Part shown: piece after piece, positions 1 to 53,275 of the stretch | How the letters are laid out: the number at the start of each line of letters is the position of its first letter | Position numbering within the stretch: position 1 is the stretch's first letter | Assembly (NCBI GenBank): GCA_016782225.1 | Contig: JADDOW010000117.1 | Location: forward strand, 1-53,275 | Direction: 5' to 3' | Length of the DNA stretch: 53,275 nucleotides | Source: Nitrososphaeraceae archaeon | Lineage (GTDB): Archaea > Thermoproteota > Nitrososphaeria > Nitrososphaerales > Nitrososphaeraceae | Program-made: the position numbers and the translations under genes | The notes under the pieces: model-generated | The model's input: the letters and a program-made list of their open reading frames with translations, nothing else | Told to the model about the DNA's origin: nothing | Databases searched by the model: none

Positions 1-63
1 GGCTCTGAAGGCGGTGGCGGCTCTGAAGGCGGTGGCGGCTCTGAAGGCGGTGGCGAAAACTAA
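1..63 (+). CDS. C-terminal tail of a Gly-rich repeat protein (partial)
   Basis: Frame 1 is open from the left edge to a TAA at 61-63. It reads three perfect copies of the hexapeptide GSEGGG, then Glu-Asn-stop. At DNA level this is an exact 18-bp unit repeated three times, much more GC-rich than the surrounding sequence. It can only be the end of a gene that starts outside the window; the nature of the main protein is unknown. A flexible Gly/Ser/Glu tail is common on secreted or surface proteins. The unit resembles, but is not identical to, the GGGSE linker of filamentous phage pIII. Confidence 0.6.
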   Translation, partial: GSEGGGGSEGGGGSEGGGEN

Positions 64-783
64 AACAACTAGATCTTATCCTTCAAACCAAAAACAAAGA
101 TATGTAAAAACCTCACATATCCTCAATCCAGTTTTATATATTTGATTGAGTAAACCGATTTAAAATTAAAATGGGCTTTCCATCCTGTGACAATATTCAT
201 TTACACACTATGAGTTTATGGAACCTCCAATCCTATCCTACAACCATCTTAGAAAGTATTATGGAGACTGTTTCTATGGAAGTGACGATTCAATGTATTT
301 TATTTATAATCGTTTTTTTCTATAGGTATGTAAAAAGGATTTGCAGGTCAGATAGTTTTCTTTTATTGGTCATCTGATCACATCATTACTTTGCAAGTAG
401 ACCAGTCATTGTTTTATGGCAAAGAGGCAAAGATGGACTTGGACAACAACCTTATTTTTTATAATTAATATCCACGATAGCCTTACTTATTTGAGAGCCT
501 AAGAATCCCCCATTTTCAACGATATTGAATTTTGTTATCGCATTGATTGATGAAATCGGTTCATATTATTGTAGGACTTTTTCTTCGGTGCCACTAATAC
601 AAATTTGCTATATGAAATTTAAAACAATAGAACCCCTTTACCACAAGAAATTTAATCCCGCTCAGTCCACCAAATAGCATCAGGCAAAAATGCCCGTGAA
701 CCCACTTAGCAAAAATACAATATCGGTATTTGATGTTGGGCAACAATAAGAATTGAAGGAATCACTACATTATCCATATCCGG
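64..783. other. gene-free AT-rich stretch
   Basis: No convincing gene. A 68-codon open frame at 171-377 on the plus strand has no recognisable features and looks like chance. The part next to 783 is the downstream side of the decayed threonine dehydratase. Confidence 0.5.
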
Positions 784-2012
784 TCACATAATTCTAAAAT
801 TAATGTTTTGTTTATTGAATAAATCAATTAACAAATCTGATTGATCCCTATTTTCAAGCTCCAGGCTCAAATAAACACCGGCAGTTCCTGCGGGTATGTT
901 TGAACTAAGCCTATCATGTACAACCTCCACAATGTTCACATGGGCTTTAGAAATCTCATCCACAATGTTTTTCAAGGCTCCTGGTTTGTCTGGCAAATCC
1001 ACAAATATCTTTAGCAGTCGCCCCGTTTGCATCAATCCCTTTGCAACCACCTATCCCAAAAGATACATGTCAACATTGCCACCGGAAATTATGGAAACAA
1101 TGTTTTTATCTCTGTTTTTGGTCTTCTTGCCGTTTTCATCAGATATTAGGTATGCAAGGGATGCAGCCCCCGCAGGCTCTGCTATGATTTTGGACCTTTC
1201 CATTAACAAAAACATTGTCTTTACAATGGATAAATCATCAACCAAAACAATGTCATCCACGTATTTTTTTACCATCTCAAAGGTTAATTTACCTGGGGTT
1301 TAATGGAAATTCCATCTGCAATTGTGTATCCATTTGAGTTTGGTTATTTTGTCCTCCTGTATCGATTTTTTCATTGTAGGATAGGCGGCAGACTCAACCC
1401 CTATTATTTTCACATCAGGTTTAATGGATTTAAACACCAATGCGATTCCGGCAATCAAGCCACCACCCCCAATAGGTACGCAGACTTCGTCAATGTTTTT
1501 TAGGTCTTCCAATATCTCCAGGCCGATTGTACCCGACCTGCGATAACATCTGGATCCTCAAATGCCGGTATTAATGTCTTGTTTTCCTTTTCAGCCATTT
1601 CTCCAATGGATGTGGATGTTTCATCATAGTCCTTTCCCTGCAATATCACTTTAGCCCCATAGGATTTGGTGGCGGCTATCTTGGATGAGGATGCACTGTA
1701 TGGCATTGCTATGGTGCAGGAATGTTGTTCATTGAAGAGGCATAGGCAACTCGCTGAGCGTGGTTGCCAGCAGATGCTACTATCACCCCGTTTTTCTTTA
1801 AATTGTCAGGAAGGTTGTTTATCTTATTGATGGCCCCCTGACTTTGAAGGATCCAGTCTTTTGAAGGCACTCTAGTTTTAAGTATATGTTGATTCCACAA
1901 ATATTGGAAAAAGTGGCGGATTTTATCATCTCTATTTTCCGGATATTTGATTGTGACATAATTCTTTGAGCTTCCTTTATGTTGTTTAAATCTACCGTGA
2001 AAGTTTTTTTTT
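784..2012 (-). pseudogene. ilvA: threonine dehydratase (threonine ammonia-lyase), decayed
   Basis: The minus strand reads almost the whole of a PLP-dependent threonine dehydratase in pieces. They are an N-terminal part with the PLP-lysine region (LQKTGSFK), a middle with GKDYDE and EDPDVIAG, a glycine-rich PLP-phosphate loop (PIGGGGLIAGIA), the EPAGAASLAYL stretch, and a C-terminal ACT domain (about 784-1050). The pieces lie in different frames. I place one-base deletions near 1834 (G run), 1718, 1537 and 1300, an indel near 1338, and an in-frame TAG at 1051-1053 just before the ACT domain. The enzyme would deaminate threonine to 2-oxobutanoate for isoleucine synthesis; this copy cannot make it. 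No start codon is visible at the 5' end. Several lesions of two kinds argue for real decay rather than read errors. Confidence 0.9.
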
Positions 2013-2892
2013 ACGAGATAGAAAAAGACTTGTAGTTTATTTAAATTTAGTTATTGTATCATCATCAAGTCTGTTGATTCTAGCGTAATTAAAATCGTTT
2101 ATCATTAATCACTGTAAACGCTACTATTCTTAGATAGGAATTCATAAAATGCCGAAAGGAAAACTGTAACCTATGTCCGCACGGGCTTACCCCCACACCT
2201 ATTGGAAAGACAAAACAAAAGATAATGACAATCAAAACAAATTGAAAAAGAAATATCTTGGTTTTATTGATCATAGACAGTCATTAGCGGGCTCGATGGT
2301 TTCAACTGCATTTTCGCCACTAAAAAAGGACTCGCAGATTATAATTCACATATGGTATAAAAGTTCATCTTTTAAAAAAAAGTCAAATCAAAAAGCACAA
2401 TCACGGTTTCCCTAAATTAGGCAGACCAATTTATAATGTTAATTTGATTATCAACCCTGTTATACACAAGTCTGTGTTGTGGTGGTTGATAAAGTCCTGT
2501 GTGGATATGCCTGTTGGAGAGATTGGAAAAGTGGGATATTCTTTTAGAAAATTTACTGCAGAGCTAACGTTTTGGGCAACAATATTGTTAGAAAAGATTT
2601 TGAGTTTACTTAATTCTTTATATGCTAATCAATTATGTAAATATAATTGGAATTGATAATAACTGTTTATTCCCAATCTTAATAAGAGGTCTAGAAGGAA
2701 TTTGTTCCGTCAATCCCATTTAGGTTTTAAATAAAAACTTGATTTTGCTTAATGAACCATCAAAAAAATTGATTTCTATAAACTGTATTTAGATGTTCTT
2801 TTTTTGTATATCATGAAACAGAACATCATCATTTTATGAAAGTTATGTGATATTTCAAAGCAGTTAAATAATGTGTTCAATAGTGATTATTA
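2013..2892. other. intergenic, no supported gene
   Basis: AT-rich. Open frames at 2173-2415 and 2444-2656 (TTG start, preceded by a TATA-like tttataatg) are unrecognised and lack convincing composition. The second is the better candidate for a small gene, but I would not annotate it. Confidence 0.4.
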
Positions 2893-3156
2893 ATGTCATC
2901 GTCATCACCAAATCAATCAAACAAAGATGAAAATACTCGGCTTGAGAATTCTACTTATAATGTTTTAGTGGCAATAGGTAAAGAAGCAGACTTTTTGTAT
3001 TCCACTATTGATAAATACATAGAGGATGCAGAAAGAGACGGAAGAGAGCATTTGGTAGAGCTCTGGAATGAAATGAAAAAAGACAAACAAAAGCACTTGA
3101 GCATGCTAAGGCAGGCCTTGGAAAAAGAAGCAAAAGAAGAAAAAATAGGCCAATAA
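2893..3156 (+). CDS. small hypothetical helical protein
   Basis: An 87-residue protein with a polar Ser/Asn-rich first 18 residues, then a continuous amphipathic, charged helical region (EADFLYSTIDKYIEDAERDG) rich in Glu, Lys and Asp to the end. Its composition is clearly protein-like. ATG start after an AT-rich leader. The helical H/E-rich pattern (REHLVELWNEMKKDKQKHL) is reminiscent of one hairpin of ferritin-like proteins, but the length allows only two helices, so no function is assigned. It stands alone between spacers. Confidence 0.7.
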   Translation: MSSSSPNQSNKDENTRLENSTYNVLVAIGKEADFLYSTIDKYIEDAERDGREHLVELWNEMKKDKQKHLSMLRQALEKEAKEEKIGQ

Positions 3157-3354
3157 TACACAACAATATAAGACAGAAAGATATAGATCATCTTTTGTTT
3201 CTCTAAAGCAATCAATCTGTTATTATCATGGTATCCAAACCAACGTATTCATATGAATAACGGTTTAATTGTGTACTATGAATAAATACAGGATTCCCTA
3301 AATTTACAATTGCAAGACTATAGATAACAATAAAAATAAATAGTCATACAGTAA

Positions 3355-3600
3355 TTACTCAATAAGAGTAACAGTATTTTGAAATATTAATTGAATAATA
3401 TTAAAACATCCCTGTTTTTCAGGACATTTCTTTTCCAATTCATTTATAATTTTATTCACATCTTCTTTTGCATTTGCCTGTTTTAAATTTTTTTTAATGA
3501 TTCTTCTTTTCGCTCATCGCCCTCTTTAGATTGTGGGGAACCAAAATAATGATGGCAATGCAACCTTTCAATATTTTCACCAATAATGCCTATTTTTAAT
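3355..3600 (-). CDS. candidate small protein without ATG start (possible remnant)
   Basis: The minus strand is open from about 3600 to a TAA at 3355-3357 and reads like a real protein: a HCHHYFGSPQ segment, then a Lys/Glu-rich helix and a Cys pair (KKCPEKQGC). No ATG or GTG exists in this frame; a TTG at 3563 would give 69 residues starting just before HCHH. It may be the remains of a larger gene whose 5' end was lost, since the region immediately upstream has coding character on the other strand. Function unknown. Confidence 0.4.
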
Positions 3601-3682
3601 TCACAATAAACCAGATAACAATAATCAAGAAAAAGGAAAAGAAGAAAAACAACAAAACAGTGGCGGACTGCATTTTTTCTTT

Positions 3683-4009
3683 GTGTTTATATGTATATCC
3701 ATAATTATATGTTGTTTAACAAAATCCATCATAAGTGACCAAAACGAAAATACAATAAATGAGCAAAACAATATCCCAGGGCAGCAAAAAGAGGTCAATG
3801 TTAAAGACTATCCATATGCGTCAGAATTGGAAAACTTGTTGAAGGATATAGAGTATCCCGCAGACAAAAACAAAATATTGAATTTTGTTAAAAGTATTGG
3901 CAACACTGACGAAAACATAATGGAGTTGTTGGAAAAAACAGAAGAAGACAAACAGTTTAATAATTCGTCAGAGGTTGTCAGTGCGACAGGGCTGGCTAAA
4001 AGGCAGTAG
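3683..4009 (+). CDS. DUF2795-family protein
   Basis: The C-terminal half (about residues 43-105) matches DUF2795: YPYASELENLLKDIEYPADK, a helix with NTDENIMELLEK, then SEVVSATG near the end. Members are small proteins of unknown role. The N-terminus is odd. The only start is GTG, and it precedes a hydrophobic, Cys-containing stretch that is untypical of the family. The same frame is open further upstream and reads an Asn/Gln/Lys-rich sequence (NNNQEKGKEEKQQNSGG) with no start codon. The original start may therefore have been disrupted. DUF2795 assignment fairly sure; start unsure. Confidence 0.7.
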   Translation: MFICISIIICCLTKSIISDQNENTINEQNNIPGQQKEVNVKDYPYASELENLLKDIEYPADKNKILNFVKSIGNTDENIMELLEKTEEDKQFNNSSEVVSATGLAKRQ

Positions 4010-4096
4010 ATAAACCCATCAAATGATGAACTAAGCTAATTTTCTTCCTTCCTATTTTATATCTATTTAAATGATGTTATTTAATGTAGGTTACAT

Positions 4097-4207
4097 ATGT
4101 GCTTTGATTATGAAATTCTCGAAAAAGCAGATCAGAAAAAGACCTTAGAAAAAAAACTGCAACAACCAGAATTAGAAAGAGCAGAAGAAAGACCAATAAC
4201 TGCTTGA
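4097..4207 (+). CDS. 36-residue charged small protein
   Basis: Short ATG-TGA frame encoding MCFDYEILEKADQKKTLEKK followed by a Gln/Glu/Arg-rich helix ending in RPITA. The strongly polar, helix-forming composition is very unlike translated spacer DNA here. It lies 87 bp after the DUF2795 gene on the same strand. No known family recognised. Confidence 0.5.
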   Translation: MCFDYEILEKADQKKTLEKKLQQPELERAEERPITA

Positions 4208-4261
4208 TCTTTAACTTTTCTTTTTTTTAATAATAAATACGGAATACACTTTATTGAAAAG

Positions 4262-4411
4262 ATGATTTCATGCATACAACTCAAGAAAACCAATAATAAG
4301 TGTATGGAAAGCACAAAACAATTCATTAGCCATATGATGCAAATATTTGAGGAGAAGTCTCATAAGAAATTTATTCATGCCTCCTACTCACGATCATACT
4401 TATTTTCATAA
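4262..4411 (+). CDS. candidate 49-residue small protein
   Basis: ATG at 4262 to TAA at 4409. The sequence has Cys, His and Met-rich helical character (ESTKQFISHMMQIFEEKSHK) and could be a genuine small gene in line with the two upstream ones. No family recognised and no clear promoter, so it is only a candidate. Confidence 0.3.
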   Translation: MISCIQLKKTNNKCMESTKQFISHMMQIFEEKSHKKFIHASYSRSYLFS

Positions 4412-4741
4412 TAATTTTTAGCAAAAATTTTTTTAGAATTTTCTTCCGCTTAGACCATCGACAATTATTAGAAAGGATTCGGCAGGTTTTATGTTTGGAA
4501 AACCAAATTGTTAACAAAAAATAGGCAATTTAGATCCAAAACAAAATCAACAGGTTAACAAATTTGCTAGCATAACATAAACTGACAATAGGGAAAAGCG
4601 GCAGATTTGTAAACAAACCCAGATTTTTGTTAACACGACTGTTTTCAATGCTAACATTTTAAACAGAGTCTTTATCATATGAAAAAGGAAAGGAAATTCA
4701 TTTCTATTGATACTAGTTTAATATCGAATTTTGAATTTGTT

Positions 4742-5355
4742 CTAGGTATAATTTGCGTGATTTATTGATTGTGGAAGACAAAGCAACACACTAAAATTGT
4801 AATATAGTTTACCTGCAAAATCGTTTTTTTCTTCTAGTTTCTCTTTCATACTAACATCGCCTATTAATATTGCTCCATCAATGGAAACAACATCTCCCAT
4901 TTTTTTCAAAGCTTCAATTGGATATGGCATATCATGTATTGATTCAAAAGTCATCACTAAATCATACTTTTCTTTAAAGTTTGCTTTCTAGATCAGCGAC
5001 TGATGCAAAGATATTCTATTTTCTAATCCTTCATTATGAACATTTTTCTTAGCGTTATCTATAGATTGGGAATCTGCATCTATGGCATCCATTTTAGTCA
5101 GTGGAAAAGTTTTAGCTAATGAAATACTAGCCCAGCCATCGCCACAGCCTACATCAAGAACTCGGCCACCTTTTGATTTTAATTTATCAGCTATATCAGG
5201 CATAGATGAAATCCATTTTGCAACATCGTTTACAAACTTCCTCATTGTTAAGATGAAGTTTATTTAATAAATTGCAACCGAGTTTTCCAAAACTAATACG
5301 ATCTTGAATTTCTCCTACATTACCATTAAAAAAATAATCATAGAATACCCTAATT
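4742..5355 (-). pseudogene. class I SAM methyltransferase (Rv2258c-like), broken
   Basis: The core of a SAM-dependent methyltransferase is clear: GGRVLDVGCGDGWASISLAK (motif I, SAM binding), an acidic Asp pair (DAIDADS, motif II), then MTFESIHDMPYPIEALKKM. It is followed by a C-terminal FSVLLCLPQSI typical of the winged-helix plus methyltransferase subgroup. An in-frame TAG at 4988-4990 splits the fold after motif II. The 5' part (GNVGEIQDRISFGKLG) lies in another frame upstream of 5245. The C-terminus ends early compared with the family, by roughly 60 residues as I estimate. Substrate unknown. Confidence 0.75.
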
Positions 5356-5392
5356 CAGATTTCTAGAATAGAAAATACAGAGGAATATTGCC

Positions 5393-5605
5393 CTACAACC
5401 AAAAATTTGTAAAGATCGAGAGGTATATTTGCAATGAATTCTTTTTTTTTGTTCTCTCTCGACTAATTCCGTCTATAGGAAGAAACTCATTTAGATCACT
5501 AAAGCGGTTGTTAAAATGCTCTGTCCACCTGTTTTCTTTATCCAAATAATCTTGTTTATAGATAATAAAAAGTTTCATAGAACGGGTTTTTATGAGTAAC
5601 AACAA
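5393..5605 (-). CDS. hypothetical protein (uncertain)
   Basis: Up to 70 residues; an internal Met at residue 10 (MKLFIIYKQDYLDKENRWTE) is the likelier start. The sequence has a beta-strand start and a charged middle (RWTEHFNNRFSDLNEFLPID) that looks protein-like, but the C-terminus (TNFWL) looks like run-on, so it may be a 5' fragment of a lost gene. No family recognised. Confidence 0.3.
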   Translation of the reverse strand: MLLLIKTRSMKLFIIYKQDYLDKENRWTEHFNNRFSDLNEFLPIDGISRERTKKKNSLQIYLSIFTNFWL

Positions 5606-6065
5606 TAAAACAAAATAATCAGTTTTGACCTTGTAATGTGGATTTTAGATTGTTTAGCTTTAATATATATATTGTTTTATCCTCTTGTTAGTATCTTTAT
5701 TTTTGTAGGATCTGAAAATCCACTTAATTTGATTTATTTTATTTCTATGATTGTAGAAAAAAATCACAAATCATTTGTAGAGATTATGGATAATATTATG
5801 GATGTGGGTTGGAAATAGAATATCAAATATATCATTGACAGATTTTATTTTGTTGTAAATCGAATAATGAGTTTGTTTTACCATATTAAAATATAAAAAC
5901 CTCAGTATTTAGGGAACAATATTGTACGGTTATTAGAATAACCCCCCTTAATTTAATGAGAATAACAATATGTTTAGATATTGTTGTATAAAATAATCAA
6001 TCACAGTATATCATAAAATTTTTTATAGGATCTCCAACATATTGTATGTACTGAAATCAAATCAT
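5606..6065. other. intergenic, no supported gene
   Basis: AT-rich spacer between two minus-strand units. A 60-codon plus-strand frame at 5636-5818 is hydrophobic and unrecognised, probably chance. T-rich runs downstream of 6066 could serve as terminator for the gene on the right. Confidence 0.35.
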
Positions 6066-7262
6066 CTAACCAAAAGTAAATGTGTAGGCCTGAAATCCTT
6101 TTCCCTTGACATCGATTGTAAGCGAATGTGTTCCATCATATGATTGATGATTTGCAATATTGTACAATCGCGGACCATCGATTAAAAATTGAGACTCATT
6201 AACAGTGTCTACTCCTTTGGAACTGTTCGATAACAAAGAATTATTTTCATATACTGTTCCTTGACCTAGACCTCCTGCTACCAAGTTTACAGATTTTGCA
6301 GAATATGTCAATACAATCTTGCCAAACTCGCTTTGTAATTCCATATTGTCAGGATTGTTTTTCCATTCCCCTTCTAAATATATCGCATTAGGTTTAATGC
6401 TGGAATTGGAAGAAATGGCATATTCCATAACTTGTCCTGGCTGATAACCTTCTGGATTTCCTAATGACAAATGTTTGGATTCATAACCAAAATATAATTC
6501 GGGGGTTTTTATTTTTGAAAAGTCCACCGGTTGTGCAAGAAAACTGCTAATGTTATTAGAGTTTTCTAGAATTTTATTCGGGTATGATGTTGTATCGAGT
6601 TCTAGATTCTCTACACCCATTTTGGAGTTTCTTTCAGACAAAAGTGATTGAATTGTCATTTCTGTTTGATTATAGTCCCCTTCACCGATCTTATCGTATC
6701 TTATATAGCCTTGATCATCAACAAGGTACATTCTTGGCCAGTAATTGTTCTCATATGAATTCCAGGTCTTATAATCGTTATCTTGTATGATTGGATACTC
6801 TATACCGTATCTTTTTGCTGCATCCTCCACATTACCAATATCTTTTTCAAATTCAAATTCTGGCGTATGTACTCCAACTATCACTAAACCGTTATCTGAA
6901 TATTTTGTATTCCAGTCAATAAGATATGGAAGAGTTCTCAGAGAATTAATACAACTATAAGTCCAAAAATTGACAAGCACCACTTTTCCTTTTAGATTAT
7001 CTATTGTTATAGGCTGTTGACTGTTCTTGATGTTTAAGGTTCCTCCAGTACTTTCAAATTCAGGTGCCACTATAAATTGTGATTTATCAACTATTTTTTC
7101 ATCGCCGGATTCTGAAATCAATTTAAACTTTTGAGCACTTTTGCTATCGGATTCGATATTGGATATACTGAAAGATGGGTTTGTAAAATAAGGTATAAAA
7201 CCGAAAGTTATTGTGACTGTTAATGCAACTACAATCATTAAAGAAACAACCCCGTATCTCAT
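6066..7262 (-). CDS. membrane-anchored TlpA/DipZ-like thioredoxin-fold protein with CxxS site
   Basis: 398 residues: one N-terminal membrane anchor (about 5-25), a TlpA/DipZ-like thioredoxin domain (about 65-205) and a C-terminal beta-rich domain (about 250-398) like that of mycobacterial DipZ (EWKNNPDNMEL, TIDVKGKGFQAYTF). Family members normally have WTYTCINC; here the site is WTYSCINS, with Cys104 but Ser107 (codon TCT, one base from TGT). The cis-Pro region (NYWPRMYLVD) and VGVHTPEFEFEKD are present. The protein faces outward. It could be a monothiol isomerase- or peroxidase-like protein rather than a dithiol reductase; this is inference. It stands alone with a long spacer upstream. Confidence 0.88.
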   Translation of the reverse strand: MRYGVVSLMIVVALTVTITFGFIPYFTNPSFSISNIESDSKSAQKFKLISESGDEKIVDKSQFIVAPEFESTGGTLNIKNSQQPITIDNLKGKVVLVNFWTYSCINSLRTLPYLIDWNTKYSDNGLVIVGVHTPEFEFEKDIGNVEDAAKRYGIEYPIIQDNDYKTWNSYENNYWPRMYLVDDQGYIRYDKIGEGDYNQTEMTIQSLLSERNSKMGVENLELDTTSYPNKILENSNNISSFLAQPVDFSKIKTPELYFGYESKHLSLGNPEGYQPGQVMEYAISSNSSIKPNAIYLEGEWKNNPDNMELQSEFGKIVLTYSAKSVNLVAGGLGQGTVYENNSLLSNSSKGVDTVNESQFLIDGPRLYNIANHQSYDGTHSLTIDVKGKGFQAYTFTFG

Positions 7263-8390
7263 TTATGATTAGTTTTATTGTTTAATTGTTATTATCTGTT
7301 TCTTAGGGTAATAGAATCTGTTATTAAATTATTATCAATGATGGAAATAGGTTGTTGCAGAATTAGTCGATGAAACCGTTATACTAGTTGGCTATGAACC
7401 AGCATGTTTTTCCAATGGATCGCATATCATGTTCGTATTTGATTCTGTGCAGAAACTGGATATCGCTTGATAAAACAGTATAATAATCTTTAAGAGGTTC
7501 TTCTTAATTATGTGCCATAAAAATTAAAACTCGAAAAAACTTTTGTACACCTAATCTATTCTGTTCATTACTAAAGTCAATAACCCAAGTCGTAGATATA
7601 CATTATACGTTTTTCTAAATGAAGCGAGTATTAATCTTACTCATTTTTGTGCCTGTATATAGTATAATATTCAATTAATTATGCATAAATAAATTCAACT
7701 TATTTGTAATTTTAAGTATAGCAGCAGCAACAGCATCTTTGTTTGGAGGAAGGCATAACTAATGTATGATGAAGGTGTTCTGTTTCTGATATTCATACAA
7801 GAAATAGGGCATCTTCAATCTATAGATTTATCGCCAAGTGAACAGAGCCATAATCCATTATTAGAAGTATTATATCTAATGATTTTTGATCTAGTTATTT
7901 CCTTCATTCAACAATAAATTATTGTATTCATATCTCACTAAAACATATTCTTACATTGTTTTATTCATTTTCATCTTTTGGATACATAATCATTAATACA
8001 TTATATCCAATGGTCAACATTTTTGTGAAATGCTTTTGATTAGGGGATGGATGTTTTACATCTTTAAGATGAATATACAGATTTTTACTTGAAGTCATTA
8101 ATAATCATGCTAACCACTTTATGTTTATTACAAAAAAGTGCGTAATACATAGCTAATAGAAGAATCTTAATAGACACATATTTTTCTTCATAATATATCG
8201 TATTTTATAATCAATTCAATATTTTATGTATATTGTTATGGTGCGAAAAGCATTTGAAAATATAATTACCAGTTATTAGTAACACGTTTAAAATAAAACT
8301 TATAATATTAAACCCTTACAACTGTAAAACCATAATCCAAACAATTCTGGAAATGTTTTGTTATTGCCCTCTCATAGTTGGTTTCGGGAT
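7263..8390. other. 1.1 kb gene-free stretch
   Basis: Very AT-rich with scattered stops in all frames. A 51-codon frame at 7762-7917 (ATG, purine-rich ggaggaagg about 10 bases upstream) is the only candidate and is not recognised. Nothing else seen. Confidence 0.4.
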
Positions 8391-8972
8391 TCAATCGGAT
8401 AAGAGATTTTTTAATGGATCAATCATATTTGAGAATTCATTGTTTCTCTCAACCAACTTGTAGATAAACTTCTCAGACGGTAAAGAGCTGTGCTTTTTAA
8501 GATTGCACTTTCTGCAGGTTAAGACAAAGTTCCACAATTCATCTTCAAACACATATGACCGTGGAATAAAGTGATCAACATGAATCATTTGTTTTTCAGG
8601 GGATAATGTGTTATTGCAGTAGAGACACGTATCAAAATGCTTTAACATTGTTAGTTTAAAACTTTCCAAAGAGCCCCTGTAACGTTCACTGCGTTCTATT
8701 TTGGATATAAGCATGGGTAAACCAAGGTTTATTTTCTCAAGGAATTTTGCCCATTCGAATATGATTGCTTTGGATAAGAGTGAATGATTTTCCCTAAAGA
8801 ATTTGAGTGCTATTGAAAATAAAATTGTCATACTCATATTAAACAGTGAGACAAACAATCTTGAACAGGTATTTGAGAAAAAAATATTCCAGTATATTTT
8901 TAAATTAAAAAGCATTTTAATGATACTGAACCAAAAAACAAAACATTCAACAACAAGGCAATGATTTTTCAA
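8391..8972 (-). CDS. HNH endonuclease domain protein
   Basis: The C-terminal third is a zinc-bound HNH nuclease: CLYC (116-119), HVDHFIPRS (His131, Asp133, His134), LWNFVLTC (Asn148) and CRKCNLKKH (153-161). The first ~60 residues are hydrophobic and Cys-rich and may be run-on from spacer; the true start may be one of the internal Met codons (residues 46-48 or 87). Such standalone HNH proteins act as nicking or restriction nucleases or as remnants of mobile elements; no partner gene is adjacent. Confidence 0.8.
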   Translation of the reverse strand: MKNHCLVVECFVFWFSIIKMLFNLKIYWNIFFSNTCSRLFVSLFNMSMTILFSIALKFFRENHSLLSKAIIFEWAKFLEKINLGLPMLISKIERSERYRGSLESFKLTMLKHFDTCLYCNNTLSPEKQMIHVDHFIPRSYVFEDELWNFVLTCRKCNLKKHSSLPSEKFIYKLVERNNEFSNMIDPLKNLLSD

Positions 8973-9100
8973 ATATTATTTATTCTGAATTGCATGTGTT
9001 TCAAAGTATAAAAGAATTTATTTAAAAATCAAAGTTAGATTTAGAAATACAAAAGAGATTAATTTTAGATTTAGAGACTTTAAGAAACTATGATATCTAT

Positions 9101-9520
9101 ATGATAAGCCTTATCTTAAATAATAAAAAAAATCTAACAGATATTTTAAATAAAATAGATATTGCAACGTTGCAAAAATATGTTGCTGGCAGCTTATTGG
9201 CATTTAATTGTATAAGTAATTATATAAAAAATAATTATGATGATAAACAGAAATTATTTCAATTAATAAAATTACTTGAATACCATCTAGAACCCCTAAA
9301 AACATTCATCAGTTCTATTGAAATATTGATGGAAGAGTCTTTTGGGTCATATATACCTATAGAAGGGAACATTGGAATTGTTAACTCTTCGAGTTTTCAA
9401 ATAGATTTGAATAAGATGAAAATAGGACAGAAATATTTACTTAATTATAAAACGACACAATTCTTAGTAAAAAAAACTGAGAATTCAGATTTATCTATTT
9501 CGGAAGTTATAAAAAAATAA
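9101..9520 (+). CDS. hypothetical protein, first gene of a coupled pair
   Basis: 139 residues, Lys/Asn/Ile-rich, mostly helical (residues 8-90), ending in a short beta region (IGQKYLLNYKTTQFLVKKTE). No family recognised. Its TAA overlaps the ATG of the next frame (TAATG at 9518-9522), so the two were translationally coupled. A polar composition throughout and lack of signal peptide suggest a cytoplasmic protein. Confidence 0.6.
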   Translation: MISLILNNKKNLTDILNKIDIATLQKYVAGSLLAFNCISNYIKNNYDDKQKLFQLIKLLEYHLEPLKTFISSIEILMEESFGSYIPIEGNIGIVNSSSFQIDLNKMKIGQKYLLNYKTTQFLVKKTENSDLSISEVIKK

Positions 9521-9849
9521 TGAATCCTCTACCATACTTTTCTTTTAATACAGATTTTGGATTTAGTTAGAAAGAGTCAATAGAGGAATTCGATAGCAAG
9601 AATTTTTTACCATGTACTAATAAGATTGAATCAATTGGACGAATAAAACCTAGAAAATTTCTAATCAAATGTAATGGAAAAGGCGAATTTATTTAAGAGG
9701 AACTTATAAATTTTAATGATAAAATAAAAATATTATCTAAATTACGTGATAATGGAATTTTGTCAGAGGAGGAATTTGAAAAATATAAAGAAAAGGTTCT
9801 AAATAATATGAGTTATCCTTTTTCTCATTTTCATGCAGTTTCTTTTTAA
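9520..9849 (+). pseudogene. SHOCT-domain protein interrupted by two stops
   Basis: Starting at the ATG that overlaps the upstream stop, one frame runs 109 codons to TAA at 9847-9849 with no frameshift. It is interrupted by TAG (9568-9570, codon 17) and TAA (9694-9696, codon 59). The C-terminal part reads KLRDNGILSEEEFEKYKEKV, a clear SHOCT motif (short C-terminal oligomerisation helix pair). The unbroken frame and coupling indicate a recently lost second gene of a two-gene unit. Confidence 0.6.
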
Positions 9850-9974
9850 TCCTTTTTTCCCATTCTTCCTGCGTTAGTTTGAATATTCAAATCCATTGCC
9901 AATAAGCGTCCATATTTGTATGAGAGATAGAATAGCCTAATATTTGGTCTGATATTATATCACCAGATTCGAAA

Positions 9975-10805
9975 ATGTACCGACCGCAAAACGTTACCGA
10001 GACAAATCGACTCCATATTTGGGCCGCAGAAAATAGCTTTAGATTTAATACAACCCATCTATTACCAAGATCTAGTATAACCATCAAAAGAAAGAATCAG
10101 TCCAATATGACTAATGACGAAAAGGAATATTTCCTAAATTCCATTCAGACTCTAATTAGTTCCGGCGACTATGGCAAACACGTTTCATATCATGGTAACC
10201 ATAATCACAGAATGCATAGCTCCCATGGAGAAATAGGGAAGACGAGGTTTTTACCATGGCATAGAATTTATTTATTTGAGCTTGAGCAAATGCTTCAAGC
10301 ATTCGAACAAGATACATTTATCCCTTACTGGGACTGGACAACCGACAGAGACATTCCAGAATGGCTTGTCAATTTTACTCCGACTGTGATAGTTGACAAT
10401 CAACCAAGAGTAGTAAGACGAAGCCCTCATAGAAGCCCTAATACACCTAATCTTCCACCAGAAGGAGATGTAAATATGGTCATGAGTTTAAATTCATATG
10501 GTTCCTTTACCTCGGGTTTGGAAGGGGGGATCTTTGGAGCAGGCGGGCTCCTTCAAACCCAAACTCAAATGCATAACGAAGTACATGGATGGGTTGGAGG
10601 TATTATGGGCAATATCCGGTATTCTCCAACTGATGTATTGTTTTGGCTGCATCATGCAAATTGTGACAGGATATGGGCTCAATGGCAAAAGGAGCACCCT
10701 AGCGAAATACCCGGACTTTCTGGCACGGATTCCATCTTAGATCCTTGGACCTATACCGAAGAAGAGACGCTGGATACTTCAAGTTTGGGGTATATATATG
10801 ATTGA
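9975..10805 (+). CDS. tyrosinase (type-3 copper phenol oxidase)
   Basis: 276 residues with both copper sites. CuA: His73 (SYHGNH), His84 (MHSSHG) and His96 in FLPWHRIYLFELE. CuB: His200 and His204 (MHNEVHGWVGG) and His226/227 in DVLFWLHHANCDRIWAQWQ. The PYWDWTTD stretch is also typical. The enzyme class hydroxylates monophenols and/or oxidises catechols to quinones with O2. There is no signal peptide and no C-terminal lid domain, as in short bacterial tyrosinases. Homology seems to begin before Met45, so the start at 9975 is acceptable but not certain. No caddie protein or copper chaperone lies beside it. Confidence 0.9.
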   Translation: MYRPQNVTETNRLHIWAAENSFRFNTTHLLPRSSITIKRKNQSNMTNDEKEYFLNSIQTLISSGDYGKHVSYHGNHNHRMHSSHGEIGKTRFLPWHRIYLFELEQMLQAFEQDTFIPYWDWTTDRDIPEWLVNFTPTVIVDNQPRVVRRSPHRSPNTPNLPPEGDVNMVMSLNSYGSFTSGLEGGIFGAGGLLQTQTQMHNEVHGWVGGIMGNIRYSPTDVLFWLHHANCDRIWAQWQKEHPSEIPGLSGTDSILDPWTYTEEETLDTSSLGYIYD

Positions 10806-11851
10806 GACACTGTAATAAAGACCATAAAACACAATATTTCCAAGTTTTTATTTTTACTTAACAAAAAGCAAAGATCTTCAAACTGTGTTGTCGAAATCTA
10901 ATTTGCATTTTCATATCAATATTCAAAACTTGATTATTCTTTTGACTATATTTTATCTGATATAAAACAAATTTTGGTTCTATTATAGATATCAGAGAAT
11001 TTGAGTTTTAAACATGTGAAAGTGTCTCAACTTTTTTGTAGAAACCGGGAGAATATAATTTACATTATAAAATGACAATTTTAGGTTTAACCACAGATTA
11101 TAGCATAACTATATAAATATAAAAAAAAGTACTGCTTATAGTAATGGAGTAACGGCTTTTAAACTCTATTCGGATTATGGAATACAAAGTAAGCTATGAT
11201 AATTGTTTGTTCTTTAAATGGTGATGGACCTATTATTACCTAACAAGTAAACGAATACCATACATCCATTGATATTGTCATAAGTAATTCAATCTATAAC
11301 AAGTGATAGAAAAAGCATGGTAATTACGGTAAAAAATATAAAACCTCAACCACCAATTCCGAAATTTTATTATGTATAATACACATATTTGTTGTTTATC
11401 TAGCATAAAATACCATGCACATTATTTGCGTAAACTGTAATCAAATCAACAGTCAAAATTAATGTAAAATATACACAGTCAACCAAAAGAAATAGACTTT
11501 CATGAGTACATCATTTTCAGGAATTCTAAAAAAAGTTCACATTAGCCACATGTAGATAAAATAACCTTATTTGTCATAATCCCCATTTTTACAAAATGGC
11601 TAAAGAATTTTTTGGCTACAGTTTATTTTTTTGCAAATTATTCAGTCAAATTAAAACATGAAATAACAAAGATGCATATAAAAACGATATTGATGGTATA
11701 AGTCGATTATGAGAGGACATTTTTTATAATTAAACCAATTTTTTAAGGAACAATTGCATTAATTTAATTTGAACTTGCTAAAATATACAGTATCTCAATA
11801 ATCATATGCAATGGACTTAACCATGATTAATGTAGGAAGTAAATAGGTAAA
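10806..11851. other. 1 kb gene-free stretch
   Basis: AT-rich, with many A/T runs and no frame with coding character on either strand. It separates the tyrosinase from the next decayed gene. I see no tRNA-like or clear hairpin structure. Confidence 0.45.
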
Positions 11852-12076
11852 TTAGTGTTTTTGATTGAAGTCACCGTCATGGCGATTGATAGAGCCCTTA
11901 AGTTCTTCCCTAAACATTTCCCTGCTTTTTCATATTCCATTTATGGAGTCATGGATTATTGCCCCTACCTCATTTGTTTTGTCCAGCATCTTTTCCATCA
12001 TTGAGGCAGGAATTTCCAAAAACGATGATTGTGGTTGTGTGGGTGTTAATGGTGGTGGCGATGAGCGCGAAGGCAT
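11852..12076 (-). pseudogene. small proline/helix protein with in-frame TGA (unrecognised family)
   Basis: The minus strand from ATG at 12074-12076 reads a Pro/Ser-rich start (MPSRSSPPPLTPTQPQ), then a helical region (SMMEKMLDKTNEVGAIIHDS) to TGA at 11930-11932. The same frame continues in protein-like fashion (KSREMFREELKGSINRHDGD) to TAA at 11852-11854. Either the gene ends at 48 residues or, more likely, a nonsense change cut a ~74-residue protein. A 118-codon plus-strand frame over the same bases is its shadow. A TATA-like aattatattg lies roughly 35 bases upstream of the ATG. Confidence 0.5.
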
Positions 12077-12588
12077 CGATTGGTCAGCCTTGTACAATAT
12101 CCAATATAATTACAACATAATAAAAAGCATTTTTACGGCATTACCTGAAGGCACGCCTAATTCTATAAACCTCGTCTTGTATGAGAAATATAAGCAACAA
12201 TGGTCCATGATCTATAGATGATTGTCAGTAATATCCAATGTCCGTTTAGAGGTGTTGCTTATCCGTTATGCATTATGGACTATTGTGGATTTTGGCAAGG
12301 CTTGTTGCCCAAAAGTACGGAAAGGTGATTGATGCTCCTCAAACATTAACCAAGTCAATCCAGTATGAAAATAGACAGCCTCTATGAGTTCATAAATATA
12401 TTAAGTCTCATCCAGATACCAAAAACTCTAGTCAATGCTAAAATCATTGTATAAAAAAACTGCGTCTTTGATAGTTAAGATCTTTTTTCTTGTTGCAATG
12501 CTAAACAAATAGATTCAACCATTGTTGTTTATGCTTTTACTGTAACTTTCTTTCCACCTGTAAACAATCATCATAAAAATATGGATTA
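12077..12588. other. intergenic, possible decayed coding sequence
   Basis: The part at 12230-12400 has some coding-like runs on the plus strand in different frames (for example ARLVAQKYGKVIDAPQTLTK), suggesting debris of a lost gene, but nothing that can be identified. Confidence 0.3.
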
Positions 12589-13218
12589 TCAATGATTTAT
12601 CTTGCTGTACGTATCCGCTAATTTATTTTTTAAATATTCAGTTGCATCAAATGTATTAATCTTGCCAGATGTGGCTACATACGCTATCATTTTGTTACCA
12701 TGATATTGTCTACTGTAACGGGTTAGATTGTCTCGGATAACTTTAACGGGATCAGGGCTCTCTAATGCAGCAAGGATTATAGCAGATATCTTTTTTCCAA
12801 CATCATCACAAGGTGTGAGTAAATATAGTTTCTCAAAAAACAGTTTTTCCAGTTTCTCAAACGGGATTGCCATCTTTTCCAAGGTATTGTAAAGCAAGTC
12901 TTCTTTTTCGCCTTCATCCATATGGATAACCGATCTGTTCAATTTATTCAGAGGTGAACCACTATTTCTAAACGATTTAAACGAAAAGTCATTGGCATTT
13001 TTTTGATGCAAGTTTTTGAATTCCATGGATTTGGTGGCAGATGCAAAAGAAGGGTTAAAACCAGACTGATTTTCTAACGCATTTACCGTTTTTCCAGATT
13101 TATATTTGACATCGATATTGGACAATCCCATATGAATTGTGTCAATATGCCTTTGTGCATTCCACCTTCTTCTAAAGGTTTTTGAACATTTGGAACAACC
13201 ATATGATGGCTTGTTCAT
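12589..13218 (-). CDS. C2H2 zinc finger protein with helical C-terminal domain
   Basis: 209 residues. A single classical C2H2 finger sits at the very N-terminus: Cys8-x2-Cys11-x12-His24-x4-His29 (YGCSKCSKTFRRRWNAQRH). A polar linker follows, then a helical domain (about 100-205: LEKMAIPFEKLEKLFFEKLY, KKISAIILAALES). Single-finger proteins of this kind are frequent in ammonia-oxidising archaea and are thought to bind nucleic acid or protein; the C-terminal domain is unrecognised. A TATA-like tatatt lies about 13-18 bases upstream of the ATG, so the transcript is probably leaderless. Confidence 0.8.
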   Translation of the reverse strand: MNKPSYGCSKCSKTFRRRWNAQRHIDTIHMGLSNIDVKYKSGKTVNALENQSGFNPSFASATKSMEFKNLHQKNANDFSFKSFRNSGSPLNKLNRSVIHMDEGEKEDLLYNTLEKMAIPFEKLEKLFFEKLYLLTPCDDVGKKISAIILAALESPDPVKVIRDNLTRYSRQYHGNKMIAYVATSGKINTFDATEYLKNKLADTYSKINH

Positions 13219-13843
13219 AAAGGTTATATTATATAGAGATGGCTTATATATCTAAAACTTTTGCCGCTTTTGATTTTTACTTATATATTCATTTCCTAAA
13301 CAAACAACATTCAAAAATAGATGAAGTTTAGTGCAGTAAACATATCCATTGTATTCAATCAAAGCAAACCAGAACCATATTTTCAAGACAAATATTACTT
13401 ATTGCCTTAACTTTAAAGGACATGATTCCATTGCAATGAGTGACTCGAGTTACTCCAAGTTATTTAATAATTAATGTTTTCGCCATCACTTTCACCTATG
13501 TTTATTTTTGTAATTTATGACAAATCCGATAGCAAAGAGAAAGATGGAAAAGGAGAGAAAAATAAAACCTAATCAAAAATAAACCTGAAGAAATATTCAG
13601 TACTTGAATATTCTTTTGGCTTGGCCGGGACATCTATCCCTAAGAAATTTGGGATGAGCCGAAAACCACTCTGATGGTGCATACTGATTACAGCTGCAAT
13701 CAAATCTCATATGCTTTTATGGGGCCCATAAACAAAAATCCCAAACAGCGGAATATAGGGCATCACCATGGCTTTAAGCATAAACAAGGGTTTGGTGGTT
13801 ACATGGTTAACATAAATTCATTGGTTGGTAAATATATTATACG
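13219..13843. other. intergenic, no supported gene
   Basis: No gene. An 18-codon Lys/Glu-rich frame at about 13517 is too short to call. The right end (from about 13809) begins the copy of a segment repeated near 15.6 kb. Confidence 0.4.
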
Positions 13844-14040
13844 CTAAACGACATTGAACCGCTTGCAACCCCTGGCTAGTGAGGATTTGGCGGCAGCTGT
13901 TTTCACCGATTCCACATCATCGTAGAATACATCCAATCCAATTGACTTTAGCAGTTTTTTGGCTTCTGCTGTATATGAAATATTTTTAATTCTCAGATAA
14001 TCACCATCATCATAATCATAAAATATGACATAGCAAAAGA
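13809..14040. repeat. segmental duplication, copy 1 (copy 2 at about 15556-15785)
   Basis: Both copies begin with aacat(a/c)aattcattggttgg, share gaggatttggcggcagctgt and continue through a common coding segment to about the TAT-GAT repeats. They are imperfect direct repeats about 1.75 kb apart, with the secreted repeat protein and a 48-residue gene between them. Confidence 0.65.
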
Positions 14041-14045
14041 CATTT
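13844..14045 (-). pseudogene. C-terminal fragment of a duplicated unknown protein
   Basis: The minus strand reads FYDYDDGDYLRIKNISYTAE, then AKKLLKSIGLDV and KTAAAKSSLARG to a TAG at 13844-13846. This is homologous to the C-terminus of the broken gene at 15591-16305. Only about 65 residues are present and there is no start. DNA similarity extends about 35 bp beyond the stop (cattggttgg motif), so it arose by DNA duplication, not convergence. Confidence 0.7.
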
Positions 14046-14223
14046 CATCAATTTATCATCACATATTATAAATTCAATCGTGCAACAATCTCTTTATCAT
14101 AAGTTTCCATTTTGTAATTGTAACGAGTTTTCCTTTAAGTGCCGTTACTCAATACCCCTGTTAATGGTGTCACAGATTTTCATTTTGACATAATATTAAG
14201 AGGATTAAAACTTTTCTATATCA

Positions 14224-15009
14224 ATGTCACAGATATATTATCAAGTATTAGGTATTATAACCATCTTTGGAAATTATTATATCGATATTGTTACCCATAA
14301 AAATAAGGAAAAAATGTTAGGATTAAATAAAGCAAAAAAATTGACACTATTATCTGTAGCAGTTCTTTCATTAGTTCTGTTTCTGGTCCCAGTAGCTTCT
14401 AGCATTGGCGACAATGCTGCTTTTGCCCACAAATCAGAAAAGTGTGACAGCAAAAAATACTATAAAGACCATAAAGACTATTGTAAGGAACATGATGACG
14501 AAAACCATGATGGCAAAGGCAACTTGGCCTCACAGGATATAGGTCAATTCCAATCCTCAAGCCAAAACTCACAATGTGTTTCTGGCGGAAACATCCAAGA
14601 CTCGTGCAACAACACAAGCATCCAAAACCAACAGAATTCTGGAAACAATGGACTAGCGCAGCAAGGTGGTGGCAGCGGCATTGGAGACAACTTGGCCTCA
14701 CAAGGTATAGGACAATTCCAATCCTCAAGCCAAAACTCACAATGTGTTTCTGGCGGAGACATCCAAGACTCTTGCAATAACACAAGCATCCAAAACCAAC
14801 AGAATTCTGGAAACAACGGCCTGGCGCAGCAAATAGCCCAGCAAGTTGGCAGCATTGGAGACAACTTGGCTTCACAGATTATAGGTCAAGTCCAATCCTC
14901 ATTCCAAAATAGTCAAGTGGTATCAGGTGGGGACATTGTGGACTCGGGCAATAGCATTAACTTGCAAAATCTATTGAACACTGGTAACATCGCACTAGGG
15001 CAACAATAA
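14224..15009 (+). CDS. secreted Asn/Gln/Ser/Gly-rich repeat protein (curlin-like?)
   Basis: 261 residues as an open frame. The Met at residue 31 (14314; MLGLNKAKKLTLLSVAVLSL) is the likelier start because a signal peptide follows at once, with a probable cut after DNAAFA. A charged His/Lys/Asp segment (SEKCDSKKYYKDHKDYC) leads into three ~56-residue repeats with LASQ-x-IGQ, QNSQ-x-VSGG-x-I and NxxNxGNxxLxQQ. Two repeats carry a Cys pair (CVSGG-x-IQDSC) that is Val/Gly in the third. The alternating hydrophobic/amide pattern with QxSGNN resembles curlin-type beta-solenoid repeats, so a surface fibre or biofilm role is possible; this is inference. Followed by a strong pyrimidine-run terminator. 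Confidence 0.8.
   Translation: MSQIYYQVLGIITIFGNYYIDIVTHKNKEKMLGLNKAKKLTLLSVAVLSLVLFLVPVASSIGDNAAFAHKSEKCDSKKYYKDHKDYCKEHDDENHDGKGNLASQDIGQFQSSSQNSQCVSGGNIQDSCNNTSIQNQQNSGNNGLAQQGGGSGIGDNLASQGIGQFQSSSQNSQCVSGGDIQDSCNNTSIQNQQNSGNNGLAQQIAQQVGSIGDNLASQIIGQVQSSFQNSQVVSGGDIVDSGNSINLQNLLNTGNIALGQQ
14521..15006 (+). repeat. three in-gene tandem repeats (168-174 bp period)
   Basis: Units begin at 14521, 14689 and 14863, each with aacttggc(c/t)tcaca. The first two are nearly identical; the third is diverged and truncated at the C-terminus. The minus-strand frames reported over this region are mirror images of the repeats. Confidence 0.8.
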
Positions 15010-15020
15010 CAATTTCTCCT

Positions 15021-15049
15021 TCCCCCCCCCTTTTTTTTGATTTTTTTTG
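15021..15049 (+). terminator. pyrimidine-run terminator after the repeat protein
   Basis: Just after the TAA at 15007-15009 comes C9-T8-GA-T8. Oligo-T tracts terminate archaeal RNA polymerase; the preceding C9 run is unusual in this AT-rich DNA. Confidence 0.65.
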
Positions 15050-15164
15050 TTACTTCAACCCAAACCCATGGTTTTTATAGATAGAAAAACGGACAGTGCA
15101 GCAAGGGTTTTAACCAATCGAAGAAAAATATATGTGCCTTCACGTATGTTGATTGGATAGTAAA

Positions 15165-15311
15165 ATGGCAGAGGATATCGACAACCTGTCTTTGGACGAG
15201 CCCCAAAACGAAAACCCAGATGAAGAGTTGATCAATGAACTTAGGAGTATTATCAATGATTGCGATAACGTAAATGATTTGGCAAAAATCATTGAAAAAT
15301 ACTCAAAATGA
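15165..15311 (+). CDS. 48-residue acidic small protein
   Basis: ATG at 15165, TGA at 15309. The protein is acidic and helical (DEELINELRSIINDCDNVND, then LAKIIEKYSK). Composition is clearly protein-like, with a single Cys. No family recognised. It lies between the two copies of the duplicated segment. Confidence 0.55.
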   Translation: MAEDIDNLSLDEPQNENPDEELINELRSIINDCDNVNDLAKIIEKYSK

Positions 15312-15590
15312 TCATAAAATCCATTGGAATTCAGTCAATTAGGAGCATTAAAAAATTAACTCTTGGTCGGGGATAAGAAGGGGGCAATAATTCGTGTGGA
15401 AAACAGTTCCCTTCACCAAGTTCAATTAATCCATCCAATATTCCCTTTCGAATCAAAAACTGTATGTTCTCATCCTAGTAATACAAGTTTGAAGTTTTTG
15501 AGGGAACATAAAATCACAAGGTTTTAGAAAAATGTTCACTTTAATCGAAAAACTCAACATCAATTCATTGGTTGGAAATGCCATCATATG

Positions 15591-16305
15591 CTAGACAACA
15601 TTAGACCACCTGTAACCCTTGGCTAATGAGGATTTGGCGGCAGCTGTTTTCATTGACTCTACACCATAGCACACATCCAGCCCAACTGACTTTAGCAGTT
15701 CTTTGGCCTCCACCGTGTCTGAAATGTTTTTAAATCGTAGGTAATCACCATCTTCATAATCATAAGATACGGCAAACAGTCCTGAAATGGCAGCTGCGGC
15801 AAACATTGGTTTTACCCTGTTTCCGTTTTCATAGTTCTTTCCCTCCATAACATTTCTTAACCCCTGAATCCCTGTGCCCTGCCTCTTTCTGTTTAGGTGT
15901 ATTCTGCCAATGTCCACAAAAGTGCCTTTTCATATTTTATCTCTTTGTCTATGCCAAATTCCTCAACCAAAGACTTGCCCAGCAACTTCACGTTTCTTGT
16001 GCAATCGCAAAACCCAAACTCCATTGTGCAGTGGTTTCTCAAGCGCGCATCCTTTACCTCAACAACATCCCCAAAATATTTTTTTAGCTCGGGAATTTCC
16101 ATGGCCATTGGGTACAGACCATACTACAGGCAATAGCAAACCTCAATGAAATGCACCACACCATCGTCACCAATAGTCCCTTTTCTCAATGCTGTTTGCA
16201 TCCCCTCATGGAAAACTGTGCCACTGCCAAGCGTACCGTTTTTTACGAATCCAGTAGCTTTTGCCTGTCTTTAGGGTTTAGTTTGCATTTAACGTAATAT
16301 CTCAT
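15591..16305 (-). pseudogene. unknown conserved-looking protein, frameshifted
   Basis: Reassembled from the minus strand: MRYYVKCKLNPKDRQKLLDS at the start (ATG at 16303-16305), then NGTLGSGTVFHEGMQTALRK, VHFIEVCYC, MAMEIPELKKYFGDVVEVKD, HCTMEFGFCDCT, IHLNRKRQGTGIQGL and a C-terminal AAAKSSLAKG. Lesions: one base lost near 16250, TAG at 16124-16126, one base lost in a T run near 15905. Total length would be about 235 residues. RQGTGIQGL is faintly like a GNAT acyl-CoA loop, but the Cys-rich middle does not fit, so no function is assigned. Its C-terminus is duplicated at 13.8 kb. Confidence 0.7.
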
Positions 16306-16985
16306 ATGCAGAGATATTGTACCACATCAGGGAAAGGGCATTTAAGCATTATAATTGAGTTGGATTCAAAGTTTCACACACAAAAAAAATAACTCATTAC
16401 AAGAATTGTATATTCTTTCATTGTTATGTGCATAAAATAATATTATTTAATTTATAGTCTTGTTGTGTTAGAATACTATCAACATTGTTTTATAGAAATT
16501 GATAAAAAAAGAGTAATTAATTCACTGGCATTGTCCAAAACAAGAACCAACTATAACAGGAAATATATAACTAGAATATCTATATTTGAAAATCTATTAT
16601 CAGCTAAAAATATTTCAGCATATTCGCTTGCCATTAAAAATTATTAAGTTCTAGTTTTAAAGAAAAAGGTGATCGTATGATTTAGTATGTTATCTTTTAT
16701 CAAAATTATGAATACTTGTTCACATAATCAACATTAAATAAAAAAAACCCGGATTTAAGTTAAGTCAACATCGTAAATTATGCAATACACTGACTATTTT
16801 CTCAAAAACCTTTGATAATTGATACACTCGGATCGCTGAGTTATATTCTTGTTTATTACCATTTAATTCAAATTTGATATGGGTGTGTAAAATATAAGTA
16901 TCAGGATATCCATATTCCTTAATTTAAGACCATATGAAGTAGAGTTCTATATCTTTATATTATTTTAACGTCACTGATTGAATAT
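16306..16985. other. intergenic, no supported gene
   Basis: AT-rich. A 60-codon frame at 16465-16647 (TTG start, Lys/Asn/Ile-rich) is unrecognised and probably not real. Confidence 0.4.
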
Positions 16986-17339
16986 TTATCTTACTCCAGT
17001 ATCTACAAAAAGATCAAGTTTAGTATTTTTATCTTCTTCCACAACGAATTTGTAAGTCTTGATATCAGATGAGAATTTTCCTGCTTTTGTGTATATTAAA
17101 TATTTTCCCGGTGTTAAAAGTGTTTTAAAGTTTTCGTTGAGATCTGTTTTAATTTTAGTAACTGGAATCTTATTCTGGTTTTCATCATTCTTGTCCAAGT
17201 AAATATTAATCTCATAATTAGGATAAGGACCACTACATGGAAGAACTCGATAATAAAAAGAATCAGGGTTGCATGGTATCCCTCTAAAAAACACCTGCCC
17301 TTCCAAATTCCCCATAATGTCTGAAGACCCATTCAACAT
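16986..17339 (-). CDS. carboxypeptidase-regulatory-like (transthyretin-fold) domain protein
   Basis: 117 residues. The layout GNLEGQVFFRGIPCN, PCSGPYPNYEINIYLDK, TKIKTDLNENFKTLLTPGKY, YKFVVEED matches small archaeal and bacterial Ig-like domains of the carboxypeptidase regulatory type: G-x-EG-V start, PC-x-PY, KTD-x-N-F, L-x-PGKY. Two Cys may pair. No signal peptide is visible in this frame, so the true N-terminus may be longer or lost. It would act outside the cell; partner unknown. Confidence 0.65.
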   Translation of the reverse strand: MLNGSSDIMGNLEGQVFFRGIPCNPDSFYYRVLPCSGPYPNYEINIYLDKNDENQNKIPVTKIKTDLNENFKTLLTPGKYLIYTKAGKFSSDIKTYKFVVEEDKNTKLDLFVDTGVR

Positions 17340-17429
17340 TAAATAACCTGTCGTATTTTGATTTTTAGCATTTACGCATTTATCTCTTTATCAATGACAA
17401 TGCAAGAAAAAGTTTTATTTTTTGTTTTA

Positions 17430-18011
17430 TTATTTACCATATCCGCCATAAATGAATAAATTACTTTTTTTTAGCCCTATTGCATATTCTGTTTGGATGC
17501 CATATGATAGATACGTAATCTTGTTTGGTAAAGAGAAGGAGGTGCTGTCAGTTACCATGGAAGCAGATGGCTGGGATGGTGGTGGTGTAGAAATTCCAAA
17601 AACAAAAAGCCTTGGCTCTATATAATTAGTACTAGAACCACCTTGAAGAGTATAACCTGTTGCAGTCCAAAGACTCTCTGTTGCATTATAGTTTCTTACT
17701 CTTAAATAATCCCCCCATTCATTTTCTGTCGGAACATGAGTTCCATTTATCAAAGGTGTCAAGTCCCAAGAACTAAGGTTGCCGTTATCGTTTACAAGAT
17801 TTATAGATGCACCAATGCTAGGCCCTATTTCACCTCCACCAAATGTTGCAATTAGTCCTAATTGTCCTCTTTCATTGGGTGACGCGTATGCGTATAACAC
17901 ACCAAAATTAGGATTCCACAGTAAAGGCCTTCTCTGATAGGTCATATTGTCTGCATCAAATACTGCTGCATTTATGTATGGCCATGGAAACTCGGATTTG
18001 TATTTTTTGTA
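17430..18011 (-). pseudogene. 5'-truncated secreted protein fragment
   Basis: From 17945 (first ATG) the frame encodes 171 residues: WNPNFGVLYAYASPNERGQL, GLIATFGGGEIGPSIGAS, WGDYLRVRNYN, YIEPRLFVFG. The frame is already coding-like before this ATG (SEFPWPYINAAVFDADN) back to a TGA at 18012-18014 with no start codon, so the N-terminal part, presumably with a signal peptide, is missing. The beta-rich, Gly-rich composition suggests the C-terminus of a beta-propeller or lectin-like extracellular protein. The C-terminal tail after PPPSQPSA is low complexity. Confidence 0.55.
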
Positions 18012-18190
18012 TCAGTTTACAAACTGGAGATGGGTTGTTTTAGTAGAATGGATAACGCCTTTGCAACTTTAAGAGATCGGTTGTATGGAGTTTGACCTTG
18101 TATCCCATATTGACCTATTCTTCTCCGGGACCGTTGTGTTATATACAAATAGTAAAGATAAGAATTTAAGCGCAGGATACACTCATTATC

Positions 18191-18478
18191 ATGGATAAAA
18201 TATCCAACTCTGAGGATGACAATGGAGCCCTTCACAATGTTGAAGGTTTTGTATTAGATAGGTTATCATCCAAGTATGACTCAAGAGGCGACACTTCAGT
18301 AAGTATCGGAGAATTGATGGAATCCATAGACACTACAATGTCTCCCCTATTGGATCAAGCCATTGAGGACTTGATCGCTCAAAGTCTGATCCATTCTCCT
18401 GATGGCGAACATTACCAAATTACTCCGGATGGGATTAATGAGATAGAAAACAGAAAGAGAGAGGCAATACCACTTTAG
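18191..18478 (+). CDS. small winged-helix-like acidic protein
   Basis: 95 residues, ATG start with TATA-like ttatatac about 50 bases upstream. After an acidic N-terminus the order LDRLSS, SIGELMESIDTTMSPLLDQA, IEDLIAQSLIHSPDGEHYQI, TPDGINEIE matches a helix-helix-helix-wing plan ending in the Y-x-ITPDG-x-x-EIE pattern typical of winged-helix proteins. It could be a small DNA-binding regulator. No neighbour is clearly co-transcribed. Confidence 0.65.
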   Translation: MDKISNSEDDNGALHNVEGFVLDRLSSKYDSRGDTSVSIGELMESIDTTMSPLLDQAIEDLIAQSLIHSPDGEHYQITPDGINEIENRKREAIPL

Positions 18479-18743
18479 CTGCAAAAAACTATTTTTATAC
18501 AACCAATCTCAAAAGTTAAGGCAAACAGGTAGAATATACCAATAGGAATTCGGAATATCGGAGACAAACAAAATTATTCCCTATTTTATTTTGGCGGACA
18601 TTAAGGGAAACTTGCACTATTTGTCCTAAAAGATGCGAATCAATCAAGATTAAAGGCAAGCAACTACTCACATAAAGCAGACATTGCCTAAAATTTGTAT
18701 TTACGGACTAAACATATGCCTTGATTAAAATATTCTAATTTTT

Positions 18744-19088
18744 TTATATCGATTTCTTTGATTTATCGCTTGGATATTTAATCATATTCTCCTTTTCACG
18801 ATTAAGCTCGTCGTCTGTCAAGTTAATTGCGGAAATTATTGTCGAGTTATTCTCGTCACTAAAGCCTTCAGTAAAAATGATCACATGGGATGAAGACTTT
18901 AACATATCTGATATGGAGTCATCAAATGGCGGTAATCTCAACTCAAGATCCTTTACTGGAATAACCGAACCCAAGTCATCAACATCAAGCAAAGTCACAT
19001 TCACTTTGTTCTTTTGCTCATTTATGCTGTTTACCTTTGCTAACATTAATCCATCGGCATATGTATCGGCTATCAGACTAATAAACAA
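18744..19088 (-). CDS. hypothetical protein
   Basis: 114 residues with alternating strands (VNVTLLDVDDLGSVIPV, HVIIFTEGFSDENNST) and a Lys/Asp-rich C-terminal tail. Composition is protein-like and the minus frame is the better of the two that overlap here. The first residues (MFISLIADTYADG) may be run-on. No family recognised. Confidence 0.5.
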   Translation of the reverse strand: MFISLIADTYADGLMLAKVNSINEQKNKVNVTLLDVDDLGSVIPVKDLELRLPPFDDSISDMLKSSSHVIIFTEGFSDENNSTIISAINLTDDELNREKENMIKYPSDKSKKSI

Positions 19089-19578
19089 TATTCAATCTGC
19101 CGATAACCATTTTTAAATGTAAATGGGACTATGGACATGGTTGTTGAATAACACGGAGAGCCTCTGCGATGTTCAAATTAGATAATCCGATTCTGACTAC
19201 GTACTACAACAAAACGTCATTTTAATTAATTCACCGAACAAAACCCTTCTCGCATTCATCACATTCGCAATATACGCAGCTAATTGATGTTAAACCAATA
19301 TCAACAGATCCTATAATAGATTTGAACAATATGTTACTTCTAATGAGCTAATAGCAATTACCTATTCCATATTAAAGGTTAAAACCTATCATACTCAAAC
19401 CCCCTAAGTTATAGCTAAAAGTGATTGAGCCCGTGCATTGTTAGAGCCCAAGCCTAAATACAGAAATGACAAAACTAAAGGCAAAATTCTGATAATTCAA
19501 CCTGGTAAAAATAATCGCTACTTTTATTGGAAAAACGTTAAGGGAAAATTGATTGTCATTCTTCTAGTTGAAAAATAA
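19089..19578. other. gene-free spacer
   Basis: No coding frame with support. It lies between two minus-strand units and contains no clear repeat. Confidence 0.4.
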
Positions 19579-21007
19579 TCATTGTTGCCCTAAATATCGT
19601 GACTGGTTAAAGCTAAAATAAAAACTAAAAGAAATATAAATATATTTTTTACGTGTCTCTTTTTTACCATTAATGGGACTTTCCAAATTAGTAGTTTTAT
19701 CATTATCTTTGGCTTGTGTAGGTGAGTTTTGAGAAGGGTTTTCCTTCTCTTCTATTTTTTCTTTTTCTTCTTCTTTTACACCAAGTGCTTGAATGTTGTT
19801 GTTGTTGGCATTCTTTTTTCTATGAAATATTTTAGTAGATAATAGCGATTGAACATTATCTCTTATTTCATTCAATTCTGTCAAGGCATTTACATCAAAT
19901 CGGGAGGTTTTTTTATAAGATGAAATCCGGGAGATTTTATGGTCTGAGCAAAAGTACATTGAGTTGTCATTGGTTACATGTTTACTACAAACTGCCGCTC
20001 TACACATTTCACAAATTGCATATGTCTTTCTAACGTCTTTGCCTGAATCTTTTGGACATAAATCAATTTCATCTCTAAATAAGAAATTATTGCTAGCAAT
20101 AGACTCTCTTATGTATGTTAAACCTATTGTCTCAATTATTAGAGACCACTTTGGCACATAAATTTCACTATTTCCAGAAATAGATACGTCATCATAACCT
20201 ATTTTTCTTCTATCGATTATCTCTTCTACAATTCTTCTTTCAGCGGCTTCTATTGGGTAACTTGATTTCTGAATGATAGTATCATATTGACTGTTTCTTT
20301 TGATTTTATAGTTTTTCCGGGGAACTGTATTTTTGATTGTCTCAATTATCAAATTTTCTTCATGGTTTCTAATCTGTTCGTCTATTGTGGATCTATCCTC
20401 TGTCTCCTTTTTGTTGCTTTTAGTGAATAAAAATGGTTTTATACTTTCTCTGGGGATTTTATTAGATAGTATGTTGCCTCAATAGCATCTACTACAAATA
20501 TTTCATTATCGGAAATGCCATCCTTGCGCCCCAGCCATTTCTTTTTTTGCTCTTTTATTGAGAAATTGATTACATAAAAAGGAAAGAAAACTAATTCTGA
20601 TTTGACTATTGATGCTTGTTGAGGATTCACTAGTTTAATTTTTTTGAGTGCATCATACTGTAGTAGTACTGGCAAGGTATTATCAACGGTAATTTCATTT
20701 TCTTCTTGTTCTTTTTGATTTTCATTATTTTGCTTTGAAGAATCATTATTTAGCCTGCCAATACTTGAAAGATAGTGAATTTTGCTCAGATTTTCATCGT
20801 CCCAAAGTCGGATATTGTAGTGATTAGCATAGTTTATTGCCTCCGGTGTAAATCTTGAATTTGTCACAAAAATTCCTTCAGATATATGAGGCAAATCATC
20901 TATAGCTTGCTTTTGAAATCTCTTATTTCCTTGATTCCTACTGGAATAGTATAATTTTTACATTCTAATGCTACAATGATTTCACCAAAACAACTATAGA
21001 CATTTAA
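19579..21007 (-). pseudogene. Mrr-like restriction endonuclease with C-terminal zinc finger, truncated and frameshifted
   Basis: The 5' end reads IIVALECKNYTIPVGIKEIR, a PD-(D/E)xK nuclease core (Glu-Cys-Lys). It continues in another frame as DDLPHISEGIFVTNSRFTPE and INYANHYNIRLWDDENL, the usual Mrr ending. A variable linker, a beta domain (ELVFFPFYVINFS, FVVDAIEATYYL) and a helical part follow. The C-terminal region has a Cys/His cluster (CPK..., CEMCRAAVCSKH, CSDH) like a B-box zinc finger. One base is lost in a T run near 20917 and one in an A run near 20459. The frame opens only at 21007 with no start, so the nuclease Asp strand is missing. Mrr-type enzymes cut modified DNA. Confidence 0.7.
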
Positions 21008-21550
21008 TTAAAATAAAAAGTACCAATAAAATAATAGAAAAAACTACTAAAATATCGGCATAAGAAATTCATTATCTTTAAATTTAGCATTACCATTGAA
21101 TATACAAGAATCCCAAATAGAGAATCGATATCGTTATTTAGCTTTCACCCATGATAGACAAACATCTATGCAATTACAGATTCATTTGGTCCATTAAAAG
21201 CGTTGCAAGGAGGAGCGTCCATTGAACTATGAAATTTGGGTTCAGGTCTTGCCTTCAAATATGATTGAGGGAATTCTACAGGTTAGAAGATCTATCGTTA
21301 TTGATAAAGCCGAAAGTAAATGATTAAGACTTCTTTTTTGTTTAACAAAAACCAATTCAAAACATTTGTGCATTAACTATATCTTTTTAATTTCGATGTC
21401 AAAGCTAAATAAAGAAAATGATGATGAATGCAAATCTTCTTTTTGTAATTGGGAATGATTGCAAGTGAAAAAGAGAGGAGGCAATAACCTCTAGAACATA
21501 GTAATATATGTCTATATTCTCGTTCTGTAACTGAGAAAAGGCTATTTCTG
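21008..21550. other. intergenic with dispersed repeat copy
   Basis: Holds an imperfect repeat (21073-21134) also found at 26797-26858, directly beside the truncated end of the Mrr-like gene. A 33-codon TTG frame at 21222-21323 has a purine-rich ggaggagcg just upstream, but is too short to call. Confidence 0.4.
21073..21134 (+). repeat. dispersed imperfect repeat, copy A
   Basis: Shares atctttaaatttagca, ga(a/-)atata, gaatcc and cgatatcgt in the same order with 26797-26858. Identity is roughly 70% by eye with small gaps. Copy A adjoins a gene truncated at its 5' end and copy B adjoins a truncated transporter. Confidence 0.45.
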
Positions 21551-21934
21551 ATGTTTAAGGAAAAAGAAAATGAATTTCTGCATGATCTTTGTATAAAGAC
21601 TTTGAAATTAGATAGAAGAGTAAGATTTGCAGGAGTTATGGACGATAGCGGTAAACTACTTGTTGGGAAGTATAGGAAAAACCTTATTCCTCTGATCTCG
21701 CCTACAGATGAGGAATCAAGTAATTCCTTTTATACTGCATATCAATCGCTTATGTTAAAGAAAAACTTTGAATCTCATCTTGGGGATATACATTTTCAAT
21801 TAACGGAATTTGAAAAAGTGACTCTAATTACAATTCCACTTAATATAAGAAAGAACAAATACCTTTGCATTTCTCTGGATCCTGAATCACAATATCACAA
21901 ACTCATATCAAAAATATTTAATGCAGTTTTGTAG
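21551..21934 (+). CDS. DUF6659-type (roadblock-like) protein
   Basis: 127 residues. The pattern LDRRVRFAGVMDDSGKLLVG, an ISPTDEE loop, a helix with YQSLMLKKNFESHLGDIHFQ, then EFEKVTLITIPLN and KYLCISLDPE fits the small archaeal family DUF6659, whose fold resembles roadblock/LC7 or profilin-like sensors. Cytoplasmic, ATG start, preceded by an AT-rich leader. Role unknown; many paralogues are usual in ammonia-oxidising archaea. Confidence 0.75.
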   Translation: MFKEKENEFLHDLCIKTLKLDRRVRFAGVMDDSGKLLVGKYRKNLIPLISPTDEESSNSFYTAYQSLMLKKNFESHLGDIHFQLTEFEKVTLITIPLNIRKNKYLCISLDPESQYHKLISKIFNAVL

Positions 21935-22521
21935 TCAAAAGATATTCTCCATAACTGATGCGGACACAAAGTAAAAAAGAGTCAGAGAGGCCATCAACTT
22001 TAAGTTGATGTTCTCTTCATAGCCACAGTAGTAGGTTTCTGTGAATCTAATACCCTGTTAATGTCCAAATAGAATATCTTACTTCCTCTTATTTGGCATG
22101 TGTGCATTGAAATACATTAAAACACAATAGACTAATTTCAAGCAACAAAAAGAAAAAAATAGGAAATGCGGAAGTAAACGTTATAGTTAAATGTCAATCC
22201 AATGGTGCAACTAATGACCAAAGAAATGGGAAATGATCTTTAAATTGATTTGGAAACAATAACCATTTGAGTGAACCATTTGTTAATCCTTATACATCCT
22301 TACGTCATTTTTCTAGACTAGAAATTAATAATAGAAATGTTGAATTTGCTAATCCAAAAAATGTTAAATTGGTAAAGATGGAGGTTACCGCTTGATCAAA
22401 ATAAGACTATGAGCAGCACCAATAGAGATGCTTATGAGATTTAAAGAGACTAAAAGAGGACTACTCATCCCTGTCTTAGGCAGATTGAAGTGAAAGAGAA
22501 TCATTTCCATAGTGTGGATAG
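21935..22521. other. intergenic with short palindrome
   Basis: Contains a perfect 8-bp-arm palindrome (atcaactt-t-aagttgat) near 21992-22008, after the DUF6659 gene. A 60-codon minus frame at 22385-22567 overlaps the end of the membrane protein gene and is probably a shadow. Confidence 0.4.
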
Positions 22522-22947
22522 TTAGGTGATCATCATTATGCTTTTTATCGTTACAATTAATACGCAAGTGATGGACAATACATCTATAACTGTAATTACC
22601 ACCTTTTCTTTAAAAAGAAAATAGCGGTAGGAAAGCTTTGATCTGTTATTGTACATGGCATAGTGACCAGCAAATCCAAATGAATAATCCATGAAAAGTA
22701 TCATGGCAAGACCAAATGAATATGTCATGAACGGCTGATCACCAAAACTAAATACTGGAAGAATAAATACTCCAACTGTCAAAGCAACAATAGAGAGAAG
22801 GTTTAAGATATCTGAAGGTGGAAGCCAATTAATATCCCTTTGTTGTCCTACGGCAATTTCACGTTTGATACGTGCTGCAAAAGAGGTGACTTGAAATCCA
22901 AGCAACATATCCGCAGCTATCCATATCTTGTCGGGTTGAAGATTCAT
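22522..22947 (-). CDS. small integral membrane protein
   Basis: 141 residues with three hydrophobic segments (about 47-66, 77-98, 113-138) and an N-terminal soluble part (MNLQPDKIWIAADMLLGFQV) containing RIKREIAVGQQRDINWL. Polar, protein-like loops (YNNRSKLSYRYFLFKEK) support a real gene. No family recognised. Confidence 0.65.
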   Translation of the reverse strand: MNLQPDKIWIAADMLLGFQVTSFAARIKREIAVGQQRDINWLPPSDILNLLSIVALTVGVFILPVFSFGDQPFMTYSFGLAMILFMDYSFGFAGHYAMYNNRSKLSYRYFLFKEKVVITVIDVLSITCVLIVTIKSIMMIT

Positions 22948-23055
22948 ATCGTAGATGGCTTACGATTTCAAATATGTTCATCTACGCCAATTTCATGGGC
23001 TAAATGTATATGATCTTCTCACTTTTTCATTATTTGATAACAAAAGTAACGACCC

Positions 23056-23493
23056 TCAAGCATTGTCTATTGGCCATGAACCGTGAGTAATGATCTCAAC
23101 AAGATTTCCTACAGGGTCACGAAAGTACATGGAATTCGTCCCCGTCTCCCAAGTAACTTCCTTCTCAATTTTTATGTCCTTTTCATTTAACATGTATTTG
23201 GCTTTATCATAGTTTTGTTTTTCAATTTCTAAAGCAAAGTGTATGATTGATGGTGGAGCAAAAGCACCATGGATAGGAAGCTGGTTAATATTACTCCCGT
23301 TACCAGTATCAGTAGTAGCAAGTGTTTTGTTTGGATTGAAAATCAAAAGCATGCTTTGACCTGCTTTAAGAAACACATGTCTGTCCTTTTCTTCAGAAAC
23401 AAATTCCAATCCCAAAGTGTTGATATAAAAATTCTTCATTTTAACTAGGTCTGAGGAATAAATACATGTTTCCACAATCTTTCTGAAGTGCAC
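23056..23493 (-). CDS. VOC-family (glyoxalase/bleomycin-resistance fold) protein
   Basis: 145 residues with a single vicinal-oxygen-chelate module: N-terminal ETCIYSSDLVKMKNFYINTL, LGLEFVSEEKDRHVFLKAGQ, central HFALEI, and a C-terminal MYFRDPVGNLVEIITHGSWP. Putative metal ligands are His76-77 region (IIHFALEI) and Glu in LVEIITH. The substrate cannot be read from sequence. It is separated from neighbours and probably monocistronic. Confidence 0.82.
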   Translation of the reverse strand: MHFRKIVETCIYSSDLVKMKNFYINTLGLEFVSEEKDRHVFLKAGQSMLLIFNPNKTLATTDTGNGSNINQLPIHGAFAPPSIIHFALEIEKQNYDKAKYMLNEKDIKIEKEVTWETGTNSMYFRDPVGNLVEIITHGSWPIDNA

Positions 23494-23669
23494 TTATATC
23501 TTAAATAGAGAATTCTTACATAATAAAAACGTCTTTCCTAATCATCATGCCTTGTTTAGCTAGATATTTTTGATATGTTGTAGGGAGGACATCTAAAGAT
23601 TTTATAAAGATATGAATTAAAAACTTGGAAATACAGGAAATTTAAATAAATATATGAGAAAAAGAAAAT

Positions 23670-23912
23670 TCATGTGATATATTTCCAAACTATTTGTAGT
23701 GATTTATAGAAATTATTTGAAAAAAGTAATCTACATTTATTTAATAACACATATGCAATAACAAGCATTGACAGTTCTCCTAATACCGTCAATACCATCG
23801 TCAACCAATTTTGTAGCTTTTTGTATATATAGTGGTTTTTATGATGGAAATATGTAGGTATTTTCATTTTTGATTTTTTGGACGGTTTGACTGTCCTGTC
23901 GGTTGTTTTCAT
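23670..23912 (-). CDS. candidate small membrane protein
   Basis: 80 residues: Lys/Thr-rich start (MKTTDRTVKPSKKSKMKIP), a hydrophobic segment (about 38-60) and a basic tail. The start region contains gtcaaaccgtc, which recurs inverted at about 24003. No family recognised. Confidence 0.35.
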   Translation of the reverse strand: MKTTDRTVKPSKKSKMKIPTYFHHKNHYIYKKLQNWLTMVLTVLGELSMLVIAYVLLNKCRLLFSNNFYKSLQIVWKYIT

Positions 23913-24483
23913 AAAAATATGGAAAACAGCATAAAATTATAATGCCTCTATTATTCCAAATTATTTTTTCGGAGCTTTTGTGGAAAACTATCTTCCATAC
24001 CGTCAAACCGTCATTTCATAATCTAATTTAGTGACAGAATTGAGCATAAAATCACTGAAATAATGCAAAAAGCATAATTGATAGTAATTTAACGGTAAAA
24101 AAACAACTGTCAAAAAATGGTATTGGATATAGAAAATAAAAATTCTACACTATAAATATATTCAAATGATTGCTAAAAACCGATTTGTTAATATAATGAC
24201 CTAAAAATTAAATTGTTTTTGATGATTTGTTTTTATAAGGCTGTTTTATTAGTTACAACTTAAACTAGCCGTCATAAAGCAATGATGAAAACGATGCAGC
24301 ATTTTAGTAATAAATATCCCTAATATTTTTCTTTTATTTGAATAACAGCGTAATCTAAAAATTTGTTTCAGAAAAATAATCTCTTTATCTTTATTTTGGT
24401 ATTACTTTTGAATTTATTGTTTAAAATATATTTAATGGAAATATCCGATTTAAATATAAATGTTATAAAACTCCTTTAGATAT
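23913..24483. other. intergenic with inverted gtcaaaccgt pair
   Basis: The 10-mer acggtttgac (23881-23890) and its complement gtcaaaccgt (24003-24012) form an inverted pair about 112 bp apart; further gtcaa words lie around. No gene seen. Confidence 0.4.
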
Positions 24484-24744
24484 ATGTCACAAATATGTGA
24501 ACACGCTGAGAGTATAAAGGAGAATGGTATTTCCCCAAAAACAAATGGATGCGAAGAATGTGAAAAGGAAGGGACAAATTGGGTTGCAATACGCATGTGC
24601 CTAACTTGTGGACATGTGGGCTGTTGCGATTCTTCCATAGGGCTTCATGCAAGAAAACACTTTGAAAACACAAACCACCCACTAATGATACAATTACCTA
24701 ATAAATCATGGAAATGGTGTTATATCCATGAACAATACAACTGA
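24484..24744 (+). CDS. UBP-type zinc finger protein
   Basis: 86 residues forming one complete ZnF-UBP domain: Cys5/His7, GCEECEKEGTNWVAIR (Cys23, Cys26), MCLTCGHVGCCDSS (Cys39, Cys42, His44, Cys47), HARKHFENTNHP (His55, His59, His65), ending WKWCY. In eukaryotes the domain binds the C-terminus of ubiquitin; standalone copies occur in archaea and bacteria with unknown partners. A methyltransferase gene follows on the same strand after about 200 bp. Confidence 0.88.
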   Translation: MSQICEHAESIKENGISPKTNGCEECEKEGTNWVAIRMCLTCGHVGCCDSSIGLHARKHFENTNHPLMIQLPNKSWKWCYIHEQYN

Positions 24745-24950
24745 GATATAACATCCTATTTGGATATTTTTAAGTATTTTAATTCATTGTTATGAAAGTC
24801 TGCAAACAGGCAAAGTAATTTGTTTAAGAGGTTGGACCAACTTCAATATGAATAGATACATGCCTTTCCTACATATCTTAACTGTTGAAATAAAAAATCG
24901 CCTTTTAGTTATAAAAAAGTAAAAGGTTGAACTAAGTATAAGAACTATCA

Positions 24951-25583
24951 ATGAGTGGAATTTGGAATAGGGTATACCAATCAGACAATACTTTCTTTGG
25001 AGATAAGCAAAGTCAATTTGCCACACTTTGCCTTAAACACATGAAATCAAACAATGTAAAGAAGGTCTTGGAGATAGGGGCAGGCCATGGCAGAGACACA
25101 ATATTTTTTGCAACAAATGGCCTTGAGGTAGATGCTCTGGACTATTCCAATACAAGTATCGAGATAATAAACAAAAAGGCATATGAGAAAAAACTGCCGG
25201 TAAAATCTCAACTCTTCGATGTCAAAAAGCCATTACCATTTAAAGATGCATGTTTTGATGCGGTGTATTCACACATGCTCCTGAACATGAGGTTCTCACA
25301 AACCAAACTCTATTCAATTTTTTCAGAGATAAGGCGCATATTAAAACCAAATGGATTGAACTATTTTTCGGTTAGAAACCATAATGACAAATTCTATGGT
25401 ACTGGGGTTGAAGTTGAAGAGGGGATATATGACATAAACGGCTTTGAGGTGCGTTTCTTTTCAGAAAAGGAAACACTTGATTTGATTGCCAAAGAGGGTT
25501 TTAACATGCTATGGATAAAAGAAGAATATGAAGAACCAGTAACGCTTTATCTTGTGGCCGCTATAAAACATAAAATTAATTAA
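24951..25583 (+). CDS. class I SAM-dependent methyltransferase (TehB-like)
   Basis: 210 residues. N-terminal GIWNRVYQSDNTFFGDKQSQ, motif I VLEIGAGHGRDTIFFATNG, motif II DALDYSNTSI, motif IV FDVKKPLPFKDACFDAVYSH, then EIRRILKPNGLNYFSVRNH and KEGF near the end. The WxxxY start and RDT pattern resemble TehB/thiopurine-type methyltransferases, which methylate small molecules or metalloids. Complete; starts at ATG with a TATA-like element upstream. Confidence 0.85.
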   Translation: MSGIWNRVYQSDNTFFGDKQSQFATLCLKHMKSNNVKKVLEIGAGHGRDTIFFATNGLEVDALDYSNTSIEIINKKAYEKKLPVKSQLFDVKKPLPFKDACFDAVYSHMLLNMRFSQTKLYSIFSEIRRILKPNGLNYFSVRNHNDKFYGTGVEVEEGIYDINGFEVRFFSEKETLDLIAKEGFNMLWIKEEYEEPVTLYLVAAIKHKIN

Positions 25584-25958
25584 TGCATGTGTCGATACGC
25601 TATTTCTGTTTCAATATAATGTAAAAGCATCTAATAAAATCCTTTGACGAAATATTGATACCTTTATGAAAGTCTGTAGGTCATGGCGCAAGCCAATAAA
25701 GGTCTTGAGATGGCATAACAGATCTCAATTCCAAGACCCAATACCTACACTCAATTATGATATGATCATTATGACTTGACATTTAATGATAGCATTTGTT
25801 GTATTCCCAATCTTTTTTTCCTATATCTAATACCCTGTATTTTGCGAAATTGATTCACTTTTTTTTACAAAAAGGCTTAAAATTCCGCTACTTGTGGTTA
25901 GGGACAATCTGGACAATGTTATTACCTTTATCCTTATATCTGCCAAATACTATTATAA
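25584..25958. other. intergenic with nested inverted repeat
   Basis: Around 25703-25740 the sequence can fold with arms ggtctt/aagacc and gagat/atctc. A hydrophobic 62-codon frame at 25796-25984 is not supported. Confidence 0.35.
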
Positions 25959-26105
25959 GATACGTCCTCAGAATTAGAATTTAAAAATTCGAAAAAAGGA
26001 TTCACCTGCCAAGAGTGCGGAATCACTTTTGACAATGTAGATGATAAAGAAGAACATATCAAACTTGAACATAAAGAACATAGAACACCTAGTGGCTGCG
26101 GTTAA
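25959..26105 (+). pseudogene. single C2H2 zinc finger gene lacking a start
   Basis: The frame GFTCQECGITFDNVDDKEEH, then IKLEH and a GCG end, TAA at 26103, is a complete C2H2 finger (Cys-x2-Cys-x12-His-x4-His). It is open back to 25959 but contains no ATG, GTG or TTG before the finger. The start was lost or an uncommon codon is used. Confidence 0.5.
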
Positions 26106-26301
26106 CTTTTAATTTTTATTTGAATCTGCAATTATACGATTGGGCCTCAGATCTTACTCTTGGATATGGGTAATCTTGCCTAGCATAAGCGAACATAAAT
26201 ATTTCTTAACTAATACCACACCAAAGGATACCTAATGTATTCGAATCCCACTGTCCCAACAACCTTAAACGTGGTACTTCTGTATTGTCATATGTTTAGA
26301 A

Positions 26302-26787
26302 AGCAAATCTTTAGGTTTAAGTAATAATCCTTTTAGCAAATCCTTGTATTTTTCATAGTCCAGCCTTTCTCTAAACGTAGCACACACAATAATTGGCATT
26401 CCGGCGGGTATTTTTGCGGACAGAATCGGTAAGGAGAAAGTGCTGTTTTTGGGATATTCCATCTTTGCGGTAACAACTATAATGATGGCCTTTTCAGCAG
26501 ACAGTTCTCTTTATGCCTTTGTTTTGGCCGCCGTGTTTGGGCTTTACCTTGGGATTTCAGAAACTGTTCAGAGAGCGGTAATACCAAAATATGTTTCTCC
26601 AGAACTAAGGGGAACCGCTTATGGTTTATACAGTTTGGTGTCTGGCGTGTGTTTTTTTGTCAGCAACATAACATTTGGGTTTTTGTGGGATGCTTACGGT
26701 GTGAATTTGGCAGCGCTTTATAGTCTTTGTTTATCCATTGTCGCAATCACAGGAATGACAGTCTTCATTAGAAAATATAAATTATAA
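26302..26787 (+). pseudogene. MFS transporter, C-terminal remnant
   Basis: The last four to five membrane segments of a major facilitator protein: HTIIGIPAGIFADRIGKEKV (the conserved loop G-x-x-ADRIG-K), LFLGYSIFAVTTIMMAF, LGISETVQRAVIPKYVSPEL, RGTAYGLYSLVSGVCFFVSN and a complete C-terminus. An in-frame TAG lies at 26356-26358, and nothing like the N-terminal half is upstream. A GTG at 26440 could start a 115-residue piece, but this would not be a working transporter. Confidence 0.75.
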
Positions 26788-26796
26788 TGATTTCAC

Positions 26797-26858
26797 AATC
26801 TTTAAATTTAGCACGACCGTTTGGAATATAGGAATCCGCTTTATAGGACCGATATCGT
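26797..26858 (+). repeat. dispersed imperfect repeat, copy B
   Basis: Matches 21073-21134 (see copy A). Begins 10 bp after the stop of the MFS remnant. Confidence 0.45.
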
Positions 26859-27539
26859 CACCAAGCCCATCGGCCCCGATCCCTTAATATTCACCAATGA
26901 TTACTGAGAATAAGAATAGATACTAAATCCCCAATTCTATGTAGATGTCTAAAGATGGTTTACTTTTGGTCAACTTAACAAATGAATCAAAATAAATCTG
27001 AAATTTGTTTCGTTAGCAATATAATCCAGACCTTATCATGTTAATTATTTTAAGAAGGGCTTTTTGATTAGACAACTTTTAAAAATTGAGATAATCTAAT
27101 TCCTAATCCTAAATTAAGCTGTTATACTAGTTAACCAAATTAATGAATCAAAACTATTACTTTAGTTATGAGAAGTTACATGCCATTTTTGCCGCAAATC
27201 CCACTCGGTACATTGCTATCTACATGGTTTTGGATATCCCATATTAAAAGGTGAAATAAACTAAATCAATGTACAAAAGATGATTGAAACCCCTGACCAT
27301 AGGGATCAGGTCCTTTTGGCCCCATAATTTTTCTCATAATATGGATATTATAGATTCTAATACAATATTATATTTCATAATGCTAACATCAGCCACATGA
27401 ATGGTAATGCCCTATGCATCACCAACTATAGAGGCAATGGCCATGGTTGCCATTGGCATGTAGATGCCATTGGTGAAAGAACCCATTCCACCTTATGACA
27501 AAAATTTTCCCCTGTCTTATGGTCAGCATCCCGAATAAG
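26859..27539. other. intergenic with possible gene debris
   Basis: On the minus strand at about 27370-27530 a membrane-protein-like stretch can be read (GGMGSFTNGIYMPMATMAIA) with stops on both sides; it may be debris of a transporter. No intact gene. Confidence 0.3.
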
Positions 27540-28520
27540 TTAACAATACTTTGATTCACCAACACCACCTTTTACAGCATGCATAAACAGTTCCAATGCC
27601 CTAAAATCAAATGGATCCTGAAATGCAAGAAAGAATTGATTTATCCCCGCTTCGGTGTACTCTTTGATTCTTTTTGAAATATTGTCAGGCGTTCCAACAA
27701 GACCATTGTTTAAGATTTGGTTGTATACCGCAGGTCCTCTTTCCATCGCAAAAATTCTCTTTTTATATTCAAGTTCGCTTTCAGATTCTGCAATTAAAAC
27801 ATCAAGTTCAATTGATCTTAATATTTCCCTATGGTCGTATGTATCGTCGCCTTCTTTAAGAGCCGTGACAAGACGCTCAAAATTAGCATTTAAAGAAGAA
27901 AACTGCGTAGGTGAAAGGTATGATGATTCCCAAATGTCAGCATATTTCGCAGCTATCCGCATCATTTGGTTTTTCTTTGCAGCAATGGTTATTGGGATTT
28001 TTTTTGCAGGTTTGTTAAAACTAGCTCCATTTATTTTGAAGTAATCACCTTCAAAAGTTACCGATGACGGTATAGAAGATACGGAACCATTGTTTTCTAG
28101 TAGCATTTTTAAAACATGGATGGCCTCATTTAATATTGAAACCCTTTTCCCTTTTTCAGGGTAATCTATTCCATATGGGTACCACCATTGGTTGGCATAC
28201 TGAAGTGTCGCTCCAGCACCGGTTCTAAGCTCAAGTCTGCCCCCAGATATTTCTTGAAGGGTAATTGCCTGTTTAGCAATCAATGCAATGCTCCTGTATT
28301 GAGGTAGCAAATATGTGATAACAGGTCCCAATTTTATTTTTGTAGTCAAAGATGACAGGGCAGATATAACTGTCCAGCAATCCAAATCAAGGTCTGCTAA
28401 AGACTCGCCATAAAAGAACCCATAATAACCCAGGTCTTCTGCCAATATGCAAGCATCTTTAATTTTGTTGTAATCTGTACCCCAAACTTCAAGGCAGAAT
28501 GATATTTCCTCTTTTGCCAA
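27540..28520 (-). CDS. LLM-class flavin/F420-dependent oxidoreductase
   Basis: Luciferase-like TIM barrel: ISFCLEVWGTDYNKIKDACI, LAEDLGYYGFFYGES, LTTKIKLGPVITYLLPQYRS, ISGGRLELRTGAGATLQYAN, ITIAAKKNQMMRIAAKYADI, LNNGLVGTPDNISKRIKEYT. These are the usual landmarks of F420- or FMN-dependent oxidoreductases. The frame is open to an ATG at 28688, but those 56 extra residues are Phe/Lys-rich and outside the family. A TTG at 28518-28520, about 27 bases below a TATA-like box, would start just before KEEISF and is preferred. Substrate unknown. Minus-strand neighbours are the rhodanese-MBL and CDF genes. Confidence 0.85.
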   Translation of the reverse strand: MAKEEISFCLEVWGTDYNKIKDACILAEDLGYYGFFYGESLADLDLDCWTVISALSSLTTKIKLGPVITYLLPQYRSIALIAKQAITLQEISGGRLELRTGAGATLQYANQWWYPYGIDYPEKGKRVSILNEAIHVLKMLLENNGSVSSIPSSVTFEGDYFKINGASFNKPAKKIPITIAAKKNQMMRIAAKYADIWESSYLSPTQFSSLNANFERLVTALKEGDDTYDHREILRSIELDVLIAESESELEYKKRIFAMERGPAVYNQILNNGLVGTPDNISKRIKEYTEAGINQFFLAFQDPFDFRALELFMHAVKGGVGESKYC

Positions 28521-28542
28521 ATAACATGTTTGCAAATATGTT

Positions 28543-28556
28543 TTACATATAAAAAA
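28543..28556 (-). promoter_or_regulatory. TATA-like box for the LLM oxidoreductase
   Basis: On the minus strand attttttatatgt lies about 25-30 bases before the TTG at 28520, the distance expected for a leaderless archaeal transcript. It supports the short start. Confidence 0.4.
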
Positions 28557-28740
28557 TTTTATAAACACAAACAAGAAAAGAGAAGGAAATTGAAGAAAAC
28601 AAAAAATGTTTTTCTTTTGCCAGTTATGGCATTTACAGGATATGATCTTTGTTGTCGATAATTTTTTTTCAGTCCATATGCTGAACAACTACCTTACCAA
28701 AATCACAAAGAGAAAGAAACTCAGTCAAATCAAACAGGCA

Positions 28741-30048
28741 CTAGGCTCTTATACCACAAGAATTTGGGCCAACCTCTAGATCACTTTGTCCTATCAAGTT
28801 GCAGGGGACCATGCCTTTGTTTATTGATACTATTTTTTCATAGTTCATTGGTTGTTGAGATGGAATGCTGCTTAATATGGATTTGATAAACTCGTCCTCG
28901 GACACAGTATCAGACACTATGCTCATGTTTTCTTTGATAGATTCTAATGTCCTGTAGATTGGTTTGCCATGCTCAAACCTCCCACTGAAATGGGAAGGCA
29001 AAATTATAGTTTCTTCGGGCAGTCTCAATATCTTTTGATGGTAACTATTATAGAGAAGGCGTGTAAACTCTTCAGCTTTATTGTGCAGATCAGGCCTTCC
29101 AACCCCATCCACAAATAGCGTATCCCCAGTAAATAAATAGATTTTACTAGAATTGGGATTCCCGTTTTTTTTCTGCATACCATCATCGCCATATCCCATT
29201 TCTTGAGGTTCATCAATCTTAAGTTTAAAACACACACTTCCGTTTGTGTGTCCCGGGGTGTGAATGGCATCCAAGACAACTCCATTGCCAATCCTTATTT
29301 TATCGCCATCTTTGAGTGATTTGAGCTTTAATCCATCGGCATTAGGGAAATCATTTAATTCATATGGTTCTAAGGCACTAACGTACACGTCACACCCGTA
29401 TTTTTTTGCCAGTTTTGTGCTACCAGAAAGATGATCTGCATGTAAATGCGTATCAAGTATTCCGATAATTTTTAGGTTGTTTTCATTTACAATCGTGCTA
29501 ACATAGTCATCAATTTCACATGTTGGGTCTATGACTGCGGCCTTTTTATCAGCAAGATTTGCTATAATATAGCTCATGCATCCACGGGATACTCGCCTTA
29601 TCTGCCAAACCATCAAAGAGGATGGCGATGTCAATGACGATCCAGGAGAGGGAGAACCGACATCAAGGATTTGAGCTATGTCATAAACCGTATTCCAGCC
29701 AGATAAACCCCCTTCCATGCTCTTTACATTGTATCCCCTAGCAGAGAGCATTTGAGCCGCACTCATAGATCTGTTCCCCCTAGCGCAAAAGGTAACGACC
29801 TCTTTATCTTTTGGAATATTTTTCAATGAATCAGATGACAATAAACTATCTACTGGGATCAAAGGAGTATCATCATACCTATCGTAGAACACCTTCCAAG
29901 TTTTGTGTTCCTGAGGATCCCTCACATCCAAAATATAGATGTCCTCCCCATCGTCTATCTTTTTCTTTAGGTCTGCAGGTTTTATCTTTAAATTGTTATT
30001 GTTATTGTTATTTGGGTTTTTACTGTGATCTTCAGAAGTCATTTTCAC
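28741..30048 (-). CDS. rhodanese - metallo-beta-lactamase fusion (sulfur-transfer / persulfide dioxygenase-like)
   Basis: 435 residues: an Asn-rich N-terminus, a rhodanese domain (about 20-125) with catalytic Cys88 in TFCARGNRSM and ILDVRDPQEH, then an MBL domain (about 145-385). The metal ligands are THLHADHLSGS (His201, His203, Asp205, His206), HTPGHTNGSV and FTGDTLFVDGVGRPDL, with LPSHF downstream. This architecture is like bacterial persulfide dioxygenase/sulfurtransferase fusions (ETHE1-like), but the usual order is MBL then rhodanese; here the rhodanese comes first. An extra ~50-residue C-terminal segment (VPCNLIGQSDLEVGPNSCG) has two Cys. It probably handles sulfane sulfur in the cytoplasm. 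Confidence 0.88.
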   Translation of the reverse strand: MKMTSEDHSKNPNNNNNNNLKIKPADLKKKIDDGEDIYILDVRDPQEHKTWKVFYDRYDDTPLIPVDSLLSSDSLKNIPKDKEVVTFCARGNRSMSAAQMLSARGYNVKSMEGGLSGWNTVYDIAQILDVGSPSPGSSLTSPSSLMVWQIRRVSRGCMSYIIANLADKKAAVIDPTCEIDDYVSTIVNENNLKIIGILDTHLHADHLSGSTKLAKKYGCDVYVSALEPYELNDFPNADGLKLKSLKDGDKIRIGNGVVLDAIHTPGHTNGSVCFKLKIDEPQEMGYGDDGMQKKNGNPNSSKIYLFTGDTLFVDGVGRPDLHNKAEEFTRLLYNSYHQKILRLPEETIILPSHFSGRFEHGKPIYRTLESIKENMSIVSDTVSEDEFIKSILSSIPSQQPMNYEKIVSINKGMVPCNLIGQSDLEVGPNSCGIRA

Positions 30049-30465
30049 AATATAATAAAGTATATGTCAAATATATTTAAATTAATAAATTAATTAAATA
30101 TCAAAAAACAAAAACACATTACCCATACCTAACATCATAATTCAAACTACGGTATAGACATCATTTGAAGACAGTTCTCTATAACCCTTTTGTCAGTCCA
30201 AAACCTAAAAAAATGGTTTGATCATAATGTTTGATAGCCAGGCATAGAAAATTGATTGACTTAAAACAAAGAAGCAATTGTTTTAAATCATAATATGGCA
30301 TTCTTAAAAGGGACGGAACTTCAATTATATTACTTGTGCTTTATTGTCGCTCAAGGCCTTTTTAAAAAATTTTGTCATTGAGCATCTTTCTTTGGCACAT
30401 AAATCAAAATACGATCTCTAATTTTCGACATATGATCAAAAATAGTCGCTATTTTTTTAGGACTA
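30049..30465. other. intergenic, possible small remnant
   Basis: An 18-codon minus-strand frame at 30375-30431 (MSKIRDRILIYVPKKDAQ) looks like the N-terminus of a small protein, but stops at once. Otherwise nothing. Confidence 0.3.
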
Positions 30466-32133
30466 TCAATCAGGCTCTGTATGAATTATTACTCTTGAGG
30501 CCGCCGTATTTTTTAGAATAAGGTTTTGGATATCAGTCGCTATTTGGTGTGCTGTCACTACAGATAATCCATCACCCCGTGAGATTTGGTCTTTATTAAC
30601 ATTTTCATTATTATTATAATTATTATTATTTTCCATTTTGACATATGAATGGTTTAACTTTATGGTCAAAGTGATGTGGATTTCATTTCCTGCAAACACC
30701 AAAGCAACATCCTTGCAGTCAGAAACACCTTTTACAGACAATGCGATGCTTTTTATTTTATCTAAAAAGGTATGATCTGTCTTCTCCTCCTTGCCAATGG
30801 ATGTCTCGATATCCACCTCTGTTTCGATATGTGTGGTTATTGTCTTTATGCTTGGGATTTCTTTTTGTATTTTTCTTTCAAAATCATCAACAATGTCATG
30901 GGCCGTTTTCAAATCCAATTTACTATCAATTTGAACATCAAGGTAAAGATGCAATGATAATGCAGATGATCTAAATGGGTTTAGTTTGGCGTCATCATCT
31001 CCCACCATAACTGCCTCTCTTTGAATTGGACCAGAGGGTGATTCTTGCTGGGCAGATGCGGAGAGATAAATGGAATGGATGTTTTTTACCGCAGGATAAT
31101 TTGTGGCTATCAGCCTTATTTTGTCCTTTATTGTTTCAGTCATGTTATCCTCAACTGCATCAACATGAACCACAACGTCAGAATCTGGCAATATCTCATC
31201 CTTGATTTTATTCTCGACATTGGTCGCTATTCTATGGGCTTTGTCATGAGTAAAAATCCTTGGCACTTCTATATGCAGATCAACAAAAGTTTCAGAGCCC
31301 ACCTTCCTTACACGGACACTATGAGCATTTTTTACGCCTTCAAATCCGGTTACAGATTCAAGTATTTGACCCTGGATGCCTTTTGGGGCCTTATCTAAAA
31401 GCACATCTAATGTTCTTCTCCCTAAACCTAAGGAGGTATAAACAATTACACCTGCCACCGTGATGGCAGCATATGAATCTGCATTTGGAATGCCAAATAT
31501 ATAGACAACAGCTAAACCCACAAGTACTACCCCGGAGGTTAGCATGTCAGCTTTAAAATGCAATGCATCGGCTTCTAGCGCTTGGCTTCCGTATTTGCGG
31601 GCTACTTTGTATAATGCTCTGGAACGGTTAAAATTTATCATTATGGAAACAATCATGATTGCAAATGAATATGCAGTGACTTCAGGCCCGCTATGAACAA
31701 AAAATATTCTCTCTATGCCCTCATAGAATATCCAGCCCGCAACTACAAATAAGAGAATCGTCTCCCCAAGGCTAGTCAAGCTTTCAAACTTTGCATGTCC
31801 ATAATGGTGTTCCAAATCCGGTGGCCTCATTGCCATCCTTATCGCATAAAGGGTCATAATAGCCGCAATCACATCCAGACCCGAATGCAATGCTTCAGAT
31901 AAAATTCCAAGACTGCCGGTTGCAATAGCTATAATAAATTTAGATACGGTAAGGCTAGCCGAGGCTATGATTGAGGTTATGGCAACCCTATTTTTTTCCC
32001 TGTGTTTTTCTTTTAGCAAAGAAAAAGGTTCAAACGGGATATTTTGATTTCCTTTGCCATTATCATTTTCGTATATATGGCTGTTGTTTTTACCAGGTGA
32101 TCTTTTAGAATCGCTATCTTTTCCCTTTTCCAC
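30466..32133 (-). CDS. cation diffusion facilitator transporter with three C-terminal domains
   Basis: 555 residues. After a polar N-terminus (1-45) there are about six membrane helices (50-235) with the CDF metal site: His83-x3-Asp87 in EALHSGLDV and His192-x3-Asp196 in ADALHFKADM, the HD-HD set typical of zinc exporters. The cytoplasmic part is unusually long. A first ZT-dimer domain (about 248-335: GVKNAHSVRVRKVGSETFVD, IATNVENKIKDE) is followed by two further copies of the same alpha/beta plan (about 340-445 and 450-550, each with an ALSLHLYLDVQ- or IHITLTIKL-like strand and an AH-x-I helix). Normal family length is near 300, so the triplication is notable. It exports Zn2+ or a related ion. 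Confidence 0.92.
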   Translation of the reverse strand: MEKGKDSDSKRSPGKNNSHIYENDNGKGNQNIPFEPFSLLKEKHREKNRVAITSIIASASLTVSKFIIAIATGSLGILSEALHSGLDVIAAIMTLYAIRMAMRPPDLEHHYGHAKFESLTSLGETILLFVVAGWIFYEGIERIFFVHSGPEVTAYSFAIMIVSIMINFNRSRALYKVARKYGSQALEADALHFKADMLTSGVVLVGLAVVYIFGIPNADSYAAITVAGVIVYTSLGLGRRTLDVLLDKAPKGIQGQILESVTGFEGVKNAHSVRVRKVGSETFVDLHIEVPRIFTHDKAHRIATNVENKIKDEILPDSDVVVHVDAVEDNMTETIKDKIRLIATNYPAVKNIHSIYLSASAQQESPSGPIQREAVMVGDDDAKLNPFRSSALSLHLYLDVQIDSKLDLKTAHDIVDDFERKIQKEIPSIKTITTHIETEVDIETSIGKEEKTDHTFLDKIKSIALSVKGVSDCKDVALVFAGNEIHITLTIKLNHSYVKMENNNNYNNNENVNKDQISRGDGLSVVTAHQIATDIQNLILKNTAASRVIIHTEPD

Positions 32134-32434
32134 TAATGCTAGTAAAATAGAAAATTGTCATATATAATAGATTTGAAGAGATGCATGGCAGCATTATTAG
32201 TTGATGATCAAGATGACAATGTTATGCTAATTGCAAGAGCAAAGGAGATTACTGACACTAGAAATGATTGAAGTTAAAGTTGAAACAGTAAGCACCTATA
32301 GCTTTTAAATAATGGGATTATTTTTATAACTATTGTCAGCATTTACTAATTAAACGTCGTCTTGTATTATTTGTTATATGTCCTCGCAGCATAGACTACT
32401 CATTATTTTTTTTATTGTTTTCTTTTTAATTATT
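32134..32434. other. intergenic, small candidate frame
   Basis: A 28-codon plus-strand frame at 32185-32271 (MAALLVDDQDDNVMLIARAK) looks protein-like but is too short and unrecognised to call. Confidence 0.3.
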
Positions 32435-32692
32435 TCAAGGCAATCTCTTTTTTGGTATCTTATATACACTTAACATTTTTTTATTATTTTTTCGTTTACT
32501 CTTTTCCATCGGATTTTTGCCAGCAGTTGGCATTATCTTTCCTTTAGTTAGTGTTGCATCACATACAGTACAGCACCCTTCAATTGCAGCCATACTGTTT
32601 GCTAATTTTATAAATTTAATGTTTGACAATTTTACATTAGTTTTGCATACCGTACAATAGGTGGAATATTTGGATATGATGTCTGCTGACAA
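32435..32692 (-). CDS. DUF5679-type zinc ribbon protein
   Basis: 85 residues. Two knuckles, YCTVCK (Cys13, Cys16) and GCCTVCDATL (Cys41, Cys44), are separated by about 25 residues with an AAIEG turn, the plan of DUF5679 (topoisomerase-like zinc ribbon). A basic tail (KSKRKNNKKMLSVYKIPKKR) suggests nucleic acid contact. ATG start close to a TATA-like tatatat upstream, so probably leaderless. Confidence 0.75.
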   Translation of the reverse strand: MSADIISKYSTYCTVCKTNVKLSNIKFIKLANSMAAIEGCCTVCDATLTKGKIMPTAGKNPMEKSKRKNNKKMLSVYKIPKKRLP

Positions 32693-32765
32693 ATTAAATT
32701 GTCTGATACATATATAATATATTTAATTTGCCATATTAGAAAAAATAAAAATATTAGAAAAATGG

Positions 32766-33150
32766 TTATTGAATTTCTATTCTTGCTAGAATGTCTTCAA
32801 TGGTCTGCTCATCCTCAAGTTCTGCATCTAAAAGCTCTAATGCAAGACTGTATGTTCCGGGGTCTTTGTCTTTTACATTATTCGCTAAATCATTGTAGTG
32901 TTTTATTACAATCCTTTCAAATTCCAAGGCCTTTTCCAAGGCAGTTCTTAAGCTCAAATATCTTGATGGCTGAAGTTTTCCAAGTCCGCTAGCCTGTTCC
33001 CATTGCACAGGATCATCAGTTGGTTTTATCTCAAGTTGGTTTAACCTAAATGCGACTTTTTTTGAATGGTTCAGCACTATAGGCTGTCTTTAACATTTCC
33101 ACCGTAACCTCAATACCAGGTCCAGCTATCTCTTTTGACATTTTACCCAT
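32766..33150 (-). pseudogene. ferritin-like protein with internal deletion
   Basis: The 5' end (ATG at 33148) reads MGKMSKEIAGPGIEVTVEML and KTAYSAE, the start of a ferritin-like four-helix protein of the archaeal DPS-like kind. The C-terminal half follows in another frame: RLNQLEIKPTDDPVQWEQAS, ALEKALEFERIVIKHYNDLA and LDAELEDEQTIEDILARIE, with carboxylate ligands in LEFERIVIKHY and ELEDEQ. Between them the end of helix A and most of helix B (about 40 residues with the ExxH metal ligands) are missing. The deletion also shifts the frame. The 103-residue downstream frame alone could not form a di-iron site. Confidence 0.7.
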
Positions 33151-33474
33151 ATTAACTTAATATTCGGCATTGGACAATTTAACCATGTATTAGGCTGTAC
33201 GTTTTACATTAAGATCTGAAATTTATTCTGTCCGTTACATTCTTGATTTTATGTGTATTATATTTATGCTACCGTTCTAGATAAGCAGAACAACTCTATA
33301 CATAGGCATTTAATATTTGTAGAATCGTATTTTTATTCCGATTTTTATAGATTTGTATAATTATGCTTTATAGAATAAATATAGCATATAAAAGGCGAAT
33401 TAATATTTTTCTTTAATATTCTGGAATTAGAATCCTCTACAGGTATTTATTACTAATTATGAAATTTTCAGAAT
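33151..33474. other. intergenic between divergent genes
   Basis: AT-rich promoter region for the beta/gamma-crystallin gene on the right and for the decayed ferritin-like gene on the left. No specific site can be fixed. Confidence 0.35.
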
Positions 33475-33909
33475 ATGAATAAAGTCATTTTAAAATCCAA
33501 TATGATTATATTTTATATATTTATACTCATGGGGCTGTATAGCATCTTTCTAGTTGCTACTGCAAATGCTACACCTTACAATGTTACAAATCATGATAAT
33601 AGAGGAAATTTTACATTGGAAGCTTTTACAGATGAAGGGTTTATAGGAAATAGTACAATAATAAATAAAAATACCCCATCTTTACAAGGACAATTTCATG
33701 ATTCCATTAGTAGTTTAAGAATAACCTTTGAACAAAATCAAAGTAATGGATACATGTTAGAAATTTGTGAGCACATAAGTTTTGCCGGCGATTGTATAAT
33801 TGTTGGAGATGGTGAATACGATATTGAATCTCTTGGTTCGCTCAATGACAAAATATCATCAATAAGATATCTATCTCCATCTTCACTTAAACTAAAAGGT
33901 TATTCATAA
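33475..33909 (+). CDS. secreted beta/gamma-crystallin domain protein
   Basis: 144 residues. Signal peptide 1-32 ending ATANA. The mature part has two Greek-key motifs: FTLEAFTDEGFIGNSTII with HDSISSLRI (75-82), and YMLEICEHISFAGDCIIVG with NDKISSIRYL (124-133). Both carry the (N/D)(N/D)xxSS calcium-binding pattern, the first with His in place of the first acidic residue. A Cys pair (98, 107) may form a disulfide. Such crystallins bind calcium and are known in a few archaea; an extracellular structural or Ca-sensing role is likely. Confidence 0.82.
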   Translation: MNKVILKSNMIIFYIFILMGLYSIFLVATANATPYNVTNHDNRGNFTLEAFTDEGFIGNSTIINKNTPSLQGQFHDSISSLRITFEQNQSNGYMLEICEHISFAGDCIIVGDGEYDIESLGSLNDKISSIRYLSPSSLKLKGYS

Positions 33910-34138
33910 TACCTGAAAAATCATTTTATGTATTTGGTATATGATTTTATAGCAGGCAATTATTAGTTGTCTGATAATATTATTTAATATTTGTTCTCAC
34001 ATTATCGAAATAGATATGTATTATTAAATCTAAAGAAAACTTGAAAAAAAAGTATATAATAATTACAATCCAATTGTTTTTCAAATTTGATAATTTGGTA
34101 TAAGGTTATATTGTATTAAAAAAAATGATTTCTCGTAT

Positions 34139-35131
34139 ATGGTATCAGAGAAGCAAATTATGATTATATCTTTCTATGTGGCCATTTTCTTATTTACTTC
34201 TATTTGGACTAATGATGCTGAAGGAGTTGATGTGTCCTCATGGGAAGTAGGCGAAGAAATGCCTACATATAGAACCGAGATTGCCGCAGATTTGTTGGAT
34301 AATAGAATCTATGTACTTGGAGGGGCAGACTACCAAAAGGATGGAGTAATAGATACTGTGGAAGTGTATGACCCAGAAAAAAACACATGGACCACAGCCG
34401 CGCCATTACCAATTCCGATAGACCATACCTCAGCAGTCGCATATAATGGCAAGCTATACCTTGTAGGAGGATTTTTAGAAAACAAGATATCTACAGATAA
34501 GCTTTTCATTTATGATCCTAATGAAAACAAATGGACTGAAGGAAATCCATTGCCATCACCCAGAGGAGCATTAACTGCAGAGGTCATAAATGGTACAATC
34601 TATGCTATAGGCGGAGTCAATAGGGATCATCAACCTGTTAATACTAATGAAGCTTACAATGTTAAAACCAATACCTGGACTGCAAGAGAGCCAATACCTG
34701 GACCAAAGCACCATGTTGCATCGGCAGTAGTGGATGGGAAATTATATGTACTTGGAGGAAGATTATTTGGCAATGGTGAACCTTCCGAGATTAATGAATC
34801 GTTAACGAATTTTGATGACAACTGGAGATATGATCCAGAAAAAAATAAGTGGATGCCTTTGGAATCCATGTCTATTAGAAGAAGTGGATTTACTGCCACA
34901 TCCCTAAATGATCAAATTTATGTATTTGGGGGTCAAGGCACAGAAGGATCCTATAATAGTGTTGAGAGATATGACCCAATAACGAATAAATGGTATGGAG
35001 AGCCTGCAATGCCTACAGAACGTTCAGGATCTGCATCTGTTGCCTATAAGGATAGAATCTATGTATTTGGGGGTCAGCACAAGGGCCTAGAGGCATTAAA
35101 TGTAAATGAAATTTTCATTCAAGGTAAATGA
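34139..35131 (+). CDS. secreted kelch-repeat protein
   Basis: 330 residues: a signal peptide (about 1-29) and six kelch blades with the GG and Tyr/Trp pattern, for example IYVLGGADYQ, VEVYDPEKNTWTTAAPLP, LYLVGGFLEN, IYAIGGVNRD, LYVLGGRLFG, IYVFGGQGTE, IYVFGGQHKG. It would fold as a beta-propeller outside the cell. It lies tail-to-tail with a paralogue on the opposite strand, with 164 bp between stops that include an alternating (ta) run. Kelch propellers bind carbohydrate or protein; no catalytic residues are apparent. Confidence 0.9.
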   Translation: MVSEKQIMIISFYVAIFLFTSIWTNDAEGVDVSSWEVGEEMPTYRTEIAADLLDNRIYVLGGADYQKDGVIDTVEVYDPEKNTWTTAAPLPIPIDHTSAVAYNGKLYLVGGFLENKISTDKLFIYDPNENKWTEGNPLPSPRGALTAEVINGTIYAIGGVNRDHQPVNTNEAYNVKTNTWTAREPIPGPKHHVASAVVDGKLYVLGGRLFGNGEPSEINESLTNFDDNWRYDPEKNKWMPLESMSIRRSGFTATSLNDQIYVFGGQGTEGSYNSVERYDPITNKWYGEPAMPTERSGSASVAYKDRIYVFGGQHKGLEALNVNEIFIQGK

Positions 35132-35295
35132 TCTAAACATACAAATAATATATATATATATATTATCTATTTGCAAATTAGTAAGGTATGTGTTAATTGA
35201 ATTTCGTTTTCTGTCGATATAAAATTGTTTGAATGCGCATATGATATCATTAAAATTATCTTCATAATATGTTGAATCTAATTCAAAAACAGTAA

Positions 35296-36393
35296 TTAAT
35301 TGTATCCGCCAAATGCATCATAAATGTTTGTTTTATTATTGCCAACGTGAAAGATCTCGTTAGCATCAGTTACTGTTAACCCGGGCTGAGGTCCTCCACC
35401 AATAACAAAAATCTGTCCATCATATGCTGATACTCCTAATCCATGACGTGATGTGGGCATAGGATATTGATGCGTCCAACTATCCTTTGTGGCATCATAT
35501 CGCTCATTGTTATTAAAAGTCCCATTATTTTGTTCGCCTCCAAATACATAAATAAAATCGTTTATTGATGAAGATGCAATACCGCTTCTTTTTGTGGGCA
35601 TAGGCTCTAGATCGCTTGTCCATTTATCGGCAGATGGATTGTATTTTTCTACAATGTCTACATTGTCCAAAGAACCAGTTATCCTGCCACCGATTACATA
35701 AATGCTGTTATTTACTGTAGCTGATGCAGCATGATGCCTAGATGTAGGCATAGGTAATTTAGACATCCATAGATTGTTTTTTGGATCATATGATTCGTTT
35801 GTATTGACTGGATCATTATTATCGCCTCCTATTACATATAGCGTCCCGTTTACAAAATTCGCATTTGGAGACCCCCTTGCAGTAGGCATAGGATTGCCCT
35901 CAATCCAGTCGTTATCCGTTGGATCATAAATAAATAACTTATCGCTTGCCTCCCATTCTCCAAAATATCCACCAGCTACATATATTTTGCCTTGATCGGA
36001 TACAGCTGATGCAGCATGATGAAGCGGTATTGGTAAAGACTTGACGTTTGTCATCCAAGTGTCATTCTTTGTGTTATATGCCTCTACAATATCCGTAGGT
36101 TTTCCCTCAGAATTAAATCCCCCAATTACATATATTCTGTCTCCTAAGTTAACCGCAGTTACTTCTGTACGTGGAGTAGGCATAGGTGCGCCTTTTGACC
36201 AGAGTTCTTTAATCATCTGCCCTTCGGTGTAAGATATTTGCACTGGCAATGTAGGATTTAAGGAACTGAGCAAAGAGACGGATAACATAGAAATCAACAT
36301 TAGTCTTTTATGGACATCTAACATAAAATTCCCTAAATTTGTATATAATATAAAGACTCTGTTGATCCTCAAATTTGATAAATAAAGATTCAT
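35296..36393 (-). CDS. secreted kelch-repeat protein (paralogue)
   Basis: 365 residues as an open frame; Met24 (36324; MLDVHKRLMLISMLSVSLLS) is the likelier start since a signal peptide follows directly. Six blades: IYVIGGFNSE, VEAYNTKNDTWMTN, IYVAGGYFGE, LYVIGGDNND, IYVIGGRITG, IYVFGGEQNN, IFVIGGGPQPG. Linkers with PMPT-x-R are very regular. It shares blade spacing and phrasing (LFIYDPTDNDWIEGNPMPTA) with the 34139-35131 gene, so the pair arose by duplication and inversion. Confidence 0.9.
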   Translation of the reverse strand: MNLYLSNLRINRVFILYTNLGNFMLDVHKRLMLISMLSVSLLSSLNPTLPVQISYTEGQMIKELWSKGAPMPTPRTEVTAVNLGDRIYVIGGFNSEGKPTDIVEAYNTKNDTWMTNVKSLPIPLHHAASAVSDQGKIYVAGGYFGEWEASDKLFIYDPTDNDWIEGNPMPTARGSPNANFVNGTLYVIGGDNNDPVNTNESYDPKNNLWMSKLPMPTSRHHAASATVNNSIYVIGGRITGSLDNVDIVEKYNPSADKWTSDLEPMPTKRSGIASSSINDFIYVFGGEQNNGTFNNNERYDATKDSWTHQYPMPTSRHGLGVSAYDGQIFVIGGGPQPGLTVTDANEIFHVGNNKTNIYDAFGGYN

Positions 36394-36849
36394 TTTACAT
36401 AAAATATTTGATGCACTATAATTAATTACTTGTTACCGGGTTATTGTCAAAAGATAAGGTTTAATGAATAATTCATTAAATGGAAACATGTTATCCATGT
36501 GTGAGAATAAATTGTTAATATGTTTTTATAACAATCTATTCTCACAATTTTTTTAATTTGTTTTAACGGTCCTAAATGCAAGAATAAGTAAATCCATTTC
36601 CATTATACTTACATTCTTCAATTACTAATTATTTATTTTATTTATGCTTCACTATTTTATTTTAGTGCATCTATTAACTATTTATTGTACCATTATGAGG
36701 ATTTATTTGTTATCTTGATGAATGGTGACTGAACATTGTTATTTACAATAATTGTTGAGATTATTATTTTACTTAGATTTGAGAAAAAATTCTTAAAATA
36801 AAAAAATAGCAATATTTATTAAAAAATAAGAAATTAAATCCGTTTATTA
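36394..36849. other. intergenic between kelch and FTR1-like genes
   Basis: AT-rich, with T-rich tracts that can end the minus-strand gene at 36850 and promote the kelch gene at 36393. No gene. Confidence 0.4.
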
Positions 36850-37302
36850 TTAAAATAGAGCCTCTGCTTTGTCTAGATTGTTATTAATGGTCCTTATTAA
36901 TTGTTGAACTTCTGTGGATCCACTTTTATTTTCTATTGCATTTTTTAAATCCTCTCTTAATAGAATTTCAGTAGCTTCCATTAGAGTAGGGTTTTTTTCA
37001 TGTAAAGGTGCTTCAAGAAATTCATAATGGTCTAAATAAGCTGTTGTGGCCAATTCTTCAGCTAGAACATAATTTTGATTACCATATGCAGTACTAACTT
37101 GTGTTAATAGGTTTCTTATTTCTTTTATCAATGTTATTGGATCTTTGCTTACTTCTTCACTTATTGATGAATCGCTTTCAGTTGCTCCTTGAGCAAAAGC
37201 CAGATTTGTGGTAGCGGATGAAAACCCAAAGACAATAGCAGTAACTATAAATGCGTAGCTAATTGAATAAATTTTTAGATTTTTAGACATTTCTTTACTC
37301 AT
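36850..37302 (-). CDS. secreted FTR1/EfeO-like helical domain protein
   Basis: 150 residues. A signal peptide (starting at Met1 or Met5, ending NLAFAQ) and a helical mature domain: LIKEIRNLLTQVSTAYGNQN, YVLAEELATTAYLDHYEFLE, APLHEKNP, ILLREDLKNAIENKSG. The AYLD-x-x-E-x-LE-PL pattern is that of the extracellular domain found in front of FTR1-type iron permeases. No permease or multicopper oxidase lies next to it, so it may act as a free periplasmic-side metal-binding or scaffold domain. Confidence 0.75.
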   Translation of the reverse strand: MSKEMSKNLKIYSISYAFIVTAIVFGFSSATTNLAFAQGATESDSSISEEVSKDPITLIKEIRNLLTQVSTAYGNQNYVLAEELATTAYLDHYEFLEAPLHEKNPTLMEATEILLREDLKNAIENKSGSTEVQQLIRTINNNLDKAEALF

Positions 37303-37516
37303 TTTATGATGTGTAACTTTGCATATATATCAATTGCAAATTCTCTATTTTTAGAATATGTGCATACTGTTTTCCTTTTGCAATAGGTATGTGGTAATAA
37401 AAAATAAATAGTTAATGATCATGGTAACCCATTAAAGAAGGTCTGTGTATCGGGCACAATGAGATAGTTTATATAAATTATTTTGTTCCATAAAATAATC
37501 AAAAAAAATTAAGAGT

Positions 37517-39244
37517 TTGAGTTCCATGGTTTGTTCGTTTAAGCATGCGTTCCTAAAAAGGAATAATTTGTATTTTCCAATCATTGCTGTTATTATATCA
37601 GCATCCATACATCTTTGGAATCCAATTGGATTTCCAAGTATCCATATTGATGAAGGAATTTACATGCTTCGGGCTATGCATATATTAGATGGCTTTGGAT
37701 TAAAAGATGATGCATCAAGTTATGATCATCCTTTTTTTGGATCCCTATTTCTTGCAAGTTTTTTAAGTTTGATAAATTACCATGCCTTAATTTCTATTGA
37801 TATACATGACACACAATCATTCGAATTGCTTTACTTTTACCCTAGAATTTTAATGGGGATTCTCGCAATTTTGGACACCTTTCTTATTTATATGATAGCA
37901 AAAATAAGATATAATAACAATGTGGGATTTATTGCATCCATTTTATTTGCAATAATGCCATTGACATGGCCTATTCGTAGAATATATCTTGAATCGATTT
38001 TACTTCCTTTTTTACTGTCTTCAATCCTATTTTCAGTTTCTATTTATTCCTATAACAATAGATTGAAAAAATTAAACTTTTTGAATAATGCAGAAAATAA
38101 ATATTACAAGTTAACTAAAAAATTCATCAATGAAAATATCCTTATTTTGGTTTCAGGTATATGCCTCGGAATAACCATTTTCACAAAAATTCCAACGATA
38201 ACTATGATTCCCGTGATAGTGTTTCTTACCTATCGATATAGCAAAAATATTAGGCATGTTGTGATATTGCTGATACCGATTATATTAATCCCGCTTATTT
38301 GGCCTATATATGCAGCTTACAATGGAGAATTTGATAAATGGTTAAATGGAGTAGTATGGCAGATAAGTCGAAGCAATAACAACTCAATTTTAGACTTTAT
38401 TAGCGAATCCTTTCTAGTTGATCCCGTACTATTAACATTTGGTTTAGGTGGAACTGCTTTTGCAATAGTTAGAAAGGATTTCTTTTTAATGTCATGGATT
38501 ATTCCAATGGTAATCTTTTTTGGTTTTGTTATTGATTATGTAAATTGGTTTCATTGGATTCCGATTCTAGGGGCACTTTCAATTTCATCCGCAGTATTAA
38601 TTGAAAACATACTAAAAAAGATTACAAAACAAAGAACGCTCTTGGTAGGGTTAATGTTGTCTATAGTGTTGTTTGGGGCATTATCCACAATTGTTGTTGT
38701 ATCAACAAATGTATCTTCTTTTCAATTCCAATCTATGACTTATGTAGGTAAAAAATTAGATAATCTTACAAATTCCAATTATCTAAACAAAACGTATCCT
38801 TCTATAACTGATAACGTCTTACAGTATAACCATATGGAAGAAAACGACTTGATAAAAGATGATAATAACAACCCTTACAAAGATACTGCTGATCCGGTAA
38901 CAATTATTTCAAGTCCCATCTATTCATGGGTTTTCAAATATGCATATAACTATAACAACACATTTTCAAGTTACACTGAACAACAAGACATCAAAACCAA
39001 TAAGGTTATCCTTATAGTCGACAGATATTTTAGAGATTTTCTATTACAGAATGCTGTCAATAACAGTATTAAAAATGACACCATGACGGACTCATCCACT
39101 GACATTTTCGAAACCTATGCAAAATCCCATAAAGAAGTTTATTTTAGGGGAACAGCAATGGACTATAATCTAAATCAATATCCCTTCACAATTATGAAGT
39201 ACAATTTTGGTGGTAGCCCAATAGAAATTAGAACAAATTATTAG
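37517..39244 (+). CDS. GT-C family membrane glycosyltransferase
   Basis: 575 residues with about 10-12 membrane helices (from residue 19 to about 405), then a C-terminal outward soluble part (about 410-575). The first loop has the GT-C acidic pair, SIHIDEGIYMLRAMHI (Asp45, Glu46), followed by SYDHPFFGS, as in dolichyl-phosphate-mannose protein mannosyltransferase and ArnT-like enzymes. It would transfer a sugar from a polyprenyl-phosphate carrier on the outer face. TTG at 37517 or ATG at 37526 starts it. It is homologous to the N-terminal half of the 42106-45096 gene and lies 278 bp upstream of the Dpm1-GtrA gene on the same strand. Confidence 0.85.
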   Translation: MSSMVCSFKHAFLKRNNLYFPIIAVIISASIHLWNPIGFPSIHIDEGIYMLRAMHILDGFGLKDDASSYDHPFFGSLFLASFLSLINYHALISIDIHDTQSFELLYFYPRILMGILAILDTFLIYMIAKIRYNNNVGFIASILFAIMPLTWPIRRIYLESILLPFLLSSILFSVSIYSYNNRLKKLNFLNNAENKYYKLTKKFINENILILVSGICLGITIFTKIPTITMIPVIVFLTYRYSKNIRHVVILLIPIILIPLIWPIYAAYNGEFDKWLNGVVWQISRSNNNSILDFISESFLVDPVLLTFGLGGTAFAIVRKDFFLMSWIIPMVIFFGFVIDYVNWFHWIPILGALSISSAVLIENILKKITKQRTLLVGLMLSIVLFGALSTIVVVSTNVSSFQFQSMTYVGKKLDNLTNSNYLNKTYPSITDNVLQYNHMEENDLIKDDNNNPYKDTADPVTIISSPIYSWVFKYAYNYNNTFSSYTEQQDIKTNKVILIVDRYFRDFLLQNAVNNSIKNDTMTDSSTDIFETYAKSHKEVYFRGTAMDYNLNQYPFTIMKYNFGGSPIEIRTNY

Positions 39245-39522
39245 TTTCTATAAACGTGTTATTTTGTTTAAACATATTTTCCATTAAAATTATTATATGT
39301 TATATAAAAAGCATTGGTACATATTTTGCTTTGCATTTGAGAAAATATCCCATAAGAAGGTCTGTTGTAATGCAATAGATAAAATTTATTCATTACCTAG
39401 TCATAGAAACATCTTGTATGTAACATCCTTGGATGTTAAGCCTTATTCTAATATTTGAAAATGGACACATATAATAAATAGAGTTTGAATTCTGCTTGAA
39501 TGTGTATATGGAAGTTATTTAG

Positions 39523-40785
39523 ATGTTAAAGTTTAACAACATAAAACATCCCGATACCCCGGATCAGAAATTCCTATCAATAATTATCCCCACTTTTAAT
39601 GAATCTATGAACATTATTAATTTGATTAATCACATTCAAAGACATGTTCCGAAATCCATTAGTATTGAAATTATTATTGTAGATGATAATTCCCCCGATG
39701 GGACAGGCACACTGGTAGAGCATTACATAAACAAAAAAAGAGAATCAACAAATCCAGAATGGAATAATCATTCAGATGAACTTGACAAAATGATTTCTAA
39801 TTCGTCTATAAAAATAATTCACCGAGAAAAGAAAACAGGCCTTATATCAGCAATACTGCATGGAATTAGTTCTTGCAGTGGACAAAATATCCTCATAATG
39901 GATGCAGATTTTTCACATCCACCTGAACTGATAGAAAATATGATAAAAGAGCTTGAGCGAGATACCGATTGCATCATAATTGGTTCAAGGTATATTAATG
40001 GAGGCTCGATTATAGGAATGCCATTTAAGAGATTCATGCTTAGTTTGGGTGCAACATTCATAGCAAGATATGGCCTTTCACTAAGAAATGTACACGATCC
40101 CATGTCTGGTTTTTTTGCATTTCCAAGACATATACTTGAAGGTGTAAAATTTAATACTAGTGGATATAAAATATTGCTTGAAATTCTAATAAAAAAGGGA
40201 AATTCGACAAGAATAAAAGAAATACCATATACCTTTAAAGATAGAAAGTACGGCCAAAGCAAACTTAGCTTTTCGGTTATCCTTGATTATATCAAGGCCA
40301 TCTGGAAACTCTATATACATGGCAGAAAGTCCAGAAAGCACATTCTCAAAGCAGAACAAAGAAACTCCGCTTTATTCATATCACAAGCTGCCAGATTCTA
40401 TTCTGTAGGTGCTAGTGGATTTTTAGTGAATTATTTGTTGTCACTATTTCTCTCAAACGGTACTCTTTCTAGCATGAGCTATTTGCAATCTACTTCCATT
40501 GGAATTGCTTTATCTGTCACCACAAACTTTTTACTCAACAAGTTCTGGACTTTTGAAGATAAAAATACATCAAGGCGACATTTTATAAAGCAATATGGAT
40601 CGTTTCTTGGATTTAGTTCAATTGGAATTTTAATTCAGTTATTATTTGTATATATATTTACAGAATCAGACATGAAATACGATGTGTCTCTTTTACTTGC
40701 AGTACTTGTGGCGTCAGCTAGCAATTTCCTCCTCAATAAAAAAGTGACATTTAAAGAAAAAATATGGAATAAAAACAACATATAA
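39523..40785 (+). CDS. polyprenyl-phosphate sugar synthase fused to GtrA (Dpm1-GtrA)
   Basis: 420 residues. GT2 domain (17-250): LSIIIPTFNESMNIINLINH, IIVDDNSPDGTG, DADFSHPPELI (DXD-like metal site), GSRYINGGSI, VHDPMSGFFAFPR, KDRKYGQSKLS. GtrA domain (about 285-415): AARFYSVGASGFLVNYLLSL, FLLNKFWTFED, NFLLNKKVTFKE, four membrane helices. It makes polyprenyl-phosphate mannose or glucose and the GtrA part probably flips or anchors the product. It sits between two GT-C genes that would use such a donor. Confidence 0.9.
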   Translation: MLKFNNIKHPDTPDQKFLSIIIPTFNESMNIINLINHIQRHVPKSISIEIIIVDDNSPDGTGTLVEHYINKKRESTNPEWNNHSDELDKMISNSSIKIIHREKKTGLISAILHGISSCSGQNILIMDADFSHPPELIENMIKELERDTDCIIIGSRYINGGSIIGMPFKRFMLSLGATFIARYGLSLRNVHDPMSGFFAFPRHILEGVKFNTSGYKILLEILIKKGNSTRIKEIPYTFKDRKYGQSKLSFSVILDYIKAIWKLYIHGRKSRKHILKAEQRNSALFISQAARFYSVGASGFLVNYLLSLFLSNGTLSSMSYLQSTSIGIALSVTTNFLLNKFWTFEDKNTSRRHFIKQYGSFLGFSSIGILIQLLFVYIFTESDMKYDVSLLLAVLVASASNFLLNKKVTFKEKIWNKNNI

Positions 40786-41018
40786 TCAAATATTGTCTTT
40801 ACAATTTTTTTAAAATAAGTAATTATCATGCCGAATCAATACCATAGAAATAGTGTATTAATTGTTACTGAATATGCCAATTAATCATTTAGAAAGAAAA
40901 AAATAACAAACGATGGGAAGAACAAAATTTATTATCTATTTTTTTTACCTCGAAAATATTATTTGAAAGCAGTGATTAAGTAGTCTTAGGGTTCTTATTG
41001 ATGGTGATTAAAACATTC

Positions 41019-41777
41019 TCAGTTACATTGCTGATAACCGTATTTGCTAATATCATTGCAAACAATAACTTGAGTAATATTGTATAGCGAATTATCTAAG
41101 TTGATGTCCAATGGATTTATAGTTTTTAAAATAATACTTTCCAATTTAGGGTTAATTTCAGTTTTATCCTCATTCTGATTTCCATCAAACAAACCATAAT
41201 ATATGCTAGACTCCGGATTTGATGATTTGATCTCTGCAATCATAAAACTAACACTATTATTTGGTAATTCAATAATTACAGTAGAGTTTATCGGTATATC
41301 TTGATATAACATTGCTTCTTTTAATAAATCCTCAAAATTATTAAAATTCCCTATTTGTCCAACCAGAAGATTACTTATTGTTAAACTATGATTTTGGGAC
41401 TGATGTTCATAATTGGGTATAAATTTTATAAATTGATGCCACTCATTTAACTCAAAGGGTAGCAATTCGTCATTAAGATTTCTCGTATATTCAATTGTAT
41501 TATTATAACTGATTGCAGTTAGCGCTAAATATCCTTTGTCTAGCAACTCGGGAATAACCGATATATTGTTTGGGATTTCTAAATTGTGTTGCTGTTTATT
41601 AGTCTTAGATTGATTTTCATCCAAATTACTAGTATTACTAATATTGTTATTAGATGCAATAGCTACTGCATTCGTTGTGTTAATTGATATATTGGTTACT
41701 GTGATGGTTATAGCAACAATAATCAAAAATATTGTAATCGTAAAATTAATACGATTACTGTTTGGATAAGCTAACAC
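41019..41777 (-). CDS. secreted hypothetical protein, Asn-rich
   Basis: 252 residues; GTG start, signal peptide to about residue 40, an Asn/Ser/Gln-rich linker (residues 41-70), then a mixed alpha/beta domain (VIPELLDKGYLALTAISYNN, SVSFMIAEIKSS) with a Cys pair only at the C-terminus. Many N-x-S/T sequons, in keeping with a surface glycoprotein. No family recognised. Divergent from the GT-C fusion gene. Confidence 0.65.
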   Translation of the reverse strand: MLAYPNSNRINFTITIFLIIVAITITVTNISINTTNAVAIASNNNISNTSNLDENQSKTNKQQHNLEIPNNISVIPELLDKGYLALTAISYNNTIEYTRNLNDELLPFELNEWHQFIKFIPNYEHQSQNHSLTISNLLVGQIGNFNNFEDLLKEAMLYQDIPINSTVIIELPNNSVSFMIAEIKSSNPESSIYYGLFDGNQNEDKTEINPKLESIILKTINPLDINLDNSLYNITQVIVCNDISKYGYQQCN

Positions 41778-42105
41778 AAATTGCTACCTCACTTTTACCA
41801 TATTTATATCTTTATGGCATTTTAAGTTTTACCATCATACACTCAATTTCAATTGTCAGTATCTATTTGCTATTGTTTATGTGTTTATTTATTAATACCA
41901 TGTCATTGGGTTAATATGATGTATAATCCCATTTGTAGTATGTGATAAACATAAGATAGTAACGATAATCATAGACATATATATCGAATTCGACAAAGAT
42001 GTTTTCTATTTTGAGAATGTAAAATATGTTTTTATTTAGATGCTTGGCAAACAATAATACTGACAATTATTGGAAGTGTCAAGTTAAGCCCAGGAGTTAA
42101 AAAAG
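41778..42105. other. divergent promoter region
   Basis: AT-rich stretch between the minus-strand secreted protein and the plus-strand fusion gene; TATA-like words on both strands, none decisive. Confidence 0.35.
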
Positions 42106-45096
42106 TTGATAAATCTTAATAACCCGCACAAGAAAAAATTTTATTATGCAATTATGATATTATTGCCCGTTACATTATCGACTTTTACCCATATGTGGAA
42201 TCCAACAGGGTTTCCAATGGTATACATAGACGAAAATCATTACATGAGGCGAGCTATCCAGGTTATTGAAGGACAAGGTCCACAAGAGTCAATAAGAGTT
42301 TACGATCATCCCTATGACCATCCATATTTTGGACAGATTTTTTTGGCATTTCTATTAAAGTCAACGGGATATTTGAGTATCTTAAATCTATCTGTAATTG
42401 ATTCATCGTCCATCGAATCTGTTTACATGCTTCCTCGATTGTTAATGGGTGCGCTTGCAGCAATAAACACCATTCTTGTTTTTAAGATTGGCGAAATTTG
42501 GCATAGTAGAAACTTGGGTTTTGTCTCGTCAATGTTATTTGCTGTAATGCCACTCACGTGGATGTTAAAAATGATTTTATTGGATACGCTTTTGCTACCG
42601 TTCCTACTTAGCTCAATCCTTCTGGCTTTTTATTCATCCAAAATAAAGCGAGCAAATGCAAATCTGTCTGTAATAATTCTTTCAGGCATTACACTTGGCA
42701 TTGCGATATTCACTAAAGTTCCAGCCATTGCATTTATTCCATTAGTTGGTTACCTTGTTTATAATTACAATAAAAACCTAAAGCTATTGGCATTTTGGGT
42801 CATTCCAGTCCTTTTAATACCCTTAATATGGCCTGTATCCATAGGTCTCTCAGGGCATACGGAAGATTGGCTTAATGGAATTTCATACCAAGTAGAACGA
42901 GGTGAAAGAAATTTCCTCGATACTATTTCATTATTATACCAAGCTGACCCTGTGTTATGGTCATTAGGAATTGTGGGAGGCATAATATCATTGGTTATGA
43001 AAAAGGATTTTGTTTTTGTATTGTGGACAGTGCCATACATACTCTTTATATATTATATAGGGGGAATTGTAAAATTTTTCCATTTCATAGAACTGTTACC
43101 CATATTTTCAATAACAGCAGGGTTTATAATAATATCAATTGTAAACAACCTTGGTATAATTTTGAGGAGATTTAACAATGATAAAATTTCAAAGATAGTT
43201 TCATATGCAATAATATCGGGAGTAGTACTATTTGGCCTATTTAGTTCTGTTTTGATTTTACAAATAAATACTAACGAGTCTTTTTTTGAACTTTCTGCTT
43301 TTATATCCAATCAACTCGCCAAAGAGGATGAAATTAATGGAGAGATTACTATGATTGGGCAACATTGGATTAGAAGCTTTTCATGGATTCCGATGCATCT
43401 CCATGATAATGTACACTACATCAAAGATGTATTTCCTGAACGATATATGAGAGAACCTGTGAAAACTGAAAATGTTTTATTGATTGTCGATAAACAGTTA
43501 AAACACGAGATATTTGATCATTCAGTACAAGGCCAACATCTTGATGAAATTCGAAATTTATACCATGAGTCAGAGAGAGTAGGGTTATTCTCAGATAATA
43601 TAACTGGAAAGTATAACACTGATCAATATCCTTTTACAAACATAAAGGAAAATAACGGATTTGGATTAATCGAGGTCAGATCAAATTACGATAATAAAGC
43701 GTATGCATTGTCATTTAATAAATCTGTTTTAGCTAACAACACAAATAATTCGTCTTCACAGCAAAAAATGCCCACTGTGTTTGATCCCAATCTTAAGGTT
43801 GAGCTTATCGCTAGCGGGCTAAAACATCCAACTAGCATGGCATTTTTAGGAAATGATGATCTATTAGTTCTTGAAAAAAATAATGGTACTGTAAAAAGAA
43901 TTGTTAATGGGAATGTGGTTGATAAACCCATACTGGACTTGAATGTAGCCAATAAAATAGAAAGGGGATTATTGGGAATTGCAGTGTCCAATCAGGCACC
44001 AAAAGATAATAAAACAAATGTTTATCTTTATTTTACTGAATCAACCAATGATGGAAATGATGTATGCCAGGGCGCGACAATATGCGATGAGGAAACAAAT
44101 CCCCTAGGAAATAGGTTATACAAATTTGAGTGGATGGATAATAAATTAGTTAATCCACAATTGATTTTAGATTTGCCTGCTGGCCCAGGTGCTGATCATA
44201 ATGGTGGTGTAGTGGAGATTGGACCAGATAACAACCTATATATTCTTATTGGTGATGGCGATAGCTGCTGGGAAGAGGAATATTGTACAGGTTCATTTGA
44301 AGATAGCCCTGCTAATTCTGAATCATCCAATGTGCCTACAGGTGCTCCACCTGTAGGGAGAGGCGGCATTTTGAGAATTACTACCGATGGTGAACCTATT
44401 CTTTATGGGGAAAAAAATACAACGGGGATTTTAGCTGATCATAGCCCATTGAATAAATATTTTGCGTATGGAATACGAAATGGATTTGGGATTGCATTTG
44501 ATCCTTTGACAAACAAACTGTGGGATACAGAAAATGGTCCTGGCTATGGTGATGAGATTAATTTGGTGGAGCCTGGGTTTAACAGTGGCTGGCTAAAGGT
44601 CCAAGGATGGTGGCCTGTAACTATTGCAGAACCATTGCCCGCACAAAGAGGATATTTTGGCGAAGATAGGATAGTAAAGCCAAGTAATTTGGAAACATTT
44701 GCAGAAAAGGGCCGATATAGCCATCCCGAATTCACTTGGAACATGTCAGTAGGTGTTACTAGTATTGAATTTCTAACTAGCAATAAATTGGGTAAACAAT
44801 ATGAAAGCGATCTTTTTGTTGCCGATTACAATAATGACTATTTGTACAATTTTGATTTGACCAAAGATAGATCAAAATTAGCACTTAAAGGGAATCTAAC
44901 AGATAAAATTGCAAATGATAACAATGAACTTCATGATATAGTATTCGGACAAGGATTTGGAATTATCACTGATATTGAAGAGGGACCTGATGGATATCTC
45001 TATCTTTTATCCCATATTAATGGTAACGTTTATAGAATAATTCCAAAATCAAGCGAACAATTGGTCATGGTAGATAAACAACTCTATTCTCAATAA
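42106..45096 (+). CDS. GT-C glycosyltransferase fused to PQQ-type sugar dehydrogenase propeller
   Basis: 996 residues; TTG start (an ATG at 42154 would lose the first 16). Residues 10 to about 410 are a GT-C enzyme with ~11 membrane helices and the acidic pair in FPMVYIDENHYMRRAIQVIE (Asp42, Glu43), clearly paralogous to the 37517 gene. A soluble part (about 410-545) and an Asn/Ser linker follow. Then comes a glucose/sorbosone dehydrogenase-type beta-propeller (about 563-990): KHPTSMAFLGNDDLLVLEKN, RGLLGIAVS, ADHNGGVVEIGPDNNLYILI (catalytic-His region), GGILRITTDGEP, ENGPGYGDEINLVEPGFNSG, GPDGYLYLLSH. The propeller faces outward. It may oxidise, bind or proofread the glycan that the membrane half builds; this is inference. 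Confidence 0.9.
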   Translation: MINLNNPHKKKFYYAIMILLPVTLSTFTHMWNPTGFPMVYIDENHYMRRAIQVIEGQGPQESIRVYDHPYDHPYFGQIFLAFLLKSTGYLSILNLSVIDSSSIESVYMLPRLLMGALAAINTILVFKIGEIWHSRNLGFVSSMLFAVMPLTWMLKMILLDTLLLPFLLSSILLAFYSSKIKRANANLSVIILSGITLGIAIFTKVPAIAFIPLVGYLVYNYNKNLKLLAFWVIPVLLIPLIWPVSIGLSGHTEDWLNGISYQVERGERNFLDTISLLYQADPVLWSLGIVGGIISLVMKKDFVFVLWTVPYILFIYYIGGIVKFFHFIELLPIFSITAGFIIISIVNNLGIILRRFNNDKISKIVSYAIISGVVLFGLFSSVLILQINTNESFFELSAFISNQLAKEDEINGEITMIGQHWIRSFSWIPMHLHDNVHYIKDVFPERYMREPVKTENVLLIVDKQLKHEIFDHSVQGQHLDEIRNLYHESERVGLFSDNITGKYNTDQYPFTNIKENNGFGLIEVRSNYDNKAYALSFNKSVLANNTNNSSSQQKMPTVFDPNLKVELIASGLKHPTSMAFLGNDDLLVLEKNNGTVKRIVNGNVVDKPILDLNVANKIERGLLGIAVSNQAPKDNKTNVYLYFTESTNDGNDVCQGATICDEETNPLGNRLYKFEWMDNKLVNPQLILDLPAGPGADHNGGVVEIGPDNNLYILIGDGDSCWEEEYCTGSFEDSPANSESSNVPTGAPPVGRGGILRITTDGEPILYGEKNTTGILADHSPLNKYFAYGIRNGFGIAFDPLTNKLWDTENGPGYGDEINLVEPGFNSGWLKVQGWWPVTIAEPLPAQRGYFGEDRIVKPSNLETFAEKGRYSHPEFTWNMSVGVTSIEFLTSNKLGKQYESDLFVADYNNDYLYNFDLTKDRSKLALKGNLTDKIANDNNELHDIVFGQGFGIITDIEEGPDGYLYLLSHINGNVYRIIPKSSEQLVMVDKQLYSQ

Positions 45097-45314
45097 GACT
45101 AAATTCCATATGTAATTATTGAAATTATCTGAATGGGTATTTTGTACAACCCAAAGCTTTTATGTGCTAATCATGTATGTTTTCTTTACGTTTAAAATGG
45201 TTTAGAATTATAAAATAAATTATGGGTTATGGGATTGAGAAATATCGATAATATATACTACAAGTATATTTGTTGACATTTGGTGTTCTATTAATTTTAC
45301 AATGCGGTTATACA

Positions 45315-45371
45315 AATAGAGAATCAAGGTTATCTTTATATTGTTATTAGGTAACCTAGTTATGTTTGTGA
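45315..45371 (+). promoter_or_regulatory. repeated promoter element, copy 1
   Basis: Contains gagaatcaaggttatc, the TATA word tttatatt, gttattag, taaccta and tttgtga in fixed order. It lies directly upstream of the 45382 gene. Same element at 47108, 47767 and 48267. Confidence 0.65.
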
Positions 45372-45381
45372 TATCATTATA

Positions 45382-45660
45382 ATGCAAAATCAAAATGCAA
45401 ATACGGTACTCACCGTTGTATTTATCATAACTGCATTTACTGCGGTATTACAATTAGGTTCCACCAATTTGGCGTTTTCTCAGGCTGTTGATCTGATTCC
45501 TATTAATACTGGCAATGGATCACTTGATGGCAGTTTACCTGTATTTTATGAATGTATAGAAGAAGCAGTGGATGCAAGTGAGAATGCTCCTCACCAGGCA
45601 TCCTACTTTGAGGATGAACCAACAAAGAACGAAGTGAGAGGGTGTTATCAAGAAGTATAA
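45382..45660 (+). CDS. small secreted protein
   Basis: 92 residues; signal peptide to about residue 34 (ending NLAFSQA). The mature part is short, acidic, with two Cys (YECIEEA, RGCYQEV) that may pair. No family known to me. Expressed from promoter copy 1. The next gene, 45751-45966, encodes a similar-size secreted Cys protein and may be co-transcribed. Confidence 0.65.
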   Translation: MQNQNANTVLTVVFIITAFTAVLQLGSTNLAFSQAVDLIPINTGNGSLDGSLPVFYECIEEAVDASENAPHQASYFEDEPTKNEVRGCYQEV

Positions 45661-45750
45661 TAGATAATCCAATAGAACAAGTTAGTGACAATTCAATAGA
45701 AGGAGAGAACGGGGAGGAAGATAGGCATTCAAATTAAAAATAACACAAAA

Positions 45751-45966
45751 TTGGCAACATTTAGCATATTATCTGTTGCATCAATCTTAGTAATTTTAAT
45801 ACAGATTACTTTAGATACCGCCCAGGGTTTGACAAGATATTATAATTGTGTAACGAGGGATGCAAACAATCAAGGAACTCTTTCCTTAGCGGATGTTGAT
45901 ATTTGTCATGACAAAGTGTTTAAGGGAGCTCAAAATGCCGATGCTGATGGCAGACCGTTAAGCTGA
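45751..45966 (+). CDS. small secreted Cys-pair protein
   Basis: 71 residues from a TTG; the coding frame is open a little further upstream (IQIKNNTK) without ATG. Signal peptide, then a short domain RYYNCVTRDANNQGTLSLAD, VDICHDKVF. The pair of Cys and the LSLADVDICHDKVF pattern look conserved in type. Follows the 45382 gene on the same strand after 90 bp. Confidence 0.6.
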   Translation: MATFSILSVASILVILIQITLDTAQGLTRYYNCVTRDANNQGTLSLADVDICHDKVFKGAQNADADGRPLS

Positions 45967-47107
45967 ATAGGAATAGATTGAGGAAACAGTAAAAATAAAT
46001 CCACTTCAATAGAACAACCATTAAATTTCAATGATTAGATCTATACCTGTCTCTCATGCTAACACGTAATACTTTTTAATCTTTTCGTTATATTATTCTA
46101 TGTCCTTATGATCGGGATTAATTATACAATTCATCCATTTTCGCCACATATAAAATATATTAAGTAAATACGAAATTTCCATGTCTACTCGGGCATTGAA
46201 TATATTAACTCTCTTGTGTCAATAAAGTGCTATATCAAAGAAGGGAACTAAAAATAAGCCTTCTAATTTTGAAGCATCTAAGGATAGATTCACTAATTTG
46301 TGGTCTATTGTTTATAAAGATACAGGCACATTAAAAGAGAGGTTTCGCCATTGATATTTATACCGCATTACCTTTGAACAATGTTTAGTTACCTTTCACT
46401 TGTATGTTGTTGTCAATAGAGAAAGGAATAGCACCTATGAAATTGCAAAATTCACTATTTTAAAATGCCTTTTACTTTCGCATAGCGTAGTTGATTTTGT
46501 ATTCCGTCTAAATTCCCGTAGTTGACCAAATTAAAAATTCTAATTTCCTGTAATTATGGAACTTATATGTGGATCTAGACCGAATTGCTGAAACGATTCA
46601 TTACGCTGTGGTGTACCATGAGGCGAATAGTTGTCTGTCTTGTATATTATGTTGAGTTAAATGTATCCACAATACTACTCACATGTGATGATGCATTTTG
46701 CAGAATATTCTCTGTGTATATCTTTATGAATCCGCTAAAGCGGGATCATACGATATTAAGTATTCATCAAGGAAACAGTTAATTATTATATTCGGAATGA
46801 ACATTGTTTAGATTTGTAAATTAAGATAATAAAGGGGAGAATAGTAAATGTAACCAAAAATGGAATTCACTTGCAATTCACGCCTTTATTATCATGAGTA
46901 CAGTTTCCAAGATGACTTTCAGGCCAATCAATGCAAGATGCATTGATTTGGTTTGGAGTATCTCATTACTGCTTTTTTTTGTTTATGATGGGTTTTATAT
47001 CACAAACATAACTAGGTTACCAAATAAAAAATATAAAGATATTCCTGATTCTCTATCGTTAGAATGTTGTAAAATTAGTTTTAGAAAACAAATATCTCCT
47101 ATTATAA

Positions 47108-47164
47108 TAATGGAGAATTGAGACTATCTTTATATTCTTGTTAGCTAACCTACTAATGTCTAAG
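47108..47164 (+). promoter_or_regulatory. repeated promoter element, copy 2
   Basis: gagaattgagactatc, tttatatt, cttgttag, taaccta and gtctaag in the order of copy 1. The first frame after it is a 28-codon ATG frame at 47190-47276 (MSSKIGLGNNTTYIESGHVG), which may be a small gene or a remnant. Confidence 0.6.
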
Positions 47165-47766
47165 TTTACCCGCTTTCCTTAGACAGCATATGTCAAGCAA
47201 AATCGGTCTCGGAAATAACACGACTTATATAGAATCAGGTCATGTTGGAATATGTAAACACAAGGTAAAGGAGTGACGGTTATTGGAGATGATGATAGGT
47301 ATATAAATCGCTAATTCCGTTGCCCCTTTACCATCATTTTTAATGGCCTTCCAAAATTTAACCAACATCATGTCCAAAGATGGCGCATTTTAATTAGTTC
47401 GTTACCAAATGAGCATAATATCCATTGTTCTGATAACGCATAAATGGTGTTGTATATGGAAGCTGATTGAATCTTTTAACTACGAGACAGAAATATCGTA
47501 ATAATGCATGCAATATATTTTTTTATGTCTTGTAGTGGCTATAAGATAGAGTTCCAGGATCCTCCTATTCCTCATTCATACAACTCTTCCACCACTATCT
47601 GAATTAATAGGCAATACGATAGAGTGTATTGATAAATTCTATCCGCGGATAGATGTGTAGGTAATTACATCTCTCTAATTAAATCTCCAAAAAGATTTTA
47701 GTAAAAATAAATGAATAAATGAATATCAAAATGAATTGTTATTGTTGATTTATTATGCCATTATAA

Positions 47767-47825
47767 AAATAGAAAATCAGAACTATCTTTATATTTTTGT
47801 TAGTCCAACCTAACTCCGTCTATGA
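47767..47825 (+). promoter_or_regulatory. repeated promoter element, copy 3
   Basis: agaaaatcagaactatc, tttatatt, tttgttag, aaccta, gtctatgaa. Only an 8-codon frame follows. The TATA word is perfectly kept. Confidence 0.6.
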
Positions 47826-47945
47826 ATATGCGCCATAGTCTAAAATAAACCAAGCAAGCGCTACAAATACTACTACATTGCACCCCAAATCCTTTGAATG
47901 TCATATACACAGGTCACTTTGTTAACTGGATCTAGTACCACGGTA

Positions 47946-48003
47946 TTAAAGGAGTGAATTAATGGTAAAGATAACTTAGGCACTTAAAGATTCACTCCTT
48001 TAA
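47946..48003. repeat. perfect 14-bp inverted repeat with 30-base loop and T run
   Basis: ttaaaggagtgaat (47946-47959) and attcactcctttaa (47990-48003) are exact complements. T-rich atttttt follows at once. On the plus strand this looks like a stem-loop ending in a U tract; it could also be a remnant of a small mobile element. Confidence 0.6.
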
Positions 48004-48266
48004 ATTTTTTAATTAAAAATTTTATGGGTTTTATTGTACATGTTTGGACAACAATGTACATTTCATTATTTTATTGGTAAAGGGCTCTGATGTGATGATT
48101 GGAGCATATTTATCTGCAAGACACACCAAATGCTCAGTGGCTCTAATCCTACACTCACAATTGGTATCGTTTTAGTTGTAGTTGCAATCTACATGATGCT
48201 ATCCCTATTCATACCCCAAAAGGGTTGATTGTATTTCTAATGCATTTTTATTGCAAAACGCTCTAA

Positions 48267-48325
48267 CAATGGAGATTCAAGAGTTGATTTATATTGTTAT
48301 TAGTTTAGCCTAATCATATTTGTGA
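48267..48325 (+). promoter_or_regulatory. repeated promoter element, copy 4, before the LpxD-like gene
   Basis: ggagattcaagagttg, tttatatt, gttattag, agccta, tttgtga. The GTG of the LpxD-like frame (48322) lies inside the tttgtga word, about 28 bases after the TATA word, as in a leaderless transcript. Confidence 0.65.
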
Positions 48326-49316
48326 CACAATGGTTAATTAGATCTTTGTTAGAGGAACTTGGGTGTGTCTACACGTTTTTGGGTTCAGAAAGAAAAACAA
48401 TAAACAACATCTCAACTCTGTATAATGGTACATCTAGTGACCTTTCCTTTTGCTCTTCGGATGATTATGAATCGATAAATTCCATTTTAAGGTCAGAATC
48501 AGGGATAATTCTTTGTAAAAGAGGCTTGGAAAGATTATTGGATTGTTCCACAGAGAAGGATAACAACAAACAGAAAGTCTTGGTTTTTGTGGATAATCCC
48601 GACTTGTATTTATCAAAATTTCCAAGTTAATAAAAAATAACGATGACAAGAAAACAGGATTGTCCAATCATGCCACCATTTCCGATTCAGCTAAAATTGG
48701 AAGAGACTGCTATATCGGAGATTTTGCAGTAATCGGAGATGAATCTGTGATAGGAGACAATACAGTGATAAACTCAAGGGCTGTATTGAAAAACAGCATA
48801 ATAGGAAACAATTGCCTAGTTCAATCAGGTAGTGTTATTGGTGAAGATGGATTTGCCTTTGAGAGAAACAAGAAAGACATGAAACTCGAAATATTTCCCC
48901 ATTATGGCAATGTAATCATAAAAGATGACGTAGAGATTTTTGCCAATTGTTCTGTTGCCAGAGGCTCTTTATCAGACACAATAATTGAACAAGGCACCAA
49001 AATAGATGCGTTGTGTCATTTTGCACATAATGTTGAGACAGGAAAGAACACACAGTTTGCAGCAGGCGTTGTAGTTGGTGGAAGCACAACTGTAGGAGAC
49101 AATTGCTGGCTTGGCCATAACAGCACCATAAAGCATAAACTAAAGATAGGAAATAACGTCATTGTAGGTTCGGGCAGTTCTGTCATCCATGATGTTGAAG
49201 CCAAAGACATTGTTGCAGGTTTTCCTGCTAAATCTATAAGGTACAAGATAAACATAAGCGAAGACAAGCTATTTTTGATGGCAGCACAGGAAAGAGACAT
49301 CAAGAGTGAAACATAG
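48322..49316 (+). pseudogene. LpxD-like UDP-sugar N-acyltransferase, frameshifted
   Basis: Two frames give one protein. 48322-48630 is the LpxD-type N-terminal uridine-binding domain (SSDLSFCSSDDYESINSILR, GIILCKRGL, VFVDNPDLYLSKF). The rest, to 49316, is a left-handed beta-helix: ISDSAKIGRDCYIGDFAVIG, GEDGFAFERNKK, SVARGSLSDTIIEQGTKIDA and the catalytic-His segment CHFAHNVETGKNTQFAAGVV. A single missing base near 48624 (between KFP and KLIKNNDDKKTGLS) joins them. LpxD acylates UDP-3-acyl-glucosamine for lipid A; archaea lack lipid A, so the natural substrate is probably another nucleotide amino sugar. The downstream frame has its own GTG/TTG choices and might still yield a beta-helix. Confidence 0.78.
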
Positions 49317-49846
49317 GTAAAGAAGATCAATCAATCGTTCCATCAAAAAAGATACTTATTTCCAAGTTATCTGTTTGGCACATTTATGACTGTAGCCATT
49401 ATAGATATCACCATATTTTATACCCTCATGGTTTTCTCTTTGCCTGTTTTGTTTTTGTAGCTTTTGAATATCATTGCGATACAAAAAAAGGATCTTGCAA
49501 CAAAAGATGGGTAGCACCTTTCACTACAAGATCCTCAAACGAGATGTTATCTACAATCCATTTTTTTTTTTGAATGAATTTAGACATAGTTTGGTTATCC
49601 TAACGAAAATATAAACCTGACCTCGATTCTCAGCCCTTATAATAGCACACACAGTTAGCAAATAGTTCTTTTAATGCAATCAAAATGAATAAATAAAATT
49701 TGAAATTAATATTGTATTATCTGAGAAAAAATATCGGTTAATCTCACAAATAAGATTGGTAACAGGGTATAAATATTATTCACATCAGATAAAATAAATG
49801 CCTGCGTCAACGAAACTAGGTGTTACCAATAATCCCACATTAAACA
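49317..49846. other. intergenic with 9-bp inverted repeat
   Basis: aggatcttg (49489-49497) and caagatcct (49527-49535) form a stem with a 29-base loop. A 37-codon frame from ATG at 49800 (MPASTKLGVTNNPTLNNGQK) overlaps the next gene in another frame and may be its original N-terminus. Confidence 0.4.
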
Positions 49847-50416
49847 ATGGGCAAAAGGAAAACACAATGGAAAAAGAAAGTAAAAGACGAAAAAGAACTA
49901 GTCAAAGCTAAAGAATCAGAATTCTATGAGTTAGTTGATTGGCTGGAGAAATGGGGCTATAAAGTAACAGATAGAACAAAAAAGAGTAAAATTGAAGAAA
50001 TCTAGCTTCAGGCGAAGACATACCCGCTGTTGCCTTACTCCTCTGGATTAAATACGCATTTATTTCTCGAATTTCAAAATGATCTTGATGATGGCTTTAT
50101 CATTAGAACTACTTTCAATCTCGATAAAGACATAGAGAGCCATTTGAAAAATCAAAAAGACATGACAAGGGAAACAGCCTTAACATATATAGAAATCGAC
50201 CAGCTTGTATTGACTTTGAAAATTTCCATGATTAAATCCCATCCACTGATTAATTTATACAAAGTTGTATTTTACAATGATTTCAAAAAGCAATTCTTCT
50301 ATGACTGCATTATTTACTTGGTCAATTTGATGTCCCTCGTTATAGGTAAATGGGATTCAAAATACCATGATGTAAAGCCAAAGAGGGCCCCAGATCAATC
50401 CGAGGAGAAGAAATAG
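49847..50416 (+). pseudogene. hypothetical protein with one in-frame TAG
   Basis: From ATG at 49847 one frame runs 189 codons to TAG at 50414, broken only by TAG at 50003-50005 (codon 53). Before it: a basic start (MGKRKTQWKKKVKDEKELVK), then FYELVDWLEKWGYKVTDRTK. After it: LLPYSSGLNTHLFLEFQND, FIIRTTFNLDKDIESHLKN, LVLTLKISMIKSHPL, FYDCIIYLVNLMSLVIGKWD. This is a mixed alpha/beta, non-secreted protein of unknown family. The part after the stop could restart at TTG 50030. Confidence 0.55.
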
Positions 50417-50693
50417 GAAAACCAATAATTAAAAACATCGGATAACTTTTCATTTAGCATCAAGATGTCATTTAGGCGGTATAAATTAAAGGAAAGTTTT
50501 CTCCATCTCATTAGATTTGTATTCCCCATGATAAATCATCCACAAAAATAATCACCGCTTTTTAGTTCATTTATCGGCTACAGAATCTGCAATTTCATAA
50601 TCTTCAACTTTTTTTAATTTTTGTTGTGTATTGATTTGTGCATTAACTTTAGAAAACCAAAAGAAATGGTTTGAACAATTCCCTCCTATCTCT

Positions 50694-51228
50694 CTATTGG
50701 TTTGATGGAATTATTTGTCCCCTGATTTCGCCATTTGAATTCTGCTTTGTGTGAACATTTACATATGAGGTCCCATTGTTCATTGCACAAATCAACTCGC
50801 TTAATGGTCCCCATGCATTGGCCCCACCAGGATTTCGCCTGTGAAATTGCCATTAAAGTAAGATCGATCCTGAGGAGAGGCAATGTTAAACAGAGTTACT
50901 ACAATTGGGCCATTTTGGCCAGGAGGTGCTAAATGAATGTGGCCTGCCGCTATACCTTCCAAATTGGTAGTATTAACAAAATAGTTCACACCGTCATTTG
51001 TTGGAACCAAATCAGCAGTGCCATTTGCGATTGTTTGAACCGGCGGGACTTCTCCCTGACCTGAGAGGCTGGCAGAGAAATTTGCATTGTGGTGACTAAC
51101 TGATGTACTGTTAATTTGTGTCGCGTTTTATGCAAACACTGCCAAACTTAAACTCAATGACACCACAATTCCTGTAGTTATAATGGTTGAGATGATAAAA
51201 ACCGATATTATGATATTCTTTTGGGCAT
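50694..51228 (-). pseudogene. secreted CHRD-domain protein, broken
   Basis: ATG at 51226. Signal peptide IIISVFIISTIITTGIVVSL ending SLAVFA, then TAA at 51128-51130 exactly at the expected cleavage site. Then a CHRD domain: FSASLSGQGEVPPVQTIANG, VNYFVNTTNLEGIAAGHIHL, GPIVVTLFN, and after a further one-base loss near 50825, GPLSELICAMNNGTSYVNVH and GEIRGQI. One base is also lost in the A run just after the ATG. CHRD proteins are extracellular beta-domains common in these archaea. Confidence 0.75.
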
Positions 51229-51376
51229 TAAAAAACTCTAGGAAAGTTGCATTATATAACCATCTCCAAATAATAAAAAAATCTTTTTTTTATTTTAAAA
51301 AACTATTTTTTGTAAGTTAAAAATTTAATCAAATCAATGACAAACATGAAGGTTTTTTATACAATTCAAACAATAG

Positions 51377-51625
51377 TTGTATATACAAATGACACTTACA
51401 AAATACGGAAAATGTCTAATTATTGCATCAATAATTTTAGTTATAGCAGGAATAATCTTTACATTTCAAAGCAACGCGGTCGTTGGCCCATCTTCATCAT
51501 TTATGTATGCTAACCCAGAATGGGCAAGCAATGGTTTTATCATTATTGGTATAGGTGTGGCACTTGCCGTAATAGGCATAATAGTATCTCAAATAGAAAA
51601 AAAGAAAAGGGTTTCAGCAAAATAA
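51377..51625 (+). CDS. small two-helix membrane protein
   Basis: 82 residues; Met5 (51389) is the likelier start, with TATA-like words just upstream. Two hydrophobic helices (CLIIASIILVIAGIIFTF; FIIIGIGVALAVIGIIVS) flank an outward loop (NPEWASNG), and the C-terminus is basic (EKKKRVSAK). No family recognised. Confidence 0.65.
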   Translation: MYIQMTLTKYGKCLIIASIILVIAGIIFTFQSNAVVGPSSSFMYANPEWASNGFIIIGIGVALAVIGIIVSQIEKKKRVSAK

Positions 51626-51681
51626 TGAGAGATATAGCATCATGTGTGTGTGTGTTTTGAACTACGATTTCTAACTTCAGA

Positions 51682-52644
51682 TCATACACTGTTAATTAGT
51701 GACTGTATGACAGCCGTCCAACCATCTGCAATGTTTGTTTGATTATATCCGCCACCACCTAATGCAACTAATCTTCCGTTACAGTGCTTATGCGACAGTA
51801 AATGTAGCCTCTCTGACGCATATGAATGGGCTTTTGATGTATACTGCAGGTGGGTTAAAGGGTCTCCTCTTATGCCATCTGCACCGCATTGAAAAATTAT
51901 AAGTTCAGGTTTTGCAACGCTATTAATAAACTCCTCCACTTTATCAAATGAAGAAATAAAATCAGAATCGCCAGAATTTGGTTTCAGAGATATATTTAGT
52001 TTTGTGCCCATGGCATCCCCCAAACCTGTTTCGCCTTCATTGCCCGTGCCGGGATAAAGATATCGCCCATCTTCATGAATGTCTGCAATATATACAGAAG
52101 GATCTTGCTCAAACTCATAGTAAACGCCATCACCATGATGGGCATCTATATCCACATAGCATATCCTTTCCAGTCTATATTTTTTTTTCGCGTACATTAT
52201 CATTATACCAATATCATTAAACACACAAAACCCGCCTGCAGACCCCCTTCTGGCATGGTGTAGCCCACCAATTGGAGTAAATGCATGCAATATCCCATTT
52301 GTTTTTTCCATAACCAAGCCCAGAGCTTCAAGACTTGACCCAACAACATAGCAGGAGGCTTCAAATACGCCCTTAAATGCAGGCGTATCACCAACATCCA
52401 AAAACCCCGCTCCCTGTTTTGAGGATTCCTCAACTAAATCGACATAATGCTTATCATGAAATTGTAAAAGCGCATCTTTTGATGCGAGTTTGGGTTTCTC
52501 TATTGTTATCTGGTTGGACTTGTCAATATTCATTGCAATAAACTTGGACCAAAAAGAGTATATTCTATTAGAATTAAATGGATGAGATTGACCAAATCCG
52601 TATGAGGCTAGCTCCTCCCCGTAAAAAACAGCTGTATTACACAC
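51682..52644 (-). CDS. histone deacetylase family protein (AcuC/HDAC-like)
   Basis: 320 residues, complete. HDAC landmarks: FGQSHPFNSNRI at the N-terminus, PIGGLHHARRGSAGGFCVFN (tandem catalytic His), YVDIDAHHGDGVYYEF (zinc ligands Asp, His), ADIHEDGRYLYPGTG, IIFQCGADGIRGDPLTHLQY (zinc Asp), and LGGGGYN. Family members remove acetyl or other acyl groups from lysine or polyamines. Monocistronic on the minus strand. Confidence 0.92.
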   Translation of the reverse strand: MCNTAVFYGEELASYGFGQSHPFNSNRIYSFWSKFIAMNIDKSNQITIEKPKLASKDALLQFHDKHYVDLVEESSKQGAGFLDVGDTPAFKGVFEASCYVVGSSLEALGLVMEKTNGILHAFTPIGGLHHARRGSAGGFCVFNDIGIMIMYAKKKYRLERICYVDIDAHHGDGVYYEFEQDPSVYIADIHEDGRYLYPGTGNEGETGLGDAMGTKLNISLKPNSGDSDFISSFDKVEEFINSVAKPELIIFQCGADGIRGDPLTHLQYTSKAHSYASERLHLLSHKHCNGRLVALGGGGYNQTNIADGWTAVIQSLINSV

Positions 52645-52980
52645 ACAAGCATTTATGAACCCAAAGTAATAAGTTTCATTTCAATTGAATTTTTGGCCAT
52701 TTAAGAAAAAATGCCAACAACGTCAAAGAAATATAATCATTACACATAGGATTTTGATTTTTACGAAATTATTTAAGGCAATTATATGCAGCAGAATAAT
52801 CGTATTTAGCACATGGATAAAAAATTTGTTTTGATTGGTCAGTAAATGGGCAATATTGTTAAATCAGGCATCTATCTTCTTTTAATATGGAATTATAACC
52901 CATTATTTTGTTTGATATCTGCATTAATAACTGAAACGCCACAAATGACTCGCATAGTTTGGCCATGCACCACTATTTAA
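52645..52980. other. intergenic upstream of HDAC gene
   Basis: AT-rich; no gene. Confidence 0.4.
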
Positions 52981-53275
52981 CGGAAACAAATCAAAAACCC
53001 ATTTGTAACAAATGTTTATTTATTTGATGAAGATTTTGGTAACAAATTAAATTGTATGCGCCCCATTTCTGCCTTTGACATAAATCCCAAATCTAAAAGA
53101 GGCACCTATTATTTCCATAAAACAAGATGGCAGAAACAAAACGATTGTTTTTTTTTGTGTCATATACAATTTTTAATCACATTAATCGATGTGTCAAATG
53201 GCATTGGACATCTGATACACGTCCATATCCCCCATAATGCAACTCATAATGGCCCTGTTAACTTAAGCGTACATC
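52981..53275 (+). CDS. open frame leaving the right edge (uncertain)
   Basis: After TAA at 52978-52980 one plus-strand frame stays open for 98 codons to the window end. It has a first ATG at 53056 (MRPISAFDINPKSKRGTYYF) and reads VTNVYLFDEDFGNKLNCM before it and DVSNGIGHLIHVHIPHNATH after it. A run of this length is unlikely by chance in such AT-rich DNA, but no family is recognised and the frame has no ATG at its beginning. It could be a partial gene or remnant. Confidence 0.35.

Follow-up and report, generated by a model that had tools for sequence, protein, structure and literature searches.

A GT-C glycosyltransferase fused to a GSDH propeller in one genus of Nitrososphaeraceae, a candidate enzyme of surface-glycan assembly

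Outward glycan-handling domains on GT-C glycosyltransferases have precedents in the carbohydrate-binding domains of the Emb arabinosyltransferases and the MIR domains of PMT; EmbA, EmbB and EmbC are GT-C enzymes in which such a domain lies at the C-terminus. Among the GSDH (glucose/sorbosone dehydrogenase) propellers, Lys377 and Arg408 of sGDH contact PQQ, while in the fungal AA12 enzymes PQQ is bound although Lys377 is missing, and an Arg conserved in the bacterial enzymes is retained (PMC6881789). Nitrosocosmicus has an enlarged GSDH family, with 9-17 copies reported (6 in N. arcticus), whose members were read as PQQ enzymes drawing electrons from environmental sugars (PMC6657660). Nitrosocosmicus has no S-layer and a glycocalyx may cover the cells (PMC11559005).

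We analysed a stretch of 53,275 nucleotides (the window), contig JADDOW010000117.1 of a Nitrososphaeraceae archaeon (GCA_016782225.1). The reading frame at 42106-45096 (forward strand) starts with TTG and, as a preliminary description of this DNA had claimed, stays open across 996 codons. It joins a GT-C glycosyltransferase to a GSDH propeller, which is a new domain architecture built from two known superfamilies. We propose that the product works in surface-glycan assembly as an enzyme of two domains, in which the GT-C half would transfer a sugar and the propeller would act on the same glycan, most likely by oxidising it. We assign this reading a probability of roughly 0.5. The features of the fusion gene are as follows.

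42106..45096, forward strand: fusion gene, GT-C glycosyltransferase and GSDH propeller, 996 codons, TTG start
42106..43275, forward strand: membrane part of the GT-C half (residues 1-390), predicted to have 11 helices and to run from an inner N-terminus to an outer C-terminus (model, topology)
42229..42234, forward strand: acidic pair Asp42-Glu43 of the first outward loop, which may form the catalytic and donor site; conserved to at least 90% across 36 homologues
43276..43710, forward strand: small mixed alpha/beta outward domain, residues 391-535, past the last membrane helix (alignment, model)
43711..43770, forward strand: Asn/Ser/Thr-rich variable linker, residues about 536-555
43771..45060, forward strand: six-bladed GSDH propeller, residues 556-985 (Pfam, profile, fold)
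44197..44199, forward strand: His698, equivalent of the catalytic His144 of sGDH (alignment)
44476..44481, forward strand: Arg791-Asn792, equivalents of Arg228-Asn229 of sGDH (alignment)
44533..44556, forward strand: Asn810-Gly-Pro loop and Asp816-Glu817, Ca-site loop region G247/P248/D252/E253 of sGDH (alignment)
44830..44832, forward strand: Asn909 in place of the PQQ-binding Lys377 (HMMER, alignment)
44962..44970, forward strand: Ile953 and Thr955 in place of the PQQ-binding Arg406 and Arg408 (HMMER, alignment)

A domain search, which had been suggested along with the preliminary description, returned GSDH as the sole Pfam match of the 996-residue protein (residues 572-976, E = 1e-35). The GT-C half taken alone gave no Pfam match at the cut-off, but PMT_2 was matched by 27 and PMT by 17 of 36 aligned GT-C relatives, the window protein itself matching neither. 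The first full-length model was weak in the GT-C part (pLDDT 69, pTM 0.54). Therefore, we modelled this half alone with AlphaFold (pLDDT 86.4, pTM 0.89); the relative placement of the GT-C and propeller domains can be read from neither model. The GT-C model matched AglB, ArnT, Pmt4, PglB, ALG9 and ALG12 with a Foldseek probability of 1.00. By its modelled fold, the N-terminal half is a GT-C glycosyltransferase of the PMT/ArnT/AglB kind, and the Asp42-Glu43 pair named with the earlier assignment was confirmed, with at least 90% conservation across the 36 relatives. Also conserved among them were an HPYFGQ stretch and other positions; in the fusion this stretch reads DHPYFGQ and sits where the HPPLGK motif of PMT lies. 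Residues 391-535, the small alpha/beta domain, belong to the GT-C family proper according to the 36-sequence alignment and the model. One further GT-C homologue (L050, contig C118 of genome G046, frame 3297-5978, reverse strand) is fused to a right-handed beta-helix (PF13229/NosD) and has no propeller.

With the 11 helices taken from the model, we counted 12 Lys or Arg residues in the short inside loops and 5 in the short outside loops. The N-terminus is predicted to lie inside and the C-terminus outside the membrane. An outward position of the propeller would fit this topology and the charge bias. It would also fit four conserved cysteines of the propeller, which the fused copies share with part of their nearest relatives.

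The propeller was identified by Pfam (GSDH, E = 1e-35 to 5e-37) and by Foldseek (3A9G, E = 3e-19), and it matched 3A9G, sGDH, 2ISM and 2G8S by fold and profile. When the propeller was aligned by MAFFT to sGDH and E. coli Asd, the catalytic and Ca positions fell on His698, Arg791, Asn792, Gly811, Pro812, Asp816 and Glu817. The equivalents of His144, R228, N229, G247, P248, D252 and E253 were retained in every aligned fused copy. In all of these copies the PQQ carboxylate clamp, K377, R406 and R408, was replaced by N, I/V and T (N909, I953 and T955 in the window), in an alignment whose sGDH row was entered by hand for residues 388-408 and taken from program output for the remainder. HMMER, which placed the residues independently, set the Lys of SLKRG and of ALKDK opposite Asn909, and sGDH Asp409 opposite Asp956, hence the preceding residue opposite Thr955. 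The R-x-R pair at 406/408 was found in five of five solved relatives, namely sGDH (where it lies in the hand-entered stretch), 2G8S, 3A9G, 2ISM and 3DAS. The preliminary description had spoken of a full PQQ-type propeller. The GSDH propeller was confirmed, with its ADHNGG and ENGPGYGDEINLVEPGFNSG motifs; the PQQ type was not, as K377, R406 and R408 are replaced and neither PqqC nor PqqE was found at the cut-off in the genus. Nor are the catalytic residues of the propeller absent as a whole, since His, Arg-Asn and the Ca loop are kept and the PQQ clamp is what has been replaced.

A canonical propeller of the window genome (L001, G000:C101, 1450-2547, reverse strand) resembles the Pyrobaculum aldose dehydrogenase (E = 1.5e-58) and has Lys at all three clamp positions (K-x-K and Lys). 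Of the GSDH proteins examined in this genome, it alone shows this resemblance together with a full basic clamp, and because it keeps the clamp, the loss in the fusion is not general to the organism. In the same genome a 480-residue frame (L007, G000:C93) encodes a GSDH propeller in which the catalytic His and Arg align with Gly and Trp; judged by this alignment, it is probably non-catalytic.

We looked for PQQ synthesis genes and found no PqqC above the curated cut-off in 26 genomes and no PqqE above the curated cut-off in 17 genomes. The PqqE matches that were obtained, far below the cut-off, were generic radical-SAM proteins that also appeared in 14 of 14 control genomes. PqqD was rejected as a sign of PQQ synthesis, as its matches were mostly proteins of about 200 residues that almost all genomes of the family encode, whether they have the fusion or not. 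E. coli has Asd yet makes no PQQ, and by this analogy scavenging of PQQ is possible. The protein could be an ordinary PQQ aldose dehydrogenase that passes electrons from environmental sugars to respiration, with the GT-C half as a mere membrane anchor. The GSDH assignment and the role proposed for the expanded Nitrosocosmicus family (PMC6657660) agree with such an explanation, and AA12 enzymes do bind PQQ with partly different residues and without Lys377. However, they retain the bacterial-equivalent Arg, whereas K377, R406 and R408 are all replaced here. A donor-synthase operon in other genera (see below) also speaks against it. The GT-C half is under purifying selection and its DE motif is intact, which argues that it is not a mere anchor. 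We therefore consider this explanation improbable.

Three GSDH propellers, two of the window genome (L003, G000:C106; L004, G000:C5) and one of another g1 genome (L100, G009), carry a C-terminal plastocyanin-type cupredoxin and have lost the PQQ clamp. The cupredoxin was detected by Pfam in L003 and L100 (Copper-bind, 2e-9 and 6e-10) and by sequence motif in L004; the clamp positions of L003 and L100 are Asn, Gly and Thr. The fused protein itself has no cupredoxin, and a motif scan found no cupredoxin gene in the window. A cupredoxin on clamp-less paralogues argues that this propeller family may transfer electrons despite the altered PQQ site, either by modified PQQ binding or with another cofactor.

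The same loss of the clamp, together with the failure to find PqqC (26 genomes) or PqqE (17 genomes) above curated cut-offs, would also suit a propeller that is not a redox enzyme at all. It might instead bind glycans in a Ca-dependent way, or serve as a scaffold, and so keep the acceptor at the GT-C active site, much as the carbohydrate-binding domains of Emb enzymes and the MIR domains of PMT do. The hedgehog-interacting protein, a GSDH-fold binder for which we know of no cofactor role, was among the structural matches, and the sister GT-C protein L050 bears a different outward domain, the beta-helix. Against a pure binding role, the catalytic His, Arg, Asn, Asp and Glu are invariant across the fused clade, and paralogues of the same family bear a cupredoxin. 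It is mainly for the latter reason that we rank oxidation above glycan binding alone, and a binding module is in our opinion a possible explanation, to be held tentatively. Given the rest of the mechanism, we regard redox chemistry of the propeller as about evenly balanced.

We wanted to see whether the fusion recurs in related genomes, as had been advised. It was read in nine further genomes of the genus, denoted g1, which makes ten with the window genome when damaged and cut copies are counted. Frames were intact and full-length in G014, G017, G010, G007, G018 and G005; G014 and its record JADDOQ010000039 showed 91% and 90% identity to the window fusion, and the G007 copy comes from a single-contig genome. 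The copy of G011 is cut by a contig end, that of G016 contains one in-frame TGA within the GT-C half, and that of G008 loses its frame in the propeller and reads as pieces 1-800, 784-936 and 929-994, with the frame shifting from one to the next. The full fusion was not found in G006, G009, G012, G013 and G015 of the same genus, nor in any other genus searched. The linker sequence varies between fused copies yet keeps the frame, and dN/dS values of 0.10-0.18 (GT-C part) and 0.035-0.115 (propeller) indicate strong purifying selection on both halves. A lost stop codon or an assembly artefact is therefore ruled out by the recurrence in independent genomes including G007, the varying linker and the low dN/dS. 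The arrangement is thus not one of two genes elsewhere and a fusion only in this assembly. We counted 13-22 GSDH matches per genome in four g1 genomes; since this fits the published expansion, g1 is probably Nitrosocosmicus.

In G008 (L043) the broken fusion lies at 7261-10236 (forward strand), and a partial duplicate at 16983-18653 lies on the opposite, reverse strand about 7 kb off. The second copy still encodes an undamaged propeller, preceded by what is left of the GT-C tail (residues 342-429), so a propeller can be kept when no entire GT-C half is attached to it.

Both neighbours that had been described upstream of the fusion were found in place, and a third gene lies between them and it.

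37517..39244, forward strand: GT-C paralogue without a propeller
39523..40785, forward strand: Dpm1-like GT2 with a GtrA domain, probable polyprenyl-phosphate-sugar donor synthase
41019..41777, reverse strand: 252-residue protein with an N-terminal hydrophobic stretch, of no known family

At the fusion loci with covered flanks, the Dpm1-GtrA gene and the GT-C paralogue adjoin the fusion, in two different orders. The 252-residue protein was present at g1 fusion loci with that flank covered, between or beside the GT-C genes, and nowhere else among the loci compared. Just upstream of the glycosyltransferase cluster, the window encodes two facing kelch-repeat propeller proteins (34139-35131, forward strand; 35296-36393, reverse strand). 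It also encodes a small beta/gamma-crystallin-domain protein (33475-33909, forward strand; Pfam 6.5e-8), which is unusual for an archaeon.

The GT-C family was present in 51 of 70 genomes and in 11 of the 12 genera of the family. Among 300 genomes drawn over the phylum, strong GT-C matches were confined to this order (families f1 and f9), and they were unfused in all but g1. Seven genomes of the genera g8 and g10 have the gene order Dpm1-like synthase, GT-C, propeller, all on the same strand; 68-92 bp separate Dpm1 from GT-C, and 66-176 bp lie between GT-C and the propeller. In g20, which belongs to another family and carries just 2-3 propellers per genome, the GT-C and propeller genes stand tail to tail and their open frames overlap slightly. 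A propeller lay within 500 bp at 11 and within 3 kb at 15 of 75 unfused GT-C genes, a count that omits the two GT-C paralogues adjoining the fusion itself. Fewer than two would be expected within 500 bp from densities of about 2-6 propellers per Mb, a rough estimate made for loci that are not independent. The operons and this pairing of neighbours support, independently of the fusion, joint work on a surface glycan.

In trees made for each half, the fused GT-C domains formed one clade (support 100) with the tandem proteins in other clades, and all fused propellers fell in one clade, together with one G008 copy derived from the fusion. Descent of the fusion from the operon pair of g8 and g10 is therefore unsupported, as fused and tandem proteins are separate in both trees. 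The two kinds of protein came to be paired, or paired again, on more than one occasion, and the simplest reading of the trees would be one fusion event in g1 and separate GT-C/propeller pairings elsewhere. The limitation of the fusion to one genus, and the lack of a sister relation between fused and tandem pairs, might also be expected if the two domains were functionally unrelated neighbours joined by chance. We consider this highly improbable, as the fusion has long been conserved and adjacency occurs independently in other genera and in another family. It may also be that the two are paired because both belong to one surface-glycan island, and not because they have a substrate in common.

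For the two-domain enzyme that we favour, the following course can be proposed, its first two steps being based on the established roles of Dpm1, GtrA and PMT-type proteins. The Dpm1-GtrA synthase would load a sugar onto polyprenyl phosphate and aid its passage to the outer face. On the outer side of the membrane, the GT-C half would then pass that sugar to a glycan or a protein as acceptor. The tethered propeller, on the same face, would act on the same glycan, most likely by GSDH-type oxidation with modified cofactor binding. We infer the action on the same glycan from the fusion and synteny; likewise, we infer the outward placement, the donor, the acceptor, the substrate shared by both domains and the redox chemistry. 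The preliminary description had envisaged a sugar-attaching enzyme with its own outward sugar-oxidising domain. Of this, a GT-C enzyme joined to a predicted outward propeller, with the synthase adjoining, is retained, and the sugar-oxidising character is not retained as stated.

In summary, these results tie at least one branch of the expanded GSDH family to glycan assembly instead. Judging from the fusion in one genus and the neighbouring genes in related genera, the "sugar dehydrogenases" in which these archaea abound may have the surface sugars of the cell itself, and not food sugars, as their substrates. As the loss of the clamp is common to the cupredoxin-fused paralogues, the cofactor of the whole family becomes a concrete, testable question. 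In the broadest version, one surface enzyme would add and then oxidise a sugar, using PQQ in a new way or another cofactor and passing electrons to cupredoxins, and the GSDH family of soil ammonia-oxidising archaea would consist of surface-glycan oxidases rather than catabolic enzymes; this we regard as doubtful.

Compared with known systems, the fusion resembles PMT (GT39) and ArnT (GT83) in the GT-C fold, the DE pair in the first outward loop and the outward domain, and the donor is presumably a polyprenyl-phosphate sugar from the Dpm1-like neighbour. It differs from them in lying below the Pfam cut-offs, in having no MIR domain and in its C-terminal GSDH propeller. With sGDH (1C9U), E. coli Asd (2G8S) and the Pyrobaculum aldose dehydrogenase (3A9G) it shares the six-bladed propeller and the equivalents of His144, Arg228-Asn229, Gly247-Pro248 and Asp252-Glu253. 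In contrast to these three, it has N909, I953 and T955 at the clamp, four extra conserved cysteines and a membrane-glycosyltransferase tether. The fungal AA12 pyranose dehydrogenases, which are PQQ-dependent, are likewise multidomain proteins with a GSDH-fold propeller that does without the Lys377 contact. However, they keep Arg621, a residue said to be conserved in the bacterial enzymes, and add His560, whereas the window protein has Ile953 and Thr955 there. The propeller-plastocyanin fusions L003, L004 and L100 belong to the same propeller family and show the same loss of the clamp, but their partner is a C-terminal cupredoxin and not an N-terminal GT-C domain. The C-terminal fold of EmbA, EmbB and EmbC is unrelated to the GSDH propeller, and a GSDH propeller as the outward domain of a GT-C enzyme is new.
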